Assembly: GCA_905233845.1 (NCBI GenBank) | Contig: CAJOFH010000010.1 | Coordinates: 1 to 64,000, forward strand | Length of the DNA stretch: 64,000 bases | DNA from: an uncultured Muribaculaceae bacterium | Lineage (GTDB): Bacteria > Bacteroidota > Bacteroidia > Bacteroidales > Muribaculaceae | Direction: 5' to 3' | Shown here: in pieces, positions 1 to 64,000 of the stretch | How the letters are laid out: every line of letters begins with the position of its first letter | Position numbering within the stretch: position 1 is the first letter of the stretch | Translations under genes and position numbers: made by a program | The notes under the pieces: generated by a model | What the model saw: the letters and a program-made list of their open reading frames with translations, nothing else | Database searches by the model: none | What the model was told of the DNA's origin: nothing

Positions 1-96
1 ATGAATCAATTTGACCACTTCAAGACGTTCTTCATACGAATGTATCATAAAACTGCACCTCAAAAGTTTTGTGTCTAACTTTTGGGGTGCAGTTCA
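1..96. mobile_element. Right end of a probable IS3-family insertion sequence (truncated by window)
   Basis: Positions 72-96 read outward as a terminal inverted repeat; its reverse complement starts TGAACTGCACCCC and runs into AAAAGTTAGACA, the style of IS3/IS150-group ends (family knowledge, not searched). A near-complementary copy at about 52-69 makes an 18-bp hairpin with it. Frame 1 is open from position 1 to a TAA at 76-78 inside the repeat and could be a transposase C-terminus, but its sequence is not recognisable. From position 97 the DNA equals the second half of the terminator found after the paralogous genes, so 96/97 looks like the insertion junction. Confidence 0.5.
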
Positions 97-134
97 GTGG
101 GATGGCTTTTTGTTTTTTGCAGTAGTTAAGTTAA

Positions 135-887
135 TTACTTAACATACTTCTTGCCGTTCTGGATGTAGATGCCACTCTCAGGAACACGGCTGAGTTCACG
201 ACCTTGGAGGTCGAAGATGCGGTTGTCAACTGCGTTGTCGTTGTTAATCTCGCTGATAGCGGTTGGTTTCTTAGAAACCTGGCCATTAGCCTTTACAAGA
301 TCGAGAACGATGTCTTGGTTGCCAGTGATAGCGCCGTTGTAAGTGCCAGTGGGGTCACCAGTGTAAGAGAACGAGTAAGTTGCAGGCTCAGCAGGAGTGC
401 GAAGTTGAAGATCAACTTTTGCATTGTCTTCGCAACCGCTCATGTCAAGCGAGAAACGTGCGATAATGTTGTCGTCCTCAGCAGTCAGCTGTGGGAAGAA
501 GCGGCAGTCGTTAGTCGAGAGAATCTCGATGATAACGAGGTTGCCATCCTTAACAGAGCACTTGAGGTCAGCTTTCTGGAACAGCTTGGTCTCACGCCAG
601 TTTGCGTTAGAAGGATTCCACATAGCGAGGATAACGTGTCCATAGCCAGTGAAGCCTACCCATTCTCCGTCTTCCTCATCCTCGAGCCACTCAGCGCCTT
701 CGGGCTTAATAACCTCCATGTTGAAGCCATTGAGGTAGTCAGTGCTGTTGATGAGTTTCAGATAAACCATTACATTGCTTGCGTCTTGTGATTCCTCGGC
801 AAGCTCAAAATACAGTTCTGATGGGCATTGTGCATAAGCAGCAAGGCCAATCAAAGCAGCTGCAAAAAGAGTAAAAATTTTCTTCAT
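135..887 (-). CDS. Secreted cohesin-like protein, paralogue 1, with short C-terminal sorting tail
   Basis: 250 residues. Signal peptide 1-19 (cleavage AYA/Q), a beta-rich core at about 21-200, and a C-terminal tail at 212-250 ending GIYIQNGKKYVK. The core has four cysteines (21, 110, 128, 152) suggesting two disulphides, and blocks NGFNMEVIKPEG, GYGHVILAMW, DLKCSVKDGNLVIIEILS and IIARFSLDMSGCED. The order (valine-rich strand, N-x-x-x-x-L-x-G-F, PEG, late DG and ARFSLD strands) resembles cohesin-type domains; this is my pattern reading, not a database hit. The tail resembles a type IX secretion sorting domain. It has its own leader and a terminator disrupted at position 96/97, so it is probably monocistronic. 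Function is unproven; a generic secreted immunoglobulin-like protein is the alternative. Confidence 0.85.
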   Translation of the reverse strand: MKKIFTLFAAALIGLAAYAQCPSELYFELAEESQDASNVMVYLKLINSTDYLNGFNMEVIKPEGAEWLEDEEDGEWVGFTGYGHVILAMWNPSNANWRETKLFQKADLKCSVKDGNLVIIEILSTNDCRFFPQLTAEDDNIIARFSLDMSGCEDNAKVDLQLRTPAEPATYSFSYTGDPTGTYNGAITGNQDIVLDLVKANGQVSKKPTAISEINNDNAVDNRIFDLQGRELSRVPESGIYIQNGKKYVK

Positions 888-1012
888 TTTAAAATGATTT
901 AAATGTTAATAAAATAATTAATTATTTATTAGTCACGTCATTTCGGTTGTCAAGTAGATGTCCAATTAAAGGCTTTTCTTTCGTCTTATATGGAAATCAT
1001 TGCAAAATAAAT
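888..1012 (-). promoter_or_regulatory. Shared leader and promoter region of paralogue 1
   Basis: On the minus strand it carries ACGTGACTAATAAATA (924-939) about 40-50 nt before the ATG and a -7-like TTATTTTGCA (1001-1010). The same elements precede all five paralogues. The rest of the gap to 1233 is AT-rich, then the terminator of the next gene. Confidence 0.5.
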
Positions 1013-1182
1013 AAATAATTTTTTAATCTCCAAATTTTTTTGAGAAAAAAAATATGAACTATTTATCTTCTTTTTTCAATAAAACATAGAACAAATAAAA
1101 CTGTATGTATTTTGACAAAATTTGTTGATTTTAGTTGTGTGTCGTTGTTATAGTTGTTTGATTGTTATTGCATTGAGTCAAC

Positions 1183-1214
1183 AAAAAAAGCCACCCTTGT
1201 GGGATGGCTTTTTC
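1183..1214 (-). terminator. Intrinsic terminator of paralogue 2
   Basis: AAAAAGCCACCC, loop TTGT, GGGATGGCTTTTT: a 12-bp stem with one bulged A and flanking A/T runs, just after the stop at 1234. Nearly identical terminators follow paralogues 3 and 4. Confidence 0.85.
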
Positions 1215-1233
1215 TACGTTTTGCAGCAGTTAA

Positions 1234-2250
1234 TTACTTAACATACTTTTTGCCGTTCTGGATGTAGATACCATGCTCGGGAACGCTCTTGAGCTCACGA
1301 CCTTGGATATCATAGATGCGGACATTGTTGCTGTCGGCTCCGATAGTGCTTATGCCAGTTGGTGGTGTTGTATCCTCCTCAAGAGTTACTACATCAGGAA
1401 CTTCTGTAGCATCGTAGTTCTGAGAAACATAGCCTTCCTTCTCGAAGCTTACGTTGTAAGTCTTGCCCTCTTCAGGAGTGTACTGAAGGCTGTAAGCACC
1501 TTCGTCATTGGTAGTAGTAGTGATAGCTTCTTTTGCATCAGCCTCGTTCAGAGTAACGGTAACGTCCTTAAGAGGTGCGCCGTCGGCATCCTTAACAATA
1601 CCTGAAATAGTTACAGGCTCAACAACTGGTTCAGTGCCCTTAATCTTAACGATATCACCAACCTTGGTAAGCTCGAGAACGATTGGCTCGTCAATAGTTA
1701 TAGCACCGTTGTAAGTGCCAGTGGGGTCACCAGTGTAAGAGAACGAGCATCCTTGAGGAGTAGCTTCAGAACGGAGCACGAAATCGCCATCCTCGCAACC
1801 GCTAAAGTTTAGTGAGAAGCGTGCAACGATGTTGTCGTCCTCTTCGGTCAACTGTGGGAAGAAGCGGCAGTCGAGAGTCGAGAGAATCTCGATGATAACG
1901 AGCTTTTCCTCCTTGATAGAGCACTTGAGGTCAGCTTTCTGGAAAAGCTTGGTCTCACGCCAGTTGAGGTTAGTGGGCTCCCACATAGCGAGGATAGTGT
2001 GGCCATAGCCAGTGAATCCTACCCATTCTCCGTCTTCCTCGTCCTCGAGCCACTCAGCGGCTGCGGGCTTTTGAATCTCCATGTTGAAGCCGTTGAGATA
2101 GTCAGCGCTATTGACAAGCTTCAGATGAAACATAGCATTGCTTGCGTCTTGTTCAGCCTCAGCTGGTTCAAAGTAAAGTCTTGAGGGGCACTGTGCATAG
2201 GCAGTGATGCCCAACAATGCAACTGCAAAAAGTGTAAAAAACTTTTTCAT
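1234..2250 (-). CDS. Secreted cohesin-like protein, paralogue 2, with carboxypeptidase-regulatory-like module
   Basis: 338 residues. Signal peptide 1-19, core 21-205 closely matching paralogue 1 (cysteines 21, 110, 128, 152 plus one at 168), then an inserted module at about 212-291 starting TISGIVKDADGAPLKDVTV, typical of the CarboxypepD_reg/CnaB-like beta-sandwich family, and the shared C-terminal tail ending GIYIQNGKKYVK. The module sits between core and tail, as if added to the basic 250-residue plan. In surface proteins such modules act as spacers or stabilising neighbours of binding domains, so a structural role is likely. It has its own leader and terminator. Exported, probably surface-attached (inference from the tail); function unknown. 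Confidence 0.85.
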   Translation of the reverse strand: MKKFFTLFAVALLGITAYAQCPSRLYFEPAEAEQDASNAMFHLKLVNSADYLNGFNMEIQKPAAAEWLEDEEDGEWVGFTGYGHTILAMWEPTNLNWRETKLFQKADLKCSIKEEKLVIIEILSTLDCRFFPQLTEEDDNIVARFSLNFSGCEDGDFVLRSEATPQGCSFSYTGDPTGTYNGAITIDEPIVLELTKVGDIVKIKGTEPVVEPVTISGIVKDADGAPLKDVTVTLNEADAKEAITTTTNDEGAYSLQYTPEEGKTYNVSFEKEGYVSQNYDATEVPDVVTLEEDTTPPTGISTIGADSNNVRIYDIQGRELKSVPEHGIYIQNGKKYVK

Positions 2251-2365
2251 TTTAAAATGATTTAAATGTTTAAGAATTATTTATCAGTCACGTCATTTCG
2301 GTTGTTTAGTAAATGTCCAATTAAAGGCTTTTCTTTCAACTTATATTGAAATCATTGCAAAATAA
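2251..2365 (-). promoter_or_regulatory. Shared leader and promoter region of paralogue 2
   Basis: Variant of the conserved leader element at 2278-2293 (one substitution) and -7-like TTATTTTGCAATGA at about 2352-2365. The gap 2366-2601 is AT-rich and contains GTCGGCCTAATGAC (2507-2520), which recurs near 34960. Confidence 0.5.
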
Positions 2366-2601
2366 ATAATTAATTGTTTAATCTCCAAATATCTTTGAGA
2401 AAAATAATATGAACTAATTGTCTTGTAGAACTATTTGTCTTATTTTATCAATAAAACATAGAACAAAAAACTGTTATGACATAGAAGACTAAAAAAACAA
2501 CCTGTCGTCGGCCTAATGACTGATTTGGGTTTAACAACATTTGTTGATTTTAGTTGTGTGTTGTTGTTATAGTTGTTTGATTGTTATTGTATTGAGTCAA
2601 C

Positions 2602-2634
2602 AAAAAAAGCCACCCTTGTGGGATGGCTTTTTTT
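2602..2634 (-). terminator. Intrinsic terminator of paralogue 3
   Basis: Same hairpin as at 1183: AAAAAGCCACCC-TTGT-GGGATGGCTTTTT. About 85 bp upstream on the plus strand (2535-2601) also nearly repeats 1115-1182, so the duplication includes intergenic DNA. Confidence 0.85.
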
Positions 2635-2652
2635 ACGTTTTGCAGCAGTTAA

Positions 2653-3408
2653 TTACTTAACATACTTTTTGCCGTTCTGGATGTAGATACCACTCTCAGG
2701 AACACGGCTGAGCTCACGACCCTGGAGGTCGAAGATGCGGTTGTCAACAGCCTGGTCGTTGTTGATCTCGCTGATAGCGGTGTTAACCTTTGCTCTAACA
2801 ATATCGTTAGTCTTGTCCAACTCGAGAACGATTGGCTCGTCAATAGTGATAGCGCCGTTTACTGCACCAGTTGGGTCACCAGTGTAAGAGAATGAGCATC
2901 CTTGAGGAGTAGCGTCAGATCTGAGTTCAAGACTTTCTCCTCTGGTGTCCTCGCAACCGCTAAAGTCAAGCGAGAAGCGTGCAACGATGTTGTCGTCCTC
3001 TTCGGTCAACTGTGGGAAGAAGCGGCAGTCGAGAGTCGAGAGAATCTCGATGATAACGAGCTTGCCCTCCTTTATAGAGCACTTGAGGTCAGCTTTTTGG
3101 AACAGCTTGGTCTCACGCCAGTTGAGGTTAGAGGGATTCCACATAGCAAGGATAGTGTGGCCATAACCAGTGAAGCCTACCCATTCGCCATCTTCTGCGT
3201 CCTCTACCCACTCAGCGTTTTCGGGCTTTTGAATCTCCATGTTAAAACCATTGAGGTAATCAGTGCTGTTGACAAGTTTCAGGAAAACCATAACATTGTC
3301 AGCAGGCTGTTCAGCTTCAGCAAGCTCAAAGTAAAGCCTTGAAGGGCACTGTGCATAAGCAGCAAGACCAATCAAAGCGGCAGCAAAAAGTGTAAATACT
3401 TTCTTCAT
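2653..3408 (-). CDS. Secreted cohesin-like protein, paralogue 3
   Basis: 251 residues with the same plan as paralogue 1: signal peptide 1-19 (AYA/Q), core 21-200 and a tail identical to paralogue 1 from IFDLQGRELSRVPESG to the end. The core keeps cysteines 21, 110, 128 and SGCED, and has the extra GCSFSYTGDP cysteine shared with paralogues 2 and 4. The region after the core (DKTNDIVRAKVNTAISEINN) is short, so this and paralogue 1 are the minimal forms. It has its own leader and terminator. The mixture of core and tail variants among paralogues suggests recombination between copies. Function unproven. Confidence 0.85.
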   Translation of the reverse strand: MKKVFTLFAAALIGLAAYAQCPSRLYFELAEAEQPADNVMVFLKLVNSTDYLNGFNMEIQKPENAEWVEDAEDGEWVGFTGYGHTILAMWNPSNLNWRETKLFQKADLKCSIKEGKLVIIEILSTLDCRFFPQLTEEDDNIVARFSLDFSGCEDTRGESLELRSDATPQGCSFSYTGDPTGAVNGAITIDEPIVLELDKTNDIVRAKVNTAISEINNDQAVDNRIFDLQGRELSRVPESGIYIQNGKKYVK

Positions 3409-3530
3409 TTTAAAATGATTTTAATGTTTAAGAATTAATTATTTATTAGTCACGTCATTTCGGTTGTTAATGATATAATCATATTGAGGCATAATGGTAA
3501 CCTCTCTCATGAAAATCATTGCAAAGTAAC
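3409..3530 (-). promoter_or_regulatory. Shared leader and promoter region of paralogue 3
   Basis: Conserved leader 16-mer (plus strand TATTTATTAGTCACGT, 3440-3455) and -7-like TTACTTTGCAATGA near 3516-3529. Upstream of the 16-mer it diverges from paralogues 1 and 2. Confidence 0.5.
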
Positions 3531-3580
3531 TAAAATAATTTTTAATCACCAAATTTTTAAAAGAAAAAAGAAATAAAACA

Positions 3581-3612
3581 AAAAAAGCCACCCTTGCAGG
3601 ATGGCTTTTTAG
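3581..3612 (-). terminator. Intrinsic terminator of paralogue 4
   Basis: AAAAAGCCACCC, loop TTGC, AGGATGGCTTTTT. Same family as the terminators at 1183 and 2602 with small changes in the loop. Confidence 0.8.
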
Positions 3613-3630
3613 TGTTTTTGCAGCAGTTAA

Positions 3631-4740
3631 TTACTTAACATACTTCTTGCCGTTCTGGATGTAGATGCCACTCTCAGGAACACGGCTGAGCTCACGACCC
3701 TGGAGGTCGAAGATGCGGCCGTCGGCATTGTCAGCATTGATAGTGCTAATGCCAGTTGGCTGCCAGTTGATCTCCATTACGAGAGGCTCAGTGAGACCAC
3801 GAGCTTCCTTAACAACGATGTTGTAAGCACCAGTCTCAACAACCTTGAAGTTAGCACCGTCACACAATGCGATGTTAGCGCCATTGAGATCGTTTACAAG
3901 CTCGAAGTAGCCAACATTGTTAGCATCCTCGCCACCGAACCAAATCCAACCATCATTTGCGTCAGGAGTGATGAGCTTGAATTCATCACCTGCCTGTAAG
4001 TCTACAGTACCAGCGAAGTTGCCATCACCGTCCTCGGTAAGAGCGATGCGGCCACCCTCCTCAGTCTGGTTCCATCCGTTGAATGTGCCAACTACATAGA
4101 ACTCGTTGTAGCCCTCTGCAGCAGGAGCCTTAGCGGTAATCTTGCCGTCAGCCTTGGTGAGCTCAAGATTGATTGGCTCGTCGATGGTAATAGCGCCATC
4201 ATAGGTGAGAGTTGGGTCACCAGTGTAAGAGAACGAGCATCCCGATGCACTAGCGTCAGAATGGAGAACGAGGTCACCATCCTCGCACTCACTGAAGTCA
4301 AGTGAGAAGCGTGCGATAATGTTGTCGTCCTCTTCGGTCAACTGAGGGAAGAAGCGGCAGTCGAGAGTTGAGAGAATCTCGATGATAACGAGGTTTTCAC
4401 CCTTGACATTGCACTTGAGGTCAGCTTTCTGGAAGAGCTTGGTCTCGCGCCAGTTTACGTTGGCAACGTCCCACATGGCAAGGATAGTATGGCCATAGCC
4501 AGTGAATCCTACCCATTCTCCGTCTTCCTCATCCATTAGCCAGTTAGCGGCTGCGGGCTTTTGAATCTCCATGTTGAAGCCGTTGAGATAGTCAGTGCTG
4601 TTGACAAGCTTCAGATAAAACATAGCATTGCTTGCGTCTTGTTCAGCCTGAGCTGGTTCAAAGTAAAGCCTTGAGGGGCACTGTGCATAAGCAGCAAGAC
4701 CAATCAATGCAGCTGCAAAAAGTGTAAATACTTTCTTCAT
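3631..4740 (-). CDS. Secreted cohesin-like protein, paralogue 4, with starch-binding-type CBM module
   Basis: 369 residues. Signal peptide 1-19 and core 21-205 as in the other paralogues (SECED replaces SGCED), then a module at about 212-326 beginning NEFYVVGTFNGWNQ and containing EFKLITPDANDGWIWFGGED, then the shared tail. YVVGTFNGW is the hallmark of SusE/SusF and AMPK-type glycan-binding modules. The secreted protein at 35426 carries a clearly homologous module (LYLVGTFNGWSQ, ITPNEEGGWTWYGGQD). A cohesin-like core joined to a glycan-binding module resembles a small scaffoldin (inference). It has its own leader and terminator. Confidence 0.85.
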   Translation of the reverse strand: MKKVFTLFAAALIGLAAYAQCPSRLYFEPAQAEQDASNAMFYLKLVNSTDYLNGFNMEIQKPAAANWLMDEEDGEWVGFTGYGHTILAMWDVANVNWRETKLFQKADLKCNVKGENLVIIEILSTLDCRFFPQLTEEDDNIIARFSLDFSECEDGDLVLHSDASASGCSFSYTGDPTLTYDGAITIDEPINLELTKADGKITAKAPAAEGYNEFYVVGTFNGWNQTEEGGRIALTEDGDGNFAGTVDLQAGDEFKLITPDANDGWIWFGGEDANNVGYFELVNDLNGANIALCDGANFKVVETGAYNIVVKEARGLTEPLVMEINWQPTGISTINADNADGRIFDLQGRELSRVPESGIYIQNGKKYVK

Positions 4741-4864
4741 TTTAAAATGATTTTAAAGTGTTAAAAAATAATTAATTATTTATTAGTCACGTCATTTCAC
4801 TTATTGAAGTGATGTTCTAAAAGTGGTGGTGTTGTCCACAATTGGAAATCATTGCAAAATAAAT
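4741..4864 (-). promoter_or_regulatory. Shared leader and promoter region of paralogue 4
   Basis: Conserved leader 16-mer at 4777-4792 and -7-like TTATTTTGCAATGA near 4850-4863. Between 4865 and 4981 I see only AT-rich sequence and no clear terminator for the gene ending at 4982. Confidence 0.5.
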
Positions 4865-4981
4865 GATTTTTTTTAAAATATCCAAACTTTTTTGAGAAAA
4901 AATAAGAAAATATTTTGCTGTTTTTTTCAGTTTTACTTAAAAACGCTGGTATAGTGAGAATTGTATAATGAAAAAAATAGT

Positions 4982-6478
4982 TTACAAGTTTGGAGTTGAT
5001 ACGGTAACCATGGCGGTGGGGTTGCTGTAGAACGATGGGATCTCGAACGAGATTCCCTCGCAGGTATAGGTGGTGCCACCAGTTATTACGATGTTTCGCA
5101 AGTATTTGTACTTCTGGGTGTAGCCAGGTGTCACAGTCGATGAGCGTCCACCAATGCCCAGGATGTAGCCACCGTTGGTGAAGAATCCGCACTTACCGTT
5201 AAATGCGCGAGCGTCGTATTTGCTTGCCGCCACGCGCACGGTGCCACCAGTGATTGTGATTGCTCCGTCGGCCTTTACACCGCCCGCCTTGGTGTCGTGG
5301 GTGGAGTTGTATTCGTAGACATCGCCAGTTGTCACGGCTGTGAAATTGCCGCCGCTAATGTTGATGCTGCCGTCGGTGTTCAGACCCTTGCCTCCCACTC
5401 CAGTGCTGGTGAGGTAGACGGTGCCTGCTGTCATGTTGAAGGTGCTGTCACACTTGATGGCGGCACAGCTGCTGATGTCGTTCTCGGTGGCGTCGAAGAC
5501 AGCGTCGCCGCTTGTGCTGGCAGTGATTGAGCCCCCAGCGATGGTCATTATCGACTCGCTCTTGATGGCCTTAACGGTGTTGGCGCTGGTGGTGACGTTG
5601 AGTGTGCCGTCGTTCATGATGAACTGTCCGTTGTTGGTGTCGGTTTCATCTTTAGTGCACCCCACGTCAATGCCGTCACCGCCAGTGGTGTTGATAGTCA
5701 CGGTGCCACCGTCCATACTGAAGTATTGGTTGATGTGCATGCCGTCGCTCACCGAGTTGGTCACAGTGATTGTGCCGCTGGTGATGCGTGTGTATTCATC
5801 GCTACGGTAAGCGTGCTTGCTGTTGCCGGTGAGAGTGAGTGTGCCGCTACCTGCAATCACGGCATGGCCATTGATGAAGAGGCAGGCCTTTTGTGGTCCT
5901 CCTGTAGCATCGCTCAGGATGTTAGTGCCGTTGAGTGTCACGTCGATGCGCTTGCCGTTGTCGATGTTGATGGCTGCGCTGTCGGGGTTGTGGATGCTCA
6001 CGTTGTTGAGGTTGACGAAGCACTTGTATTCTCCGTCCATATAGAACGAGCCATTGGTTGTTGAGCCGCTCAGGTTATAGAACACTGAGTCCTGAAGTGC
6101 GGGTGCGGCAACGATATTGACGTGGGCGCCGTTCACCGCTACGGTCATCAGGCCCTTGATGTTCTTGGCTACGGTAACTGTGGCACTCGATCCGTCGTAC
6201 TCCACGTTGACAGTGTAGTCGTCGATATCGGGACCGTCATCCACGCCGAGAAGGACGTTGTAGATAATAGTGATATCAACCGATGTGATTATTCCGTCAC
6301 CGTCCTGGTCACCGTTGACAATATCGCTGGTGTCGCCGTTGAGCAGATAGTTGTAAAGTATTGTGACATCAACACTTGAGACGATGCCGTCACCGTTAAC
6401 GTCGCCAGTGATGGCGCTTGCTTTATGTCCTAAGGCCGCTCCCAACAAGAGCAGTGCCACTGCAATGGTCTTTTTCAT
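4982..6478 (-). CDS. Secreted DUF4353-type beta-helix carbohydrate-binding protein with N-terminal dockerin
   Basis: 498 residues. Signal peptide about 1-22. A two-repeat dockerin-like domain at about 23-80 has calcium loops DVNGDGIVSSVD and DQDGDGIITSVD, each followed by a TILYNYLL-type helix. From about 90 to 440 there is a repetitive Thr/Gly/Asn-rich parallel beta-helix (SGTITVTN, GGTVTINT, GGSITAST, GGNFTAVT), matching the DUF4353/Cthe_2159 family; the founding member is an acid-sugar and cellulose-binding protein of a cellulosome bacterium (family knowledge). The C-terminus ends in a short beta region without the GIYIQNGKK tail. It lies inside the array of cohesin-like genes but has its own promoter and lacks their leader. 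Likely role: glycan-binding component docked to a partner. Confidence 0.85.
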   Translation of the reverse strand: MKKTIAVALLLLGAALGHKASAITGDVNGDGIVSSVDVTILYNYLLNGDTSDIVNGDQDGDGIITSVDITIIYNVLLGVDDGPDIDDYTVNVEYDGSSATVTVAKNIKGLMTVAVNGAHVNIVAAPALQDSVFYNLSGSTTNGSFYMDGEYKCFVNLNNVSIHNPDSAAINIDNGKRIDVTLNGTNILSDATGGPQKACLFINGHAVIAGSGTLTLTGNSKHAYRSDEYTRITSGTITVTNSVSDGMHINQYFSMDGGTVTINTTGGDGIDVGCTKDETDTNNGQFIMNDGTLNVTTSANTVKAIKSESIMTIAGGSITASTSGDAVFDATENDISSCAAIKCDSTFNMTAGTVYLTSTGVGGKGLNTDGSINISGGNFTAVTTGDVYEYNSTHDTKAGGVKADGAITITGGTVRVAASKYDARAFNGKCGFFTNGGYILGIGGRSSTVTPGYTQKYKYLRNIVITGGTTYTCEGISFEIPSFYSNPTAMVTVSTPNL

Positions 6479-6519
6479 TTTGTCTGGTTAAAATTGTGTT
6501 TCATTTGGTTTTGTGAGCG

Positions 6520-6527
6520 CAAATTTA
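6520..6527 (-). promoter_or_regulatory. -7 box for the dockerin beta-helix gene
   Basis: Minus strand TAAATTTG, an exact TAnnTTTG match about 42-49 nt upstream of the ATG at 6478. Confidence 0.5.
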
Positions 6528-6620
6528 CGCAATCAAAGTCAAAATAACAAATATATATAATAATGTGTCAATTTTTTTGATGATAATTATCACAAACAGT
6601 CATTATTGTTCAATGAAATA

Positions 6621-6651
6621 AAAAAAACCACCCGTGATGGGTGGTTTTTTG
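6621..6651 (-). terminator. Intrinsic terminator of paralogue 5
   Basis: AAAAAACCACCC, loop GTGAT, GGGTGGTTTTTT: a perfect 12-bp stem directly after the stop at 6674. Diverged relative of the other paralogue terminators. Confidence 0.9.
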
Positions 6652-6673
6652 TTTTGCATTGCAGTTAAGTTAA

Positions 6674-7468
6674 TTACTTAACATACTTCTTGCCGTTCTG
6701 GATGTAGATACCATGCTCGGGAACGGTCTGGAGCTCACGGCCCATGATGTCGAAGATGCGGTTGTCAACATTCTTATCGGCGTCGATAGTGTTGATGCCA
6801 GTGTAGACTTGTCTAACCTTGTCACCAGTCTTGTTGAGTTGAGCAACAATCTTGTCGCCAGTCCAAGCACGAGTGCCCTCTACACCACCGGTGTAAGAGA
6901 ACGACAGCATCTCGGGCTTAGAAGCAGTAACGAGATAGTAGTCGCCATCGGCGCAAGCGCTCATGTCAACAGTAAAGCGAGCTACAGTCTCCATGTTAGG
7001 AGCCTCGATTACTGGGAAGAAGCGGCAGTCGTTAGTCGAGAGGATCTCGATGATAACGAGGTTGTGAGTGTCTTCCTTTACACTGCACTTGAGGTCGCAC
7101 TTTTGGAAAAGTTTCTTCTCCCTCTGAGAGTCGGTTTGTCCTTCCCAACGTGCAAGGATAGTGGGGCCATAGCCACTGAAGCCTACATACTCCTCATCGT
7201 CCTCGTCCAGTAACCATTCAATGGCATCGCAGTAGTCACCTACTTGGTCGTCGGCTGCACCTTCGTTTAAGCACTTTGCAACCTCCATGTTGAAACCATT
7301 GAGGTTCTCGCTTGAGTTTTGAAGCTGGAGCAACATTGTTACCTTGTTGGCATCCTGCTCTTCCTCGGCAGCATTAAAGAACAGCTTTGAGGGGCATGGT
7401 CCATCGTCCTGTGCAAAAGCAGAAAGGCCAAGCAAAGCAACTGCAAAAAGAGTAAAAATTTTCTTCAT
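6674..7468 (-). CDS. Secreted cohesin-like protein, paralogue 5 (divergent)
   Basis: 264 residues. Signal peptide about 1-19 (AFA/Q), then DDGPCPSKLFF. The core is clearly homologous to the other four (NLNGFNMEVAK, YVGFSGYGPTILARW, DLKCSVKEDTHNLVIIEILS, ETVARFTVDMSACADGD) but diverged and has an insertion with two more cysteines (KCLNEGAADDQVGDYCDA) between the GF strand and the acidic loop. The tail ends RIFDIMGRELQTVPEHGIYIQNGKKYVK-like, almost as in paralogue 2. The gene is separated from the others by the dockerin beta-helix gene, and may be the oldest or functionally distinct copy. Function unproven. Confidence 0.85.
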   Translation of the reverse strand: MKKIFTLFAVALLGLSAFAQDDGPCPSKLFFNAAEEEQDANKVTMLLQLQNSSENLNGFNMEVAKCLNEGAADDQVGDYCDAIEWLLDEDDEEYVGFSGYGPTILARWEGQTDSQREKKLFQKCDLKCSVKEDTHNLVIIEILSTNDCRFFPVIEAPNMETVARFTVDMSACADGDYYLVTASKPEMLSFSYTGGVEGTRAWTGDKIVAQLNKTGDKVRQVYTGINTIDADKNVDNRIFDIMGRELQTVPEHGIYIQNGKKYVK

Positions 7469-7595
7469 TTTAAAATGGTTTAAATAGTTAAAATTTTAAA
7501 TATTTATTAGTCACGTTTTGTCAAAAAATAACAATGAAATCTTCCATTTGAGGGCAACTGATGAGACCCTCGCATAGAATTCAATGCAAAATAAG
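7469..7595 (-). promoter_or_regulatory. Shared leader and promoter region of paralogue 5
   Basis: Conserved leader 16-mer at 7501-7516 and -7-like TTATTTTGCATTGA near 7581-7594. This is the most diverged leader: only the 16-mer and the -7 region are retained, which marks them as the functional parts. Confidence 0.5.
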
Positions 7596-7678
7596 TAAAA
7601 CTTTTTTGAACAACCAAACATTTTTGAAAAAAAACACGAAAAAATTATTTTTTTTTATGATTTTTTTCTTCTGCACGC

Positions 7679-8587
7679 CTATTTTACAAGGTAGTTGAAG
7701 TTGTCGGGGATGGGCGATTGGAAGGTGACGAGCTGTCGAGTAATGGGGTGGATGAAGCTCATGACGGTGGCATGAAGTGCGACTCGGTTGATGGGACTGT
7801 GATGGCCGCCATACTTGCGGTCGCCGCTGACTGGGTTGCCCAGGTCGTGCATGTGTACTCTGATTTGGTTTTTTCGGCCTGTTTTTATCTCGAGTTCTAC
7901 CATCGCAAAGCGTTTTCCCTGTTTGATAACGCGATAGCGCGTTACGGCGAGTCGTCCCAGTTTCTTGTCGGTTGTGGAATACATCTCAAATGTCTCCTCG
8001 TTCTCGGCGAGGAAGCTCTTGACGGTGCCTTCGGGTTGTTCCACATGTCCCTCTACCACAGCAATATACTTGCGCTCAACGACCATGTTGTTCCAGTTGC
8101 TGATGAGCTGGTCTCGGGCCTGCTTGGTCCGGGTGAGCAGCATCAGTCCCGATGTGTCACGGTCGAGGCGGTGCACGACATAGACATTGGCCTTGTCGCT
8201 GAAGCCGCGAGCATATTTCTTGATGATGTTGTAGACGGTGTCGTCGCTGGGCTTGCCGGCTGCAGTTGAGAGCACGCCATAGCCCTTGTCAACGACGATG
8301 ATGTCGTTGTCTTCATACACGAGCTTGACACGAGGGTGGCTGAAGACTTGGAATGAGCGATCAAAGTTTACCCACAACACATCGCCAGCATGAACTGGCA
8401 GGTCAAACTGCCTTGATGGCACTCCATTGACTGCCAGCTGGTTGTGCCGCAACATCGACTTGAGCTTGGTGGGCTTTTGGTCGGGCAGCAGTAACGCTGC
8501 TGTTGCGAGCAGTGTGCCATCTTCACGAATTGTTAATTTTGCCACATTGTCGGTGGCTGGTCCCCGTCGGGGTTGTCTCTTCTCCAT
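7679..8587 (-). CDS. RluA-family pseudouridine synthase
   Basis: 302 residues, usual length for the family. Converts specific uridines of rRNA or tRNA to pseudouridine in the cytoplasm. The signature HRLDRDTSG is at 139-147 with catalytic Asp142; an S4-like N-terminal segment (LKSMLRHNQLAVNG) precedes it, and the conserved KTGRKNQIRVHMHDLGNPVSGDRKYG-type C-terminal block is present. It is closer to the RluC/RluD type, but the exact target cannot be told from sequence. No close operon partner: a heptamer repeat array separates it from xerD upstream. Confidence 0.9.
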   Translation of the reverse strand: MEKRQPRRGPATDNVAKLTIREDGTLLATAALLLPDQKPTKLKSMLRHNQLAVNGVPSRQFDLPVHAGDVLWVNFDRSFQVFSHPRVKLVYEDNDIIVVDKGYGVLSTAAGKPSDDTVYNIIKKYARGFSDKANVYVVHRLDRDTSGLMLLTRTKQARDQLISNWNNMVVERKYIAVVEGHVEQPEGTVKSFLAENEETFEMYSTTDKKLGRLAVTRYRVIKQGKRFAMVELEIKTGRKNQIRVHMHDLGNPVSGDRKYGGHHSPINRVALHATVMSFIHPITRQLVTFQSPIPDNFNYLVK

Positions 8588-8628
8588 ATTAAGTTAATCG
8601 CGCTATATTTTTTATTTAGTCTTTTCTG

Positions 8629-8679
8629 AATTATGCATTATGCATTGTGCATTGAGCATTATGGCATTAAGCATTGTGC
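8629..8679. repeat. Heptamer (GCATTRT) array A, overlapping the xerD 3' end
   Basis: About seven variants of GCATTAT/GCATTGT/GCATTGA. The array encodes the last xerD residues (HNA) and its TAA stop at 8667-8669. Confidence 0.85.
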
Positions 8680-9575
8680 CTTTGATTACGTGGGTGGTGT
8701 GTGAGGATTTCATGTCGCAGCGTGGAACGGTCGATGTGGACGTAAATCTCGGTGGTCTCGATGCTCTCGTGTCCAAGCATCTGCTGGATGGCGCGAAGGT
8801 TTGCGCCCCCTTCGAGCAGATGAGTGGCGAAGGAGTGTCGCAATGTGTGAGGGCTCACCGTTTTCCTTATTCCTGCAAGCTCACATAACTCCTTGACGAT
8901 GTAGAAAATCATCACTCGAGTGAGGCGGTTGCCTCGCCTGTTCAGGAAGAGTATGTCCTCGCAGCCCTGCTTGGCCACCTGGTTGTTTCTCGTTTGCTCC
9001 AAATAGAGGTTTATCTGTGTCAGTGCTTCCTGTGAAATGGGAATCAGGCGCTGCTTGTTGCCCTTGCCTATCACAAGGATATATTCCTCTTCCTCAAAGA
9101 TTTGCGAAAGTCGCAACTCTACCAACTCCGAGACGCGCAACCCGCAGCCATAAAGCACTTCGATGATGGCGCGATTGCGCTGCCCTTGTGGATGCGAGAG
9201 GTCGATACAAGCTATCATGCGGTCTATCTCGCTCAGTGTGAGCACCTCGGGCAGGTGCCGTCCCATGCGCGGCGATGGCAACAGCTGTGTGGGGTCGTTG
9301 TCGACAAGTCCCTCCATTACCATGTACTTGAAGAAGCTCTTGATGCCAGAGATGATGCGCGCCTGCGATCGTGGTGAGATACCTACGTCGTGCAGGGTCC
9401 CTAAGAACTGGTCCAGGTCTTGGTTGTTGACCTCGGTGATGCTCTTTTTCACGTTGTCAAGATAACGCACAAGGTGGTCAACATCGCGGCAGTAGCTTGC
9501 CGCGGTGTTAGCCGAGAGCCCTTTCTCAATGCGCAGGTATCCCTCGAAGCGTTGCTTGGTCTTCTCCAGATCCAT
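8667..9575 (-). CDS. xerD: Tyrosine recombinase XerD
   Basis: 302 residues, full length. Site-specific recombinase that acts with XerC at the dif site to resolve chromosome dimers. An N-terminal SAM-like DNA-binding domain at about 1-90 is followed by the catalytic domain with all six active residues: Arg147 (GCGLRVSEL), Lys171 (IGKGNKQR), His243 and Arg246 (HTLRHSFATH), His269 (GHESIETT) and nucleophile Tyr278 (EIYVH). The length, the complete active site and the housekeeping neighbours argue against a mobile-element integrase. The C-terminal residues HNA and the stop codon come from the heptamer array, so the end of the protein has been altered by the repeat. No dif site was recognised here. 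Confidence 0.88.
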   Translation of the reverse strand: MDLEKTKQRFEGYLRIEKGLSANTAASYCRDVDHLVRYLDNVKKSITEVNNQDLDQFLGTLHDVGISPRSQARIISGIKSFFKYMVMEGLVDNDPTQLLPSPRMGRHLPEVLTLSEIDRMIACIDLSHPQGQRNRAIIEVLYGCGLRVSELVELRLSQIFEEEEYILVIGKGNKQRLIPISQEALTQINLYLEQTRNNQVAKQGCEDILFLNRRGNRLTRVMIFYIVKELCELAGIRKTVSPHTLRHSFATHLLEGGANLRAIQQMLGHESIETTEIYVHIDRSTLRHEILTHHPRNQRHNA

Positions 9576-9589
9576 AGTGATGTTAGGTC

Positions 9590-9641
9590 AAGAAAAAAGC
9601 CATCAAAAAGAATGTGTTCCTCTTGATGACATTTTCTTGGT
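9590..9641 (-). terminator. Terminator after secG
   Basis: Minus strand: TCATCAAG...CTTTTTGATGG followed by CTTTTTT. A long-loop hairpin between secG and xerD that probably ends the secG operon. Confidence 0.6.
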
Positions 9642-9654
9642 ACCACAGTGGGCT

Positions 9655-10035
9655 TTACTTCTTGTCGCCAGCTGGTGCAGCAGGAGCCTGAGCGTCGGCT
9701 GCGGGAGCCTGAGCGGCAGGAGCGGCTTGCTGAGTGGGGAATTGAGGTGCTTTCTGCTCCTTCTGAGTCTTCATGTCCTCAAGTGTTATCTTCTTGTTGG
9801 AAGAGACAACAGTGGGTTGAGAAATGAAAGGAGTAGCAATGCTGAGCACGCAAATGAATATTGCGAGTCCCCAAGTTGCTTTTTCAACAAAATCGGTGGT
9901 TTTCTTTACTCCCATTATTTGGTTGTAGTTGCTGGCACTTGCTGCCAAACCACCACCTTTAGACTTTTGTATAAGCACCACGCCAATAAGCAAAATTGAT
10001 GCCAAGAGGATTAAAATTGATAGTGTAATTGCCAT
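9655..10035 (-). CDS. secG: Preprotein translocase subunit SecG
   Basis: 126 residues. Small membrane subunit of the SecYEG protein-export channel. It has two transmembrane helices (about 3-24 and 55-75) around a conserved cytoplasmic loop KSKGGGLAASASNYNQIMG, where the GGGL motif is the family hallmark. The tail (about 95-126) is rich in Ala, Pro and Gln, longer than in Escherichia coli but common in Bacteroidetes. It lies 4 bp downstream of a TPR-like gene in an apparent operon with lptE and a sigma-54 activator; this order is familiar from other Bacteroidales genomes. Confidence 0.9.
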   Translation of the reverse strand: MAITLSILILLASILLIGVVLIQKSKGGGLAASASNYNQIMGVKKTTDFVEKATWGLAIFICVLSIATPFISQPTVVSSNKKITLEDMKTQKEQKAPQFPTQQAAPAAQAPAADAQAPAAPAGDKK

Positions 10036-10039
10036 TTTA

Positions 10040-10795
10040 TCAAATAGTTATAGTTTGTTTTTTTATTGTTTCGTTTAGCACTAATTTTCGCAAAAAGCGA
10101 ATTTGGTCTGCAAAGTAAATACTTTTTTCTGGAAAATTCAAATTTATGCTTTCAATAATTTCAAGAGCCTTGGAATATTTTCCTCGTGCGATGTAGACTT
10201 TTGCCAGACTTTCGGAGAGCATCGAGTCATCATTTTGAGTGGAATTTTCCACTTTGTCGTTGGCAACTTGGGCCACTTCTTCTTGCTGAGGATGGTGATT
10301 GACGAGAGGCTGTTGAGCCATCGCCTGCTGTTCTTTCTCGCGTGAGTGAACTATGAAGCTGTCGATGAGTTCATCCTCCTTATCATGAGTGGCAGTGTCG
10401 TCGCTTTGTGCAGCGAGTATGTCGGCATAGTCGGGCATCGGGTTGAAGATTGCCTGGCTTATTGCGTCAATCTCCTTTTGGTTGGATCCTTGTGCGTAGG
10501 TCTCCAAGAACTTGTCGATTATATTGTCAACATCGGCAGGTGTTGAGGTTGTTTCTGGAGTGGGGTAGAAGTGGGCAAAGGCGGTAGGTGCGTTGCCCAC
10601 CATGATAGCAAGGTCTCGACGGTCAGGACTCATAATAGAGAGTCGATGCAGCGCTTCCTGATTCCCGTTGTGCTTCACATGCAGCAACAGTGGTAACGAG
10701 AAGTAGGGATAACGTTCCCTCGCCTCGTCAACCCATTGCTGCTCAGGTGTCTCTCCCGAGTTCAGCAGCCTTTCTATGTCCTGCGAAATTGTCAA
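10040..10795 (-). CDS. Conserved hypothetical protein with TPR-like C-terminus
   Basis: 251 residues, no signal peptide. Residues 1-80 are helical; the middle (about 115-190) is acidic and Gln-rich, likely disordered. The C-terminus (SLAKVYIARGKYSKALEIIESINLNFPEKSIYFADQIRFL) looks like one tetratricopeptide hairpin. The start is a TTG at 10795: no in-frame ATG lies between the upstream stop and residue 54, and the first 53 residues look like real protein. The gene sits between lptE and secG in an operon conserved in Bacteroidales, where this family is annotated only as hypothetical. I do not assign a function. Confidence 0.75.
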   Translation of the reverse strand: MTISQDIERLLNSGETPEQQWVDEARERYPYFSLPLLLHVKHNGNQEALHRLSIMSPDRRDLAIMVGNAPTAFAHFYPTPETTSTPADVDNIIDKFLETYAQGSNQKEIDAISQAIFNPMPDYADILAAQSDDTATHDKEDELIDSFIVHSREKEQQAMAQQPLVNHHPQQEEVAQVANDKVENSTQNDDSMLSESLAKVYIARGKYSKALEIIESINLNFPEKSIYFADQIRFLRKLVLNETIKKQTITI

Positions 10796-10860
10796 ATTTG
10801 TTATGATTTTCTATATTCTATATACTTTAGACTTTATAGAAACAATGTGCATTGAGTCAA

Positions 10861-11379
10861 TTACCAATTGCCAAGGGTCTGGTTGAAAATAAGATCGACT
10901 AACTCGGTGCTGATTTCCTCGCATAGCTGGTCCTGGACATCGATAAGCAGCTGGTTGCTGTCGAAGTCACGATAGGCCGAGACGCTAATGTCGTTGCTCA
11001 AGGCGTCGTTCACATTGTCGATGTATTTCACTCTAACCGCGATGGTGAGACGTGTGCGGGTGGCATAAGCGTTGTCGCCAACAGCTTGTGGTGAGAGACT
11101 GTAGTTGGTGATCTCGCCCTCAAACCTAAGGTCGCTGTTAGGGTTATCAATCTGGTGGAGCCTGGTTTGCTGTGTCACCACGTCTTGCAACTTGTTTTGA
11201 AACAACTGTTGCAGAGGTGGATAAACCAGAGCAGCGCGTATGGGGAAATTGGCAAACGATACAGTTTTGTACTTGTTGTAGTCGATAGCCGCACCGTTGA
11301 ACTTATAGCTGATGCAACCTTGTGCCAAGACCATTACAGCGATGGAATAAAACAATATTCGTGCCAAAGAAGATTTCAT
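10861..11379 (-). CDS. lptE: LptE-family LPS assembly lipoprotein
   Basis: 172 residues. Signal peptide with lipobox LAQGC (Cys22), then ISYKFNGAAIDYNKYKTVSFANFP, the typical start of the Bacteroidetes LptE family. The fold has two helices (LQQLFQNKLQDVV, VQDQLCEEISTELVDLIF) packed on a beta sheet. LptE plugs and stabilises the outer-membrane LptD pore that inserts lipopolysaccharide. The gene starts 3 bp after the sigma-54 activator stop, so the two are translated from one transcript. Family call is by pattern; sequence conservation in LptE is always low. Confidence 0.8.
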   Translation of the reverse strand: MKSSLARILFYSIAVMVLAQGCISYKFNGAAIDYNKYKTVSFANFPIRAALVYPPLQQLFQNKLQDVVTQQTRLHQIDNPNSDLRFEGEITNYSLSPQAVGDNAYATRTRLTIAVRVKYIDNVNDALSNDISVSAYRDFDSNQLLIDVQDQLCEEISTELVDLIFNQTLGNW

Positions 11380-11382
11380 AAC

Positions 11383-12714
11383 TCACTTACGGTTGTTGCG
11401 GTATTCTAAACCATATTCTTTAATCTTGCGGTAAAGGGTGCGCTCACTGATTCCAAGCTCTTGGGCCGTTTGCTTGCGACGGCCTTTGTTGCGTTCAATG
11501 GCATTGATAATCACTTCGCGCTCAGTGTCCTGCAGTGTTTTTACCTTGTCTTCCTCAACATCTACTGCAGTGGCTTTGATGTTGGTGATGGATTGTCGTT
11601 GCTGCGATGAGGGACGATGTTGCGAAGAATTGTCATAGTTTTGCGGCACTTCTTGCCACACTTGTGGCTCGTCGATGTCGTCTGCCATCTCTCTCGATGC
11701 TGTGATAGCTGTACTCTGGCGGTTAAGGTCGTTAATGTTAGAGCTCAGATGAATCTTGTTGCCTTGATTTGTGACGTTGTGGATTCCTGCTTCCATAGCA
11801 TCTTTCAGCTCTTTGATCTCTTGCTGCATCTGCAAGATGAGTTTGAAGATGAGCTCGCGCTCCTGGGTGTAGTCGTGCTGAGCGTTGTCGTAGACTACTG
11901 GCAGGCTGGCATTGTGATTCTTCTGGTTGAGATAGCGTTTAACCACTTCGCCAGTCACCATTCCGGTCTCGAACGACGACATCTCGCGGATAAGGCTCTG
12001 GAGCTCACGCACATTGCCGCTCCAACGGAACGCCATGAGCTCACGATAAGCACTCTCGTCAAACATCAATGGTGGCCTTTTGTGTTGTTCGGCATAGTCG
12101 TAGCTGAACTTTGTTGCAAGCAGCTTGATGTCCTCGCCACGCTCACGCAGTGGTGGCACCTCGATGCGGATGGCAGCGATTCGGTAGAACAGGTCTTCGC
12201 GGAACGTGCCCTCCTTTACCATCTGCATCAAGTCACGGTTGGTGGCGGCAACAACGCGTACATCGGTTTTGCGAACCTTTGAAGACCCCACACGCATATA
12301 TTCTCCCGACTCGAGCACTCGCAGCAGTCGTGCTTGAGCGTCGAGGCTGAGGTCGGCAACCTCGTCGAGAAATATAGTTCCCTTGTCGGCTACCTCAAAG
12401 TATCCTGAATGTTCGCTCTCGGCGTTGGTGAAAGCTCCTTTTTCGTGTCCGAAGAGTTCGCTTGTGATGGTGCCCGAGGGTATTGCTCCGCAGTTTACTG
12501 CTATATACTTGTTGTGCTTGCGCGGACTGTTGTCGTGAATGATTTTTGGGAAGAATTCCTTACCAGTACCATTCTCGCCGTTGATTAGCACTGAGATGTC
12601 GATGGGAGCTACTATCAATGCCCTCTTCACTGCAGTCAGCAACTTTGGCGATGAGCCAATGATGCTGTAGCGTTGCATTGTCTGTTTTATCTTTGCTTCG
12701 GTTATTGTTGCCAT
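11383..12714 (-). CDS. Sigma-54-dependent transcriptional activator without receiver domain
   Basis: 443 residues. An AAA+ sigma-54 interaction domain at about 18-250 has Walker A GENGTGKEFF and Walker B GTIFLDEVADL, then a long linker rich in Gln/Asn (270-385) and a Fis-type helix-turn-helix at about 395-440 (RRKQTAQELGISERTLYRKIKEYG). There is no response-regulator or PAS domain at the N-terminus, so activity must be set by other means. The sigma-54 contact loop reads GAFTNA rather than GAFTGA. It overlaps the acyltransferase gene upstream by 13 bp and precedes lptE, suggesting one operon for envelope functions. Targets are unknown. Confidence 0.88.
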   Translation of the reverse strand: MATITEAKIKQTMQRYSIIGSSPKLLTAVKRALIVAPIDISVLINGENGTGKEFFPKIIHDNSPRKHNKYIAVNCGAIPSGTITSELFGHEKGAFTNAESEHSGYFEVADKGTIFLDEVADLSLDAQARLLRVLESGEYMRVGSSKVRKTDVRVVAATNRDLMQMVKEGTFREDLFYRIAAIRIEVPPLRERGEDIKLLATKFSYDYAEQHKRPPLMFDESAYRELMAFRWSGNVRELQSLIREMSSFETGMVTGEVVKRYLNQKNHNASLPVVYDNAQHDYTQERELIFKLILQMQQEIKELKDAMEAGIHNVTNQGNKIHLSSNINDLNRQSTAITASREMADDIDEPQVWQEVPQNYDNSSQHRPSSQQRQSITNIKATAVDVEEDKVKTLQDTEREVIINAIERNKGRRKQTAQELGISERTLYRKIKEYGLEYRNNRK

Positions 12715-13565
12715 TTCTTCAATTTATAAGTTTGCTGTTTTAAAAATGTTCCCAATTCCTCGGGAGTGTTGTATTGCGTTAATGTCTCGGGCGAGATTAT
12801 ATCACCTATTGACACGCGGAAGTCGTAGTTCTTTTTGTTGAACACCTCAACAGGTAGTCGCAGAGTGCGCAGGCGCCAGTCAATCATGCCCAGGGCGGTA
12901 AAGACCCAGCTGTTGTGGCCGTGGAAGTAGATGGGAATCACTGGAACCTTTAGTTTTTGGATAATGCTGATTACCGAGGACTGCCACTCGCGGTCTTCAA
13001 TGCGCAAGCCCCAGGTGAGCTTCGACACAGCGCCAGCGGGGAAGAATCCCAGTGGATGTCCCTCCTTTACGTGTCGCATGGCCTCTTTGATGCCTTTTAC
13101 CGAAACGGCACGCTTGGCGGGGTCGTCGCTTGCGAGAGCGTCAACGGCTATGAAACTTGGTCTCAGTGCGCCAATGTGGTTAAGAATCATGTTCACCATC
13201 ACTTTAAAATCGGGACGATGGTGCCCAACGATGTCAATCAGTGCCATGCCGTCGAGGGCTCCGTAGGGGTGGTTCGAAACCGTGATGAACGGTCCGTCGG
13301 GGATGCTATCGAGCACTTCTTCATTTCTAATTCTCATCGGGGCTTCGAGTTCCTCAAACATTTTGTGCGAGAAATCTGGACCCGGCAAGTGCATGTTGCG
13401 GCTGTGGTAGTCGTTGGTCTTGTCCAAAGCGCACCAGTGAAAAATACGGTTCACGAGTTTCTCCTTCCCCTTGAAAAATGGGGCAACCTTGCACACGTCG
13501 TCATAATCGAGCACCGTGGGTTTGATTGGCAGTTGATCTTGGGTTTTTTCTGTATCTTTGTTCAT
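12702..13565 (-). CDS. Lysophospholipid/glycerol acyltransferase-family protein
   Basis: 287 residues. Acyltransferase motif I is at about 97-104 as NHPYGALD, followed by FKVMVNMILNHIGALRPSFI and the later FFPAGAVSKLTW and PVIPIYFHGHNSW blocks, matching the PlsC-like superfamily branch that includes Bacteroidetes ornithine/glycine-lipid O-acyltransferases (OlsA/GlsA type). It probably transfers an acyl chain to a lyso-lipid at the inner membrane. No neighbouring N-acyltransferase of the GlsB type is seen, so phosphatidic acid or glycine-lipid synthesis cannot be separated from sequence. First gene of the operon with the sigma-54 activator. Confidence 0.8.
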   Translation of the reverse strand: MNKDTEKTQDQLPIKPTVLDYDDVCKVAPFFKGKEKLVNRIFHWCALDKTNDYHSRNMHLPGPDFSHKMFEELEAPMRIRNEEVLDSIPDGPFITVSNHPYGALDGMALIDIVGHHRPDFKVMVNMILNHIGALRPSFIAVDALASDDPAKRAVSVKGIKEAMRHVKEGHPLGFFPAGAVSKLTWGLRIEDREWQSSVISIIQKLKVPVIPIYFHGHNSWVFTALGMIDWRLRTLRLPVEVFNKKNYDFRVSIGDIISPETLTQYNTPEELGTFLKQQTYKLKKWQQ

Positions 13566-13634
13566 AGTAATTAATCTATTGTATATCAGAGTGATATAAT
13601 GGTATTGGTTCCACGTTCCACTCCTTTCAGGCTA

Positions 13635-13642
13635 CAAAGATA
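13635..13642 (-). promoter_or_regulatory. -7 box for the acyltransferase/sigma-54/lptE/secG operon
   Basis: Minus strand TATCTTTG (exact TAnnTTTG) 70 bp upstream of the ATG at 13565. No clear -33 TTTG at standard spacing. Confidence 0.5.
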
Positions 13643-13712
13643 CATCAAAAAACTGAAAAAATGTCAGTTTTTTGCTTTTTTCACACAATTTAAAATCTTA
13701 GGTTCCCGATTC

Positions 13713-16328
13713 TCACTTCTTGCCAGTGATAATTGATTTGATATCGTTTAGCTTATTGAGGGCTTCCATGGGTGTGAGATTGTTGATGTCGGTGTTGAGA
13801 ATCTCATCGCGCACTTGGCTCAGCACGGGGTCATCGAGCTGGAAGAAGGACAGCTGAACGCCGTTTCGGTTGTTGGCAACATCGTCAAGGTCTTTGCTCA
13901 GTGAGTCGTTGTTGCTGTTCTGCTCCAGGCGTTTGAGCACTTCGTCGGCGCGGTGAACGATGGTCTTGGGCATACCAGCGATTTTCGCTACGTGTATACC
14001 GAAGCTGTGCTCGCTGCCGCCAGGCACGAGTTTGCGCAGGAACACCACTTTGCCGTTCATCTCTCGCACGCTCACATTGTAGTTCTTCACGCGTTTGAAA
14101 GTCTTCTCCATCTCGTTGAGCTCGTGGTAGTGAGTTGCAAAAAGAGTCTTGGGGTGAGAGCCTATCTCGTGGATATATTCCACAATTGACCAAGCGATTG
14201 AGATGCCATCGTAGGTGCTCGTTCCGCGGCCTAACTCGTCAAAGAGGATAAGGCTGCGCTCGCTCAGATTGTTGAGGATTGACGAGGCCTCGGTCATCTC
14301 GACCATGAAGGTTGACTCGCCAAGCGAGATGTTGTCGCTGGCCCCCACACGGGTAAACACCTTGTCAACGATACCAATGCGGGCATTTTGGGCAGGCACA
14401 AAACTGCCTATCTGCGCCATAATTACTATGAGGGCGGTCTGGCGCAGCAGAGCTGACTTACCTGCCATGTTGGGGCCAGTGATAATCATCACTTGTTGCT
14501 CATCGTTGCTGAGCCTGATGTCATTGGGCACATACATCTCGCCCACAGGCAGTTGTTTCTCAATAACTGGGTGACGGCCGTCGCAAATCTCGATGTCGAG
14601 GCTGTCGTCCACCACGGGGCGGTTATACTGGTTCTCAAGGGCCACGCGCGTGAATGAGAGCAGGCAGTCGAGCTGTGCAATCAAAGCCGAATCATTCTGA
14701 ATAACTGCGATATAGTCGCTCACGGCGGTCACCAGCTCGTTGAAGATACGGGTCTCGAGAATGAGGATTTTCTCCTCAGCGCCTAAGATTTTCTCCTCCA
14801 GTTCTTTTAGTTCTTGGGTGATATAACGCTCGGCGCTGACAAGAGTCTGTTTTCTTATCCATTCATCGGGCACCTTGTCCTTGTGGGTGTTGCGAACTTC
14901 GATATAGTAGCCAAACACATTATTGTAGCCAATCTTTAAGCTTGGTATGCCAGTGCGCTCACTCTCACGCTGTTGCAAGCGCATAAGGTAGTCTTTGCTG
15001 CTCGAAGAGATGTTGCGAAGCTCGTCAAGTTCGTCGTTCACGCCATTGCGAATCACGTTGCCGCGGTTCACCATGCTGGGTGCGTCGGGGTTGAGTTCGC
15101 GTTCAATGCGGTCGCGAATTAGCGGACAAGGGTTCAACTGCTCGCCATAGCTGTATAGCACCTCGTTGTCGCTTTGCTCACACATTCGCTTGATGGGAAC
15201 CATCGCTTGAAGTGCACATTTGAGCTGTACCATCTCACGAGGTGAGATGCGCCCCACTGCTACTTTCGAGACCAATCGCTCAATGTCGCCTATAACTTCA
15301 AGCTGTTCCTTAAGCAACTCGCGACCAGACGGATCTTTAAAGAACTGCTCCACCACGTCGAGGCGGCGATTGATGGCTTTCACGTCCTTGAGAGGGAACA
15401 TTATCCAGCGATGCAGTAGGCGGGCGCCCATGGGCGAGAGGGTCTTGTCGATGACACTCAACAGACTCTTGCCGTCATCGGCCATCGGGGCTATCAGCTC
15501 AAGGTTGCGCACAGTGAACTTGTCAAGGCGCACATATCGTTCGGCTTCGATGCGCGAGAGCGACGTGATATGCTTGATTTGGGTGTGCTGGGTCAAGTCG
15601 AGATAGTGTAGAATAGCACCAGCAGCCACAATGGCGCACGGCATGTTTTGCACGCCAAAGCCTTTCAAGTTCTTGGTTTCAAAATGCTTGAGCAGGCGAT
15701 CCATTGCCGAGTCCTCGGTGAAAATCCAGTCCTCCATCTCAAAGGTGAGGTATTTTGCTGTGGTCGACTGCTGGAAGCGGGTGCGGTTGCTGCGCTCTAT
15801 GAGCACCTCTTTTGGGGCAAAGTTGCCAAGGAGCTTGTCAACGTAGTCGACCGAGCCCTCGGCAGCAAGAAACTCACCTGTGCTGATGTCAAGGAACGAC
15901 ACGCCAGTGGCTTTCTTTCCAAAGTGGACCGCCGCGAGGAAGTTGTTCTCCTTGCGGTCGAGCAATGTGTTGCCGATGACCACACCAGGAGTCACCAGCT
16001 CGGTAATGCCACGCTTGACTAGTTTCTTGGTGAGTTTCGGGTCCTCGAGTTGGTCACAGATTGCTACGCGTTTGCCCGCTCTTACGAGCTTGGGCAGATA
16101 GGTGTCGAGAGCATGGTGTGGGAAGCCAGCCATCTCCAAATTCTTGCCGCCGGTACCGTTTGAGCGGCGAGTGAGGGTGATGCCCAGTATCTCGCTTGCC
16201 TCGATGGCGTCGGGGCCGTAGGTCTCATAAAAGTCGCCCACGCGATAAAGCAGCAAAGCATCAGGATGCTTCGCCTTCATCTCGTAGAACTGTTTCATCA
16301 TCGGGGTTTGCCCCACTTCTTTTGCCAT
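13713..16328 (-). CDS. mutS: DNA mismatch repair protein MutS
   Basis: 871 residues, full length. Recognises mispaired bases and recruits MutL. The mismatch-contact motif is near the N-terminus ([26 protein letters not shown], with Phe-x-Glu as GDFYET), followed by connector and lever domains, the ATPase with Walker [14 protein letters not shown], signature loops and Walker [17 protein letters not shown], and the C-terminal helix-turn-helix and dimerisation segment. No truncation or missing key residue is seen, so the strain should be mismatch-repair proficient, relevant to the stability of nearby tandem repeats. It has its own promoter. Confidence 0.96.
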
Positions 16329-16358
16329 AGTGTTTTTTTCTTGTTTTTTTCAGGACGA

Positions 16359-16366
16359 CAAAGATA
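16359..16366 (-). promoter_or_regulatory. -7 box for mutS
   Basis: Minus strand TATCTTTG (exact TAnnTTTG) about 31-38 nt upstream of the mutS ATG. Confidence 0.55.
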
Positions 16367-16422
16367 GTGAATAGTTTTCAGTTTTCAGTTATTGGTTGTT
16401 GGTTTTTTGAAGATATCAGACA

Positions 16423-16457
16423 AAAAAACAGGCAGAGTCAATAAACTCCGCCAGGTT
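16423..16457 (-). terminator. Intrinsic terminator of the PCMD gene
   Basis: Minus strand GGCGGAGT, loop TTATTG, ACTCTGCC, then TGTTTTTTTG: an 8-bp stem with one wobble and a T-run just after the stop at 16474. Confidence 0.75.
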
Positions 16458-16473
16458 TTTCTTGTGATGATGT

Positions 16474-17427
16474 TTATTCATAAACCAGCGACACGTTGTC
16501 GACCCAGAATGTCATGTCGGGGGTGCCGGTATAAGGCTTGCCGCAAGCCGACGAGAGCATCACAATGATGTGTGTAGGAGTGGCATTGGGGTCATCCCAT
16601 AGCTCCTCAATGACAGGAACCATTTTGCCCTTGCTATTTTTAGCATAGTAGGGGTTTTCTCTGTCAAGAAGGCCCATATACTCTTCATAACCCTCGTGAC
16701 TAGTGATGTCGCCATACCACACTGGTATGCGGTGAGTTGTCCACTCCGATATCGATTTGCCATATCGCTCTCGGCCTGTGCCCACACGTGCTGCGTGGAT
16801 GCGACCGCTGGGGTCTTCCCATCGGCGTTGCAGCAGGATAAACACCTCAGCATAGTCTTGTCCAGGAAGTTCCTTCTTGCTTCCGAAACCGCTCGAATAG
16901 ATGCGCTGCCCCTTGGGTATGGATAGTTTGTATTCAAACTGCAAAGCCACAGGTCGCTTGGTAAATGGTATTCCAATATTCATCATTCTGTAGGGATTCT
17001 TGGTGCCCTTCACAGGTTCTAGCATTTCGCCCAGGTAAATGGTGCCCGATGCGAGCACGTCCATGGTGAGCACGTTCAAGGCCTTTACGTGCTCAAATTT
17101 TGTCATAAGCTTTGCGCACTTGCCATTGCCATGTTTGTCTGGATATACTTGATTGCTAGTTTTCGTCACGCTAGCAACCTTAGCAAGCACATTGCTCGTT
17201 GCCCATGGCGAGCCGCCCATGTTTGTATAAGGGGCTTCTCCATTAAGAGTTTTAGTGGGTGCTATCTCATACACTTGTTTCTCATTTCCACCTATAACTG
17301 ATGATTCCTTGACATTTCGGGTCACCCATTGTTCAAAATCGCCAAAATCAATCAGTTCTATTGTCTCGGATTTGGCGCTCGATATGCCCAAGCATGCTAA
17401 GGCCACTAACAATAATGTTTTTCTCAT
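16474..17427 (-). CDS. Secreted PCMD-domain protein (putative carbohydrate metabolism domain)
   Basis: 317 residues. Signal peptide about 1-20. The rest matches the Bacteroidetes PCMD family: FGDFEQWVTRNVKESSVIGG near the N-terminus, KLMTKFEHVKALNVLTMDVLASGTIYLGEML, GIPFTKRPVALQFEYKLSI and the terminal TFWVDNVSLVYE. The family is annotated from its presence near glycan-use genes and fimbrial components, and forms a jelly-roll-like fold; its biochemical role is not established. Here it stands alone between mutS and a DUF2851 gene, with its own terminator. It lacks a lipobox, so it is periplasmic or secreted. Confidence 0.8.
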   Translation of the reverse strand: MRKTLLLVALACLGISSAKSETIELIDFGDFEQWVTRNVKESSVIGGNEKQVYEIAPTKTLNGEAPYTNMGGSPWATSNVLAKVASVTKTSNQVYPDKHGNGKCAKLMTKFEHVKALNVLTMDVLASGTIYLGEMLEPVKGTKNPYRMMNIGIPFTKRPVALQFEYKLSIPKGQRIYSSGFGSKKELPGQDYAEVFILLQRRWEDPSGRIHAARVGTGRERYGKSISEWTTHRIPVWYGDITSHEGYEEYMGLLDRENPYYAKNSKGKMVPVIEELWDDPNATPTHIIVMLSSACGKPYTGTPDMTFWVDNVSLVYE

Positions 17428-17537
17428 AAGTTATTTAAATATTTAATGTGTATTTATCATTGACTAAAAAAATAGTTCATAGTTTAATCGCAATCGTGAA
17501 CGCGATTTTCTTATGAACATGATTGAACTCTTTCCTC

Positions 17538-18824
17538 TCAATTCTCTCTGCGTGCTGCTTCGCTTAGGAGACGGTGCCCAATCTTGCAATAGATACACTT
17601 GCGCGCGTCGCAGTAGCTGCGCTTGAGCTCTATTAAAGCTTGTGAGGTGAGTGCGCTGTCGCAGTCGATTCCCGCTGCCACAAAGTTGCTCACTATTGAG
17701 TTTTTCTCGGGCTTAAGACTCTCGAGCAGGGCAATTGCCTTGTCGGTTAAGGCATAGTTGCCAGTAATTTCACCATAGGCGTAGTAGAGTGGTGCCACAG
17801 TGTTGATTAGCACTATGTCGATTGAGCTGTTGCTCAGTGCTGGCGATGGCTTCTCGCTGGGCTTGCCGAAGCTGTAGTGGTTACTCCAGTAGCCGCTCAG
17901 CTCTACTTGGAACAGCTGTCGCAGCTCCTTCTCGCCGTTGGCTTCAAGGATGTCGCTCATCAGCCTGAAACTGCCCTCGATATAGTGTGCAAGCATCGCG
18001 ATGCGACGGTATGGGAAATTTTGGGGCCTGATGCGGAACATCTTCCACGCCTCGCGCTCCATGGGGCGCAGTGAGAACTTGTTGGCAAGGAACGCATATT
18101 CCGAGCACAGTTGGCGGTAATAGGCGTCGGTGCCCGTCGCCATCGGGTCGAGCATGCCTGCTTGGCCAAAGAGCAGAGCCTCGATTTGTAGCAGTGAGTC
18201 ACTGTGTTTGTGCAGCAACCGCAGCGGGGTGCGGCGCGCCAGTCGCTCAAACGCCTCGTTGTTGATGCCGAAACCTAGGTTGCGCGACAGTGTGACGTAG
18301 CACACGTCCTCCCAGCTGCCATTGTACATCTCGAGCAGGTCGCGCACACGCTGCACTTTACCATGCAAGCGCTCAAACGCCAGACGCTCCACCCACTCGG
18401 TGATAGTGATGCTGGGCACCTGCTTGATGATGCTGGCGCAGGGCAGCTCCTGGCGGCTATTCACAAGTTGTTCGTAACTCATGTTGAACAGTGGCGACAC
18501 CTGCAGCACCAGTTGAGGGATGCGCTCTCCATTGGTGCGGTACACAGGCGCGTCATCTTTGTCGACCACGTGCAGCACCACGCTGTCGTAGGCATTGTCT
18601 TGGTCGTGGCCATGGCGTTTCCAGTCACTCGCGCGAACATGCATCTCCACGTTGCCCACCCACGTCTGGCCATCAATCTCCACCTTCGCGTTGAAGAAGT
18701 CGGGACCGGCGTCGGTGTTCAGCAGTCCAGTGTCAAGCACCCGAACATGACGACCATCGTTGGTCACCATGTCCTCACTGCGCCACAATCGGTGCTGCCA
18801 TATGTATTGCATCAACTGCTCCAT
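17538..18824 (-). CDS. DUF2851 family protein
   Basis: 428 residues, cytoplasmic by appearance (no signal peptide or membrane segment). The N-terminus MQYIWQHRLW, the block VRVLDTGLLNTDAGPDFFNAKVEIDGQTWVGNVEMHVRASDWKRHGHDQD and the C-terminal cysteine cluster CDARKCIYCKIGHRLL identify the Bacteroidetes DUF2851 family. The acidic D/E and VEMH residues in the N-terminal block resemble a PD-(D/E)xK-type nuclease core, but that is only an impression. Function unknown; no informative neighbours. The 280 bp upstream to the tRNA hold nothing recognisable except the tRNA promoter. Confidence 0.85.
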   Translation of the reverse strand: MEQLMQYIWQHRLWRSEDMVTNDGRHVRVLDTGLLNTDAGPDFFNAKVEIDGQTWVGNVEMHVRASDWKRHGHDQDNAYDSVVLHVVDKDDAPVYRTNGERIPQLVLQVSPLFNMSYEQLVNSRQELPCASIIKQVPSITITEWVERLAFERLHGKVQRVRDLLEMYNGSWEDVCYVTLSRNLGFGINNEAFERLARRTPLRLLHKHSDSLLQIEALLFGQAGMLDPMATGTDAYYRQLCSEYAFLANKFSLRPMEREAWKMFRIRPQNFPYRRIAMLAHYIEGSFRLMSDILEANGEKELRQLFQVELSGYWSNHYSFGKPSEKPSPALSNSSIDIVLINTVAPLYYAYGEITGNYALTDKAIALLESLKPEKNSIVSNFVAAGIDCDSALTSQALIELKRSYCDARKCIYCKIGHRLLSEAARREN

Positions 18825-19053
18825 AACATTTCTTTGCTCCTACTCTAATATAGAGGATGTGCCTCAGGAGTATTACCGCCTCATTGTGTAAAGACGATGC
18901 ACTCCTCGTCCGCACGGGAATGAAAAATGTCAAAATAACTCCCGAAACAGCCTGCTAAGGTACTATTTTTTTCATAAACACATCGGTTTCAGTGCCCTTT
19001 TTTCAGCGTTTTTGAAGTTTTTATCATATAATTTGATTTTTTTGACCAAAAAG

Positions 19054-19085
19054 TTTGGTCGTTTCAAAAAAAGGCAGTAATTTTG
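19054..19085 (+). promoter_or_regulatory. Promoter of tRNA-Phe
   Basis: TTTG at 19054-19057, 20-bp spacer, TAATTTTG at 19078-19085: an exact Bacteroidetes primary-sigma promoter, ending 22 bp before the tRNA. Confidence 0.8.
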
Positions 19086-19107
19086 CACTCGCAATTCAAA
19101 AAATGAT

Positions 19108-19180
19108 GGTGCCTTAGCTCAGGTGGTAGAGCAATGGACTGAAAATCCATGTGTCCCCGGTTCGAATCCTGGAGGTACCA
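19108..19180 (+). tRNA. tRNA-Phe (GAA)
   Basis: 73 nt cloverleaf: acceptor GGTGCCT/AGGTACC (one G-T pair), D arm GCTC...GAGC, anticodon stem ATGGA/TCCAT around loop CTGAAAA with anticodon GAA, T loop TTCGAAT with one C-T mismatch in the T stem, discriminator A. CCA is not encoded. Confidence 0.97.
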
Positions 19181-19188
19181 CAACAATC

Positions 19189-19228
19189 AATCGCAAGTAG
19201 CTTATTAACAGCCGCTTGCGATTTTTTG
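19189..19228 (+). terminator. Terminator of tRNA-Phe
   Basis: AATCGCAAG paired with CTTGCGATT across a 17-nt loop, followed by TTTTG. 19229-19438 holds no gene or repeat that I can recognise. Confidence 0.7.
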
Positions 19229-19438
19229 CTTTTTCTGTTTTTCTGTTCCTTATCAGTGTTTTCTCACTTAATCTTGTTGCGGTTGTGGTTTGGAGTACTA
19301 TTGCAGGGGAAAGGTATAACGGTATTACAACTACTACGTGTATTTCTACGAATGCTTACGCAGTAACGCTCATGGGTGATTTTTCTCTTTACCATAGTTC
19401 CCACATCGCATCGCAAGCATTTTCCCTCTTTCAACTAA

Positions 19439-19478
19439 ACAACAGGTGCCCACCAGAAATGGCGGGCACCTTGTTTAA
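19439..19478 (-). terminator. Terminator of the 1632-residue surface protein gene
   Basis: AACAGGTGCCCACCA / TGGCGGGCACCTTGTT, a stem of about 15 bp with one mismatch and a bulge, 55 bp after the stop at 19533; T-rich on the minus-strand exit. Confidence 0.7.
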
Positions 19479-19532
19479 TATTGGGTGATTGAGGAGTCAT
19501 GATTCTCAATCACGCTCCTCGTTCACTGCGTG

Positions 19533-22500
19533 TTAGCGCTTGAGCATCTTGGTTGTAGTGCGAGTGCCGTCAGTGTACTCAGTAACTACAATGTTAACGC
19601 CCTGGAATGGAACGTCACTTACGATACCTGCTACGTTCACGTACTTCACGCTCTTGACAACACCGTTGCCAGTGTTGATGTCATTGATGCTGGTACTTGG
19701 GTTGTTGCCCTCGTCGAGATCGAGAGGATAAACCACAAAGTCGCCAGCAGCCTTTGAACCAGTTGTGCTTGATGGCTTGCGGATGATAGCTTGGAAGTCA
19801 TAGCTATAACCGTCTTGGAGCTGAGAGTAGCTTGAAGCACCAGTGTTCAACTCGAAGTCAATGCTGAATCCACCCTCAAACATGTGTGTATTGCGGTTAG
19901 GATCGGTTGACATGATGAACTGCTCATTCTCGCTGTCCCAAACAGCCCATACTACCATAGCATACTCTTGTGGCTTGGGAGCCATGAAGAAGTAGTCGCC
20001 ATGACCTGGTTGACCATGCTGGCTGGTGTTACAGCTCTGGTCGCCGTAGAAGTTTGCAGGAATGTAGTAGTTTGGAGCATAGCTACCATCACTGTAGATA
20101 GCTTCCGAAGTAAGACTTACGCCGTCAAGTGTTGGGTTAGTCTTATCGGTGAAGCGACCCTCGATAGAACCGCCCTTGATGATTTTGCCCACGAAGTCGC
20201 CGGCATTCTCATCGGCCATTACAAGCATACACCAGTTGCTCTGGTCATAGTGAGCCTGTTCAAGGCGAGTGTTGCCATCGTACTCAATAGCGAAGTTGTC
20301 GGTGAATGGGTCAGCAGGATCTTTCTCAAAGATTGACTGTCCGTCATCGTCCTTAACCCACAGCTTAGTGCCATCTTCACTTGCATATACACCCATCAGG
20401 TTGTTGCTTATAGTGTAAACTTCTTCTTCTTCACCGTCAACACAGAGCTTGCGCAGAGTAACCTCCTCGGCCTTCCACTCAGTGAACTCGATAGGCATGA
20501 ACTCCCAGCCACCTTGCCACAACTGGATGATACCCTTAACGTTGTAGAACTTGGTGAGGTCAAGTGTTGACATATCAACATCGGCACTTGTCACACCGTC
20601 TTTGAGCAATGAGCCGTCGCCGTTGTACTTATTGTAACCAACACAGGCGTTTTGGGTGCCATTTTCATCCTTGAAGTTGAAGTTCTTGCTTAAGCTTGTC
20701 AACTTAATCTTCTCAAGGGTGATGTAGTGATTACACCAGGTGGCAACGTCTTCATCATTGGTAGCGTCAAGTATGTTTAGGTTATCGAAGTCCATAAACT
20801 CGGGATCGGCAAGACCCTTTTGGGTTGCTTGCTCGAAGCCTGCGTTCAGAGCGTCGGTAGAATAAGCTTGAACAAACTTTCCATTTTCATAGTAGTTCTT
20901 GGTAACAACAAATCCTGCAGGGATGATGTCGCCGTTCTCGTAGTAGGCAGCCTTGCCGTCCTTGCCGCTGTTCGCGTCACTGTTGAGTGTTGGAATGATA
21001 TAGAACTGCATGTAGCCGCTCTCGTCCTTAACCCAGATGTACTCGTGATACTGGCTGCTGCTGTACTGAGCATAGTCGTAGAGCACGGTAACAGGATTCT
21101 TGAACTTAGCCTTAGTGCCATTCTCAAGAGCGAGGAACTCAGCGATGTTGTTAACCATGCGGTACTCACTGTTGTCGGCAACCACGAAGTTCTGAATCTC
21201 CCAAGTACCTGCACCAGTGCCAGCAGTTGGGTTGGTGTAGAGGAACGAGATTTGAACTTTCTTATCGGCATAGCTTACGCCATTGATATCGGTAAGGTCG
21301 ATGTCAACAACGTCATTGGTCCAACCGCCGGCAGCAACTGGGTCGCTGAAGGTGATAGGAATCTGTACCCAAGTGCCGCTTGTGCCATTGCTGGTCTCGC
21401 GAATGAATACCTGGCACTGGGTGGTTGGGTCAGTGAAGTACTTGTTGATTTGGTGGCTGAAGCTCAGCTCAGGCTGAACAGAACCAGTCATATCGATAAT
21501 TGGAGAAACCAAGCGGCTGACAGCTGCATAGTTGGTGCCGTTGCTGTAAGAAGTACCCTTAATACCATAGTTGCCGTCGAGTGACCATACTGGAGAGAAG
21601 CCGCTCACGTTGTTGATAGTGAAATCGCCAATACCAGCGGTGAAAGGCTCGCTGTAGGTCAAAGTAACGGTTGCAATATCGGTAGATTTCTGGATAGTAT
21701 AAGCTGCAGTTACCACGCTGCTGGTGTTACCGTCCTTAACGGCGATAGCCTTGAAGGTGGTGCTCTCGCTTACTACAATATCACCAGTGTACTGTGTGCC
21801 AGTTGTGGCTGTTGGGTCTGTACCATCGGTAGTGTAGTAAATGGTTGCACCATCGGTAGCGCAAGAGATGGTTACATCGATATCTACATTGTAGATGCCT
21901 TGCACAGGTGAGAATACTGGATTCTGAACTGCGTTGCTGGCACGAGTATAGAGGTAAACTTCGTTTGTGCCTGATTGAGAGGTTCCATAATTGCGGAAAT
22001 ATCCAGATGTAGAATAGCGGATTTGACGTGTGTCGGTTGTTGCTCTGTTCTGGATATTGGCTGCATAGTCATTGCCAATGGTTATCACGAGGTTGGTAGC
22101 TGAGCCAGTTGAGATGCCAGTAGCACTTGCTGCCGGAATGATATAATTCTCATCAGCCTGCTTGAGGGTCCAAGCACCTGTGGTTCCACCTAATGTGAGA
22201 ACATTTACTGTGGTACCAGCAGAAACTGTACTACCGCTTACGCCAATAGTTCCAGTCAAAGTGAAGTCAGTAACAGGATTACCTCTTGTGTTGCTGATAG
22301 AACCCATAGCGTAGTCATTATCATTGTCATAAGACATGATGATATACTCATTGCCTGCAACGAGTTGGTCGGCGCTGGTCACGAGCACGAAGTCGCCAGT
22401 GCTGGGCTGAACGTTGCTGTAGGTGTAAGTGGCCTCGGCTGTTTGGCTATAGGCCTCGCCAACGTAAGCTTTTGCCTTAACGGTTGTGGTAGTGCTTACG

Positions 22501-24431
22501 GTGAATGGGCCAGTGTATTGAGTTGACTCGTTAGTCGGAGTGCTGCCATCGGTGGTGTAGTAGATGGTAGCTCCGCTCTCGGCAGTGATTGTCACTGTAA
22601 GTGGCTCATTAAATGTGCAGCTTGCAGGTGAAATCACTGGAGCAGCAGGAGTCTTGGTGTAGGTCTTCTCAACTACCTCGCTCTGAATGTAGTTCAGGAT
22701 AGCGATAGCCTTGATGGTTGTGGTGGCATTAAGGGTGATAGTGCCAGTGTACTCAGTGCCGTTAGAAGCGCTTGGAGTGCTACCATCGGTGGTGTAGTAA
22801 ATCTTACCGCCAAGAGCTGTCAAGTTAGATGACAGGGTCACATTCTTGGTAGTTTCGAATGTGGCGCTATTGGGGCTGATTTCCATAGTCACATCGTGCT
22901 GAGTCACATAAACCTTCCAGTTGGTCTTGTCAACAACGATTGTGTAGATACCAGCAGGAACAGTGAAAGCATATTGACCTGGACTATAGTCGGTGCTGTT
23001 GGTGAAATACAGAGGCACGGTGCCGTCCATGTCGTATGTGTCAACGGCAACGTCGCTGCTGCCAGAGGCATAATACCTGCCAGTAAGGCCACCCCAGTTG
23101 CTGTTGCTGTCAGAAAGACCTTCAACAAACTGGAAGTAGCCGCGGCTTGCCATATCGAAATATGCGTCAACAGCGTAGGTGTCAGCAGATGAGTTGTAAG
23201 TGAACTCTGGACCAGTACTGATGTTCCAGCCACTCTGGCTGTTCATGTCTTGACCAATGAGATACAAAGAAGAAGCAGAGGCTTCCTGCTTTCTGTAAAG
23301 CTGGATGACTGTTTGCTCTGAAGTGTAGCATGCAAAACGTGGACTGCTTGAATTATAACGTAACTTTCTAGAGTTATCAGATGCATTCAAAATAGTGGCA
23401 TTGTTTCCACTGAAACTGATTTTCCATTGTGAATTAGAAGTTACTGATGTAGCAGTGCCCAAAGAGTTGCCACTTGACCAATTGATGTATGAACCATTAT
23501 TAGCAAACGTCCATTGATCGGCGCTTCCACCTAATGTGAATGGCACAACAGCTTCTGAATTAACAGTTAATGTGCCGTTAGTTAAGTTGGAAACACTAAC
23601 GCTTTCTCCATAGGTGCCAATAGCTCCCATTGCTGCGTTTTTGCTTTCGCAAACGAATACGAACTCTTTACCCACATCACTTGCACTTAGGCTTGTTACA
23701 CGCTCATAGACGGTGTTGGTTGTTGGTGTTACTGACTGCTCGGTAAAGGTAGCAGAAACAACAACATCATGCGATGGCATGTTAAATGTGTATTCATAGT
23801 TGCTGTTAACACTACTTGTCACATCATTGCCGTCAACAGTAAGGTTGCTCAAATCATATCCAGTACTAGGAGTGGCTGTAATTGTGATGCTTGCGCCCTC
23901 AGCGATATTGCTAGTTGCCGAAGCAGTTACAGAACCACCAGTTTGAGAACCTGTGCCAGTGATAGAATAAGTGGTGGGTTGTGGAGTGCTGCCAGCATAA
24001 GTTACTGCAATAGAAGAAATCCTACAATGACCACTTGTGCCAGATTGTGTTAACACAATACTTGAAGCACTACCTTGCCATGTTCCAATAGAATTCGATA
24101 ATGAATAGGAGCCAACATTAGCACTAATACTATTGGCAGTTTGAGTAAAGGTGATTTCAATCTTTGTAATAGTCTTTGTGGACGAAGACACGGTCAATGT
24201 GCCACCTCCATACCAACGAACGGCATAACCATTAGTGTAGTATTGGGTAGCAGTACCACCGCTTCTCTTATTGAATACAAGAGAAAAATCAGTTCCACTG
24301 ATTGTTACTTCATCAAGTACAGTGTTTGCGGAGTACAAATCAGAGAACGTGATTGTCTCGTCCGCTGCCCATCCTGTTGTGAAGAACAGCATGAGCAGTG
24401 TTAAAAATGTTAGTAATTTTTTCATACGCAT
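19533..24431 (-). CDS. Large secreted surface protein with InlB-like and chitobiase-type (CHB_HEX_C) beta modules
   Basis: 1632 residues. Signal peptide about 1-22; translation may start at the second Met (24425, MKKLLTFLTLL). An InlB-type repeat lies at about 160-229 (GYDLSNLTVDG). Three CHB_HEX_C-type modules at about 515-590, 595-675 and 842-910 each carry ATIYYTTDGSTPT. Between and after them are jelly-roll-like regions (e.g. TGDFVLVTSADQLVAGNEYIIM). The C-terminus (YVNVAGIVSDVPFQGVNIVV...KMLKR) is shaped like a type IX sorting domain but differs from the GIYIQNGKK tail. No catalytic domain is recognised, so it is an adhesin or glycan-binding surface protein at best guess. Own promoter and terminator. 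Confidence 0.85.
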   Translation of the reverse strand: MRMKKLLTFLTLLMLFFTTGWAADETITFSDLYSANTVLDEVTISGTDFSLVFNKRSGGTATQYYTNGYAVRWYGGGTLTVSSSTKTITKIEITFTQTANSISANVGSYSLSNSIGTWQGSASSIVLTQSGTSGHCRISSIAVTYAGSTPQPTTYSITGTGSQTGGSVTASATSNIAEGASITITATPSTGYDLSNLTVDGNDVTSSVNSNYEYTFNMPSHDVVVSATFTEQSVTPTTNTVYERVTSLSASDVGKEFVFVCESKNAAMGAIGTYGESVSVSNLTNGTLTVNSEAVVPFTLGGSADQWTFANNGSYINWSSGNSLGTATSVTSNSQWKISFSGNNATILNASDNSRKLRYNSSSPRFACYTSEQTVIQLYRKQEASASSLYLIGQDMNSQSGWNISTGPEFTYNSSADTYAVDAYFDMASRGYFQFVEGLSDSNSNWGGLTGRYYASGSSDVAVDTYDMDGTVPLYFTNSTDYSPGQYAFTVPAGIYTIVVDKTNWKVYVTQHDVTMEISPNSATFETTKNVTLSSNLTALGGKIYYTTDGSTPSASNGTEYTGTITLNATTTIKAIAILNYIQSEVVEKTYTKTPAAPVISPASCTFNEPLTVTITAESGATIYYTTDGSTPTNESTQYTGPFTVSTTTTVKAKAYVGEAYSQTAEATYTYSNVQPSTGDFVLVTSADQLVAGNEYIIMSYDNDNDYAMGSISNTRGNPVTDFTLTGTIGVSGSTVSAGTTVNVLTLGGTTGAWTLKQADENYIIPAASATGISTGSATNLVITIGNDYAANIQNRATTDTRQIRYSTSGYFRNYGTSQSGTNEVYLYTRASNAVQNPVFSPVQGIYNVDIDVTISCATDGATIYYTTDGTDPTATTGTQYTGDIVVSESTTFKAIAVKDGNTSSVVTAAYTIQKSTDIATVTLTYSEPFTAGIGDFTINNVSGFSPVWSLDGNYGIKGTSYSNGTNYAAVSRLVSPIIDMTGSVQPELSFSHQINKYFTDPTTQCQVFIRETSNGTSGTWVQIPITFSDPVAAGGWTNDVVDIDLTDINGVSYADKKVQISFLYTNPTAGTGAGTWEIQNFVVADNSEYRMVNNIAEFLALENGTKAKFKNPVTVLYDYAQYSSSQYHEYIWVKDESGYMQFYIIPTLNSDANSGKDGKAAYYENGDIIPAGFVVTKNYYENGKFVQAYSTDALNAGFEQATQKGLADPEFMDFDNLNILDATNDEDVATWCNHYITLEKIKLTSLSKNFNFKDENGTQNACVGYNKYNGDGSLLKDGVTSADVDMSTLDLTKFYNVKGIIQLWQGGWEFMPIEFTEWKAEEVTLRKLCVDGEEEEVYTISNNLMGVYASEDGTKLWVKDDDGQSIFEKDPADPFTDNFAIEYDGNTRLEQAHYDQSNWCMLVMADENAGDFVGKIIKGGSIEGRFTDKTNPTLDGVSLTSEAIYSDGSYAPNYYIPANFYGDQSCNTSQHGQPGHGDYFFMAPKPQEYAMVVWAVWDSENEQFIMSTDPNRNTHMFEGGFSIDFELNTGASSYSQLQDGYSYDFQAIIRKPSSTTGSKAAGDFVVYPLDLDEGNNPSTSINDINTGNGVVKSVKYVNVAGIVSDVPFQGVNIVVTEYTDGTRTTTKMLKR

Positions 24432-24576
24432 GAAAAGTTTAGTAGTTAGTAAAACGAGTTAATTATTTTTGAGTTATGTTGTCAAAAACCAAAAAAGTCC
24501 TTGCATACAAGTTTTTGTACACAGGAACTCTCTATTAGTGAAATGATGAATGCATCTTTACCTTACAATTTTGGTG

Positions 24577-24584
24577 CAAAGGTA
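24577..24584 (-). promoter_or_regulatory. -7 box for the 1632-residue surface protein gene
   Basis: Minus strand TACCTTTG (exact TAnnTTTG), about 146 bp upstream of the start. The rest of 24432-24844 is the AT-rich divergent promoter region shared with phoH. Confidence 0.5.
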
Positions 24585-24800
24585 GAAATATTTTTTATAC
24601 CTAAATTAAAAAAAGAGAAGTATTTTTTCAGTTGAAGGTAAAAAGATGTGAATGCAGCGATTTTTGCTGCGAATGAGATAGATTTTTCAGTGAACCGTGG
24701 AGTGTATCGTGGTTGCGGTATAATGTGGAACATTTAGGGGTCTTGGTGCTTGTGGTTAAGAAAAAATTGGGAAATTGTGTGGTTAGTTGAAAATAATGTG

Positions 24801-24808
24801 TAATTTTG
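24801..24808 (+). promoter_or_regulatory. -7 box for phoH
   Basis: TAATTTTG, exact TAnnTTTG match 37 bp upstream of the phoH ATG; a partial -33 (ATTG) lies near 24774. Confidence 0.5.
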
Positions 24809-24844
24809 TGTGCGCTAATTCTTGTTTACTTGTTAACTTAAAAC

Positions 24845-25813
24845 ATGATTGAACGACACATAATAATCGACACCGTGGATCCCGTGGTGTTTTACGGGGT
24901 TAATAATAGTAATATCCAGTTGATTCGCAACCTGTTTCCTAAGCTGAGGATGGCGGCTCGCGGTTCGGTAATCACCGTCATTGGCGACGAGGCTGAGACT
25001 CAGAAGTTTGAGCATGATATCAAGCAGCTTGAGGAGTACTGCGCCACTTACAACACCCTGCCTGAGGATGTGATACTCGACACAATAAAGGGTCTGCCTC
25101 CCAAGGAGTTGAAGATGGACGACGTGATAATCTACGGCGTGAACGGCAAGCCCATCAAGGGCCGCACACCCAACCAGCAACTCATGGTCAAAACTTTCAA
25201 CGAAAACGACTTGACGTTTGCTTTGGGGCCTGCCGGAACAGGAAAGACCTATCTCGCTGTGGCGCTGGCGGTAAGGGCGCTCAAGAATCGCGAGGCACGC
25301 AAGATTATCCTGTCGCGTCCGGCGGTAGAGGCCGGTGAGAAGCTCGGCTTCCTGCCCGGCGATATGCGCGATAAGATTGACCCCTATCTTCAGCCACTCT
25401 ACGACGCTCTCGAGGATATGATTCCCGGTGCGAAGCTCAAGGAATATATGGATACCAACGTTATCCAGATTGCGCCGCTTGCCTTCATGCGCGGTCGTAC
25501 GTTGAACGATGCTATAGTGGTGCTCGACGAGGCGCAAAACACTACCACCCATCAAATTAAGATGTTTCTCACCCGCTTGGGCATGGGGTCGAAGATGGTG
25601 ATCACTGGCGACACCACGCAGATTGATCTCCCGCGCAGCGTCACATCGGGCCTCATCCAAGCCCTGCGTGTGCTCGACGGCGTGAAAGGCATTGGCAAGA
25701 TAGAGTTTGGCAAGAAAGACATCGTGCGTCACCAACTTGTTCAAAGAATAGTTGAAGCATACGAGCATTTTAACGCTCTCAATGAACTTGATGACACTAG
25801 AGAATCTAGATAA
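24845..25813 (+). CDS. PhoH family ATPase
   Basis: 322 residues. The N-terminal third (HIIIDTVDPVVFYGVNNSNIQLIRNLFPKLRMAARG) is the PhoH/YbeZ-type KH-like region; the ATPase domain from about 105 has Walker A GPAGTGKTYLAV, the HCRPAVEAGEKLGFLPGD-like block (here LSRPAVEAGEKLG) and Walker B IVVLDEAQNTT, with sensor MVITGDTTQIDLP. PhoH/YbeZ proteins are cytoplasmic nucleotide-binding proteins linked to rRNA maturation with YbeY. The last codons and stop lie in a CTAG nonamer array, so the C-terminal DDTRESR is repeat-derived. Followed 33 bp later by menG/ubiE. Confidence 0.93.
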   Translation: MIERHIIIDTVDPVVFYGVNNSNIQLIRNLFPKLRMAARGSVITVIGDEAETQKFEHDIKQLEEYCATYNTLPEDVILDTIKGLPPKELKMDDVIIYGVNGKPIKGRTPNQQLMVKTFNENDLTFALGPAGTGKTYLAVALAVRALKNREARKIILSRPAVEAGEKLGFLPGDMRDKIDPYLQPLYDALEDMIPGAKLKEYMDTNVIQIAPLAFMRGRTLNDAIVVLDEAQNTTTHQIKMFLTRLGMGSKMVITGDTTQIDLPRSVTSGLIQALRVLDGVKGIGKIEFGKKDIVRHQLVQRIVEAYEHFNALNELDDTRESR

Positions 25814-25831
25814 TCTAGAAATTCTAGAATA
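25797..25831. repeat. CTAG nonamer array 1 (end of phoH)
   Basis: CTAG at 25797, 25806, 25815 and 25824: four units with exact 9-bp period. It overlaps the phoH stop codon. Confidence 0.9.
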
Positions 25832-25845
25832 ACTGTACAAGTGCT

Positions 25846-26577
25846 ATGGAAGTTGAGTCGATAAAACCATATAGCAGCGAGGGCGGGAAAGCCAAGCAGG
25901 TGGAGGAGATGTTTGACAGCATCGCTCCTGCCTACGACTTCATGAATCGCGCCATGACGCTCGGCATCGACCGCTGGTGGCGGCGAGTGGCAGTGCGCAT
26001 GGTGGGGAAGTCGCACCCCAATTGCATCCTCGACGTGGCAACTGGTACTGGCGACTTTGCCATCGACCTCTACCGCAAGCTGCAGCCCGAGGCTGTGGTG
26101 GGCATCGACCTGTCGCAAGGCATGCTCGATGTGGCTCGCGAGAAGATAGCTCGACGAGGTCTGCAAAATGTCCTTACCGTGCAACAGGGCGATTGCCTCG
26201 CGCTGCCCTTTGAGGACAAGAGCTTCGACGCTGTGACGGTGGCCTTCGGTGTGCGCAACTTCGAACACCTGTTGCAAGGCTACGAGCAGATGCATCGTGT
26301 GCTGCGGTCTGGTGGAGTCCTATGCGTGGTTGAGCTGTCCACGCCCCGCAACCGCTTTGTGCGCTGGTTCTACGACCTCTACACACTACACATAATCCCA
26401 TGGTTTGGAGCATTGAAGTCGGGCGACAAGAGCGCTTACCGCTACCTTCCTCAGAGCATCGCCGCCGTCCCACAGGGCGACGACATGCTCGCCATCATGC
26501 GCAAGGCTGGCTTCAAGAACTGCCAAGTGAAACGCTTAACATTCGGAACTTGTTCCATTTATTTAGGAGAAAAGTAA
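25846..26577 (+). CDS. ubiE: Demethylmenaquinone methyltransferase (MenG/UbiE)
   Basis: 243 residues. Class I SAM-dependent C-methyltransferase for the last step of menaquinone synthesis, consistent with a menaquinone-based anaerobic chain and the cytochrome bd genes nearby. Motifs: YDFMNRAMTLGIDRWWRR near the N-terminus, SAM-binding motif I ILDVATGTGDFAIDL, GIDLSQGML, and the family-specific CVVELSTPRNRFVRWFYDLYT. Full length. The coding sequence is GC-rich compared with the AT-rich gene that follows. The start follows CTAG nonamer array 1 by 14 bp, so the array lies in its leader. Confidence 0.93.
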   Translation: MEVESIKPYSSEGGKAKQVEEMFDSIAPAYDFMNRAMTLGIDRWWRRVAVRMVGKSHPNCILDVATGTGDFAIDLYRKLQPEAVVGIDLSQGMLDVAREKIARRGLQNVLTVQQGDCLALPFEDKSFDAVTVAFGVRNFEHLLQGYEQMHRVLRSGGVLCVVELSTPRNRFVRWFYDLYTLHIIPWFGALKSGDKSAYRYLPQSIAAVPQGDDMLAIMRKAGFKNCQVKRLTFGTCSIYLGEK

Positions 26578-26592
26578 GAGGAGAAAGTGTCT

Positions 26593-26655
26593 TGCCGCGC
26601 AAGCGCGGAAATTAGAGCACTTCGTGCTAAAATTATAATGGTGCTGACGCACTAA
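26593..26655. repeat. Mini-hairpin cluster, 5' side of the GxxExxY gene
   Basis: Three short palindromes with different stems: CCGCGC-AA-GCGCGG (26595-26608), AGCAC-TTC-GTGCT (26616-26628) and GTGC-TGAC-GCAC (26641-26652), joined by AT-rich linkers. CTAAAATTATAAT (26627-26639) is inverted exactly on the 3' side at 27146-27158. Confidence 0.85.
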
Positions 26656-26676
26656 AATTTCATTGGATTCCTTGAT

Positions 26677-27102
26677 ATGAATTTAATTGAAGAACATAAT
26701 AAGAAATATGATTTTTTCCGCAGAATAAGTGGCATTGCGATGCTTATACACCGTGAGTATAAACCAGGACTTCAGGAGTTGGCTTATGAAGCAGCTCTAA
26801 CATATTTGCTGGAACAAGATCACTATAAGGTTGAAAGACAAGTTTTTGTTCCAATTTTTTGGAAAGAGGTTAAATTGCAAGATAACTATCGGTTAGATTT
26901 GTTGGTGAATGACAATATCATAATTGAACTTAAAGCGACCAAACAGATTATATCTAATCATAGAAAACAGTTGTTCAACTATATGAGGTTAACTCACAAG
27001 CAATATGGTATGATTATTAATTTTGGGATGCAAAGTCTTTATTCTGAATGGTATGAACTAGATCTTGAAACCAATATTATTGAGAAAGTTACTTTAATGT
27101 AA
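26677..27102 (+). CDS. GxxExxY family protein, PD-(D/E)xK nuclease-like
   Basis: 141 residues. The name-giving motif is GLQELAY (Gly31, Glu34, Tyr37). Asp74 (RLDLLV) and Glu84-x-Lys86 (IIIELKA) form a PD-(D/E)xK-like core, so the protein may be a nuclease or a degenerate nucleic-acid-binding relative; no activity is established for the family. The gene is strongly AT-rich between GC-rich housekeeping genes (ubiE and pfkA), a sign of transfer. It is bracketed by mini-hairpin clusters that share a perfect 13-bp inverted repeat, so the unit 26593-27198 looks like a cassette inserted between ubiE and pfkA. No RNA, recombinase or partner gene is next to it. Confidence 0.85.
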   Translation: MNLIEEHNKKYDFFRRISGIAMLIHREYKPGLQELAYEAALTYLLEQDHYKVERQVFVPIFWKEVKLQDNYRLDLLVNDNIIIELKATKQIISNHRKQLFNYMRLTHKQYGMIINFGMQSLYSEWYELDLETNIIEKVTLM

Positions 27103-27112
27103 AATAATGAAA

Positions 27113-27198
27113 ATAATTTTAGCGACGAAGGCGCAATAAATAATAATTATAATTTTAGAGCCTTAGGCTCTTTATTTTCCACTCCGCAAGGAGTGGCA
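27113..27198. repeat. Mini-hairpin cluster, 3' side of the GxxExxY gene
   Basis: GCGAC-GAA-GGCGC (27122-27134, one mismatch), AGAGCC-TTA-GGCTCT (27157-27171) and CCACTCC-GCAA-GGAGTGG (27179-27196). Linker ATTATAATTTTAG (27146-27158) is the inverse of the 5' linker. Confidence 0.85.
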
Positions 27199-27236
27199 CA
27201 ATAACAATATAATGTAAAAACAAAAACGATATAATT

Positions 27237-28217
27237 ATGGCAAGAATTAAGACTATTGGCGTGTTGACGTCGGGAGGAGATGCTCCCGGTATGAACGCTG
27301 CAATCAGGGCGGTGACACGTGCCGCAATTTCCCACGATTTTAACGTGAAAGGCATCTACCGCGGATATCGCGGATTGGTAGAGGACGAAATCGTCGATTT
27401 CCACGCCGAGGATGTGTCAAACATCATCCATCGTGGAGGTACAATCCTTCGCACCGCACGATGCAAGGAGTTTATGACCCCCGAAGGTCGCCAAAAGGCC
27501 TACGACAACATGCGCAAGCATGACATTGACGCGCTAGTAGTGATTGGTGGCGATGGCACTCTCACGGGAGCGAAGGTGTTTGCCAGTGAGTTTGACGTGC
27601 CTATAGTGGGTATCCCTGGCACTATCGATAATGACCTTTATGGTACTGACCACACCATTGGCTACGACACCGCACTCAACACCATTATGTGGTGTGTAGA
27701 CCGCATACGCGACACCGCCAACAGCCACGAGCGCCTGTTCTTCATCGAAGTGATGGGACGCGAAGCAAGCTTCCTTGCGCTGTTCGGGGCTATCGCTGGT
27801 GGTGCCGAGGTGGCTATTATCCCCGAACTTGCTATAGAGGGAGACCAGCTTGCGAAACTCATTGAGCATGGTTTCCGCACTACCAAAAAGTCGTCGATAG
27901 TGCTTGTTGCCGAGAATCCTGTCACGGGTGGAGCCATGAAACTTGCCGAGCGAGTGCGACAAGAGTATCCTCAGTATGACGTGCGCGTAACCATCCTTGG
28001 CCACTTGCAGCGTGGCGGTTCACCTACAGCGCAAGACCGCATTTTGGCGTCGATAATGGGCGCTACTGCCATCGAAGCGTTGGTTGAGGGTCAGCGCAAC
28101 GTGATGATTGGCGACGATGATGAAAAGATGGTCTATGTTCCTTTCAGCAAGGCTATTAAGTACGAGAAGGCAATCGACAGTCAGCTCATAGATACAATTA
28201 GACGTCTTTCGCAGTAA
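27237..28217 (+). CDS. pfkA: ATP-dependent 6-phosphofructokinase
   Basis: 326 residues, usual length. Phosphorylates fructose 6-phosphate in glycolysis. Motifs: [15 protein letters not shown] (ATP site), GGDGTLTGA, catalytic [22 protein letters not shown] with the TID-N-D proton acceptor, [10 protein letters not shown] and [20 protein letters not shown] followed by T suggests the ATP-dependent rather than PPi-dependent type (inference). The region just upstream is the mini-hairpin cluster; a normal -7 box is not obvious there, so its promoter may lie within or before the inserted cassette. A CTAG nonamer array follows the stop. Confidence 0.94.
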
Positions 28218-28264
28218 GATTTAGTGGAGAGGAGATAGGCGAGAGTGGAGTGTTAATGCTTAAT

Positions 28265-28304
28265 CTAGAATGTCTAGAACATCTAGTGTATCTAGAACCT
28301 CTAG
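28265..28304. repeat. CTAG nonamer array 2 (after pfkA)
   Basis: CTAG at 28265, 28274, 28283, 28292 and 28301: five units with exact 9-bp period, 47 bp after the pfkA stop. Confidence 0.9.
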
Positions 28305-28351
28305 AAACCGATCCTCAATTCACTTTTTTGAAAAAAGTTGCCATAGGGTAA

Positions 28352-28381
28352 TTTGCCTTTGTGTGACTTTTTGTATATTTG
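28352..28381 (+). promoter_or_regulatory. Promoter of the DUF4492-cydAB operon
   Basis: TTTG at 28352-28355, 18-bp spacer, TATATTTG at 28374-28381; ATG of the first gene is 20 bp downstream. Confidence 0.65.
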
Positions 28382-28401
28382 CGCTGAAAAAGATTGGATT
28401 T

Positions 28402-28623
28402 ATGTCACAAAGAGAAGGATTTTGGAAACGTGCTATCGACCTCTATGTCGACGGATTCCGCTCGATGACAGTGGGCAAGACGCTATGGCTCATCATCGCT
28501 ATCAAGCTATTTGTGTTCTTTGTGGTAATTAAAATCCTGTTCTTCCCCGATTTCCTCTCCTCCAAGAGCGACACCGACGAGGGCAAAGCCCAATACGTGC
28601 GTGAGCAACTTCTAAAAAAGTGA
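28402..28623 (+). CDS. DUF4492 small membrane protein, first gene of the cydAB operon
   Basis: 73 residues starting at ATG 28402 (MSQREGFWKRAIDLYVDGF); the reading frame is open further upstream but that part lies over the promoter and the CTAG array. One transmembrane helix at about 29-50 (LWLIIAIKLFVFFVVIKILFF) is followed by a charged tail. DUF4492 proteins sit directly before cydA in Bacteroidetes; a role as small accessory subunit of cytochrome bd, like CydX/CydS in other bacteria, is plausible but unproven. 49 bp before cydA. Confidence 0.85.
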   Translation: MSQREGFWKRAIDLYVDGFRSMTVGKTLWLIIAIKLFVFFVVIKILFFPDFLSSKSDTDEGKAQYVREQLLKK

Positions 28624-28672
28624 GAGTGAAACAACTAATGACCGAAAACTAAAAACTAATAACTGATATATT

Positions 28673-30313
28673 ATGAGTGATCTTTTAATGAATGTAGTCG
28701 ACTGGTCGAGGGCACAGTTTGCCCTCACAGCCTGTTATCACTGGCTGTTTGTGCCGTTGACGTTAGGATTGGGAGTAATAATCGGTGTGATGGAGACCAT
28801 CTATTATCGCACACGCGACGAGAAATGGCTCGCCACCACCAAGTTCTGGATGACGCTCTTTGGCGTGAACTTCGCCATTGGTGTGGCAACAGGTATCATC
28901 CTCGAGTTTGAGTTTGGCACTAACTGGTCGAACTATAGCTGGTTTGTGGGTGACATCTTCGGTGCTCCGCTGGCAATAGAGGGCATCCTTGCTTTCTTCA
29001 TGGAGTCGACGTTCATCGCCGTGATGTTCTTTGGTTGGAAGAAAGTGTCGCCCAAGTTTCACCTCGCCGCCACTTGGCTCACCGCTCTGGGTGCCAGCAT
29101 CTCGGCATTGTGGATTTTGGTCGCCAACGCTTGGATGCAATATCCAGTGGGCTGCACCTTTAACCCCGAGACCATGCGCAACGAGATGACGAGCTTCTGG
29201 GATGTGGCGCTGTCACCTATGGCTATGGCCAAGGTGTTCCACACCATTACCAGCGCGTGGGCGCTGAGCGGAGCATTTGTCATTGGCGTGTGCGGATGGA
29301 TGCTGCTCAAGGGGCGCAACCGTGACCACTGCATCCGCAGCTTGAAAGTGGGCACTTGGGTAGGTCTCATTGGCATCGTGCTGACCTCAATCAGCGGCGA
29401 CACCTCGGCCGTGGTCGTTGCCAAGCATCAGCCCATGAAGCTTGCAGCCATGGAGGGTCTATATGAAGGAGAACTCGGTCAATCGATAGTTGCCTTCGGT
29501 ATTTTGAATCCTGCCAAAGAGGTAGGTAATGGTGAGAAACCATTCCTCTTCGATATCTCGATTCCTCATGGTCTCGCCTTCCTCGCCACTCACGACTTTA
29601 ACGCTTTTGTTCCTGGCATTGAAGACATTCTTCTTGGCAAGACACGTGTTCCTGAAAAATTTGGTTTGAAAGACTCAAAAGGATTTGGACCTCAACAAAA
29701 GCCTCTGTCGTTTGAGGAACGCAGAGAGCACGGCAAGATGGCTGAGCACGCTTTGGCTTATTATGACGAAGCCTTGAAAGCAGGAGACAGCGTCGCCTTG
29801 AAAGAGCACGTAAAGGCGATAGACGAGAACTTCAAATATTTGGGCTACACCTACCTCGAAGAGCCTGAGGAATCGGTGCCTAACGTGCCTCTGACCTTCT
29901 ATTCGTTCCACTTTATGGTGACTATTGGTGGTTATCTGGTGCTATTCTTCATCGTTGCACTGTTGCTGCTCTACAAGCCCAAATGGGTGCCTGGCAAGAA
30001 AAAGTTCAAGAAACTGGGCTACTGGCTCGCCGTCCTCAACATACCATTGACCTACCTGTGCTCAATGAGTGGATGGATTGTTGCCGAGGTAGGACGTCAA
30101 CCTTGGACAATTCAGGATTTGATGCCTAATAAAATGGCCATCAGCGACCTCAGCGCGGGATATGTGCAAACTACCTTCTGGATTTTTGCTGTGGTGTTCA
30201 CTGCACTTCTCATTGCCGACGTGAGCATCATCTGCAAGCAGATTTCTAAGAAATCAATGACTAATCTTGACAAAGTTGAACAACCCCAAAAAGATAAAAA
30301 GAGGAGGAAATAA
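28673..30313 (+). CDS. cydA: Cytochrome bd ubiquinol/menaquinol oxidase subunit I
   Basis: 546 residues. Membrane quinol oxidase subunit that binds the three haems and reduces O2 to water, giving microaerobic respiration and O2 scavenging to an anaerobe. N-terminal SRAQFALTACYHWLFVPLTLGL contains the conserved haem-ligand His; GWIVAEVGRQPW near residue 460 is the conserved quinol-site region. It has about nine hydrophobic segments. The periplasmic part between about residues 255 and 410 (ISIPHGLAFLATHDFNAFVPGIEDILLG) is the longer Q-loop-type region typical of Bacteroidetes. Operon with DUF4492 and cydB; cydB follows after 2 bp. Confidence 0.95.
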   Translation: MSDLLMNVVDWSRAQFALTACYHWLFVPLTLGLGVIIGVMETIYYRTRDEKWLATTKFWMTLFGVNFAIGVATGIILEFEFGTNWSNYSWFVGDIFGAPLAIEGILAFFMESTFIAVMFFGWKKVSPKFHLAATWLTALGASISALWILVANAWMQYPVGCTFNPETMRNEMTSFWDVALSPMAMAKVFHTITSAWALSGAFVIGVCGWMLLKGRNRDHCIRSLKVGTWVGLIGIVLTSISGDTSAVVVAKHQPMKLAAMEGLYEGELGQSIVAFGILNPAKEVGNGEKPFLFDISIPHGLAFLATHDFNAFVPGIEDILLGKTRVPEKFGLKDSKGFGPQQKPLSFEERREHGKMAEHALAYYDEALKAGDSVALKEHVKAIDENFKYLGYTYLEEPEESVPNVPLTFYSFHFMVTIGGYLVLFFIVALLLLYKPKWVPGKKKFKKLGYWLAVLNIPLTYLCSMSGWIVAEVGRQPWTIQDLMPNKMAISDLSAGYVQTTFWIFAVVFTALLIADVSIICKQISKKSMTNLDKVEQPQKDKKRRK

Positions 30314-30315
30314 TT
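30301..30315 (+). promoter_or_regulatory. Strong Shine-Dalgarno sequence for cydB
   Basis: GAGGAGG at 30301-30307, 8 nt before the cydB ATG and inside the last codons of cydA. Most genes here have no such site, so it marks deliberate translational coupling of cydB. Confidence 0.6.
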
Positions 30316-31449
30316 ATGACACACGAATTTTTGCAAAACTACTGGTGGCTAATCATGTCGGTGCTTGGAGCACTGCTGGTGTTCCTGCTCTTTGTGCAAG
30401 GTGGGCAATCGATGCTCATCAGCACCAAACGTTCAAAACGCCCCTTGCTTATCAACTCGCTGGGTCGCAAGTGGGAATTGACTTATACCACGCTCGTGAC
30501 CTTTGGCGGAGCATTCTTCGCCTCGTTCCCGCTGTTCTACAGCACAAGCTTTGGTGGAGCCTACTGGCTGTGGATACTCATCCTGTTCAGCTTTGTAATC
30601 CAAGCTATTGCCTACGAGTACCGCACTAAGCACGGCAATGTGTATGGCACTCGCTTCTACGACACATTATTATTAATAAATGGTATTGTGGGACCAGTGT
30701 TGCTGGGTGTGGCTGTGGCTGGAATGTTCTTCGGAGCTGAATTTACAATAGCTAAGAGAAACATCCTTGATGCTGCTGTCATCTCGCAGTGGGGGCCTCA
30801 GCACGGGCTTGAGGCCATCGCTTCGTGGAAGAACCTGCTCTTTGGCTTTATGGTGTTCTTCCTCGCACGCACACTGGCATCGCTCTACTTCATCAACAAC
30901 ATCGACGATAACGAGGTGCAGAAGAGCCAACATAAGCAACTGGGCGTGAACGCTATCATCTTTGTGGTACTTTTCCTTATTACTTGTGGTGTAATTCTCA
31001 CTTCGGCAGGAGTGGATATCGAGAAGGGTGGTAATGCCATTTGGAAACCCTACAAGTATTTTGACAACTACATGCAGATGTGGTGGGCACTTGGCGCGCT
31101 GCTCTTTGGCGTGGTGATGGTGCTCTTTGGCATCGGCAAGACGTTGCTCAAGAAGGAGTGGAAATGTGGCATTTGGTGGGCTGGCATCGGCACCGTACTT
31201 GTGGTTATGAGCCTCTTCTGGGTGCTTGGCTACAACCACACTGCTTACTATCCCTCGTTGCTCGACGTTAAGAGTTCGCTCACGCTAGCCAACAGTTCAT
31301 CGAGTGAGTTCACGCTGCGCGCGATGAGCTATGTGTCACTGCTGGTTCCCTTTGTGCTCGCTTATATAGCTTACGTTTGGTACAAGATGGACCACACCAA
31401 GCTCACCGAGAAGGAAATCAAGCAAGCCGATGAGGATGAGATTTATTAA
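30316..31449 (+). CDS. cydB: Cytochrome bd oxidase subunit II
   Basis: 377 residues, about eight or nine transmembrane helices. The N-terminus FLQNYWWLIMSVLGALLVFLLFVQGGQSML is the conserved first helix with the Q/D-rich exit; RKWELTYTTLVTFGGAFFASFPLFYSTSFGGAYWLWI follows. Forms the cytochrome bd heterodimer with CydA. No CydC/D haem-export genes are in the window. The following TonB-like gene starts 46 bp downstream and may share the transcript. Confidence 0.94.
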   Translation: MTHEFLQNYWWLIMSVLGALLVFLLFVQGGQSMLISTKRSKRPLLINSLGRKWELTYTTLVTFGGAFFASFPLFYSTSFGGAYWLWILILFSFVIQAIAYEYRTKHGNVYGTRFYDTLLLINGIVGPVLLGVAVAGMFFGAEFTIAKRNILDAAVISQWGPQHGLEAIASWKNLLFGFMVFFLARTLASLYFINNIDDNEVQKSQHKQLGVNAIIFVVLFLITCGVILTSAGVDIEKGGNAIWKPYKYFDNYMQMWWALGALLFGVVMVLFGIGKTLLKKEWKCGIWWAGIGTVLVVMSLFWVLGYNHTAYYPSLLDVKSSLTLANSSSSEFTLRAMSYVSLLVPFVLAYIAYVWYKMDHTKLTEKEIKQADEDEIY

Positions 31450-31495
31450 TTATATTACGATTTAGACTTTCTAGATTAACTAACAACAAAAACTT

Positions 31496-31981
31496 ATGAA
31501 AGCATTTAGATTTTTAATTGTTTTGATTGTTGTTGCTGTGGGAGTGTCGAGTTTTAACGTCGATGCCAAGAAGCGTAAAACACGCAAACGTGCAGCTAAA
31601 GCCAAAGTCGTGGAGCCTGCTCCCACTAACTATGACTATGTGTTGACAACAACGACCGACGACAACATCTATGATGAAGTAAAGTATCCACCAGAGTATC
31701 CTGGAGGTACTGCTGGACTACAGAAATTCCTTGCCGATAACATTCGTTATCCCGAGAGTGCCAAGAAGGACATGACTCAAGGCACTGTTATTTTGCAGTT
31801 TGTGGTTGAGAAAGATGGCTCGATAAGCAATGTTAAGGTGCTCAAGAGCGCTGACAAAAGACTTGATGCTGAGGCCTTGAGAGTGGTGAGTCAAATCACT
31901 CGTTTCGTCCCAGGCTATAACGAGGATCACGCGCCGGTGCGCGTGACCTACACGTTGCCAGTAAAGTTTAAGTTGCAATAA
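31496..31981 (+). CDS. Exported TonB C-terminal domain protein
   Basis: 161 residues. An N-terminal signal or anchor segment (about 5-22) is followed by a Lys/Arg-rich stretch KKRKTRKRAAKAK and a TonB C-terminal domain at about 65-161: YPGGTAGLQKFLADNIRYPESA, GTVILQFVVEKDGSISNVKVLKS and VRVTYTLPVKFKL. This domain normally contacts TonB boxes of outer-membrane transporters. The usual long Pro-rich linker is absent, so the protein is much shorter than a classical energy-transducing TonB. No exbBD nearby. A second protein of the same kind is at 34372. Confidence 0.88.
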   Translation: MKAFRFLIVLIVVAVGVSSFNVDAKKRKTRKRAAKAKVVEPAPTNYDYVLTTTTDDNIYDEVKYPPEYPGGTAGLQKFLADNIRYPESAKKDMTQGTVILQFVVEKDGSISNVKVLKSADKRLDAEALRVVSQITRFVPGYNEDHAPVRVTYTLPVKFKLQ

Positions 31982-32002
31982 AGCTATTGCTTTTCAATAA
32001 TC

Positions 32003-32048
32003 AATCTAGGAGTTCTAGCCAATAACTAGAACTCCTAGATTTCTTTTT
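32003..32048. terminator. Bidirectional terminator built from CTAG nonamers
   Basis: AATCTAGGAGTTCTAG (32003-32018), loop CCAATAA, CTAGAACTCCTAGATT (32026-32041), then TCTTTTTT. A perfect 16-bp stem made of four CTAG units between convergent genes. Confidence 0.85.
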
Positions 32049-32071
32049 TGACCCCCCTAGGAAGAAATTGA

Positions 32072-32962
32072 TTATTTGAACGGCACAGGCTCGACGGTAT
32101 ATCCATCTCGGCGCAGCAATTCAATCAAGCCGTCCTTGCCAACAAGATGACCCGCTCCCACAGCCACTAACAATCCCTCATTGGGTATGATTTTTGTGAT
32201 TGTGTCCATCCACCTGCGGTTGCGCTCGTAGGCCAATCTTTCCATTTCCTCACTACTCATTAGACCTTCCTCGTCAATGAGAAGTAGTTTCTCAAGGGCA
32301 TCCAAGTCCTGAGCATGATAGGTATCACACAGTTCCTTTGAAAAGATCATAATTACATTGTCTTTGCGGCAGAAGTTTACCAATTCTTTGGCTTGCACTT
32401 CGAGTGGAGTGCCAAAGAGCGTCTTGAGTTGCATTTCTACTGTCTCCAACCCGCCTACGCGCTTTCCTAACTCTCGCCCTGCAGCTTGAACCGCGACATC
32501 AAGGCCATCACTGATTCCTAGCAACTCAGGGAAATACTTCTGCATCTGCATCACACTCAACTGAGTGGACAGCGCTACTGGTTTGAGTTTTGAAAGAGTT
32601 TCAAGGGTTATCATTCCCATAAAGTAACTGCTTACTACAGAGTCAACTAGTTGATACTCTTCCTTGGTCAACAACTTGTCGAGTGTGCTATCGGGTGGAG
32701 CAATTAGATTTCTAGCCATTCTCATTATCACGTTGTTGTCGGTGAGTGAATCCATTTGAATCTCACCGTATACTGCGTCCACACTTGCTATTGCTTCACG
32801 CAATCCAGGAACACTGTCGATGTATTTTGATGTTTCGAGGTGTATGGTTCCAAAGAGATAGGAAGGCTTGCAGGTGTCGCGCCCAGTCACTTTCCATAAC
32901 AATTGCGCATTACATGCCAGTGCCAGTGAAATTAATACAAATAGAATAGAAACTTTTTTCAT
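32072..32962 (-). CDS. TraB/GumN family protein
   Basis: 296 residues. Signal peptide about 1-19 ending at a possible lipobox (LALACNA). GTIHLETSKY at about 38-47 is the family's first motif; later GAGHLVGKDGLIELLRRDGY is the conserved C-terminal GxGH block. The family is related to Tiki-type proteins with suspected metalloprotease activity (two GxxH-type motifs), but bacterial substrates are not known. It lies 102 bp downstream of the PorQ-like gene on the same strand and probably shares its transcript. Confidence 0.85.
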   Translation of the reverse strand: MKKVSILFVLISLALACNAQLLWKVTGRDTCKPSYLFGTIHLETSKYIDSVPGLREAIASVDAVYGEIQMDSLTDNNVIMRMARNLIAPPDSTLDKLLTKEEYQLVDSVVSSYFMGMITLETLSKLKPVALSTQLSVMQMQKYFPELLGISDGLDVAVQAAGRELGKRVGGLETVEMQLKTLFGTPLEVQAKELVNFCRKDNVIMIFSKELCDTYHAQDLDALEKLLLIDEEGLMSSEEMERLAYERNRRWMDTITKIIPNEGLLVAVGAGHLVGKDGLIELLRRDGYTVEPVPFK

Positions 32963-33064
32963 AATTAATATATTTTGGTAAAAAAGGTTGTTGAGAGTAG
33001 TTGATAAGGTTTATGGATTGGATGTGATTCACCCAAGTGCCAGATTATAGCCTTGCTGTTGCGA

Positions 33065-34093
33065 TTATCGCATGAGCTCACCAATCGACGTGGTGAGGTT
33101 GAACATGAATGTGGTTGCGCCGGTGTGGGGTTGTGCGAATGCCACGCCAAAGCCGAAGGCCTTTACCTTCATGCCTCCACCAATCGAGAATCCCGAGAGG
33201 AAATTACGCTTGTAGGTGCTCATGTCGGTGCGTGTCTTGTAGTTATAACCAGCGGCGATGTAGATGTTGTTCGACGGCAGGTATTCCACACCAAATACGA
33301 GATGGCGGAACAGGTTGCTGCCAAAATTGTCCTTCTCAATTAGGTCACTTGATGAGTTGTTCTTGTCGGCGGGTTCGTAATATGGAAGTTTCCATTTTGT
33401 GAGGTTGAAGGCTGTCACTGAGAGCCTGAACGGCGTTGAGCCTAAACCTTTAGTCATACCAATTTGAATGTCCCAAGGCACTTTGTCGCTCTTGTCGTTG
33501 AACTTCTTCACTTGGCCTCCCAGGTTTTTTGCTACCAGCGACAGCGACAGCTCATTGTCGGGGTTGTAGTAATTGATACCAAGATCGGCGGTGATAGCAC
33601 CTGCCGAGTAAGTCTCGTAGCTCGAATGGATGTATTTCAGGTTAATACCGCCACGCAGTCGGTCGTTGATGTCGTGAGAGTAGGTGAGTGTGACAGCGAG
33701 GTCGCTGGCGTTGAACGAGCCAGTAATTACACCGCTGGCGTCGGCAGCGTCCATTTTGCCGTAGCCGTAGTACTGGATTCCAACACCAAATGCTCCGTGC
33801 TCGCCAATGCCTTGCCCGTAACGTCCACCCATGAAATTAGTGCCGCCAATGTATCGCATGTAGTTAAGCCCCACTTGATGGTCAAACTCCTTGCCAAGCA
33901 GCGATGGGTTCTGTTCCACAAGGTTGATGTCATCGTCAATAATCGAGATGTTGTGCCCACCCATAGCGTACACGTGCGACGACACTGGCACATTCAGGAA
34001 CTGATAGGCATTTGTTCCTTCCTGTGCTGTGGCAGCAATCGAGACTGCCGCCATAACGAGAAGTGTGATTATATTTCTTGTCCAAATATTCAT
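33065..34093 (-). CDS. PorQ-like type IX secretion system outer-membrane protein
   Basis: 342 residues from ATG 34093 (MNIWTRNIITLLVM...TAQ signal peptide); longer forms from 34099 or 34126 have no better support. After the signal, NAYQFLNVPVSSHVYAMGGHNISIIDDDINLVEQNPSLLG matches the PorQ start, and the rest alternates hydrophobic and aromatic beta strands typical of a 14-strand FadL/PorV-like barrel, ending FNLTTSIGELMR. PorQ anchors PorZ at the outer membrane in the T9SS attachment complex. Its presence supports T9SS export of proteins with C-terminal sorting tails in this window. Low-scoring PorP/PorV relatives cannot be excluded. Confidence 0.75.
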   Translation of the reverse strand: MNIWTRNIITLLVMAAVSIAATAQEGTNAYQFLNVPVSSHVYAMGGHNISIIDDDINLVEQNPSLLGKEFDHQVGLNYMRYIGGTNFMGGRYGQGIGEHGAFGVGIQYYGYGKMDAADASGVITGSFNASDLAVTLTYSHDINDRLRGGINLKYIHSSYETYSAGAITADLGINYYNPDNELSLSLVAKNLGGQVKKFNDKSDKVPWDIQIGMTKGLGSTPFRLSVTAFNLTKWKLPYYEPADKNNSSSDLIEKDNFGSNLFRHLVFGVEYLPSNNIYIAAGYNYKTRTDMSTYKRNFLSGFSIGGGMKVKAFGFGVAFAQPHTGATTFMFNLTTSIGELMR

Positions 34094-34276
34094 TGTCATT
34101 AATTTATAACGATAAAATCCGTTCAATAGTATTAATGGTAATGCTTTAAATCGTAATTTGTTTAATTTTTTTTACAAGATGCTGTGAAATAAGGGATTTT
34201 TGTAAAAAAAACCAAAACCTTATTAATCATTACCAAAAACAGTTGCGTTAGTTGTTGATATTTAGGAAATCACGAT

Positions 34277-34284
34277 TATATTTG
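34277..34284 (+). promoter_or_regulatory. -7 box for the second TonB-like gene
   Basis: TATATTTG, exact TAnnTTTG match 88 bp upstream of the ATG at 34372. Confidence 0.5.
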
Positions 34285-34371
34285 CAAAGAAATTATCGCG
34301 AAACTCATGAAAACTGGTCACATGGTTTCTATGAGAGAGCCGATTTTTCCTTTTTGTGATTGAAGAAAAAG

Positions 34372-34818
34372 ATGAAGATTAACCGTTCTATATTAACTCT
34401 GCTTTTGGTGTTTGTGACCACTATGGTTGCTCAGGTTCAGCTGCGTGATGTCACCACATGCAACCCCATGTCGCCAAACAAGAATGGCTACAACATGAAG
34501 GTCTATGAGTATGAATTTGTGGACATCCGTCCTCAGTTCCCAGGTGGAGAGCGGAGCATGATTAACTTCATCAATGATACGCGTGAGTATCCCTACAATG
34601 CCTATCGCCGTCACATTCAAGGTCGTGTGCTGTGCAGTTTTGTGGTTGGTACCGACGGAAAACTCTTCAACATTCAGGTGATACGAAGCTCGGGTGACGA
34701 GACGCTTGACCGTGAAGCGATGCGGGTAATCAGCAAGATGCCTCGCTGGAGTGTGGGAAAAATCGAAAATACCAAAGTAAACGTTCGCTGCGTGCTGCCT
34801 ATTGCTTTCCGACTCTAA
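34372..34818 (+). CDS. Exported TonB C-terminal domain protein
   Basis: 148 residues from ATG 34372; a TTG 12 bp upstream is in frame but ATG is preferred. Signal peptide about 1-22 (LLLVFVTTMVA), then a TonB C-terminal domain: FVDIRPQFPGGERSMINFINDTREYP, GRVLCSFVVGTDGKLFNIQVIRSSGDETLDREAMRVISKMPRW and VNVRCVLPIAFRL-type end. As for the protein at 31496, the Pro-rich spacer is missing. It is divergent from the porQ gene. Role uncertain: accessory transducer or a stand-alone peptidoglycan/TBDT-binding domain. Confidence 0.87.
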   Translation: MKINRSILTLLLVFVTTMVAQVQLRDVTTCNPMSPNKNGYNMKVYEYEFVDIRPQFPGGERSMINFINDTREYPYNAYRRHIQGRVLCSFVVGTDGKLFNIQVIRSSGDETLDREAMRVISKMPRWSVGKIENTKVNVRCVLPIAFRL

Positions 34819-34840
34819 AATGCACAATGCGCTTCGCGCG
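34819..34840. repeat. Heptamer remnant plus mini-hairpin
   Basis: AATGCACAATGC joined to GCGC-TTC-GCGC (34829-34839) just after the TonB-like stop. It combines both repeat types of the window. Confidence 0.6.
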
Positions 34841-34953
34841 GAGAACGTGATTGTGAATCGTGAACTGGTTCTTGAACCACCTGACTTAGTTGACTCACTT
34901 TTGGCTTGTCCTTAAGTGGGTTTATTATTTTTTTGAAGACCATAAATAATAAC

Positions 34954-34995
34954 CTACCGTCGGCCTAATGACGGCCTAATGACGATTCGGGTTAA
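34954..34995. repeat. GTCGGCCTAATGAC repeat
   Basis: GTCGGCCTAATGAC followed by a second GGCCTAATGAC and GATTCGGGTTAAA. A similar segment with one unit is at 2501-2532. Confidence 0.5.
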
Positions 34996-35014
34996 AATAA
35001 TATTTGGAGTTTTT

Positions 35015-35046
35015 TTTGGTAAAGTGGAAAAATGCTATTAACTTTG
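35015..35046 (+). promoter_or_regulatory. Promoter of tRNA-Leu
   Basis: TTTG at 35015-35018, 20-bp spacer, TAACTTTG at 35039-35046: exact match to the Bacteroidetes consensus, 42 bp before the tRNA. Confidence 0.8.
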
Positions 35047-35088
35047 CAGCGCATTTTTGTGAGGCGCAATAGTCTACAAGAACCAGCT

Positions 35089-35173
35089 GCTCGGATGGTG
35101 GAATCGGTAGACACGAGGGACTTAAAATCCCTTGGCCATTGCGGCTGTGTGGGTTCAAGTCCCACTCCGAGTA
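35089..35173 (+). tRNA. tRNA-Leu (UAA)
   Basis: 85 nt class II tRNA: acceptor GCTCGGA/TCCGAGT, anticodon stem AGGGA/TCCCT around CTTAAAA with anticodon TAA, long variable arm (TGGCCATTGCGGCTGT region), T arm GTGGG-TTCAAGT-CCCAC, discriminator A; CCA not encoded. Confidence 0.97.
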
Positions 35174-35180
35174 CTGAAAT

Positions 35181-35232
35181 AGCACCGATAAAATATTGAT
35201 GTTCAATATTTTGTGGTGCTTTTCTTTTTTAT
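35181..35232 (+). terminator. Terminator of tRNA-Leu
   Basis: AGCACC/GGTGCT outer stem enclosing AAAATATTGA/TCAATATTTT, followed by TTTTCTTTTTT. Confidence 0.8.
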
Positions 35233-35333
35233 TGCTTCATAATCTTTTCAAAGATTTTTTTCAGCTATTTTCATAACCACTATAATTCTTCTTCATTGCG
35301 ATTTAGAAAATACAATAAAAAACACTACCAATA

Positions 35334-35365
35334 TTTGGCTATAAGATTTTATAGTACTAATTTTG
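35334..35365 (+). promoter_or_regulatory. Promoter of the secreted CBM protein gene
   Basis: TTTG at 35334-35337, 20-bp spacer, TAATTTTG at 35358-35365: exact consensus; ATG at 35426. Confidence 0.75.
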
Positions 35366-35425
35366 TGGGCAGAAAACGACAAATGAGTTTATTATTTATT
35401 ATACCATTAACTAAACATTTTTCTT

Positions 35426-37111
35426 ATGAACCGAAATTTACTTTTTACTTTGGTTTTGTGGGTAATGGCGGCTTTCATGCCAGCTATGGCCCAGAACAGC
35501 CTGACCGTTTGTGACGGTAATGAAGCAAGCGCTTATGCTCCTGTCTATGGCTACTATTGTGACGCTTTCCTAAAGTGCGAGTTTGTCATTCCTGCTGACA
35601 GTCTTGCCGACATGAATGGCAATGCTATTAATGAGATTACCTGGTATCCGAAAACTAAACCTACCAAAGCGTGGTCTGACAATTTCCAGGTGTTTATGAT
35701 GGAAGTTGCTGAGCCTACAATTTCTGCATATTACGGTCCTGAGAATGCGACAGTGGTTTATGAAGGCACTTTCGATGCCAGTGGCGAGAACTTTTCTCTT
35801 GTGTTAGATGAGCCCTGCGTCTATAATGGCGGCAACTTGCTCATCGGTGTATATCAAACCGAAAAAGGCGCTTATAGCCAATCTTCATTCTATGGCATGA
35901 CTGTGAGTGGTGCTTGCGTGCAGGGCTACAGCTATGGCTCACTGGATGGCGTCACTGCCACTCAGCGCAACTTCATCCCCAAGACAACATTTATCTACGC
36001 TCCCGCTGGTGCTACAGTCTATCCTAAGCCCCAGAACCTTGCAGTTAGCTACATCGGTCCTAACGAGGCTACCCTCACTTGGGACGCTGGCAGCACCGAG
36101 ACTGCTTGGAACGTAGAGTATAAGAAGACTACTGCTGCAGAGTGGACTTCGGCAGGCGAAGTAAGCGAGCCAACCATCGTTCTCGACGCTCTTGCCAACG
36201 GCTACGCATATGAGGCCCGTGTTCAGGCCAAATTTGCTGACGGAGTGAGCAACTGGAATAAAGTTGAGTTTGCAACACCATTGTGCAACGAAGAGGATCA
36301 AGGTGAAATTTCTTACACTCTCGGTGACCACTATGCCGACAGCTGGAACAACGCTTACATCTCGGTTGTCAGTGTTACTACTGGTCTAGAGGTTGGCACA
36401 ATCACCATGGCATCGGGCTCGACCACCGTAACAGGCACATTCCCATTGTGCTATGGCGAGACCTACGATTTCGTTTGGGTTTCTGGTTCCTATGATCACG
36501 AATGCTCATTCACCATTACCGATCCCGAAGGCAACGTTCTTGCATCACATGCCGAGGGCGATGAGTTCATTGGCTTCGATTTGTTCACCTACACTATGAC
36601 TATGCCTGAGCCTGACATCGAAGAACTCTACCTTGTGGGCACATTTAACGGCTGGAGCCAAGTTGATGGCATGGTTGCTTTCACCGAGAACGAGGGCGAG
36701 TACACTGCAACTACCAGCCTCGAGGCTAATGCTGAGTTCAAGGTTATCACTCCTAACGAGGAAGGCGGCTGGACATGGTATGGTGGCCAGGACGACAACG
36801 GAGTTGGCTACTTCTTGATAAACAATGATGTTCTCGGTGGAGATATTGATCTCATTGACGGCGCAAACTTCCGCGTTGAGGAGGCTGGTGAATACACCTT
36901 CAAAATTAAGGTATATACCATGGCTCCTGAGGACAAGAGTGGCGAAAAGATTTTCGTGATGACTGTTACCAAGACTCAGACTGGCATCAACACTATCGCT
37001 GCTGACAACAAGAGCAACGACTGGTACAACCTCAACGGTCAGAAGCTCAACGGTGTTCCTACCGTTCCTGGTATATACATCAACGGCAACAAGAAAGTCG
37101 TTATTAAGTGA
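35426..37111 (+). CDS. Secreted protein with FN3 and starch-binding-type CBM modules and C-terminal sorting tail
   Basis: 561 residues. Signal peptide about 1-23 (MPAMA/Q). An N-terminal beta domain (about 25-190) includes NEITWYPKTK and YNGGNLLIGVYQTEKGAYSQSSFYG. A fibronectin type III domain is at about 198-280 (PQNLAVSYIGPNEATLTWDA). A further beta domain at about 285-390 precedes a CBM-like module at about 398-505 starting LYLVGTFNGWSQ. The C-terminal tail ends YNLNGQKLNGVPTVPGIYI...VVIK. The CBM is homologous to that in the cohesin-like paralogue at 3631, tying this locus to the array. No catalytic residues recognised; role is probably glycan binding at the surface. Confidence 0.85.
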   Translation: MNRNLLFTLVLWVMAAFMPAMAQNSLTVCDGNEASAYAPVYGYYCDAFLKCEFVIPADSLADMNGNAINEITWYPKTKPTKAWSDNFQVFMMEVAEPTISAYYGPENATVVYEGTFDASGENFSLVLDEPCVYNGGNLLIGVYQTEKGAYSQSSFYGMTVSGACVQGYSYGSLDGVTATQRNFIPKTTFIYAPAGATVYPKPQNLAVSYIGPNEATLTWDAGSTETAWNVEYKKTTAAEWTSAGEVSEPTIVLDALANGYAYEARVQAKFADGVSNWNKVEFATPLCNEEDQGEISYTLGDHYADSWNNAYISVVSVTTGLEVGTITMASGSTTVTGTFPLCYGETYDFVWVSGSYDHECSFTITDPEGNVLASHAEGDEFIGFDLFTYTMTMPEPDIEELYLVGTFNGWSQVDGMVAFTENEGEYTATTSLEANAEFKVITPNEEGGWTWYGGQDDNGVGYFLINNDVLGGDIDLIDGANFRVEEAGEYTFKIKVYTMAPEDKSGEKIFVMTVTKTQTGINTIAADNKSNDWYNLNGQKLNGVPTVPGIYINGNKKVVIK

Positions 37112-37170
37112 GAGAAGAACTAAGCTCAACGTTGTGATTAAGTAATAATCCCAACTTTTTAAACATAAAG

Positions 37171-37197
37171 AAGCACCCTTTTGTGGTGCTTTTTTTG
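37171..37197 (+). terminator. Terminator of the secreted CBM protein gene
   Basis: AAGCACC, loop CTTTTGT, GGTGCTT followed by TTTTTT. Confidence 0.85.
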
Positions 37198-37261
37198 TGG
37201 GTAATTGTTGACAAATAAACTATACTTTATTCTATTTCTTTTTTGTTTGAAAAAAAAATAC

Positions 37262-37269
37262 TAAATTTG
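37262..37269 (+). promoter_or_regulatory. -7 box for the MFS transporter gene
   Basis: TAAATTTG, exact TAnnTTTG match 157 bp upstream of the ATG at 37426, giving a long leader. Within that leader, 37327-37337 repeats the end of tRNA-Leu (CCCACTCCGAG). Confidence 0.5.
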
Positions 37270-37425
37270 CAAACTAAAATAATTATTTAAGATAATTGTA
37301 TAATAATCAAATATTTGTGAGTGCAACCCACTCCGAGCGTTGAGCGGGCAGCATCAACTTCTTTTGAATATTCCTGTTTTTAGATTACAAGAGAAACATA
37401 ATTCACACTATAAAAATTGTTGACA

Positions 37426-38760
37426 ATGAAGACAAAACCAGATTTAAAATTATCTACGCTGATTAATCTCAGCTTTGGATTCTTTGGCGTTCAGATTGCT
37501 TATGCGTTGCAGAGCGCTAACATCAGCCGCATCTTTGCAACGCTTGGCGCCGATCCACACAACTTGAGTTACTTCTGGATCCTGCCACCGCTCATGGGAA
37601 TGGTAGTGCAACCCCTCGTCGGCTACTTTAGCGACAAGACTTGGACTCGCATGGGGCGCCGTATCCCTTACCTGTTGTTTGGTGCTGCAGTAGCGGTACT
37701 TGTTATGTGCATGCTGCCTAACTCTGGTAGCTTTGGCCTTACCATTGCTGCCGCAATGACCTTTGGTTTGATATCGCTCATGTTCCTTGACACCAGCATC
37801 AACATGGCAATGCAGCCATTCAAGATGATGGTGGGCGATATGGTAAACGAGAAGCAGAAGACTCAGGCTTTCAGTATTCAGAGTTTTTTGTGTAATGCTG
37901 GCTCGCTTGTGGGATATCTACTGCCTATCATGTTTACTTATATTGGAATCAAAAACATTGCACCAAAAGGTGTAATTCCCGATTCGGTGAAATGGGCGTT
38001 CTATATTGGCGCTGCAATTCTGATTGGTTGTGTAATTTACACTGTTGCTAAAGTTAAGGAGTACACACCAGCGCAGATGGCTGAGTTCCGTGAAGCTACA
38101 AAGGAAGAAAACAAGAAGATTGCTGCCGAAAACACCGACAAGAGTGCATTAAAGCATGCATTGAAAGTGTTCTTCCAAGTGGGTATCGTTCAATTCTTCT
38201 GTTGGGCGGCCTTCATGTATATGTGGACCTACACTAACGGAACTATTGCACAAACGGTATGGAACACAGCCGACACAGCAAGCGCTGGATATCAGGCTGC
38301 AGGCAACTGGGTTGGAGTGCTCTTTGCTATTCAGGCTGTTGGCAGTATGGTTTGGGCTCTTGCTCTTCCAAAATTTAAGAATAATAAGGTTGCTTATGCT
38401 TTGAGTCTTGTGATAGGCGCAGTTGGTTTTGTTTGGGCGCCTTATTGCACTAACCAGTATTTGCTCTTCGTGCCTTACTTCTTGATAGGTGCTGCTTGGG
38501 CTGCAATGCTGGCAATGCCATTCACTTTGGTAACCAACGCTTTCGAGGGTAATCCCCGCATGGGAACCTATCTGGGCTTGTTCAACTGCACCATCTGCAT
38601 TCCACAGATTGTGGCTGCCGCACTTGGAGGTATTACTCTCAAGGCTGTGGGCAGTGTTCAAGGCAACATGCTCATCCTCGCTGGTGTGCTCTTAGTTGTG
38701 GGCGCTGTGTGCGTCTTCTTCATCAGCGAGAAGCGCAAAGCCGTTGCACAAAACGCATAA
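37426..38760 (+). CDS. MFS transporter, SLC45/GPH-like sugar transporter
   Basis: 444 residues from ATG 37426 (MKTKPDLKLSTLINLSFGFFGVQIAYALQ). Twelve hydrophobic segments. The block SRIFATLGADPHNLSYFWILPPLMGMVVQPLVGYFSDKTWTRMGRRIPYLLFGA is the signature of the SLC45-like Bacteroidetes transporters for disaccharides such as maltose or sucrose. It lies directly upstream of the dockerin alpha-amylase, so import of maltose or malto-oligosaccharide released by that enzyme is a reasonable inference; it plays the inner-membrane part of the uptake locus. Own promoter with a long leader; terminator after the stop. Confidence 0.9.
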   Translation: MKTKPDLKLSTLINLSFGFFGVQIAYALQSANISRIFATLGADPHNLSYFWILPPLMGMVVQPLVGYFSDKTWTRMGRRIPYLLFGAAVAVLVMCMLPNSGSFGLTIAAAMTFGLISLMFLDTSINMAMQPFKMMVGDMVNEKQKTQAFSIQSFLCNAGSLVGYLLPIMFTYIGIKNIAPKGVIPDSVKWAFYIGAAILIGCVIYTVAKVKEYTPAQMAEFREATKEENKKIAAENTDKSALKHALKVFFQVGIVQFFCWAAFMYMWTYTNGTIAQTVWNTADTASAGYQAAGNWVGVLFAIQAVGSMVWALALPKFKNNKVAYALSLVIGAVGFVWAPYCTNQYLLFVPYFLIGAAWAAMLAMPFTLVTNAFEGNPRMGTYLGLFNCTICIPQIVAAALGGITLKAVGSVQGNMLILAGVLLVVGAVCVFFISEKRKAVAQNA

Positions 38761-38780
38761 AATAACCCATAAAGCATTTT

Positions 38781-38816
38781 GGAGCACTCATCATCAAAGA
38801 TGGGTGCTCCATTTTT
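38781..38816 (+). terminator. Terminator of the MFS transporter gene
   Basis: GGAGCACTCATC, loop ATCAAA, GATGGGTGCTCC (12 bp with one G-T), then ATTTTT. Confidence 0.9.
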
Positions 38817-38878
38817 AGTAATGAAAAAGTAATTATGTTAATTTTTTGAGAAAATATTGTGGTGTGGTGAAAAATGTG

Positions 38879-38886
38879 TATATTTG
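38879..38886 (+). promoter_or_regulatory. -7 box for the dockerin alpha-amylase gene
   Basis: TATATTTG, exact TAnnTTTG match, 72 bp upstream of the ATG; a weak -33 ATTG lies 19 bp before it. Confidence 0.55.
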
Positions 38887-38957
38887 GAAAAAATTTCATA
38901 AATTACCATAAAAGCGTATTATAACTGAAACACATTAACATCAAAAAATAAAATAGC

Positions 38958-41111
38958 ATGAAGAAGAAATTATTACTCTTAGCAGCCGTAGTGCTGCCGT
39001 TGCTGAGCAATGCTCAGGGATGGCCCGACAATTATGGCGGTGTCATGATGCAGGCGTTCTCGTGGAACTCCTTTGGCGACACCCGATGGGTGAACCTTAC
39101 TAAGCAGGTCGACGAGATTTCGCAGTATTTCGACCTTATCTGGATTCCACAGAGCGGTTGGACTGGTAGCGGAGGTTCGATGGGATATGACGTGAAGTAT
39201 TACTTCAATCAAAAAAGCGCCTTCGGAACTGCTACCGAGTTGCGCGAACTCATCAGCACCTACAAGGGCAAAGGCACAGGCGTGATTGCCGACGTGGTGG
39301 TGAATCACCGTGGAACTCTCACCAATTGGGTTGACTTCCCCGTTGAGACCTATAACGGCGTCACCTATCAGATGACACCTGCCGACATCACCAAGAACGA
39401 TGATGGCGGAGCCACAGCCACTTGGCTTGCCAATCAACAGGCTCTGGGCAATATTGACGCGAGTGTTACCCTGAGTTCCAACAATGACGAAGGTGAGGAC
39501 TGGGGCGGAATGCGCGACCTCGACCACAAGAGCGAGAACGTGCGTAACGTCATCAAGGCTTATGTGAGTTTCCTTGCTAACGACCTGGGCTACACTGGCT
39601 TCCGTTACGATATGACTCGTGGTTTCTGGGCAAGCCGTGTTGCTGAGTATAACGCAACTGCTGGCGTGCAGTTCTCGGTTGGCGAGAACTGGAGCAGCCT
39701 GAACGAGATTCAGACTTGGATTGACAACTGCAAGTGGAATGGTGTGAACATGAGTGCGTCGTTCGACTTCCCCTTCCGATACACAGTGCGTGATGTGATT
39801 CGTGGCAAGAACGATGCCGGCTCTACAAAGAACTGGAAAGACCTCACCATTGGTGGCTTGATGGCAAGTCCAAATTTCAAACGCTATTCAGTGACCTTTG
39901 TCGAGAATCACGACACCCAGTATCGCGATGAGAACAACCAGAACGATCCCATCCGCAAGGACACCCTTGCAGCCAACGCCTACCTGCTCACTATGCCTGG
40001 CACTCCTTGCGTGTTCCTGCCTCACTGGAAGGATTACAAGCAGGAAATAAAGGACATGATTGATATTCGCAAAACTGTGGGAATTACCAACACTAGCACA
40101 GCACAAAAGTATCCGCTCTCTAAGAGCTATGAAATGTCGGGCTTCAAGTCAAGCAGTTCCAATGGCAAGTCAATGTACTGCATCGTGGGTAATAATAAAT
40201 ATGTAAGAGCTGACAATGTGATTAACCAGTATTATCCCTCAATTATTAATGAGGCGGTAGAGGTGACCAAGGGATATGGCTATCGTCTCTATATGTCGAA
40301 GAATTGCGAGACCGCTTGGGTCGACAAGGCATCGGGTAAGTATAAAACAGCTTTCGACGCAAGGCTTACTGCTGTGACCGCCACCAGTGGCGCACAACTC
40401 GTTTACACCTTCGACGGCTCAACTCCAACCGCTAGCAGTCCCAAGGTGGCATCCAACGGCACTGTACACATCACTCAGCCCTGCATACTCACCGTAGGTC
40501 TGCTCAAGGGCGGTGCTGTGAGCGGTATCGTAACCCGCAACTACGACTTTGCAGGCCAAGGCGCTCCCCACACAATCAACGTCTATGTCAATGCTGACGA
40601 TGCAGGCTGGAACCTTGTGCGCTACTACACTTGGGATCAGGATGACCAGCAGCACAACGGCAACTGGCCTGGAGAGGTTATCCAGCAGAAAGTATCTGTT
40701 GGCGGCAAAACTTGGTTTGTTCATCAATATGAGCTCGCTAATGACGACTGCTTCATGAACTTCGTGTTCAACACAGGAGCCAGTGGCTCGCCACAAACTG
40801 TTGATGTGAGATATGCTACCACCGACAAGTTCTATACGATTTCGGCCGATAAAGATCCTGACGAGGGCAAGAACATGGTGAATGATGTTACCGAGCAATA
40901 TGCAGGTTTGCCTGTAACACCCGTAACAGCCATGCCTGGCGACGTGAACGGCGACGGTGTTGTTTCAAGTGTTGATGTCACTATTCTCTACAACTACCTG
41001 CTCAACAATGACAGCGAATCTATGGTCAACGGCGACCAGGATGGCGACGGTATTATCACTTCGGTTGATATCACCATAATCTATAACATCTTGCTCGGAG
41101 GAGGTAACTAA
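38958..41111 (+). CDS. Secreted GH13 alpha-amylase with C-terminal dockerin
   Basis: 717 residues. Signal peptide 1-19 (SNA/Q); no lipobox. GH13 barrel at about 25-400 with the catalytic triad Asp218 (GFRYDMTRG), Glu243 (VGENW) and Asp319 (ENHDTQ) and region I DVVVNH. A chitobiase-type CHB_HEX_C module is at about 470-530 (VYTFDGSTPT), then an unassigned beta module at about 535-640. The dockerin at about 657-717 has calcium loops DVNGDGVVSSVD and DQDGDGIITSVD. Hydrolyses alpha-1,4-glucans outside the cell. A SusG-type lipoprotein anchor is replaced by a dockerin, so a protein partner may hold it at the surface (inference). Confidence 0.93.
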   Translation: MKKKLLLLAAVVLPLLSNAQGWPDNYGGVMMQAFSWNSFGDTRWVNLTKQVDEISQYFDLIWIPQSGWTGSGGSMGYDVKYYFNQKSAFGTATELRELISTYKGKGTGVIADVVVNHRGTLTNWVDFPVETYNGVTYQMTPADITKNDDGGATATWLANQQALGNIDASVTLSSNNDEGEDWGGMRDLDHKSENVRNVIKAYVSFLANDLGYTGFRYDMTRGFWASRVAEYNATAGVQFSVGENWSSLNEIQTWIDNCKWNGVNMSASFDFPFRYTVRDVIRGKNDAGSTKNWKDLTIGGLMASPNFKRYSVTFVENHDTQYRDENNQNDPIRKDTLAANAYLLTMPGTPCVFLPHWKDYKQEIKDMIDIRKTVGITNTSTAQKYPLSKSYEMSGFKSSSSNGKSMYCIVGNNKYVRADNVINQYYPSIINEAVEVTKGYGYRLYMSKNCETAWVDKASGKYKTAFDARLTAVTATSGAQLVYTFDGSTPTASSPKVASNGTVHITQPCILTVGLLKGGAVSGIVTRNYDFAGQGAPHTINVYVNADDAGWNLVRYYTWDQDDQQHNGNWPGEVIQQKVSVGGKTWFVHQYELANDDCFMNFVFNTGASGSPQTVDVRYATTDKFYTISADKDPDEGKNMVNDVTEQYAGLPVTPVTAMPGDVNGDGVVSSVDVTILYNYLLNNDSESMVNGDQDGDGIITSVDITIIYNILLGGGN

Positions 41112-41119
41112 AATTTCGT

Positions 41120-41139
41120 TTTTGGCTTTAAAAAGCCAA
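41120..41139 (+). terminator. Small hairpin after the alpha-amylase gene
   Basis: TTGGCTTT, loop AA, AAAGCCAA. A weak hairpin, followed 20 bp later by the stronger CTAG hairpin. Confidence 0.45.
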
Positions 41140-41158
41140 TAGCGAGCACAACTAACCA

Positions 41159-41206
41159 CCTAGAATTTCTAGAGAATCTAGTTTTCTAGAAATTCTAGGT
41201 CTTTTT
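41159..41206 (+). terminator. CTAG nonamer array 4 folding into a terminator
   Basis: CCTAGAATTTCTAGA (41159-41173) pairs perfectly with TCTAGAAATTCTAGG (41185-41199), then TCTTTTT. CTAG at 41160, 41169, 41178, 41186 and 41195. It ends the amylase gene and lies only 12 bp before the GH53 ATG. Confidence 0.8.
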
Positions 41207-41217
41207 ATCCCTTTATT

Positions 41218-42519
41218 ATGAAAAATCCAGTAAAATATTTTCTTGCGATTGCAGTTGTGGCAATGGCCTCACAAGTGGCTGTTGCCTATAACTATGACGT
41301 GAATGGTGACGGAGCGGTGACATCGGTTGATGTTACAACAATCTACAACTATTTACTTAACAATGACATGACCTTCTATGCCACAAGCGATGTGAATGGC
41401 GACGGAGCAATCACAGCTACCGATATTACGATAATCTACGATTATTTACTCAACGGTGCTCCTGTGCTCGAGCAGTTGGTAGGTGGAGACATCTCGATGC
41501 TCACAAAATATGAGGAGGCTGGGGCTATCTATAAGGATAAGAATGGCAACACTATTAATAATATCTTGTCTTTCTTTGGTGAACAGGGGTGGAACGCGAT
41601 GCGCGTGCGGCTCTTTGTCAATCCCGAGAATGCCTCCGAAACTGCCAAGAAGGAAGGCGTGGTGCAAGACCTTGCCTATGTGAAGACACTTGGCAAGCGC
41701 ATCAAGGATGCAGGTTATGCTTTGGTGCTCGACCTGCACTATAGCGACACCTGGGCCGACCCAGGAGCGCAGGGAGTGCCTGCTGCTTGGCCCAAAAACG
41801 ACGTTGAGGCACTTAAAGACAGCGTTTACAACTACACCAAGCGCGTGATGCAGGAGATGATTGCAGCTGGTGCACGTCCCGACTTCATTCAGCTTGGCAA
41901 CGAGATTACAGGTGGCATGCTGTGGCCCACAGGACAGGTTTATCCCACTGGAGGAGCGCCCGCTGGTGGCTCATGGGAGAACTTTTCCGCCTATCAGCAA
42001 CGCGCATCTCAAGCAGTGCGTGAGGTCAGCCCCACAACCAAAATCATTCTCCATGTGGAGATGCACAACATTAACCAACCTGGCGCATTCTTTAGCAACT
42101 GCGAAAGCTATGGCGTGGACTATGACGTGATGGGGTTGAGTTACTATAGTGCTTATCATGGCACTTTTGCTAATCTCAATGCCGTGCTCAACAACATGGA
42201 AGCGGCATCCTCCAAGCCCATTATGATTATGGAATGTGGATATGGATATGCTTGGGCGTTGCCAGGCACTAACTATAACCTCACCGCAACCTATCCCTAC
42301 AGCAATGAGGGTCAGTGCAGCTTCACAATCAACATGATTGCCGCTCTCAAGCAGCACAGCCGTGTGAAAGGCTTGTTCTGGTGGTGGCCCGAAGCCAACG
42401 AATATGGCATCGACTGGCAGAACTCAGTTACCGGCAGTTGGTGGAACGGCAGCCTCTTCGACAACCGCGACGGCAAGGCCCAAAACGCACTCTACGAGAT
42501 GAAACAATTTTTGAACTAG
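41218..42519 (+). CDS. GH53 arabinogalactan endo-beta-1,4-galactanase with N-terminal dockerin
   Basis: 433 residues. Signal peptide about 1-23, directly followed by a dockerin-like domain at about 24-80 with calcium loops DVNGDGAVTSVD and DVNGDGAITATD. GH53 domain 88-433: GGDISMLTKYEEAGAIYKD, WNAMRVRLFVNP, LDLHYSDTWADPG; acid/base Glu229 (LGNEITGGMLWP) and nucleophile Glu339 (IMECGYGYAW). Cleaves beta-1,4-galactan of pectin side chains. The dockerin is on the N-terminal side, the reverse of the amylase. It lies 106 bp after the amylase gene in the same direction, with no lipobox. The stop TAG sits in CTAG nonamer array 5. Confidence 0.93.
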   Translation: MKNPVKYFLAIAVVAMASQVAVAYNYDVNGDGAVTSVDVTTIYNYLLNNDMTFYATSDVNGDGAITATDITIIYDYLLNGAPVLEQLVGGDISMLTKYEEAGAIYKDKNGNTINNILSFFGEQGWNAMRVRLFVNPENASETAKKEGVVQDLAYVKTLGKRIKDAGYALVLDLHYSDTWADPGAQGVPAAWPKNDVEALKDSVYNYTKRVMQEMIAAGARPDFIQLGNEITGGMLWPTGQVYPTGGAPAGGSWENFSAYQQRASQAVREVSPTTKIILHVEMHNINQPGAFFSNCESYGVDYDVMGLSYYSAYHGTFANLNAVLNNMEAASSKPIMIMECGYGYAWALPGTNYNLTATYPYSNEGQCSFTINMIAALKQHSRVKGLFWWWPEANEYGIDWQNSVTGSWWNGSLFDNRDGKAQNALYEMKQFLN

Positions 42520-42546
42520 AGGTTCTAGAATTTCTAGAGATTCTAT
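42516..42546. repeat. CTAG nonamer array 5 (stop of the GH53 gene)
   Basis: CTAG at 42516, 42525 and 42534 and a degenerate CTAT at 42543: exact 9-bp period. The TAG of the first unit is the GH53 stop codon. Confidence 0.85.
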
Positions 42547-42562
42547 ATTTACTTAGGTAATA

Positions 42563-42602
42563 AAAAGAAAGGCTTTTCTCACTCGAGAAAAGCCTTTCTT
42601 AA
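42563..42602. terminator. Bidirectional terminator between GH53 and susF-like genes
   Basis: AAGAAAGGCTTTTCTC (42565-42580), loop ACTC, GAGAAAAGCCTTTCTT (42585-42600): a perfect 16-bp stem between convergent genes. Confidence 0.92.
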
Positions 42603-42619
42603 TTCAATTAACTAAAAGA

Positions 42620-43957
42620 TTAGTTCATCCTTTGAGTCATAGTTACGTGGAAGTCACCCTCGTAAGTGATGTAGAGCTGGATGAAGAAAGATCCGCCAGC
42701 ATCTAACTTAAGGTTACCACCATCGAAGCTGAGGTTACCCCAGTCACCACCCCAGTTGATGTCCCAGCTCTCGTTAGCACGGAACTTGAACTCGGTGCCG
42801 GCAGGAATATCGCAATAGCCTTCCCAAGCACCAGTTTGGGTGTTGTACTCAAGCTTAGCATAGTCGCTTGCCCAACCGTTGAAGCCGCCAATCACACCAA
42901 TGGTGGTGATAGGAGTGAGCTCATAGGTCATATCGGCGATGTTGGCTTCTACCATGTAGAATCCCTCAGGAGCGTTGATGTTGCCAGCGCCCACTGCGAG
43001 AGAGCCTGAGTAATCATCAAATGCGTCATCGAGACCCCAGTCAGGAGCATTCCAATTGTCCTTACCACTGCGGAACTTGAAGTCACCATTGAGGTACATG
43101 AAGCCGTAGTAGTCGCCATCGTTGTTGCGAGCGTTCTTCCAGCCCTTGTTCTTAAGACCAGCAGCAGGAGAGCCCCATCCGTTGGCGTTACCAGCTTGCC
43201 AAATCATCTCGGCGTAAGCCAGACCCTCAACATCATAAGTCATGTTGTTGGTGTTAACAGTGATGATGAACTGAGTGTAGTCAGGATCCTCGAAGAATAT
43301 GATTTCGTGGGCATCAGCACCTTGAGCCAGCTTGCCACCGAAGAGGAATCCGTCGGTCTCCTCGTTGCATCCTAACTTACCCTCTTCAAAGTTCTTGAGG
43401 TAGGTGAAAGGCAGGAAGAAGAAATTCATATCCTGTGAGGGAACGGTGATTGTGTATTCTCCATCTGAAACAAACTCCATTGGAGTGAGCTCGTTGTCTT
43501 GAAGGATATACATACCCGCAGCCATCTTAACGGCATCAGTGATGTCGCTGTTGAAGCGGAAGGCTTGACCCTTGTTATTAAGAACAGTTACCACATTGAT
43601 GGGCACATCATAGGATCCTTCGGGACCATAGAGTGCTTCGAGAGCGTCACGGAGCTCAGTAGTTTTGGCACGGCCCTGATCGTCAACATTGACAGTGCGG
43701 TTTTCGCTCTTGTCGGCATTGAAGAGGGTCACAATGTTGGAGGCTGTGGTGCCTTCTTCAGCTTTGTAGGTGGGCGTGAACAGGAGCACGCTATCGGCAG
43801 TGATAGTAGTAAAGTCGATAGCACCGGCAGCAGCCACAGCAGCACTTGCGCTAGCAGGGTTCTCGCTGTTGCTCATGGGGTCGGCCCAGTCCTTATAGTC
43901 CTCGGTACAGCTTGCCATGAGCAAACCAATACCTAAAATATAAAATAACTTTTTCAT
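42620..43957 (-). CDS. SusF-like outer-membrane glycan-binding lipoprotein
   Basis: 445 residues. Lipoprotein signal with LLMASC (Cys17). An N-terminal spacer domain (about 40-145) is followed by CBM-like modules: about 150-250, 250-345 (MIWQAGNANGWGSPAAG) and 350-445 (IGVIGGFNGWASDY, FKFRANESWDINWGGDW). The NGW and SWDINWGG blocks are typical of SusE/SusF starch-binding modules, where aromatic residues stack on the glycan. Last gene of the susCDEF-like operon, 90 bp after susE. It is longer than the SusE-like protein and likely binds glycan at the cell surface without catalysis. Confidence 0.87.
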   Translation of the reverse strand: MKKLFYILGIGLLMASCTEDYKDWADPMSNSENPASASAAVAAAGAIDFTTITADSVLLFTPTYKAEEGTTASNIVTLFNADKSENRTVNVDDQGRAKTTELRDALEALYGPEGSYDVPINVVTVLNNKGQAFRFNSDITDAVKMAAGMYILQDNELTPMEFVSDGEYTITVPSQDMNFFFLPFTYLKNFEEGKLGCNEETDGFLFGGKLAQGADAHEIIFFEDPDYTQFIITVNTNNMTYDVEGLAYAEMIWQAGNANGWGSPAAGLKNKGWKNARNNDGDYYGFMYLNGDFKFRSGKDNWNAPDWGLDDAFDDYSGSLAVGAGNINAPEGFYMVEANIADMTYELTPITTIGVIGGFNGWASDYAKLEYNTQTGAWEGYCDIPAGTEFKFRANESWDINWGGDWGNLSFDGGNLKLDAGGSFFIQLYITYEGDFHVTMTQRMN

Positions 43958-44047
43958 GTTGTATTTATTTCTCTTTTAAGATTGAGGAGTAGGGGAGCGG
44001 AGCGTTGCTTCGCTCCCTTTCTCTCTCAATAATTATTGGTTCAAAAA

Positions 44048-45244
44048 TTACTCAGTAGCAAGGAAATAGTAGAGACCAAGAATGTCGTTGAAGTAAACGG
44101 TGTAATTACCAGCTTTGACTGGAATGTTGTCACCGCCTTGAGTACCTATACCAAGTGGGAAGTCCTTAGCACCCCAGTTGATGTCCCAAGAGCCGTTGGC
44201 AAACTTGAGCTCAGTGTTCTCTGGGAAAGTGAGACTCTTCATGAACCACATGTGATTCTCGGTGTTATCACGCTTGCCCATAGCATCCATAGCGTTGCTG
44301 CCAGCATCCCATCCCTGGTAACCACCTGGCATGGTGATGGTGCTATGTTCATTGTAAGTGCCTTCCAACTTCTCCATTGAGAAGGTGTTCTTGACGGTGT
44401 TCATAGTGATCTTGTAATAACCATCCTCTGGGATACCAATGTTGTGGTTGTCACCATCCTCATCGGTAACACCAGCAGTATTCTCATCGATGTTGGTGTA
44501 GTTCATTTGGGTGTCCCAACTGCCAGGATCACGAACGAACTTGAACTGACCATCCTTGGGGAAGTAACCAGCATACACGAGCGAACCATTACCGTCCTTG
44601 TCGAAATCGGCACCTGGTTCAGGAAGCAATGGAATAAGACCAGTACCCACATCATTAACATTCCAATCTGCGCTACCGATGCAGTTACCTACCATGTACC
44701 AGAGTACTGGATCAGCAGGCTTGAGCTCGATGTAGTAAGGAGTTACGAGGAACTTAACTACGTTTGAAGTTACCTCTTTAGCACCGCTGGTGTTGGCTTT
44801 CACACGAGCATACACTTCCTGTTGTGCAGGAACCTCGCCATCAACATAGTTGCAAATCACAACAAGTGCTTTTGCCACGTCTTTGGCGCTGATTTCGGCG
44901 TTGCAAGTGCTGAAGATGTTATCAAACGCATAGTAGTCGCATTGAGTCTCGCCAGTGTCGTCGGCAACCTCTGCAGTATAAGGGGTAGTCCACTTGTTGT
45001 CGGCCGAGATCTCAACAGTATATTCGGCTGCTACAGGGAATCCTCCATAGTCGGGTTGCGACCAAGTGAGGTTCACTGTCTCAGAGTTTGCCAAGTCAAT
45101 AGCTTGATTGGCATAGGCAGGAGTGTTCAGCACAAACGATTCAGGTTGCTGAAGCACTGGATTAGAGTCGCGGTCATCGCTACAAGAGGTGAACATCAAT
45201 GCTGCACCCATGAGCAATAAGGCTGACTTGAATATATTATTCAT
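44048..45244 (-). CDS. SusE-like outer-membrane glycan-binding lipoprotein
   Basis: 398 residues. Lipoprotein signal LMFTSC (Cys21). The SusE N-terminal immunoglobulin-like domain at about 30-145 has ESFVLNTPAYANQAIDLANSETVNLTWSQPDYG, diagnostic for the family. The C-terminal half has CBM-like modules (WYMVGNCIGSADWNV at about 180; MPGGYQGWDAGSNAMD and ELKFANGSWDINWGAKDFPLG at about 300-370). Binds the target glycan at the cell surface together with SusD and SusF-like partners. Third gene of the operon, 37 bp after susD. Confidence 0.9.
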   Translation of the reverse strand: MNNIFKSALLLMGAALMFTSCSDDRDSNPVLQQPESFVLNTPAYANQAIDLANSETVNLTWSQPDYGGFPVAAEYTVEISADNKWTTPYTAEVADDTGETQCDYYAFDNIFSTCNAEISAKDVAKALVVICNYVDGEVPAQQEVYARVKANTSGAKEVTSNVVKFLVTPYYIELKPADPVLWYMVGNCIGSADWNVNDVGTGLIPLLPEPGADFDKDGNGSLVYAGYFPKDGQFKFVRDPGSWDTQMNYTNIDENTAGVTDEDGDNHNIGIPEDGYYKITMNTVKNTFSMEKLEGTYNEHSTITMPGGYQGWDAGSNAMDAMGKRDNTENHMWFMKSLTFPENTELKFANGSWDINWGAKDFPLGIGTQGGDNIPVKAGNYTVYFNDILGLYYFLATE

Positions 45245-45281
45245 AATAATCTCTGTAATTTAATAATGGTTAGTGAATTCA

Positions 45282-46952
45282 TTATTTATAACCCTCGTTC
45301 TGCTTGAGGTTAGAGTTAGCAATCAGGTCATCGGTGGGGATAGCGAATACGTTGCGATAAGCCTCGAAGTCGCGACCTGCATAGGCACCACCCTTCCATT
45401 GCCACTTGTAGTCGGTGCTTCCACCAAACTTGCCAAAGCGGATGAGGTCAACACGGCGACGGCCCTCGAAGTAGAACTCGCGGCTCCACTCGTCGAGGAT
45501 GTCGTTGAGTGAGTAAGATGCCTTAGTAGTAGCATGAGCACGAGCGCGCAGAGCGTTGATAGCTTGTACTGCGTCGGCAGGAGCAGCACCAGTGCCTCCA
45601 AGGCGAGTAACTGCCTCGGCATAGGTCAGGTAAGCCTCAGCGGCACGCATGTACATCAGCTGAGAGTCGGCAAATGTAATGTCCGAACCCTTAGAACCGT
45701 CACACTTGAAGTTTGTGAACTTAGCAATAGCGTAGCCATACTTGAAGTCACTCTCGTTCTCAACGTTGAGGTTACGTCCCTGTGTGTCGAAGAGGGCGCG
45801 ATCATCACCAGCAGCTACATAAACATCGTAGGCAGGGCCTTCGGGAGCTTCGATGTCGCTGAAGAACTTCTTAATAAGTTCAGGACGAGCACGGTTACCA
45901 CCCCATGTGTTGTTGTTGTAGAGGCCGTTAACCTCGGTAGGATCGTATGGGTTGGCGTGCATGTCACCGTCAAATGTAGAGCAAATCAGGAAGTTTGTGC
46001 CACCCCACGAAGTGGTGCGGGTACCATATTGGATTACTGGGAACACTGCCTCAACCATAGCACCATTAGTGCCATTGTCGCCCATAAAGAGCATCTGATA
46101 AGCAGTCCAATGACGGGTTATACCGTCGGCACCAGTGCCATTGTAGTCATTGGTGAACAGTTTATAGCTTGAATCCATCACCTTCTTGGCATAGTCGCGA
46201 GCCTCGGCCCAGCGAGCTTTGCCAGTGTAAACCTGAGAGTTCAGATAGAGGCGTGACAATAGCATCCAGCCAGCAGCCTTGTCAACACGGCCAAAGCCTT
46301 GCTGTCCATAGTTCTTGGGAGATGGGTCGCTGAGCACTTGGTCGCTCGAAGTCTCACCAACGATATCCTTGAGCTCGCTCTCAACAAATTCGCAAACTTG
46401 TGCACGAGAGTACTGCTCTGGATTATCGCCCGAAATAGAAGTTGTGAAAGGCACGTTGCCAAAGGCATCGGTGAGCAGCAAGAACTGGAAGGCACGCAAG
46501 AAGCGAATCTCGGCAGTCATTGTTGCATCATAGTCGCCATACACATCAATATAGTGGTTGCAGAAGGTAATACCGATACAGAGACCGTAGTAGTAACCAC
46601 GCAACATTGGGTGGCTGGCATCATAGCTGTTGTGGCAGAAAGAAGCGATACCATCATCACCCCAACCGCAGATAGCCTCGTCGGTGGTCAACTCGTTAGA
46701 GTTCCACATCTGGCGGAACTTGTGCTGGAAACCGCCATCAAGTCCGTCGATGTCAACATTGTCATCACCACCGTTGTTACCCGAAGTGGCGAATACCGAA
46801 TAGCATTTATTGAACAGCTGCTCGGGAGTAACATCGCTTTGCAGTGCAGGGTCGATGGGCTCTACGTCAAGATCGTTTATGCAAGAGTTGAATCCCACGC
46901 TCATCAAGACTGCTACAGCTGCGCATAATGTATATTTGAAAAACTTATTCAT
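45282..46952 (-). CDS. SusD/RagB-like outer-membrane nutrient-binding lipoprotein
   Basis: 556 residues. Lipoprotein signal with Cys24 (VGFNSC). SusD family features: YDASHPMLRGYYYGLCIGITFCNHYID, MTAEIRFLRAFQFLLLTDAFGNVPFTT, the long all-helical TPR scaffold, and the C-terminal LNDILDEWSREFYFEGRRRVDLIRFGKFGG block with the conserved EFxFEGxRxxDLxRxG. It caps the SusC barrel and delivers glycan to it. 37 bp after susC, co-transcribed. Family members that bind starch and galactan cannot be told apart from sequence alone. Confidence 0.95.
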   Translation of the reverse strand: MNKFFKYTLCAAVAVLMSVGFNSCINDLDVEPIDPALQSDVTPEQLFNKCYSVFATSGNNGGDDNVDIDGLDGGFQHKFRQMWNSNELTTDEAICGWGDDGIASFCHNSYDASHPMLRGYYYGLCIGITFCNHYIDVYGDYDATMTAEIRFLRAFQFLLLTDAFGNVPFTTSISGDNPEQYSRAQVCEFVESELKDIVGETSSDQVLSDPSPKNYGQQGFGRVDKAAGWMLLSRLYLNSQVYTGKARWAEARDYAKKVMDSSYKLFTNDYNGTGADGITRHWTAYQMLFMGDNGTNGAMVEAVFPVIQYGTRTTSWGGTNFLICSTFDGDMHANPYDPTEVNGLYNNNTWGGNRARPELIKKFFSDIEAPEGPAYDVYVAAGDDRALFDTQGRNLNVENESDFKYGYAIAKFTNFKCDGSKGSDITFADSQLMYMRAAEAYLTYAEAVTRLGGTGAAPADAVQAINALRARAHATTKASYSLNDILDEWSREFYFEGRRRVDLIRFGKFGGSTDYKWQWKGGAYAGRDFEAYRNVFAIPTDDLIANSNLKQNEGYK

Positions 46953-46989
46953 AGTTTCTATATGTATTTAATAATGTGTCAAAATCAAA

Positions 46990-49900
46990 TTAGAAGTTCA
47001 GGCTCAAACCAAGGATGAACGAGATTGGGCGTGGGAAGATGTCGCCACCAATACCACCGAAGATCTCAGGATCAATTCCATCATACTTGGTGATGCAGAA
47101 TACGTTAGAAACTGTACCATAGATACGTCCACTAATGCCGTGGTAGCTACTGCGCTTGAAGAGCTCGTTGAAGCTGTAACCCAAGGTGATGTTGTCGCAC
47201 TTGAGGAACGAAGCGTTCTGTACCCAGTAGTCGCTGAATACGGTCTCAGTGTCATAAGTTTGCCATCCCATGTTAACCGACTCAACAGGGCGGTTGTTCA
47301 GATAGAAGCCAGATACTTCCTCAAAGATAGCAGCCTTGCCCACATTGTGATAGCCTTGCATCACGTTGTTGAACATGTAGTTGCCAATGCTTGCACGCAG
47401 GCTGAAACCGAAGTCCCAGTTCTTCCACTCAAGTTTCGAAGCAAAGCCCATGGTGACAGGAGCCCAAGGACTCTTGTAGAGATACTTGTCGGCCTCACTG
47501 ATAACGCCGTCACCGTTGCGGTCAACAACCTGGCCCTCGATGGGCTTGCCGTTAACGTCGTAAACCTGCTGATATACGTAGAACGAGTGAGAAGGATGAT
47601 CAACGAAGTGGGCCTGAGCATTACCGTTGATACCAATGCCACCAGTCGAAACGAAGTAAGTTGGGTCGTCGCTGATGAGCTCAGTAATCTTGTTGCTGTT
47701 GTAAGTCAAGTTGTAATCCAGAGTCCACAACAGGTCGTTGGTAGAGATGGCCTTCCAGTTAACCGAGAACTCGATACCAGTGTTGCGCAGCGAACCGATG
47801 TTCTTGTAGAACGCGTTGCGGAAGTTGGTCATTGCCGAGAAGGTTGTCCAGTTCAACAGGTCGGTAGTCTTGCGGTAGTACCAGTCGATGCTACCAGTCA
47901 AGCGGTTGTTCATTACACCCCAGTCGAGACCCACGTTAGTAGTAGTAGTGGTCTCCCACTTCAGCTCGGGGTTGTATACGTTTGGCTTAGCCTTTGAACC
48001 GTCGCCAAGCAAATCATAGAATGAGCCAATGCTACCATTGCTCATCACGTAGTTGGCAAAGTAGTTGTAGTCGCCAATGCCTTCTTGCTGACCAGTCTTA
48101 CCCCAACCGAAGCGAAGCTTAAGAGTGCTGAAAGGACCTTCTTTCATGAAGGCTTCCTCAGCAATATTCCATGCAAGTGCCAATGATGGGAACAATGCCC
48201 AGTGCTTTTTGAAGCGTGACGAACCATCGTAACGCATGGTAAAGGTCAGGTAGTACTTGCTGTCGTAGATGTAGTTCATACGACCAAAGAACGATACCAA
48301 GAAGTTCTCGGTGCGATAGCCGAGACCGTTGTTCTGGCGATAAACGCCCTCGCCACGGATGGCACCAGCCTTAGGATCACCAATTTTATAGCTTACACCA
48401 GGAATCCACATGCCGGGAAGAACGTTGAGAGCTCCATCCACCTCAGTGTCAGCGGTTGTGAAGTTAAGCAATGAGTTGGCTGGGTAGGTACCCCACGACT
48501 CATTGAACTCCTTGCGCCAGTTGTGTTGCCACTCGTAACCAGCCATGATGTCAAAATGGTGCTTGTCGTTGAAGTCCTTGTAGTACTGTGCGTAGGCACT
48601 CAACTGCATGTTCTCTTTCGACTGGGTGTAGTAAGCGTTGTTGCCCCAGTAGTTAGAGGTGTTAGAAATGTTGGTGCTGATGTTGTGACCCTCGCCATGA
48701 GTGAAGTCACCACCAAGTGTCAAGTGTAAGCGCAAGTCCTCAAAACCGTGAATCTTGTAGTCTATGTCGGCACTACCAATGAACGAACGGGTCTTACCGC
48801 TGTTGTCATGGTTGTCGAGCATTGCCACGGGGTTGTAAGGTGCGTTGGTGTTCTTGGTGTAGGGCCAAGCTGGATCGTAGTTGTTAACTTGAAGCCAATC
48901 GAAGTAGCCACCTACGGCAGCATACTTGGGATCATCGCTGTAAACAGGCTGAGTGGGGTCCATGCGAACTGCATTACCCACGGCACCTGTGTCGGCAAAG
49001 CGAGACTTGGTCCAAGCGAGCTTACCATTGAGGTTGAAGGTCAAGTGGTCGTTCAAGAGCGAAGGACTGAGGTTGACAGCTACGGTGTAGCGCTTGTAGT
49101 CCGAAGTCTTGAGGATACCTTGCTGGTCGGTGTAACCAAGTGACAAGCGATAGGGGAGGAAATCTTTCACTGAACCAGTAAGAGTGACATTGTGGTCGTG
49201 GCTGATAGCAGTGCGGTAGATTTCGTTCTGCCAGTCGGTGTTGGCTGTGCCAAGCAGCGAGAGTGCATTTTCTTCGCGGGTGTCGCCTTCAAATATTTTA
49301 GCAACAAAAGCACGATACTCGTCACCATTCATTACCTCGATGGTTTTTTTCTTCTTGCTGAAGGTTACGTTGCCATTGTAGCTCACTTGTGGAGCTTGGT
49401 TGCGACGACCTTTCTTGGTAGTGATGATGATTACACCGTTAGAACCACGCGAACCGTAGATTGCGGTAGCCGAAGCATCCTTCAACACGTTGAAGCTCTC
49501 GATATCCTGTGGGTTAACGAGAGACAGTGGGTTGCCCACACCGCTAATACCATTGTTATCCATGGCGATACCATCGATAACGATGAGTGGGTTGTTGCTG
49601 GCGTTCAGTGAAGAACCACCACGGATACGGATTGTGGCGCTACCGCCAGGGGCACCGTCACCACTGGTTACGCTCACACCGGCAACTTTACCGCTAAGCA
49701 TGTCCTGAGCACTCACTACAACACCTTTGTTCTTGGCGTCTGGCTTGAGTGCGGTAACACTACCGGTAAGGTCGTTTTTCTTAACAGTACCGTAACCGAT
49801 GACAACCACGTTCTCGAGCACTTGAGTGTCGTCTAACAGCTCAATCACGAGAGTGGGAGCGGCGGTAACGGTCTGAGTCTGACAACCGGTATAAGAAATT

Positions 49901-50130
49901 TGGAGCTGGGCGTCCTTTGGTGCTTGAATTGTGAAGTTACCGTCAAAGTCGGTCACCACATTGTTGGTGGTGCCCACAATGGTAACAAGTGCACCAATAA
50001 TAGGCTCGCCGGTAGCATCCTTGACATGTCCCTGCACAGTAATCGTCTGTGCGTAGGCTCCGATGGATAGGAGTAATCCCATCATCAGGGCAAGAATCCT
50101 TTGGGGAATTCTGATGTTTACCTGCTTCAT
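46990..50130 (-). CDS. SusC/RagA-like TonB-dependent outer-membrane transporter
   Basis: 1046 residues. Signal peptide about 1-27. An N-terminal carboxypeptidase-regulatory domain at about 28-110 (VQGHVKDATGEPIIGALVTIVG) precedes the plug domain, with VVIGYGTVKKNDLTGSVTAL, GSSLNASNNPLIVIDGIAMD and ASATAIYGSRGSNGVIIITTKKG, then a 22-strand barrel ending ISFILGLSLNF with the terminal Phe needed for outer-membrane insertion. Imports large oligosaccharides with energy from TonB. First gene of the susCDEF-like operon, divergent from the lacI-type regulator. No sigma-interaction N-terminal extension is present, so regulation is more likely by the LacI protein than by anti-sigma signalling. Confidence 0.96.
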   Translation of the reverse strand: MKQVNIRIPQRILALMMGLLLSIGAYAQTITVQGHVKDATGEPIIGALVTIVGTTNNVVTDFDGNFTIQAPKDAQLQISYTGCQTQTVTAAPTLVIELLDDTQVLENVVVIGYGTVKKNDLTGSVTALKPDAKNKGVVVSAQDMLSGKVAGVSVTSGDGAPGGSATIRIRGGSSLNASNNPLIVIDGIAMDNNGISGVGNPLSLVNPQDIESFNVLKDASATAIYGSRGSNGVIIITTKKGRRNQAPQVSYNGNVTFSKKKKTIEVMNGDEYRAFVAKIFEGDTREENALSLLGTANTDWQNEIYRTAISHDHNVTLTGSVKDFLPYRLSLGYTDQQGILKTSDYKRYTVAVNLSPSLLNDHLTFNLNGKLAWTKSRFADTGAVGNAVRMDPTQPVYSDDPKYAAVGGYFDWLQVNNYDPAWPYTKNTNAPYNPVAMLDNHDNSGKTRSFIGSADIDYKIHGFEDLRLHLTLGGDFTHGEGHNISTNISNTSNYWGNNAYYTQSKENMQLSAYAQYYKDFNDKHHFDIMAGYEWQHNWRKEFNESWGTYPANSLLNFTTADTEVDGALNVLPGMWIPGVSYKIGDPKAGAIRGEGVYRQNNGLGYRTENFLVSFFGRMNYIYDSKYYLTFTMRYDGSSRFKKHWALFPSLALAWNIAEEAFMKEGPFSTLKLRFGWGKTGQQEGIGDYNYFANYVMSNGSIGSFYDLLGDGSKAKPNVYNPELKWETTTTTNVGLDWGVMNNRLTGSIDWYYRKTTDLLNWTTFSAMTNFRNAFYKNIGSLRNTGIEFSVNWKAISTNDLLWTLDYNLTYNSNKITELISDDPTYFVSTGGIGINGNAQAHFVDHPSHSFYVYQQVYDVNGKPIEGQVVDRNGDGVISEADKYLYKSPWAPVTMGFASKLEWKNWDFGFSLRASIGNYMFNNVMQGYHNVGKAAIFEEVSGFYLNNRPVESVNMGWQTYDTETVFSDYWVQNASFLKCDNITLGYSFNELFKRSSYHGISGRIYGTVSNVFCITKYDGIDPEIFGGIGGDIFPRPISFILGLSLNF

Positions 50131-50233
50131 CTTGTTTTTAGTTAAATTGTTATTAAGTTATTAATTACATTGAAATATTTAGTATTCTCTCGAAAAAATA
50201 GTACCGAATTCAATAGGGCGAAATTTGCAACTA

Positions 50234-50241
50234 CAAAAGTA
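50234..50241 (-). promoter_or_regulatory. -7 box for the susCDEF-like operon
   Basis: Minus strand TACTTTTG, exact TAnnTTTG match about 104-111 nt upstream of the susC ATG. Confidence 0.5.
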
Positions 50242-50297
50242 AATCTTTTAAATAAAAATAAAGGCTTTTTCTTATTCAATTATGTGTTAAATGATGC

Positions 50298-50309
50298 GCA
50301 AACGTTTGC
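50298..50309. promoter_or_regulatory. LacI-family operator palindrome
   Basis: GCAAACGTTTGC, a perfect 12-bp palindrome with central CG, the usual form of LacI/CcpA-type operators. It lies between the divergent susC and lacI-type genes, about 57 bp upstream of the susC -7 box and 50 bp upstream of the lacI -7 box. Confidence 0.7.
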
Positions 50310-50358
50310 ATTAAGATATTTTAAGAAATAAATGATATAGCATTTTTAAGAATTATTG

Positions 50359-50366
50359 TAATTTTG
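50359..50366 (+). promoter_or_regulatory. -7 box for the LacI-type regulator gene
   Basis: TAATTTTG, exact TAnnTTTG match, 112 bp upstream of the ATG at 50478. Confidence 0.5.
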
Positions 50367-50477
50367 AAAACTCAAATAACAAATCGCCTTTCATGGTGCT
50401 TGTTCTGCTCTTTGTAAGCAGGTGAGCATAAAGGTGAGACACATTCATAAAATACTTACCATCAACATATTGCACAT

Positions 50478-51503
50478 ATGAACGAGAAGCAACCTTTGAC
50501 AATGAAAGATATAGCAGCCCAGCTCGGAGTGAGTGTGGCTACTGTGTCGCGTGCCTTGAAAAACAGTCCTAACATCAGCAAGAAACGCCGCGAGATGATA
50601 CAACAATATGCTCGCGAGCACGATTATTATCCTAACGTGATTGCCGAGCAGTTGCGTCACAGTCGTCAAAAACCATCTCAGGTTATTGGGGTTATTCTGC
50701 CCGAGATAGTGCATTTCTATTTCGCTTCGATCTTGAGCGGAATAGAGGAGAAAGCTAAGGAACGTGGCTACCGCATAATGGTGGCGCAGAGCCGTGAGAG
50801 CTACGAGCGCGAAGTGGAGATTTGCGAGTCGTTCAAGAAAAACAAAGTGTGTGGCATCATCGTTTCGCAGGCTAAAGACACTGAGCAGTACGACCACTTT
50901 ATCAAGCTCGTGAACGGTGGCATACCGCTGGTGTTCTACGATCGCATCTGCCCGGCCCTCAACGCCAGTCGAGTGGTGGTCGACGATTACCAGGCTGCCT
51001 ATAAGGCTGTGGGATACATGATAGAGACGGGTTGCAAAAGAGTGGCATTTTATGTGTCCAACCTGAATATGGAGATTTCAAAAAACCGTTTGAATGGATA
51101 CAAGGATGCTATTTATCATCACGGACTTCAGCCCGATGAGGCGCTCATTAAGCAATGCGACACGCGAGAGCATGCCGAGGAAATAACTCCTGCCCTGCTT
51201 AAGATGAAAGACCGTCCCGATGGGTTCTTTGCCATCAACGACGAGACAGCGATAGGCATCATGTACACTGCCAAGAAGATGGGATTCAAGGTGCCCGAGG
51301 AAGTGTCGATTTGTGGGTTTACCGACAGCGACCGAGCCGTCTCGTGCGACCCCATGCTCACCACTGTTCGTCAAAATGGCGAGGAAGTGGGCGCACAGGC
51401 CACCGATGTCCTCATCGACATGGTAGAGGGCAAGCTCCCCATCGACCGCGCCGAGAAACGCATGGTCCGCACCAAGCTGGTAGTAAGAGGAACAACGAAA
51501 TAA
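50478..51503 (+). CDS. LacI/GalR-family transcriptional regulator of the Sus-like locus
   Basis: 341 residues. N-terminal helix-turn-helix and hinge helix: MKDIAAQLGVSVATVSRALKNSPNISKKRREMIQ. The periplasmic-binding-protein-like effector domain follows from about 65 (IGVILPEIVHFYFASILSGIEEKAKERGY) to the end. Divergent from susC, with a perfect LacI-type palindrome in between, so it very likely senses a sugar and controls the operon and itself. Bacteroidales polysaccharide loci more often use SusR or hybrid two-component sensors; LacI control suggests sensing of a small intracellular sugar such as a mono- or disaccharide (inference). Confidence 0.92.
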   Translation: MNEKQPLTMKDIAAQLGVSVATVSRALKNSPNISKKRREMIQQYAREHDYYPNVIAEQLRHSRQKPSQVIGVILPEIVHFYFASILSGIEEKAKERGYRIMVAQSRESYEREVEICESFKKNKVCGIIVSQAKDTEQYDHFIKLVNGGIPLVFYDRICPALNASRVVVDDYQAAYKAVGYMIETGCKRVAFYVSNLNMEISKNRLNGYKDAIYHHGLQPDEALIKQCDTREHAEEITPALLKMKDRPDGFFAINDETAIGIMYTAKKMGFKVPEEVSICGFTDSDRAVSCDPMLTTVRQNGEEVGAQATDVLIDMVEGKLPIDRAEKRMVRTKLVVRGTTK

Positions 51504-51572
51504 TTTGTGTAATAGAAATAAGAATGATTATTTCTTAATAATCTGTTGGATAGTTGACTTTTAAAGTTAATA

Positions 51573-52580
51573 ATGGCAACAAAACAAAGAATAGCATTTC
51601 TTGATTTTATTAAAGGCGTTTGCATCATACTGCTTGTTTCGTTTCATGTCCAGCCAAAAGGCCATGAATTGCATCAAACATTCTTGATGCCGATCTTCTT
51701 TTTCTTGTCTGGACTTAATTTCAAGACTTATGATGGATTTAAAGCTTTTTTTAGACGCAAGGTAAACACTCTTCTTGTGCCATTAGTATTTTTCTTGATT
51801 ATAGGTGCGGTATATTGTTTTTGTCGTAATATGTTGGAATCTCACTTTGTTGTTAGTCAGGCTTTTGACAGGATGCCACTAAATCCCATTTACAACAACA
51901 CTCCTATGTGGTTCCTTTTCGTATTGTTCATGATAAATATTATATACTATGCCTTTGTGAGGTTCTTGCCTCGATGGTCAGTGATTGTGTTGTCGTTGCT
52001 ATTGGGTGGAGTGGGCTATTGGATAGCTAGTCATGGTTATGTTCTTGAGCCTTATTTGGATATAGCATTTGTAGCAATGCCATTTTTTATGCTGGGAAAT
52101 GAAGCGAGCAAATTGGGCGTAATCAATTATCGTCCTCCCTTATTTTCTACGTTGGCTCTAGTTGCTGCAACAGTGCTGTGGGTATATTTTGACACTCCTG
52201 TCATCAATATGCTAAAGCGCAATTATCCTTCTCCACTGCTGCTATTTGGGATGACCACAATGGTGATTTTCTCGTTGTTTTTTGCTTGCCAGCAAGTTAA
52301 GCGTCCAGTACCCATTATTTCCTATTTTGGTCGTTATTCGCTGATTGTGCTTGGAACTCACTATTTCGTAATAGGTGTTCTTCGCTTAATAGTGCAAAAG
52401 TTTTTAGGTATTGATGATAAGACTATTGTTTGGCTTTCGATTCTTGTTGTGACGATGGCAATTGAAATACCTGTTATTTACTTGCTCATAAGGTATTTCC
52501 CTAGGTTTACAGCTCAAAAGGAACTCTTCCATGATGACTGGAGAATTAAGAGCAGCGGGGAGAAAAAAGATAATATATGA
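51573..52580 (+). CDS. Acyltransferase 3 family membrane protein
   Basis: 335 residues, about ten transmembrane helices, no signal peptide. The N-terminus RIAFLDFIKGVCIILLVSFHVQP has the family's catalytic-type His in the first helix (SFH); FLMPIFFFLSGLNFKTYDGFKAFFRRKVNTLLVPL follows, with the Phe/Arg block typical of Acyl_transf_3. Such enzymes O-acetylate surface polysaccharides or other exported substrates. It is more AT-rich than its neighbours and stands alone, 70 bp after the regulator, so transfer or a strain-specific function is possible. The C-terminus is short and charged (SGEKKDNI). Confidence 0.88.
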   Translation: MATKQRIAFLDFIKGVCIILLVSFHVQPKGHELHQTFLMPIFFFLSGLNFKTYDGFKAFFRRKVNTLLVPLVFFLIIGAVYCFCRNMLESHFVVSQAFDRMPLNPIYNNTPMWFLFVLFMINIIYYAFVRFLPRWSVIVLSLLLGGVGYWIASHGYVLEPYLDIAFVAMPFFMLGNEASKLGVINYRPPLFSTLALVAATVLWVYFDTPVINMLKRNYPSPLLLFGMTTMVIFSLFFACQQVKRPVPIISYFGRYSLIVLGTHYFVIGVLRLIVQKFLGIDDKTIVWLSILVVTMAIEIPVIYLLIRYFPRFTAQKELFHDDWRIKSSGEKKDNI

Positions 52581-52592
52581 CTTGATATAACT

Positions 52593-52633
52593 AAGTTGCA
52601 AGCAGCCAGAAAGCTCGCTTGCAACTTGTTTTT
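52593..52633 (+). terminator. Terminator of the acyltransferase 3 gene
   Basis: AAGTTGCAAGC (52593-52603), 13-nt loop, GCTTGCAACTT (52617-52627), then GTTTTT: a perfect 11-bp stem. Confidence 0.88.
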
Positions 52634-52662
52634 CATCTAACCTACTTCCTCCTTCCTCCTTC

Positions 52663-53190
52663 CTACTTTTTTTCGTCTTCCTCATACCAAGTACTATACA
52701 TCAAGTAGTTGCGGGCGATTTTCACGTTGATTTCTTTGGCTTGCGATGGGTCGACCATTTTCTTGAATTTTGCAGGAGATCCTGCCCAGAGTTCGTGAGG
52801 TCCAACCTTCGTGCCGCTGAGCACAACACTACCGGCGGCTATAATGGCTCCCTCGCCAATCTCGGCATGGTCGAGAATGGTGCTGCCCATGCCAATTAGC
52901 GCCGTGTCATTGATTTTTGCGCCGTGAATAGTCACGTTGTGGCCTATCGACACGTCATCGCCAATTTCGATGACCGACTTTTGGTATAGTGTGTGCAACA
53001 CGCTGCCGTCTTGCACGTTAACTCGGTTGCCAAGGGTGATGGTGTTCACGTCGCCACGCAGCACAGCACCAAACCAGATGCTGCACTCGTCGCCAATGGT
53101 CACATCCCCCACCACCACTGCATTGTCGGCAAGGAAAGTGCCCTCACCAATCTTAGGGGTAAATCCCCTCACTTTTCTTATTATAGCCAT
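52663..53190 (-). CDS. Gamma carbonic anhydrase-family hexapeptide protein
   Basis: 175 residues, usual length for YrdA/PaaY-type proteins. A left-handed beta-helix of hexapeptide repeats runs throughout (e.g. IGDDVSIGHNVTIHGAKI). His66, His84 and His89 are at the three zinc-ligand positions, so a metal site is likely; carbonic anhydrase activity in this subgroup is often weak or unproven. Cytoplasmic. Its stop abuts the acyltransferase terminator region, and its upstream side carries heptamer array B1. Confidence 0.88.
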   Translation of the reverse strand: MAIIRKVRGFTPKIGEGTFLADNAVVVGDVTIGDECSIWFGAVLRGDVNTITLGNRVNVQDGSVLHTLYQKSVIEIGDDVSIGHNVTIHGAKINDTALIGMGSTILDHAEIGEGAIIAAGSVVLSGTKVGPHELWAGSPAKFKKMVDPSQAKEINVKIARNYLMYSTWYEEDEKK

Positions 53191-53198
53191 GTTTGTTT

Positions 53199-53276
53199 AA
53201 TGCATAATTCATAATGCACAATGCACAATGCACACTCATTGGGCATAGCCCATATAATTCATAATGCAAAATGAAT
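53199..53276. repeat. Heptamer array B1, with mini-hairpin
   Basis: ATAATGCACAATGCACAATGCAC-type units, i.e. the reverse complement of GCATTGT, plus the mini-hairpin TGGGC-ATA-GCCCA (53240-53252). Opposite orientation to array B2 on the other side of the four-helix-bundle gene. Confidence 0.8.
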
Positions 53277-53284
53277 TAATTTTT

Positions 53285-53656
53285 TTAATTTTTATTGCCT
53301 TTATTATAAGTGGTTCTCACAATCGCTGTTAATATCTTAATAAGTTCTCGACAATCAGCAAGCATTTCTTCACCTTTTTCAAAAGAAATGTACTCACTCT
53401 CTTGCATTAATTCTAGCCAATATTCAGTCTCACTGGCTTCTTTTAATGAGATGTTCATCTTAGTGCCAAAATCAGCATCTGTTTGACCTCTAATAGCTTC
53501 TTTAACATTGGCACCAATGCTTGTTGCTGAACGTAGAAACTGCTTTGAAATCACATATTCACGTTCTTCTTGAATCAGATAACGATAGAGTTGGATAGAA
53601 CGCAAAGCAAATGCCTTACTCTTAACAACTATAATATTTTCATTATCTGATTTCAT
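53285..53656 (-). CDS. Four-helix-bundle protein (S23/bAvd-like)
   Basis: 123 residues. Matches the S23 rRNA-intervening-sequence/four-helix-bundle family: KSKAFALRSIQLYRYLIQEEREYVISKQFLRSATSIGANVKEAIRG, then DFGTKMNISLKEASETEYWLELM, all helical with the conserved SGAN-type turn (here SIGANVKEA). Homologues are encoded inside 23S rRNA intervening sequences or act as accessory proteins of diversity-generating retroelements, but here there is no rRNA, reverse transcriptase or template repeat. The gene is AT-rich and lies between inverted heptamer arrays B1 and B2, separating two housekeeping-type genes. Likely a small mobile or selfish cassette (inference). Confidence 0.88.
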   Translation of the reverse strand: MKSDNENIIVVKSKAFALRSIQLYRYLIQEEREYVISKQFLRSATSIGANVKEAIRGQTDADFGTKMNISLKEASETEYWLELMQESEYISFEKGEEMLADCRELIKILTAIVRTTYNKGNKN

Positions 53657-53686
53657 TGATTGTCATTTTTTAGATTGTTAATTGTA

Positions 53687-53730
53687 CCATAAAGCATTGT
53701 GCATTATGCATTAAGCATTATGCATTAAGC
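53687..53730. repeat. Heptamer array B2, overlapping the aminopeptidase P 3' end
   Basis: GCATTGTGCATTATGCATTA-type units, five or six copies, in plus orientation. They encode the C-terminal LNA and the stop codon of the aminopeptidase P gene. Confidence 0.85.
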
Positions 53731-55493
53731 AAGTTGCACTTGCTTGAGAGCCATGCTACCTCTTCCTCATTCAGGTATGGTGTGAGTCGCTCGAGCACCA
53801 TTGCGTGGTAGTCGTTTACCTGCTTGATTTCCTCAGGGGTGAGCATTGTGGTGTCGATGAGGCGGGTGTCGTAGGGGAACAGCGTCAAAGTCTCAAACTC
53901 CAGGAAGTCGCCAAATTCCTCGGTCTTGGCGCCTTCAACCACAAGCAAAATGTTCTCGGTGCGGATGCCATACTCGCCAGTCTTGTAAAGGCCAGGTTCG
54001 TTGCTGGTCACCATTCCAGGCACTAAGGCTACAGGATTAAGGCTGGTGCGGATGCTGTGAGGACCCTCGTGGCAGCCCAGGAAGTGACCCATGCCATGTC
54101 CGGTGCCGTGACCGTAGGTCATGGCTTCTTGCCACAGTGGCATGCGGGCGAAAGCGTCAAGTTGAACACCTGTGGTGCCTACTGGGAACTTGGCATTGCT
54201 CAGAGCAAGATGTCCCTTGAGCACTAGGGTGAAATCATGCTTCTCCTGAGCTGTGGGGTTGCCCAAAGTGATAGTGCGAGTTATGTCGGTAGTGCCGTCA
54301 AGATACTGTGCGCCGCTGTCAACGAGCAGCAAGCCTTCGCCCTGCAATGTGCTGGCACTCTCGGGAGTAGCCGAGTAGTGCACGATAGCTCCATGCTCGC
54401 GGTAGCCGCAAATCATCTCAAAACTGTCGCCACGGTAGAGTTCGCTCTTGCCACGTTCTACCATTCCTTGTGTCCACACGTCAATCTCGTCGATTGTGCC
54501 ACTGGCAGCATTCTGCTCAATCCACATGAACAGGCGCACCAGTGCTGCACCGTCGCGCTCCATAGCTTTGCGGAATCCCTCAATCTGCACCTCGTTCTTG
54601 ATGGCTTTGAGTGCATCGACTGGTGATGTGCCATACACCTTGTCACACTCGAGGGTTTGTCCCAATGTGTCGCTCACTTTGTGGGGGTCGAGCATGATTG
54701 TGTTGTTTACGTTGCGCTTGTTGAGGAACTTCTCGATTTCGTCATAGCCCTTCATGCGCACATCGTATTTTTCGAGATGATTGCGCACTTCTTTGTTGAG
54801 AATATCGTCGGTGAATATTACGCGGTCTTTGTCGCTCATGTAGAAATATGCGATTGCCACTGGAGTGAAGTCCACATCGCTGCTGCGCAGGTTCAGAAGC
54901 CACGCAATCTCATCGAGTGCGGTGATGAGGATGCTGTCGGCGCCGTTCTCCTCAACCTTCTCCATCGTGCGAGTGAGTTTGCTCTCCACGTCTTCGCCAG
55001 CATATTCCACGTCATGGACAAAGGCTTCATTCTTAGGTGCCTCGGGACGGCCTTCCCAGATGTTATCGGCAGGGAAGAAGTCGGTGGCAAAATAGAAACC
55101 ATTCTCACCGCAAATCATCTCCAGGCGGTTTGCTTCCATTATGGTGAACAAGCGACCATCAACAGCCAGTGTGTCGTCCTCATGAAGTTGCTCGCTGAGC
55201 CAGCGCATAATGACTTCAAGCTCACCACGATATTCCACGTTCTGCAATTCAAAACCACTGCCTTCCAACTCTATGGCTGCTTGCAAGAAGTAGCGGGAGT
55301 CGGTCCACAGACTTGCATTCTTGAGGGTTACAACAGCTGTGCCGTTGCTGCCGGTAAATCCCGAGACCCAGTCACGGAATTTCCAGTAATCGCTCACGTA
55401 TTCACTCTGATGAGGGTCGGTGCCAGGAATAATAACGGCCTCTACGCCCTTGCTGCGCATATACTCGCGCAATAATTCAAGATTGTTATTCAT
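53718..55493 (-). CDS. Xaa-Pro aminopeptidase (M24B, aminopeptidase P type)
   Basis: 591 residues. Two creatinase-like N-terminal domains (about 1-125 and 150-300; start MNNNLELLREYMRSKGVEAVIIPGTDPHQSEYVSDYWKFRDWVSGFTGSNGTAVV) and the pita-bread M24 domain from about 310. Metal ligands are in DSGAQYLDGTTDITRT (two Asp), GHGTGHGMGHFLGCHEGP (His) and the later ENILLVVE and E-rich motif. Cleaves the N-terminal residue from peptides with proline at position 2. Length matches the cytosolic eukaryote-like APP branch. Its C-terminus is repeat-derived (see array B2). Confidence 0.93.
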   Translation of the reverse strand: MNNNLELLREYMRSKGVEAVIIPGTDPHQSEYVSDYWKFRDWVSGFTGSNGTAVVTLKNASLWTDSRYFLQAAIELEGSGFELQNVEYRGELEVIMRWLSEQLHEDDTLAVDGRLFTIMEANRLEMICGENGFYFATDFFPADNIWEGRPEAPKNEAFVHDVEYAGEDVESKLTRTMEKVEENGADSILITALDEIAWLLNLRSSDVDFTPVAIAYFYMSDKDRVIFTDDILNKEVRNHLEKYDVRMKGYDEIEKFLNKRNVNNTIMLDPHKVSDTLGQTLECDKVYGTSPVDALKAIKNEVQIEGFRKAMERDGAALVRLFMWIEQNAASGTIDEIDVWTQGMVERGKSELYRGDSFEMICGYREHGAIVHYSATPESASTLQGEGLLLVDSGAQYLDGTTDITRTITLGNPTAQEKHDFTLVLKGHLALSNAKFPVGTTGVQLDAFARMPLWQEAMTYGHGTGHGMGHFLGCHEGPHSIRTSLNPVALVPGMVTSNEPGLYKTGEYGIRTENILLVVEGAKTEEFGDFLEFETLTLFPYDTRLIDTTMLTPEEIKQVNDYHAMVLERLTPYLNEEEVAWLSSKCNLLNA

Positions 55494-55526
55494 TGTGTAA
55501 ATATTGTTTGTTTAGCTAATGACTTG

Positions 55527-55534
55527 CAAAGGTA
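55527..55534 (-). promoter_or_regulatory. -7 box for the aminopeptidase P gene
   Basis: Minus strand TACCTTTG, exact TAnnTTTG match about 34-41 nt before the ATG at 55493. Confidence 0.55.
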
Positions 55535-55656
55535 GTGAAAAGTTTTTAGTTATTTATTTTTGTAGTTGGTTTTTTGATGATTTCCTATGGGTATGCTTAC
55601 TAAAAATTGTTTTTCTCTTTTTTCGTGTAATTCTTTTATGCATCAAAAATTTTGTA

Positions 55657-55664
55657 TAATTTTG
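55657..55664 (+). promoter_or_regulatory. -7 box for the 2H phosphoesterase gene
   Basis: TAATTTTG, exact TAnnTTTG match, 68 bp upstream of the ATG. Confidence 0.5.
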
Positions 55665-55731
55665 TGCTGGAGTTGTGCCTAAAGCAATGGATTTTAGGAC
55701 ATAAATTATTAAACATTCAACTATTCATTAG

Positions 55732-56256
55732 ATGAAGACATATATTGAAATAATGGTGCCAATTCGATATAATGCTCAATGGTTTGAGAGCCTAAGAACG
55801 GTTCTTCATTCCGTTGAAGTTCGGTGGCAAAAGGGGTTCTATCACATAACAATGGCTTTCATGGACGAGACAGCCCAAGGTGTTGATTGGAAGTCGATAT
55901 TGGACAGGCACTTTGGTCAAACCCCTGCTATTGAAATGACATTTGATAAGATTGATGTGTTTACTTCAAGACCTGGGAATCATGTTGTACATTTGACTGC
56001 TACACAAGTGCCAACGCACTTTTTGTCTCTTGTGGAAGATGTAAGAAAAGATATGGTAAATGCAGGATGTAAGATTAAGTCTGGTTTTAAATTGCATGTC
56101 ACCTTAGGCAGGGCGCGTTTCCCAAATGTGAAGTTGCCCACAATTCGTGAGAAAATAAACACAATCGTTATGCCCAAGTTGGCATTGTCATTGACCGACG
56201 TTGATTTCAGAGTGTTCAGAGGGCCAGTCATTTATGAGACTTCATTACCCAAATAA
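55732..56256 (+). CDS. 2H phosphoesterase superfamily protein (LigT-like)
   Basis: 174 residues. The two HxT motifs that define the family are present: His38-Ile-Thr40 (FYHITMAF) and His122-Val-Thr124 (KLHVTLGR), spaced as usual. Relatives (LigT, ThpR, CPDases) hydrolyse 2',3'-cyclic phosphates or join RNA 2'-5'; which activity applies here cannot be told. Cytoplasmic, stand-alone gene with its own promoter and a perfect terminator. Confidence 0.8.
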   Translation: MKTYIEIMVPIRYNAQWFESLRTVLHSVEVRWQKGFYHITMAFMDETAQGVDWKSILDRHFGQTPAIEMTFDKIDVFTSRPGNHVVHLTATQVPTHFLSLVEDVRKDMVNAGCKIKSGFKLHVTLGRARFPNVKLPTIREKINTIVMPKLALSLTDVDFRVFRGPVIYETSLPK

Positions 56257-56291
56257 CACCCAGATTTATAGATGAATCGCAATGTTATCTC

Positions 56292-56330
56292 AAAAAGGGC
56301 TTTTCTCATAACGAGAAAAGCCCTTTTATT
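56292..56330 (+). terminator. Terminator of the 2H phosphoesterase gene
   Basis: AAAAGGGCTTTTCTC (56293-56307), loop ATAAC, GAGAAAAGCCCTTTT (56313-56327): a perfect 15-bp stem. Confidence 0.92.
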
Positions 56331-56383
56331 CTACATTATTCATTCTGCATTAAAACAAAGCGCAGCCATTTCTACATTCTAAA

Positions 56384-56610
56384 TTGTGCATTATGCATTA
56401 TGAATTGTGCATTGTGCATTGTGCATTGAGCATTGTGCATTATGCATTGAGCATTGTGCATTATGCATTGTGCATTATGCATTGTGCATTGTGCATTGTG
56501 CAATGTGCATTGTGCATTGAGCATTGTGCATTATGCATTGTGCATTGTGCATTGTGCATTGTGCATTGTGCAATGTGCATTGTGCATTGAGCATTGTGCA
56601 TTGTGCATTA
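56384..56610. repeat. Heptamer array C (about 32 units of GCATTRT) with a 70-bp tandem duplication
   Basis: About 227 bp of GCATTGT/GCATTAT/GCATTGA variants. 56448-56517 and 56518-56587 are 70-bp copies (ten units) that differ at one base (A at 56477, G at 56547). It borders the stop of the BspA-like gene. Confidence 0.95.
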
Positions 56611-59600
56611 TTTGGAGTTTCCCAGCAGTATATTGTAAACAAGGGTCACATCTCCTGCGGTGATGTTGCCATCGCCATCTTGGTCTCCGTTGACGATAAG
56701 GCTGCCATCGCCATTGAGAATCCAGTTGTAGAGTGCTGTAATGTCCCCTGCGGTAACGTTGCCGTCACCGTCCACGTCGCCAGGAACAGCCACCACGGGA
56801 TTAGAGTCGGTGAAGTAGCCTGGACGTTCGGGGCCGCGGTCAATGCGGGCATACTCAGCATCGCCATTGTAATCGCTATAGGTGGTGCCCATGCCGCCCA
56901 CAATATTATAGCAGTGATAGAACATGCATAATGAGTTGGCTGAACTACTTATGTTCCAATCTCGATCGGCATAGATGGTGGTCAGACTATCGCACTCGTT
57001 GAACATGCAAAACGTACTGGTGACATTATCGGCGCTCCAGCCCGAGAGGTCGAGCGAGGTGAGGCTTTTGCAATAATCGAACATCATGCCCATGTTGCTT
57101 ACATTACCAGTGTCCCAGCCCGAGAGGTCGAGCTTTTTAAGTTTCTTGCAGTAGTTGAACATTCTATACATGTTGGTGATAGCGTTAGCGTTGACACTGT
57201 TAAAGTCCATGCTTGTGCAATTTGAGAAATTATAGAACAACTCTGTGCAGTCGCCCGTGAAACTCACCAGGATGTTGGCGGTGACGCTCGTGACTTCCGA
57301 GACTGGCACATCGTCGCCCCACTTGTTGCCCCTGTTGAACTCGCCCCAGATGAGCGACAGCTCACCAGTCTCACTGTTGAAGGTGTATTGTGGCATCGTA
57401 AAGTAACCCGGGCAGTCGGGACTGCAATCAATGCGAGCATATTCCTTGTCAACGTGGTTCTCGTCATAGGTGGTGCCATTGCAGCCCACCAAGTCATTGC
57501 AGTCCTTGAACATGTCATCTGAATAGATGACATTCTCGGTACTCCAATCGGGCCACCCCGCATAGATGGTAGTAAGTTTCGAGCATTTGTTGAACATCCT
57601 CTCCATATTGGTGATTTCGCTGGTGTTCCAACCCGAGAGGTCGAGCGAGGTGAGGCTATTACAATTATAGAACATCTCACTCACATCGGTTACATTGCCG
57701 GTGTCCCAATTGGATATAATGAGCGTATCAAGGCTAATGCACTCGTAGAACATGCGGTCCATGTCAACGACATTGCCTGTGTTCCACCCCGACAGGTTAA
57801 GCGAAACAAGTTTTTGACACCCCGAGAACATAGCTCCCATATTAGTGGCATTGGCGGTGTTGACACCACTGAAATCCATGTTAACGCAATTTGAGAAATC
57901 GTAGAACAAATTGGAGCAGTCGCCAGTGAAGCTCACATTGCTGGTCGTGGTCACACTCGTGACTGCCGAGGCTGGCACATCGTCACCCCACTTGTCGTCC
58001 TTGTTGAACTCGCCCCAGATGAGCGACAGTGTGCCGGTGGTGCTGTCGTAGGTGTAGCGCGGCAATTCCAAGCCGCTGAAGTAGCCTGGGCAGTCAGGAC
58101 CACCGTCGAGGCGGGCATATTCCTTGTCAATGTGGTTCTCGTCGTAGGTCGTGCCCTTATCGCCAACCAATGAGAGGCATTGAGCGAACATCACACTTGA
58201 GCTGGTGTTATTCCCTATGTGCCAATCTCGATCGGCATAGATGGTGGTCAGGCTATCGTTACCAGCGAACATACAATACATTTTGGTAACCTTACCAGCG
58301 CTCCATCCCGAGAGGTCGAGCGTTTTGAGACAATAGCAGCAGCAGAACAGATTAATCATTTCGGTGACATTACTAGTGTCCCAGCCCGAGACGTTGACCT
58401 TTTTAAGTTTCAAGCAGTGGTCGAACATGAAGGACATATTAGTGACCTTTGTGGTATTGAAGTTCGAAATGTCGAGCGAGTCGAGGCTGTTGCATTGCAG
58501 GAACAATCCGTACATGTTGGTGACATTGCCAGTATCCCAGTTCGAGAGGTCAATCGAAGTCAATTTAGCGCAGCCAGTGAACAGATTTGCCATGTTGGTT
58601 ACATTGCTGGTATTGACACTGTTCAAATCAAAGCTCGTGCAATTGCTGAAGCCCTGGAACAGTTCGGAGCAGTCGCCCGTGAAGCTAACCTCATTGGTGG
58701 CGGTGACGCTCGTGACTTCCGAGGCTGGCACATCATCACCCCACTTGTTGTCTTTGTTGAAATCGCCCCAGTTGAGCGACAGTGTGCCGGTGGTGCTGTC
58801 GTAGGTGTAGCGCGGCAATGCATTCGGGTCGGTGAAGTAGCCTGGGTTGGTGGGGGCGCCGTCGATGTGGGCATAGTCAGCACGGATGTGGCTATTGTCA
58901 AAGACCGTGCCCCTGCCGCCAACCAGTGAATAGCATTCAGAGAACACGATTCTTGAGTTGACGGAATTCCCGAAGCTCCAATTATGATCGGTATATATGG
59001 TAGTAAGGTTATGGCAGAAGTCAAACATGCCCTCTATCCAAGTGTCCTCGCTAGTGCTCCAGCCTGAGAGGTCGAGCGTTTCGAGACCATAGCAACAATG
59101 GAACATGTCCCACATGCTAAGGACATTACCAGTGTCCCAGCCCGAGACGTTGAGCTTTTTGAGGTTTGTGCAGTTGTAGAACATGCTGGTCATCTCGGTG
59201 ACATTGCCAGTATCCCAGTTCGATAGGTCGAGCGAGTCAAGGCTTTCGCATTTTTCGAACATCTTATTCATTTTTGTGACATTACCAGTGTCCCAGGTCG
59301 AGAGGTCGAGATTTTTAAGATTTGTGCATTGCTCGAACATGTAGGTCATATCAGTGACCTTCGAGGTATTGAAGTTTGAAATGTTAAGCGTGTTGAGGAG
59401 GCTGCACTGCATGAACATACCGTACATATCGGTGACATTGCCGGTGTCCCAACCCGAGAGGTCGAGCGAAGTCAATCTCTGACAGGCAACGAACATAGTT
59501 TGCATACTTGTAACATTGCTGGTATTCACACGATTCAAATCAAAACTCGTGCAAAAAACGAAGCCCATGAACAGCTGTGAGCAGTCGCCCGTGAAGCTCA

Positions 59601-61797
59601 CCTGGCTGGTGGCGGTGACACTCTTGACGGCCGAGGGCGACACATCGTTGCCCCACTTGTTGTCCTTGTTGAACTCGCCCCAAATGAGAGCCAGCTCACC
59701 AGTTGAGCTGTTGAAGGTGTAACGTGGCAGGTCGGTTAATGTGGCTGTGATGGTGACATCATTTAATGGCATTTTGAAGGTATTGCCCTTAATAGCGGTG
59801 CCGTTCACGGCAAAGACTACCTCTTTGCCTTCAGGCACCTCGCCGTTGTAGGTGAGCGTGATAGTGGTGCCAGAGGCGTAGTATTTGTTGCCGCTAAGTG
59901 TGCAGACGGGGTCGGGTGAAGCGGTCACATCCCCAGGCAAGGTTAGCGTGAACACTCCCGTTAAGTAGCCAGGCCCAGCGGAACCATGGTCAATGCGGCC
60001 ATAGGCCTTGTTAGTATGGTTGCTGTCGAAGGTAGTCCCCATGCCGCCCACCAGATTGTTGCACCCAGTGAACATGTAAGATGAATTCGTGGCATTCGCG
60101 GTACTCCAGCTTGTGGTAACATAGATGGTAGTGAGGCTAGCGCAGCCTTGGAACATACTGCTCATGTTGGTGACATTGCCAGTGTTCCAATTGGAGAGGT
60201 TAAGTGTGTTGAGAGCACCGCAGCCTTGGAACATACTGCTCATATTGGTGACATTGCTGGTGTTGACACCATTCAAATCCATGCTTGTGCAATTTGAGAA
60301 ATTATAGAACAACTCTGAGCAGTCGCCCGTGAAGCTCACCTGGCTGGTGGCAGTAACGCTCTGGACTGCCGAGGCGGGCACATCGCTGCCCCACTTGTTG
60401 TCCTTGTTGAACTCGCCCCAATTGAGCGTCAGTGCACCAGTCGAGCTATTAAAGGTGTATTGCGAATTCCATTTGGCATAGAGCGTCATGTCGCCTGTAA
60501 CTATAGTATTGAAGTTCCACTGATTGGTGCAGGCTGCATCGGTGTACCAACCCTGGAAGGTGCATAATGGGGCCGTTGGAGCGGTGGGCTCGGTGACTTT
60601 GTCATACTTGCACCAGACGGTCTGCGCAGCAGGAGCAGTGCCATGCCCGTTGGCATTGAAGGTCACCGTGCAGCGCCAGTGCTCGGTGAAGTTGGCGGCG
60701 CCAGTCCTCCATTGGCTGTCCTTCGACACCGCATTCCACTGTGCCTCAGTACCGTTGAACCAAAGATGCGCCATGCTGCTGCAATTATAGAACACCTGTT
60801 TGCCTATAGTATTGAGTGTTGAGCTCACATACACATCCTTAAGGCTGCTGCATCCCTTGAACGCATAGTTTCCAATACTGGTGACAGCAGTCAAGTTAAT
60901 TACCATGACCGCAGTTCCCTCAAACGTTGAAGCCGGAATGCTTGTCATGGAAGGCGGGGTATTATTATTACTTAAGCTATTTGAAGTCTTGACATTTTTA
61001 AACTTGGTTAAGCCATTCACCGACGGCATTTGGCTCACTATCGTGTTTTCATTAAAAATCATTGTCTCAAGGTTGGTGAAACCGCTGAATACCGACCCTG
61101 TGAAGTTGGCCACCTGCGCACCGTCGAGGGTGGTGGGTATGGTAATCGAAGTAATATTGGCTTTTGGTCCGTCATAGCCATTTATATAACACTGCGTGCC
61201 GGCAGAGTTTTTAGTGTAAGTCCATCCCTGCGACTTTTCGGCGTGCATATAGATGTAGTCACCTCCGGCACCAGCGTTGAGGTCATAGCCCGTGCTGCCG
61301 CCAGCGACGGGCACGCCGCCAGCTTGAGTGGCGTTGAAGGTGATAGACCTCACGGTGCCAAGGTCATCGGCGTAATCCTTTGTGTAGTAGAGGTGGATGT
61401 AGGCACTGCTGGAGCCGCAGTGGCTGTTCAGGTCTCCCTTGTTGTTCTTGAAATAGTCGCTGCCATCGTAGGACACAAGGGTATAGACACGACCATTGTT
61501 CATGAAACTGTTGGGAGGAGTGGTGGCGGTGCTGATTAAAAAGTCGGTGATGAAAGTGGCGCTAGTGGAGGTCTCGCTCGCCGACTTGTAGAGCAGATAG
61601 ATGTAGTCACTGCTTGAGCCGCAACCAGCGTTCAAGTCCTGGTCGATGACCGTCCAGCCCTGATTCGTGTAGGTCGTCTTCAGACTGTTAACCTCACTTT
61701 TTGAGCCGCCTATCACCATCACGTCGGTGATGTAGTTCGCAGCCCAAACAGTGGTTGTGACAAGCAGTGCCACAAACAGTAGTAGAATCTTTTTCAT
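56608..61797 (-). CDS. Giant BspA-like surface protein with DUF285 repeats and C-terminal dockerin
   Basis: 1729 residues. Signal peptide about 1-19 (TTTVWA). The N-terminal region (25-230) has two GYDLNAGAGGDYIYMHAEKSQG-type motifs; BspA-like leucine-rich repeats are at about 230-370; a Listeria-Bacteroides (InlB) repeat at about 376-440 (VTFNANGHG). Five DUF285 blocks follow from about 452, each starting YTFNSSTGxLxLxWGEFN, with repeats NVTNMSSMFxGCxxLTxLDLSxWDTG, and ending GPxxPGYFTD-like. The dockerin at about 1676-1729 has DVDGDGNVTAGD and DQDGDGNITAGD. Probably a surface adhesin or protein-binding platform. Heptamer array C overlaps its 3' side. Stop TAA lies in the array. Confidence 0.93.
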   Translation of the reverse strand: MKKILLLFVALLVTTTVWAANYITDVMVIGGSKSEVNSLKTTYTNQGWTVIDQDLNAGCGSSSDYIYLLYKSASETSTSATFITDFLISTATTPPNSFMNNGRVYTLVSYDGSDYFKNNKGDLNSHCGSSSAYIHLYYTKDYADDLGTVRSITFNATQAGGVPVAGGSTGYDLNAGAGGDYIYMHAEKSQGWTYTKNSAGTQCYINGYDGPKANITSITIPTTLDGAQVANFTGSVFSGFTNLETMIFNENTIVSQMPSVNGLTKFKNVKTSNSLSNNNTPPSMTSIPASTFEGTAVMVINLTAVTSIGNYAFKGCSSLKDVYVSSTLNTIGKQVFYNCSSMAHLWFNGTEAQWNAVSKDSQWRTGAANFTEHWRCTVTFNANGHGTAPAAQTVWCKYDKVTEPTAPTAPLCTFQGWYTDAACTNQWNFNTIVTGDMTLYAKWNSQYTFNSSTGALTLNWGEFNKDNKWGSDVPASAVQSVTATSQVSFTGDCSELFYNFSNCTSMDLNGVNTSNVTNMSSMFQGCGALNTLNLSNWNTGNVTNMSSMFQGCASLTTIYVTTSWSTANATNSSYMFTGCNNLVGGMGTTFDSNHTNKAYGRIDHGSAGPGYLTGVFTLTLPGDVTASPDPVCTLSGNKYYASGTTITLTYNGEVPEGKEVVFAVNGTAIKGNTFKMPLNDVTITATLTDLPRYTFNSSTGELALIWGEFNKDNKWGNDVSPSAVKSVTATSQVSFTGDCSQLFMGFVFCTSFDLNRVNTSNVTSMQTMFVACQRLTSLDLSGWDTGNVTDMYGMFMQCSLLNTLNISNFNTSKVTDMTYMFEQCTNLKNLDLSTWDTGNVTKMNKMFEKCESLDSLDLSNWDTGNVTEMTSMFYNCTNLKKLNVSGWDTGNVLSMWDMFHCCYGLETLDLSGWSTSEDTWIEGMFDFCHNLTTIYTDHNWSFGNSVNSRIVFSECYSLVGGRGTVFDNSHIRADYAHIDGAPTNPGYFTDPNALPRYTYDSTTGTLSLNWGDFNKDNKWGDDVPASEVTSVTATNEVSFTGDCSELFQGFSNCTSFDLNSVNTSNVTNMANLFTGCAKLTSIDLSNWDTGNVTNMYGLFLQCNSLDSLDISNFNTTKVTNMSFMFDHCLKLKKVNVSGWDTSNVTEMINLFCCCYCLKTLDLSGWSAGKVTKMYCMFAGNDSLTTIYADRDWHIGNNTSSSVMFAQCLSLVGDKGTTYDENHIDKEYARLDGGPDCPGYFSGLELPRYTYDSTTGTLSLIWGEFNKDDKWGDDVPASAVTSVTTTSNVSFTGDCSNLFYDFSNCVNMDFSGVNTANATNMGAMFSGCQKLVSLNLSGWNTGNVVDMDRMFYECISLDTLIISNWDTGNVTDVSEMFYNCNSLTSLDLSGWNTSEITNMERMFNKCSKLTTIYAGWPDWSTENVIYSDDMFKDCNDLVGCNGTTYDENHVDKEYARIDCSPDCPGYFTMPQYTFNSETGELSLIWGEFNRGNKWGDDVPVSEVTSVTANILVSFTGDCTELFYNFSNCTSMDFNSVNANAITNMYRMFNYCKKLKKLDLSGWDTGNVSNMGMMFDYCKSLTSLDLSGWSADNVTSTFCMFNECDSLTTIYADRDWNISSSANSLCMFYHCYNIVGGMGTTYSDYNGDAEYARIDRGPERPGYFTDSNPVVAVPGDVDGDGNVTAGDITALYNWILNGDGSLIVNGDQDGDGNITAGDVTLVYNILLGNSK

Positions 61798-61853
61798 AAG
61801 CGAAAAGTTTATGGGTTGTTAGTTAATTAATCAGTTTAGTCTCATTTTGCTTG

Positions 61854-61861
61854 CAAATATA
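61854..61861 (-). promoter_or_regulatory. -7 box for the giant BspA-like gene
   Basis: Minus strand TATATTTG, exact TAnnTTTG match about 57-64 nt before the ATG at 61797. Confidence 0.55.
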
Positions 61862-61910
61862 AAGAAAAAAACAAAAAAATGCAATAAAATAAAGAAAAAA
61901 TGATGTAATA

Positions 61911-61964
61911 GAATCAAAGGAATCAAAGGAGTCAAATGAGTCGAATGAGTCAAATGAACCAAAG
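61911..61964. repeat. GARTCAAAK nonamer array
   Basis: Six tandem 9-bp units: GAATCAAAG twice, GAGTCAAAT, GAGTCGAAT, GAGTCAAAT, GAACCAAAG. A third tandem family with the same 9-bp period as the CTAG arrays. Confidence 0.85.
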
Positions 61965-61983
61965 CACCCATCTCACAAAATCA

Positions 61984-62015
61984 GCGTGGGGGCATTGTCG
62001 ATAATCCCCCCACGC
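61984..62015. terminator. GC-rich hairpin between the two BspA-like genes
   Basis: GCGTGGGGG (61984-61992) pairs with CCCCCACGC (62007-62015), followed by GAAGCG and a T-run on the plus strand. It probably ends the partial upstream BspA-like gene on the minus strand. Confidence 0.5.
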
Positions 62016-62075
62016 GAAGCGTTATTTTTTATAGTCCTTAATTGTCTTCTCAGTCGCAGCCCATTCTACAATTTA

Positions 62076-62161
62076 CATTGTGCATTCTGCATTGCATCGC
62101 GGCGTTAGCCCCAATTGTGCATTGTGCATTATGCATTATGAATTATGCATTGTGCATTAAT
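62076..62161. repeat. Heptamer array D, with mini-hairpin
   Basis: GCATTGT/GCATTAT/GCATTCT units interrupted by GGC-GTTA-GCC (62101-62110). The last unit provides the stop context of the gene ending at 62161. Confidence 0.8.
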
Positions 62162-64000
62162 TAAATTCCCAGCAGGATATTGTAAACAAGGGTTACATCT
62201 CCTGCGGTGATGTTGCCATCGCCATCTTGGTCACCGTTGACGATAAGGCTGCCATCGCCATTGAGAATCCAGTTGTAGAGGGCGGTCACATCACCTGCGG
62301 TAACGTTGCCGTCGCCATCCACGTCGCCTGGAACAACCACAACGGGATTAGAGTCGGTGAAGTAGCCTGGGCAGTCAGGGCCGCCGTCGATGCGGGCATA
62401 TTCCTTGTCCGAGTGGTTCTGGTCGAAGGTTGTGCCCTTGCCGCCAACCAATGAGGTGCAGCCCGAGAACATGGCACTTGCACTTGTGGAATTAGGGATG
62501 TTCCAATCTCGATCGACATAGATGGTGGTCAGGCTATCGCTAAAAGCGAACATAGCATTCATTTCGGTAACCTTACCGGCGCTCCATCCCGAGAGATCGA
62601 GCGTTTTGAGACAATGGCAGCTGCAGAACAGATTAAACATTCCCGTGACATTACCAGTGTCCCAGCCCGAGACGTTGAGCTTTTTAAGTTTTATGCAGGT
62701 ATCGAACATGAGGGACATATTGGTGACCTTGGCAGTATTGAAGTTCGAGAGGTCGAGCGAGTCGAGGCTGTTGCATTGCAGGAACAATCCGTACATGTTG
62801 GTGACATTGCTGGTGTTCCAGTTCGAGAGGTCAATTGAAGTCAATTTAGCGCAGCCGGTAAACAACATATTCATACTTGTAACATTGCTGGTGTTGACAC
62901 TGTTCAGGTCCATGCTTGTGCAATTGTAAAATCCAGTGAACAAATTCGAGCAGTCGCCAGTGAAGCTCACCTCGCTGGTGGCGGTGACTCTCGTGACTGC
63001 CGAGGCTGGCACATCGTCGCCCCACTTGTTGTCCTTGTTGAACTCGCCCCATAGGAGGGCCAGCTCACCGGTGGTGCTGTTGAAGGTGTATTGTGGTGGG
63101 TCGGTTACTGTGGCAGTGATGGTGACATTATCTAATGGCATCTCAAAGGTGTTGCCCTCTATAGCGGTGCCGTTCACGGCAAAGATAAGCACTTTGCCCT
63201 CAGGCACCTCGCCGTTGTAGGTGAGGGTGACAGTGGTACCAGCGGTGTAGTAAGCAGTGTCGCCGACTGAGAAGACAGGAGTTGCCGATGCTGTAACATC
63301 CGCGGGCAGGGTGAGCGTGAACACACCCGTTAAGTAGCCTGGCTCAGCGGTGCCATGGTCAATGCGGGCATATTCTTTATCTTTGTGGTTCTCGTCGTAG
63401 GTGGTACCACAGCCGCCCACCAGTTTGTTGCACCTATCGAACATGTATGAAGATGAATAAGTGACATTCTCAGTACTCCAACTTGTGGTAACATAGATGG
63501 TAGTGAGGCTTACGCAACTTATAAACATGCCTTCCATGTTGGTGACATTGCTAGTGTCCCACCCCGAGAGATTGATCGATGGGGTCTGAGTGCAAGACAT
63601 AAACATCGAGAACATATCGGTGACGTTGCTGGTGTTCCACCCCGAGAGGTTGAGTGGTTTGTTGCTCTGGAAATAAGTAAACATATCTGTCATCTTGGTG
63701 ACTTTTCCAGTGTCCCAACCCGAGAGGTCGAGAGAGGCGACGGTCATACGACAAAGAGAGAACATCTCGCTCATATTGGTGACATTGCCAGTGTTCCAAT
63801 TCAAGATATTAAAAGAGTAGGACCTAATCGAACAATTATAGAACATCCTGCTCATATTGGTAACATTGCCGGTATCCCAATTTGAGATATTAAATGTGAG
63901 AGCACTGCTCTCTTCGAACATACTGCTCATATTGGTGGCATTGGCGGTGTTGACACTATTCAAATCAAAGCTAGTGCAATTGCCGAAACCCATGAACAGC
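62161..64000 (-). CDS. BspA-like surface protein with DUF285 repeats and C-terminal dockerin (N-terminus beyond window)
   Basis: 613 residues are visible and the frame stays open to the right window edge, so signal peptide and first domains are missing. It is a close paralogue of the gene at 56608: one and a half DUF285 blocks (ATNMSSMFEESSALTFNISNWDTG; YTFNSTTGELALLWGEFN), the bridging module GVFTLTLPADVTASATPVFS, and the terminal dockerin DVDGDGNVTAGDVTALYNW / DQDGDGNITAGD, almost identical to its neighbour's. The end is LLGI instead of LLGNSK. Head-to-tail arrangement with the neighbour implies tandem duplication and gene conversion. Confidence 0.93.
   Translation of the reverse strand, partial: LFMGFGNCTSFDLNSVNTANATNMSSMFEESSALTFNISNWDTGNVTNMSRMFYNCSIRSYSFNILNWNTGNVTNMSEMFSLCRMTVASLDLSGWDTGKVTKMTDMFTYFQSNKPLNLSGWNTSNVTDMFSMFMSCTQTPSINLSGWDTSNVTNMEGMFISCVSLTTIYVTTSWSTENVTYSSSYMFDRCNKLVGGCGTTYDENHKDKEYARIDHGTAEPGYLTGVFTLTLPADVTASATPVFSVGDTAYYTAGTTVTLTYNGEVPEGKVLIFAVNGTAIEGNTFEMPLDNVTITATVTDPPQYTFNSTTGELALLWGEFNKDNKWGDDVPASAVTRVTATSEVSFTGDCSNLFTGFYNCTSMDLNSVNTSNVTSMNMLFTGCAKLTSIDLSNWNTSNVTNMYGLFLQCNSLDSLDLSNFNTAKVTNMSLMFDTCIKLKKLNVSGWDTGNVTGMFNLFCSCHCLKTLDLSGWSAGKVTEMNAMFAFSDSLTTIYVDRDWNIPNSTSASAMFSGCTSLVGGKGTTFDQNHSDKEYARIDGGPDCPGYFTDSNPVVVVPGDVDGDGNVTAGDVTALYNWILNGDGSLIVNGDQDGDGNITAGDVTLVYNILLGI

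Follow-up and report, generated by a model that had tools for sequence, protein, structure and literature searches.

Organization of the array

The window analysed here, 64,000 nucleotides of DNA from an uncultured Muribaculaceae bacterium, starts at base 1 of contig C10, and the array located at its beginning may therefore be cut by the contig end. Five genes on the minus strand encode putatively secreted paralogues around a dockerin protein at 135-7468, as stated in the preliminary description; the open reading frames, the alignment and the signal-peptide-like starts all agree with this arrangement. Array protein 1 (250 aa, 135..887) contains a putative signal peptide, a core of predicted cohesin fold (about 264-827) and a surface-sorting-like tail. 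The core and tail recur in array protein 2 (338 aa, 1234..2250; core 1636-2190), array protein 3 (251 aa, 2653..3408; core 2785-3348), array protein 4 (369 aa, 3631..4740; core 4126-4680) and array protein 5 (264 aa, 6674..7468; core 6803-7396), the last being the most diverged copy. Identity to array protein 1 is 61-80% over the full alignment. A sixth copy of the array type was found on contig C8 of the same genome. Close relatives of the host bacterium are of rumen origin.

Each of the five proteins has, as judged by eye, the signal-peptide-like start MKKxFTLFA...A(Y/F)AQ, and the common core of about 185 residues contains GFNME and ARF(S/T). Four cysteines (C21, C110, C128 and C152 in the numbering of array protein 1) are invariant in all five, as had been noticed earlier, but only C21 and C128 are kept across the wider core family. 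The tail had been described as identical; this holds for the final 12 residues (GIYIQNGKKYVK), whereas the remainder is near-identical. In addition, two of the proteins carry an extra domain between core and tail: a CarboxypepD_reg linker (residues 214-285) in array protein 2 and a SusF_SusE-like domain (residues 217-312, E 3.8e-6) in array protein 4. The tail resembles the type A sorting motif. No array protein matched the NCBIfam sorting domain TIGR04183 at E<=10, and two other proteins of the genome were matched weakly by this model, below its cut-off. For the type IX system, the genome encodes the SprA/Sov translocon (TIGR04189, 2725 bits).

Dockerins of the window and the genome

Cohesins are the sockets that hold dockerin-tagged enzymes in cellulosomes. 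The gene inside the array (4982..6478, minus strand) encodes, as originally proposed, an N-terminal type I dockerin (6248-6406; residues 25-77, E 1.9e-9), together with a Cthe_2159 beta-helix (E 1.8e-47). The three further dockerins noted earlier in the window are also real, and a fifth was found. The first belongs to an alpha-amylase-like protein with a CBM26-like stretch (38958..41111, plus strand; C-terminal dockerin 40935-41096), and the second precedes the GH53 domain of a protein encoded at 41218..42519 on the plus strand (N-terminal dockerin 41293-41451). Both of the others are C-terminal and encoded on the minus strand: one in a 1729-aa LRR_5/DUF285 protein (56608..61797; dockerin 56623-56784), and the newly found one in a DUF285 repeat protein (62161..63993; dockerin 62170-62331) whose frame exceeds the window and reaches 1083 aa in the genome. 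The type I dockerins match PF00404, and their duplicated DxNxDG...D loops, corresponding to the two calcium-loop repeats, are readable in the sequences inspected.

The genome (3.2 Mb) encodes at least 121 dockerins, a lower bound because 150 of 204 candidates were scored. In the 20 frames scanned, peptidases, amidases, FGE-like and LRR proteins were abundant among the dockerin cargo, which also includes GH13, GH53 and GH18.

Predicted fold of the array core

The shared core had been proposed to be a cohesin-like partner of these dockerins, and the core of one paralogue (array protein 3, stretch 2785-3348) was modelled with AlphaFold2 (pLDDT 95.4, pTM 0.90). Comparison of the model with the PDB by Foldseek retrieved 12 chains at E<=0.001, 11 of them from eight different cohesin/scaffoldin entries. 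The best match was 2jh2_C (E 6.4e-5; TM 0.49 on the model and 0.67 on the target), and the type III ScaE cohesin 2zf9_D lay just past the cut (E 1.3e-3; TM 0.55/0.57). The agreement with the earlier proposal is thus partial: cohesins are the top PDB matches, but the similarity of the 12 best is modest (TM 0.39-0.54 on the model, 0.42-0.54 for the 11 cohesin chains; rmsd 4.6-10.1 A) and no firm sequence match accompanies it. The core is predicted, from a confident model with modest TM-scores, to be a jelly-roll beta-sandwich of the cohesin type, with an inserted stretch of two short helices between strands 4 and 5 (strand numbers here and below are our own).

Conservation is unevenly distributed over this predicted fold. 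Mean entropy was lowest in strands 3, 6, 8 (one of its three segments) and 5, at 1.00, 0.83, 1.11 and 1.28 bits, respectively, and was 2.01, 1.60, 1.74, 1.64 and 1.91 bits in strands 1, 2, 4, 7 and 9; the other two segments of strand 8 gave 2.17 and 1.14 bits. The 8-3-6-5 face of cohesins is the one that binds dockerins.

Distribution and neighbourhood of the core

Of the 61 genus genomes examined, 8 contain the core, whereas all 61 contain dockerins, many in each. It was not found in the other genera sampled, with one marginal order-level match to the core profile discounted (G254, E 7e-4), which by eye is a SusC-type protein; cores too diverged for the search profile would be missed in these counts. 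Within the genome samples, the core was seen only in this dockerin-rich genus, several further core records having no genus assignment. None of the 58 listed core frames (47 distinct) contains a dockerin in the same chain. Around core genes, no dockerin was detected in 172 kb (6.5 expected) in a first set and one in 127 kb (4.8 expected) in a second set that overlaps the first. These counts include matches down to domain E 0.05 of an HMM built from only 8 sequences, which recovered all five dockerins of the window. Linkage of the array to its dockerin gene was therefore dropped as evidence, the dockerin not being conserved beside core genes elsewhere.

This pattern bears on a serious alternative, to which we assign an appreciable though less than even chance: that the core has a cohesin fold but lost, or never had, dockerin binding. 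The core would then be the surface adhesin or carbohydrate-binding head of a fast-evolving tandem family, sometimes combined with SusE/F-like modules, and the dockerin gene of the array a chance neighbour, which arises easily at the dockerin density of this genome. The patchy occurrence of the core and the scarcity of dockerins near core genes elsewhere are consistent with such a head, as are tandem core copies with swapped accessory modules, some of them giving SusF_SusE matches. However, its top fold matches are cohesins and not carbohydrate-binding modules. In addition, a natural fusion (locus L018) joins a module of the divergent cohesin family described below, a Big_2 domain and an array core in one chain, and this gene lies directly downstream of a dockerin-cohesin gene.

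Sequence searches for cohesin kinship

Pfam Cohesin (PF00963) was matched by 0 of 34 core members, and PDB sequence searches with the core returned proteins other than cohesins, none with an E-value better than 0.24. Alignment of the core with the divergent cohesins by hhalign gave probabilities of 3.0% and 0.6% (E 0.015 and 0.096, over 33 and 25 columns, respectively). A cohesin assignment of the core from sequence was consequently set aside, none of these comparisons (Pfam, NCBIfam, PDB sequences, hhalign) being firm. In the Foldseek ranking of the core, integrins and other beta-sandwiches follow close behind the cohesins, and complement C5 and antibody chains appear further down. A second AlphaFold2 model, comprising core, SusE/F-like domain and tail, reached a pLDDT of 73.7, too weak for the extra domain; its top match was a cohesin double module (TM 0.28, 23 A rmsd), followed at ranks 2-5 by complement C3c chains. 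These results, with the modest TM-scores and high rmsd values given above, would fit a core that is some other secreted beta-sandwich, its cohesin ranking reflecting common jelly-roll geometry. This is unlikely, since eight different cohesin/scaffoldin entries supply nearly all of the matches at E<=0.001.

A divergent cohesin family

A second, divergent cohesin family was found in all 61 genomes of the genus, with no member in the window. The genome studied here contains 14 divergent cohesin modules. One of its frames (L019) combines six of them with a dockerin in one chain, and another (L063) contains two cohesins, an LRR region and a dockerin; relatives in the genus encode cohesin-dockerin frames of 221-225 aa (L118 and L122). 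Overall, a dockerin lies in the same chain in 17 of the 19 divergent-cohesin frames examined, at loci picked around cohesin matches.

Among Pfam families, Cohesin (PF00963) was matched by more of the divergent modules than any other (8 of 40, best E 3.8e-7; next family 3 of 40), the other 32 giving no PF00963 match. In a separate scan, a single frame of the genome, summed with its in-frame neighbours, passes the Pfam cut-off (24.2 against 24.1; best single score 23.1); in that scan, at the lax threshold of E<=1, the control genomes of E. coli and Methanosarcina were also matched, one above the cut-off. Whole-protein hmmscan of eight divergent-cohesin chains of this genome detected no Cohesin at E<=0.1, and that of four chains from relatives gave one Cohesin match, at 23.2 bits. 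In PDB sequence searches, a profile of 9 divergent cohesins ranked the cohesin 5n5p first (E 0.035), whereas with a profile of 40 sequences a cohesin was no longer first; neither profile gave a cohesin at an E-value better than 0.035. Because this ranking is unstable, we base the assignment of the family on its Pfam matches and its domain architecture. Homologues of the family were not found in the viral contigs searched.

Across 198 genomes of the bacterial family, dockerins were detected in 53 of the 62 with divergent cohesins and in 30 of the 136 without (Fisher test, which ignores phylogeny). Dockerin presence was called at E<=0.001 in 83 genomes, 75 of these over the Pfam cut-off. At most 87 dockerin candidates per genome were scored in the genus sample and 30 in the family sample, and the dockerin numbers per genome are capped accordingly.

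The occurrence of the divergent family in every genus genome, the dockerins in most of its frames and the protein with six cohesins and a dockerin indicate that it likely fits the role of general dockerin partner better than the array core does. A cohesin/dockerin system is encoded in the genome, as the preliminary description suspected, but its identification of the core as the missing partner is not supported. That the core is the general partner of Bacteroidales dockerins, as its cohesin-like predicted fold, the dockerin gene inside the array and the many dockerins of the genome might suggest, is highly improbable because of its patchy distribution: it was not found in 53 of 61 dockerin-bearing genus genomes or in the other genera sampled, and the other cohesin family occurs in all 61.

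Proposed role of the array

Our main reading, held at a probability of roughly 0.4, is that the array encodes accessory, lineage-specific surface receptors of cohesin fold that bind a subset of dockerins within a wider cohesin/dockerin system. The array proteins would be secreted via the type IX system and held at the cell surface through the tail. Their head would be a much-diverged module of cohesin fold, specific to the lineage and carrying a helical insertion, and such heads, sometimes joined to a SusE/F-like module, may bind their dockerins via the strand 8-3-6-5 face. The genomes of the host genus encode an extensive system, with more than 100 dockerin-tagged proteins in the present genome and separate divergent cohesins, the likely general partner, on scaffoldin- and adaptor-like proteins. 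Extended to the genus, we tentatively suggest two kinds of socket for more than 100 cargo proteins, the divergent cohesins and a core class that would retain the cohesin fold with almost no trace of it in sequence and capture its own dockerin subset at the surface, which is possible yet somewhat doubtful. If the array core does bind dockerins, it would represent a second socket class visible only by structure, and a new orthogonal pair might become available for the design of protein assemblies.

Comparison with known systems

In its available text, a rumen gene catalogue describes Bacteroidetes MAGs with dockerins in which recognisable cohesins are conspicuously absent, and offers two options, that cohesins are unneeded or that they have diverged beyond recognition (PMC7260996). 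For one genus, our results favour the second option, because divergent cohesins occur in 61 of 61 genomes, mostly in chains with dockerins, and co-occur with dockerins family-wide. Standard searches mostly miss the divergent cohesins of this genome, and with located sequences the Bacteroidetes dockerin puzzle is now directly testable. In the part available, a camel-rumen metagenome report credits Bacteroidetes bin 136 with 5 dockerins together with cohesin domains in tandem repeats and bin 129 with 2 cohesins, and lists bins 49 and 58 with 11 dockerins and no cohesin (PMC6071333). That part describes neither a pattern across a genus nor an assignment of partners nor a core of the array type.

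The array core is similar in predicted fold to cohesins (PF00963), including Ruminococcus flavefaciens ScaE (2zf9) and the C. perfringens cohesin-like 2jh2, but differs from them in having no firm sequence similarity and in its two-helix insertion. The array proteins, predicted to be secreted and encoded in a dockerin-rich genome, further differ in carrying one core each and a sorting-like tail. In SusE/SusF glycan-binding proteins, a counterpart exists to the SusF_SusE-like domain of some array proteins, whose head is instead the predicted cohesin-fold core. The divergent-cohesin proteins of this genome and its relatives follow the same plan as the scaffoldins and adaptors of Ruminococcus and Clostridium cellulosomes and amylosomes. 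Unlike those, they occur in Bacteroidales with a type IX translocon, their cohesins are very divergent, and peptidases, amidases, FGE-like and LRR proteins are abundant in the scanned cargo.

The array and its relatives

On the minus strand of the window, five paralogous open reading frames (135-887, 1234-2250, 2653-3408, 3631-4740 and 6674-7468) encode proteins that start with a signal-peptide-like segment, have a core of about 185 residues in common and carry nearly identical tails. The gap between the fourth and the fifth is occupied by 4982-6478, which encodes a single protein with an N-terminal dockerin and a Cthe_2159 beta-helix. The paralogous secreted array around a dockerin protein, as noted in the preliminary description, was thus correctly observed. 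One extra array core was found elsewhere in the same genome (3.2 Mb, 97% complete), on contig C8; since the window opens contig C10 and covers its first 64 kb, additional array copies could be missing beyond the contig end.

A pattern-limited scan in which each of 84,980 species was represented by a single genome found relatives of the core at 16 loci, every record being labelled Muribaculaceae, Prevotellaceae, Porphyromonadaceae or Bacteroidales. Rumen or omasum samples are named in the record titles of four of these loci, and eight of the remaining 12 carry RUG isolate names, which we take to denote rumen origin. The core genes stand in rows of two or three at 12 of the 16 loci, and in some array-type proteins SusF_SusE-like or CarboxypepD_reg domains are inserted between core and tail. 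At L035 5911-7956, from a genus relative, both core genes are each broken into two frames, with stops counted inside, and are either pseudogenes or assembly errors.

The genome encodes SprA of the type IX translocon (2725 bits). The tail of the array proteins looks, by eye, like type A sorting domains, but TIGR04183 gave no match to these proteins, so their display at the surface is inferred.

Predicted fold of the array core

None of 34 array cores was matched by Pfam Cohesin, and PDB sequence searches with the core returned unrelated matches only (E 0.24 or worse). An AlphaFold2 model built from 34 sequences of the window and its relatives reached a pLDDT of 95.4 and a pTM of 0.90. Foldseek comparison of this model with the PDB gave 12 chains at E<=0.001, of which one was an integrin and 11 belonged to eight cohesin or scaffoldin entries with modest TM-scores (0.42-0.54 on the core model, up to 0.67 on the target), bearing out by prediction the earlier guess of a cohesin-like core; other beta-sandwich proteins ranked below the cohesins. 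The core very likely adopts a cohesin-type fold that carries an inserted helical stretch. A longer, weaker model (pLDDT 73.7) adds little, because the cohesin double module ranking first has a TM-score of 0.28 at 23 A rmsd and ranks 2-5 are complement C3c chains.

Strands 8, 3, 6 and 5 of cohesins form the dockerin-binding sheet. By an inferred strand numbering, conservation of the array core peaks on strands 3, 6, 5 and part of 8, the remaining two strand-8 segments being mixed (2.17 and 1.14 bits).

Putative divergent cohesins outside the window

In a Pfam Cohesin search of the genome, one frame reached the cut-off with its repeats summed (24.2 bits, the best repeat alone scoring 23.1), and one further match was weak; at the lax threshold of this search, two of the 14 genomes used as controls (Escherichia coli and Methanosarcina acetivorans) also matched, one over the cut-off. 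The frame that reached the cut-off, L019 3086-5836 (contig C22:16085-18835), encodes a 916-residue protein in which six divergent cohesin modules in tandem are combined with a dockerin at the C-terminus, and is, on its sequence, scaffoldin-like. A profile built from these repeats and others like them identified 14 modules across contigs C22, C8, C43 and C9 of the genome. Among 40 modules from genus relatives, Pfam Cohesin matched eight (best E 3.8e-7) and every other family at most three. Cohesin was not listed in whole-protein scans of eight chains with such modules from the window's genome, and appeared in one of four relatives' chains (23.2 bits).

A dockerin is present in the same chain in 17 of 19 frames with divergent modules, at loci picked around cohesin matches. 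The architectures comprise cohesin-dockerin, cohesin-dockerin-cohesin, dockerin-cohesin, two cohesins with LRR and dockerin, and six cohesins with dockerin. This second family is read as divergent cohesins on putative scaffoldin-like and adaptor-like proteins.

Which family partners the dockerins?

All 61 genomes sampled from the genus contain dockerins (at least 28 to 89 each) and divergent cohesins (1 to 16 each), whereas the array core occurs in eight; the earlier inference that the core is the dockerin partner therefore needs revising. Of the 198 genomes examined from the family, 62 have divergent cohesins, 83 have dockerins and six, all of the window's genus, have the core (by a narrower 5-sequence profile). 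Outside this genus, 37 genomes have both, nine cohesin only, 30 dockerin only and 106 neither (Fisher p 2.3e-12, in a test that ignores relatedness). The link is incomplete: G001, which belongs to a different genus of this family, carries at least 30 dockerins yet gave zero matches to the divergent cohesin profile. The window's genus very probably has a true cohesin/dockerin system (probability about 0.85); its general sockets are probably the divergent cohesins, and the array is probably a lineage-specific accessory.

Dockerin binding by the array core itself is a tentative candidate, with the odds slightly against it. One frame speaks for the core taking part in the system: L018 4717-6201 (contig C8) joins a divergent cohesin, Big_2, the array core and the tail in one chain immediately downstream of a dockerin-cohesin gene. 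Of the 58 core frames listed (47 distinct), no other contains a divergent cohesin module, and none carries a dockerin. The dockerin gene of the window's array was ruled out as a conserved neighbour of the core, since dockerins are scarce around core genes elsewhere (0 in 172 kb versus 6.5 expected from the density in the window's genome; 1 in 127 kb versus 4.8 expected in a second set that overlaps the first and is not independent).

Dockerin cargo

The genome encodes at least 121 dockerins. From 20 stretches, mostly around the best-scoring places, 27 dockerin-bearing frames were sampled and 20 domain-scanned. These carry C10 peptidases (three, one also with FGE-sulfatase), FGE-sulfatase (three more), LRR (four), CotH (two), Amidase_3 (two), and SusD-like, M6 peptidase, NS nuclease and GH18 domains (one each); two have no further domain at E<=1e-6. 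Among the 20, the cargo looks more proteolytic than cellulolytic. C10 or M6 peptidases are among the dockerin proteins of three loci of this genome (L130, L141 and L143). An N-terminal dockerin on a SusD-like protein (L140 1-1293, contig C18) would connect the glycan-uptake and dockerin systems. Two dockerin styles were distinguished by eye in the same genome, the usual ...YNYLLNG... on cargo versus ...DYVxTAxYILE... immediately before a cohesin module (L018 and L063), possibly reflecting different specificities.

Comparison with known systems

Bacteroidetes MAGs with dockerins but without recognisable cohesins are described in passages of PMC7260996, with extreme divergence as one explanation offered. 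A Bacteroidales scaffoldin is not described in the dockerin/cohesin passages of PMC9763041, PMC6118326, PMC7480376, PMC5831590 and PMC10266427, nor announced in the titles or abstract openings of the papers listed in searches of an open-access library. In passages of PMC6071333, camel-rumen Bacteroidetes bin 136 has five dockerins and a cohesin gene and is grouped with bins whose cohesin domains stand in tandems of two to four. The same paper gives two cohesins and no dockerin for bin 129, and 11 dockerins without any cohesin for bins 49 and 58. Thus, going by these passages, cohesins, even in tandem, are not new as such in rumen Bacteroidetes, the bins being set beside the present family by description only. 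Two frames of 221-225 residues from genus relatives (L118 4108-4770 and L122 5695-6369) are each made up of a single cohesin module plus a single dockerin, and in this respect resemble adaptor scaffoldins.
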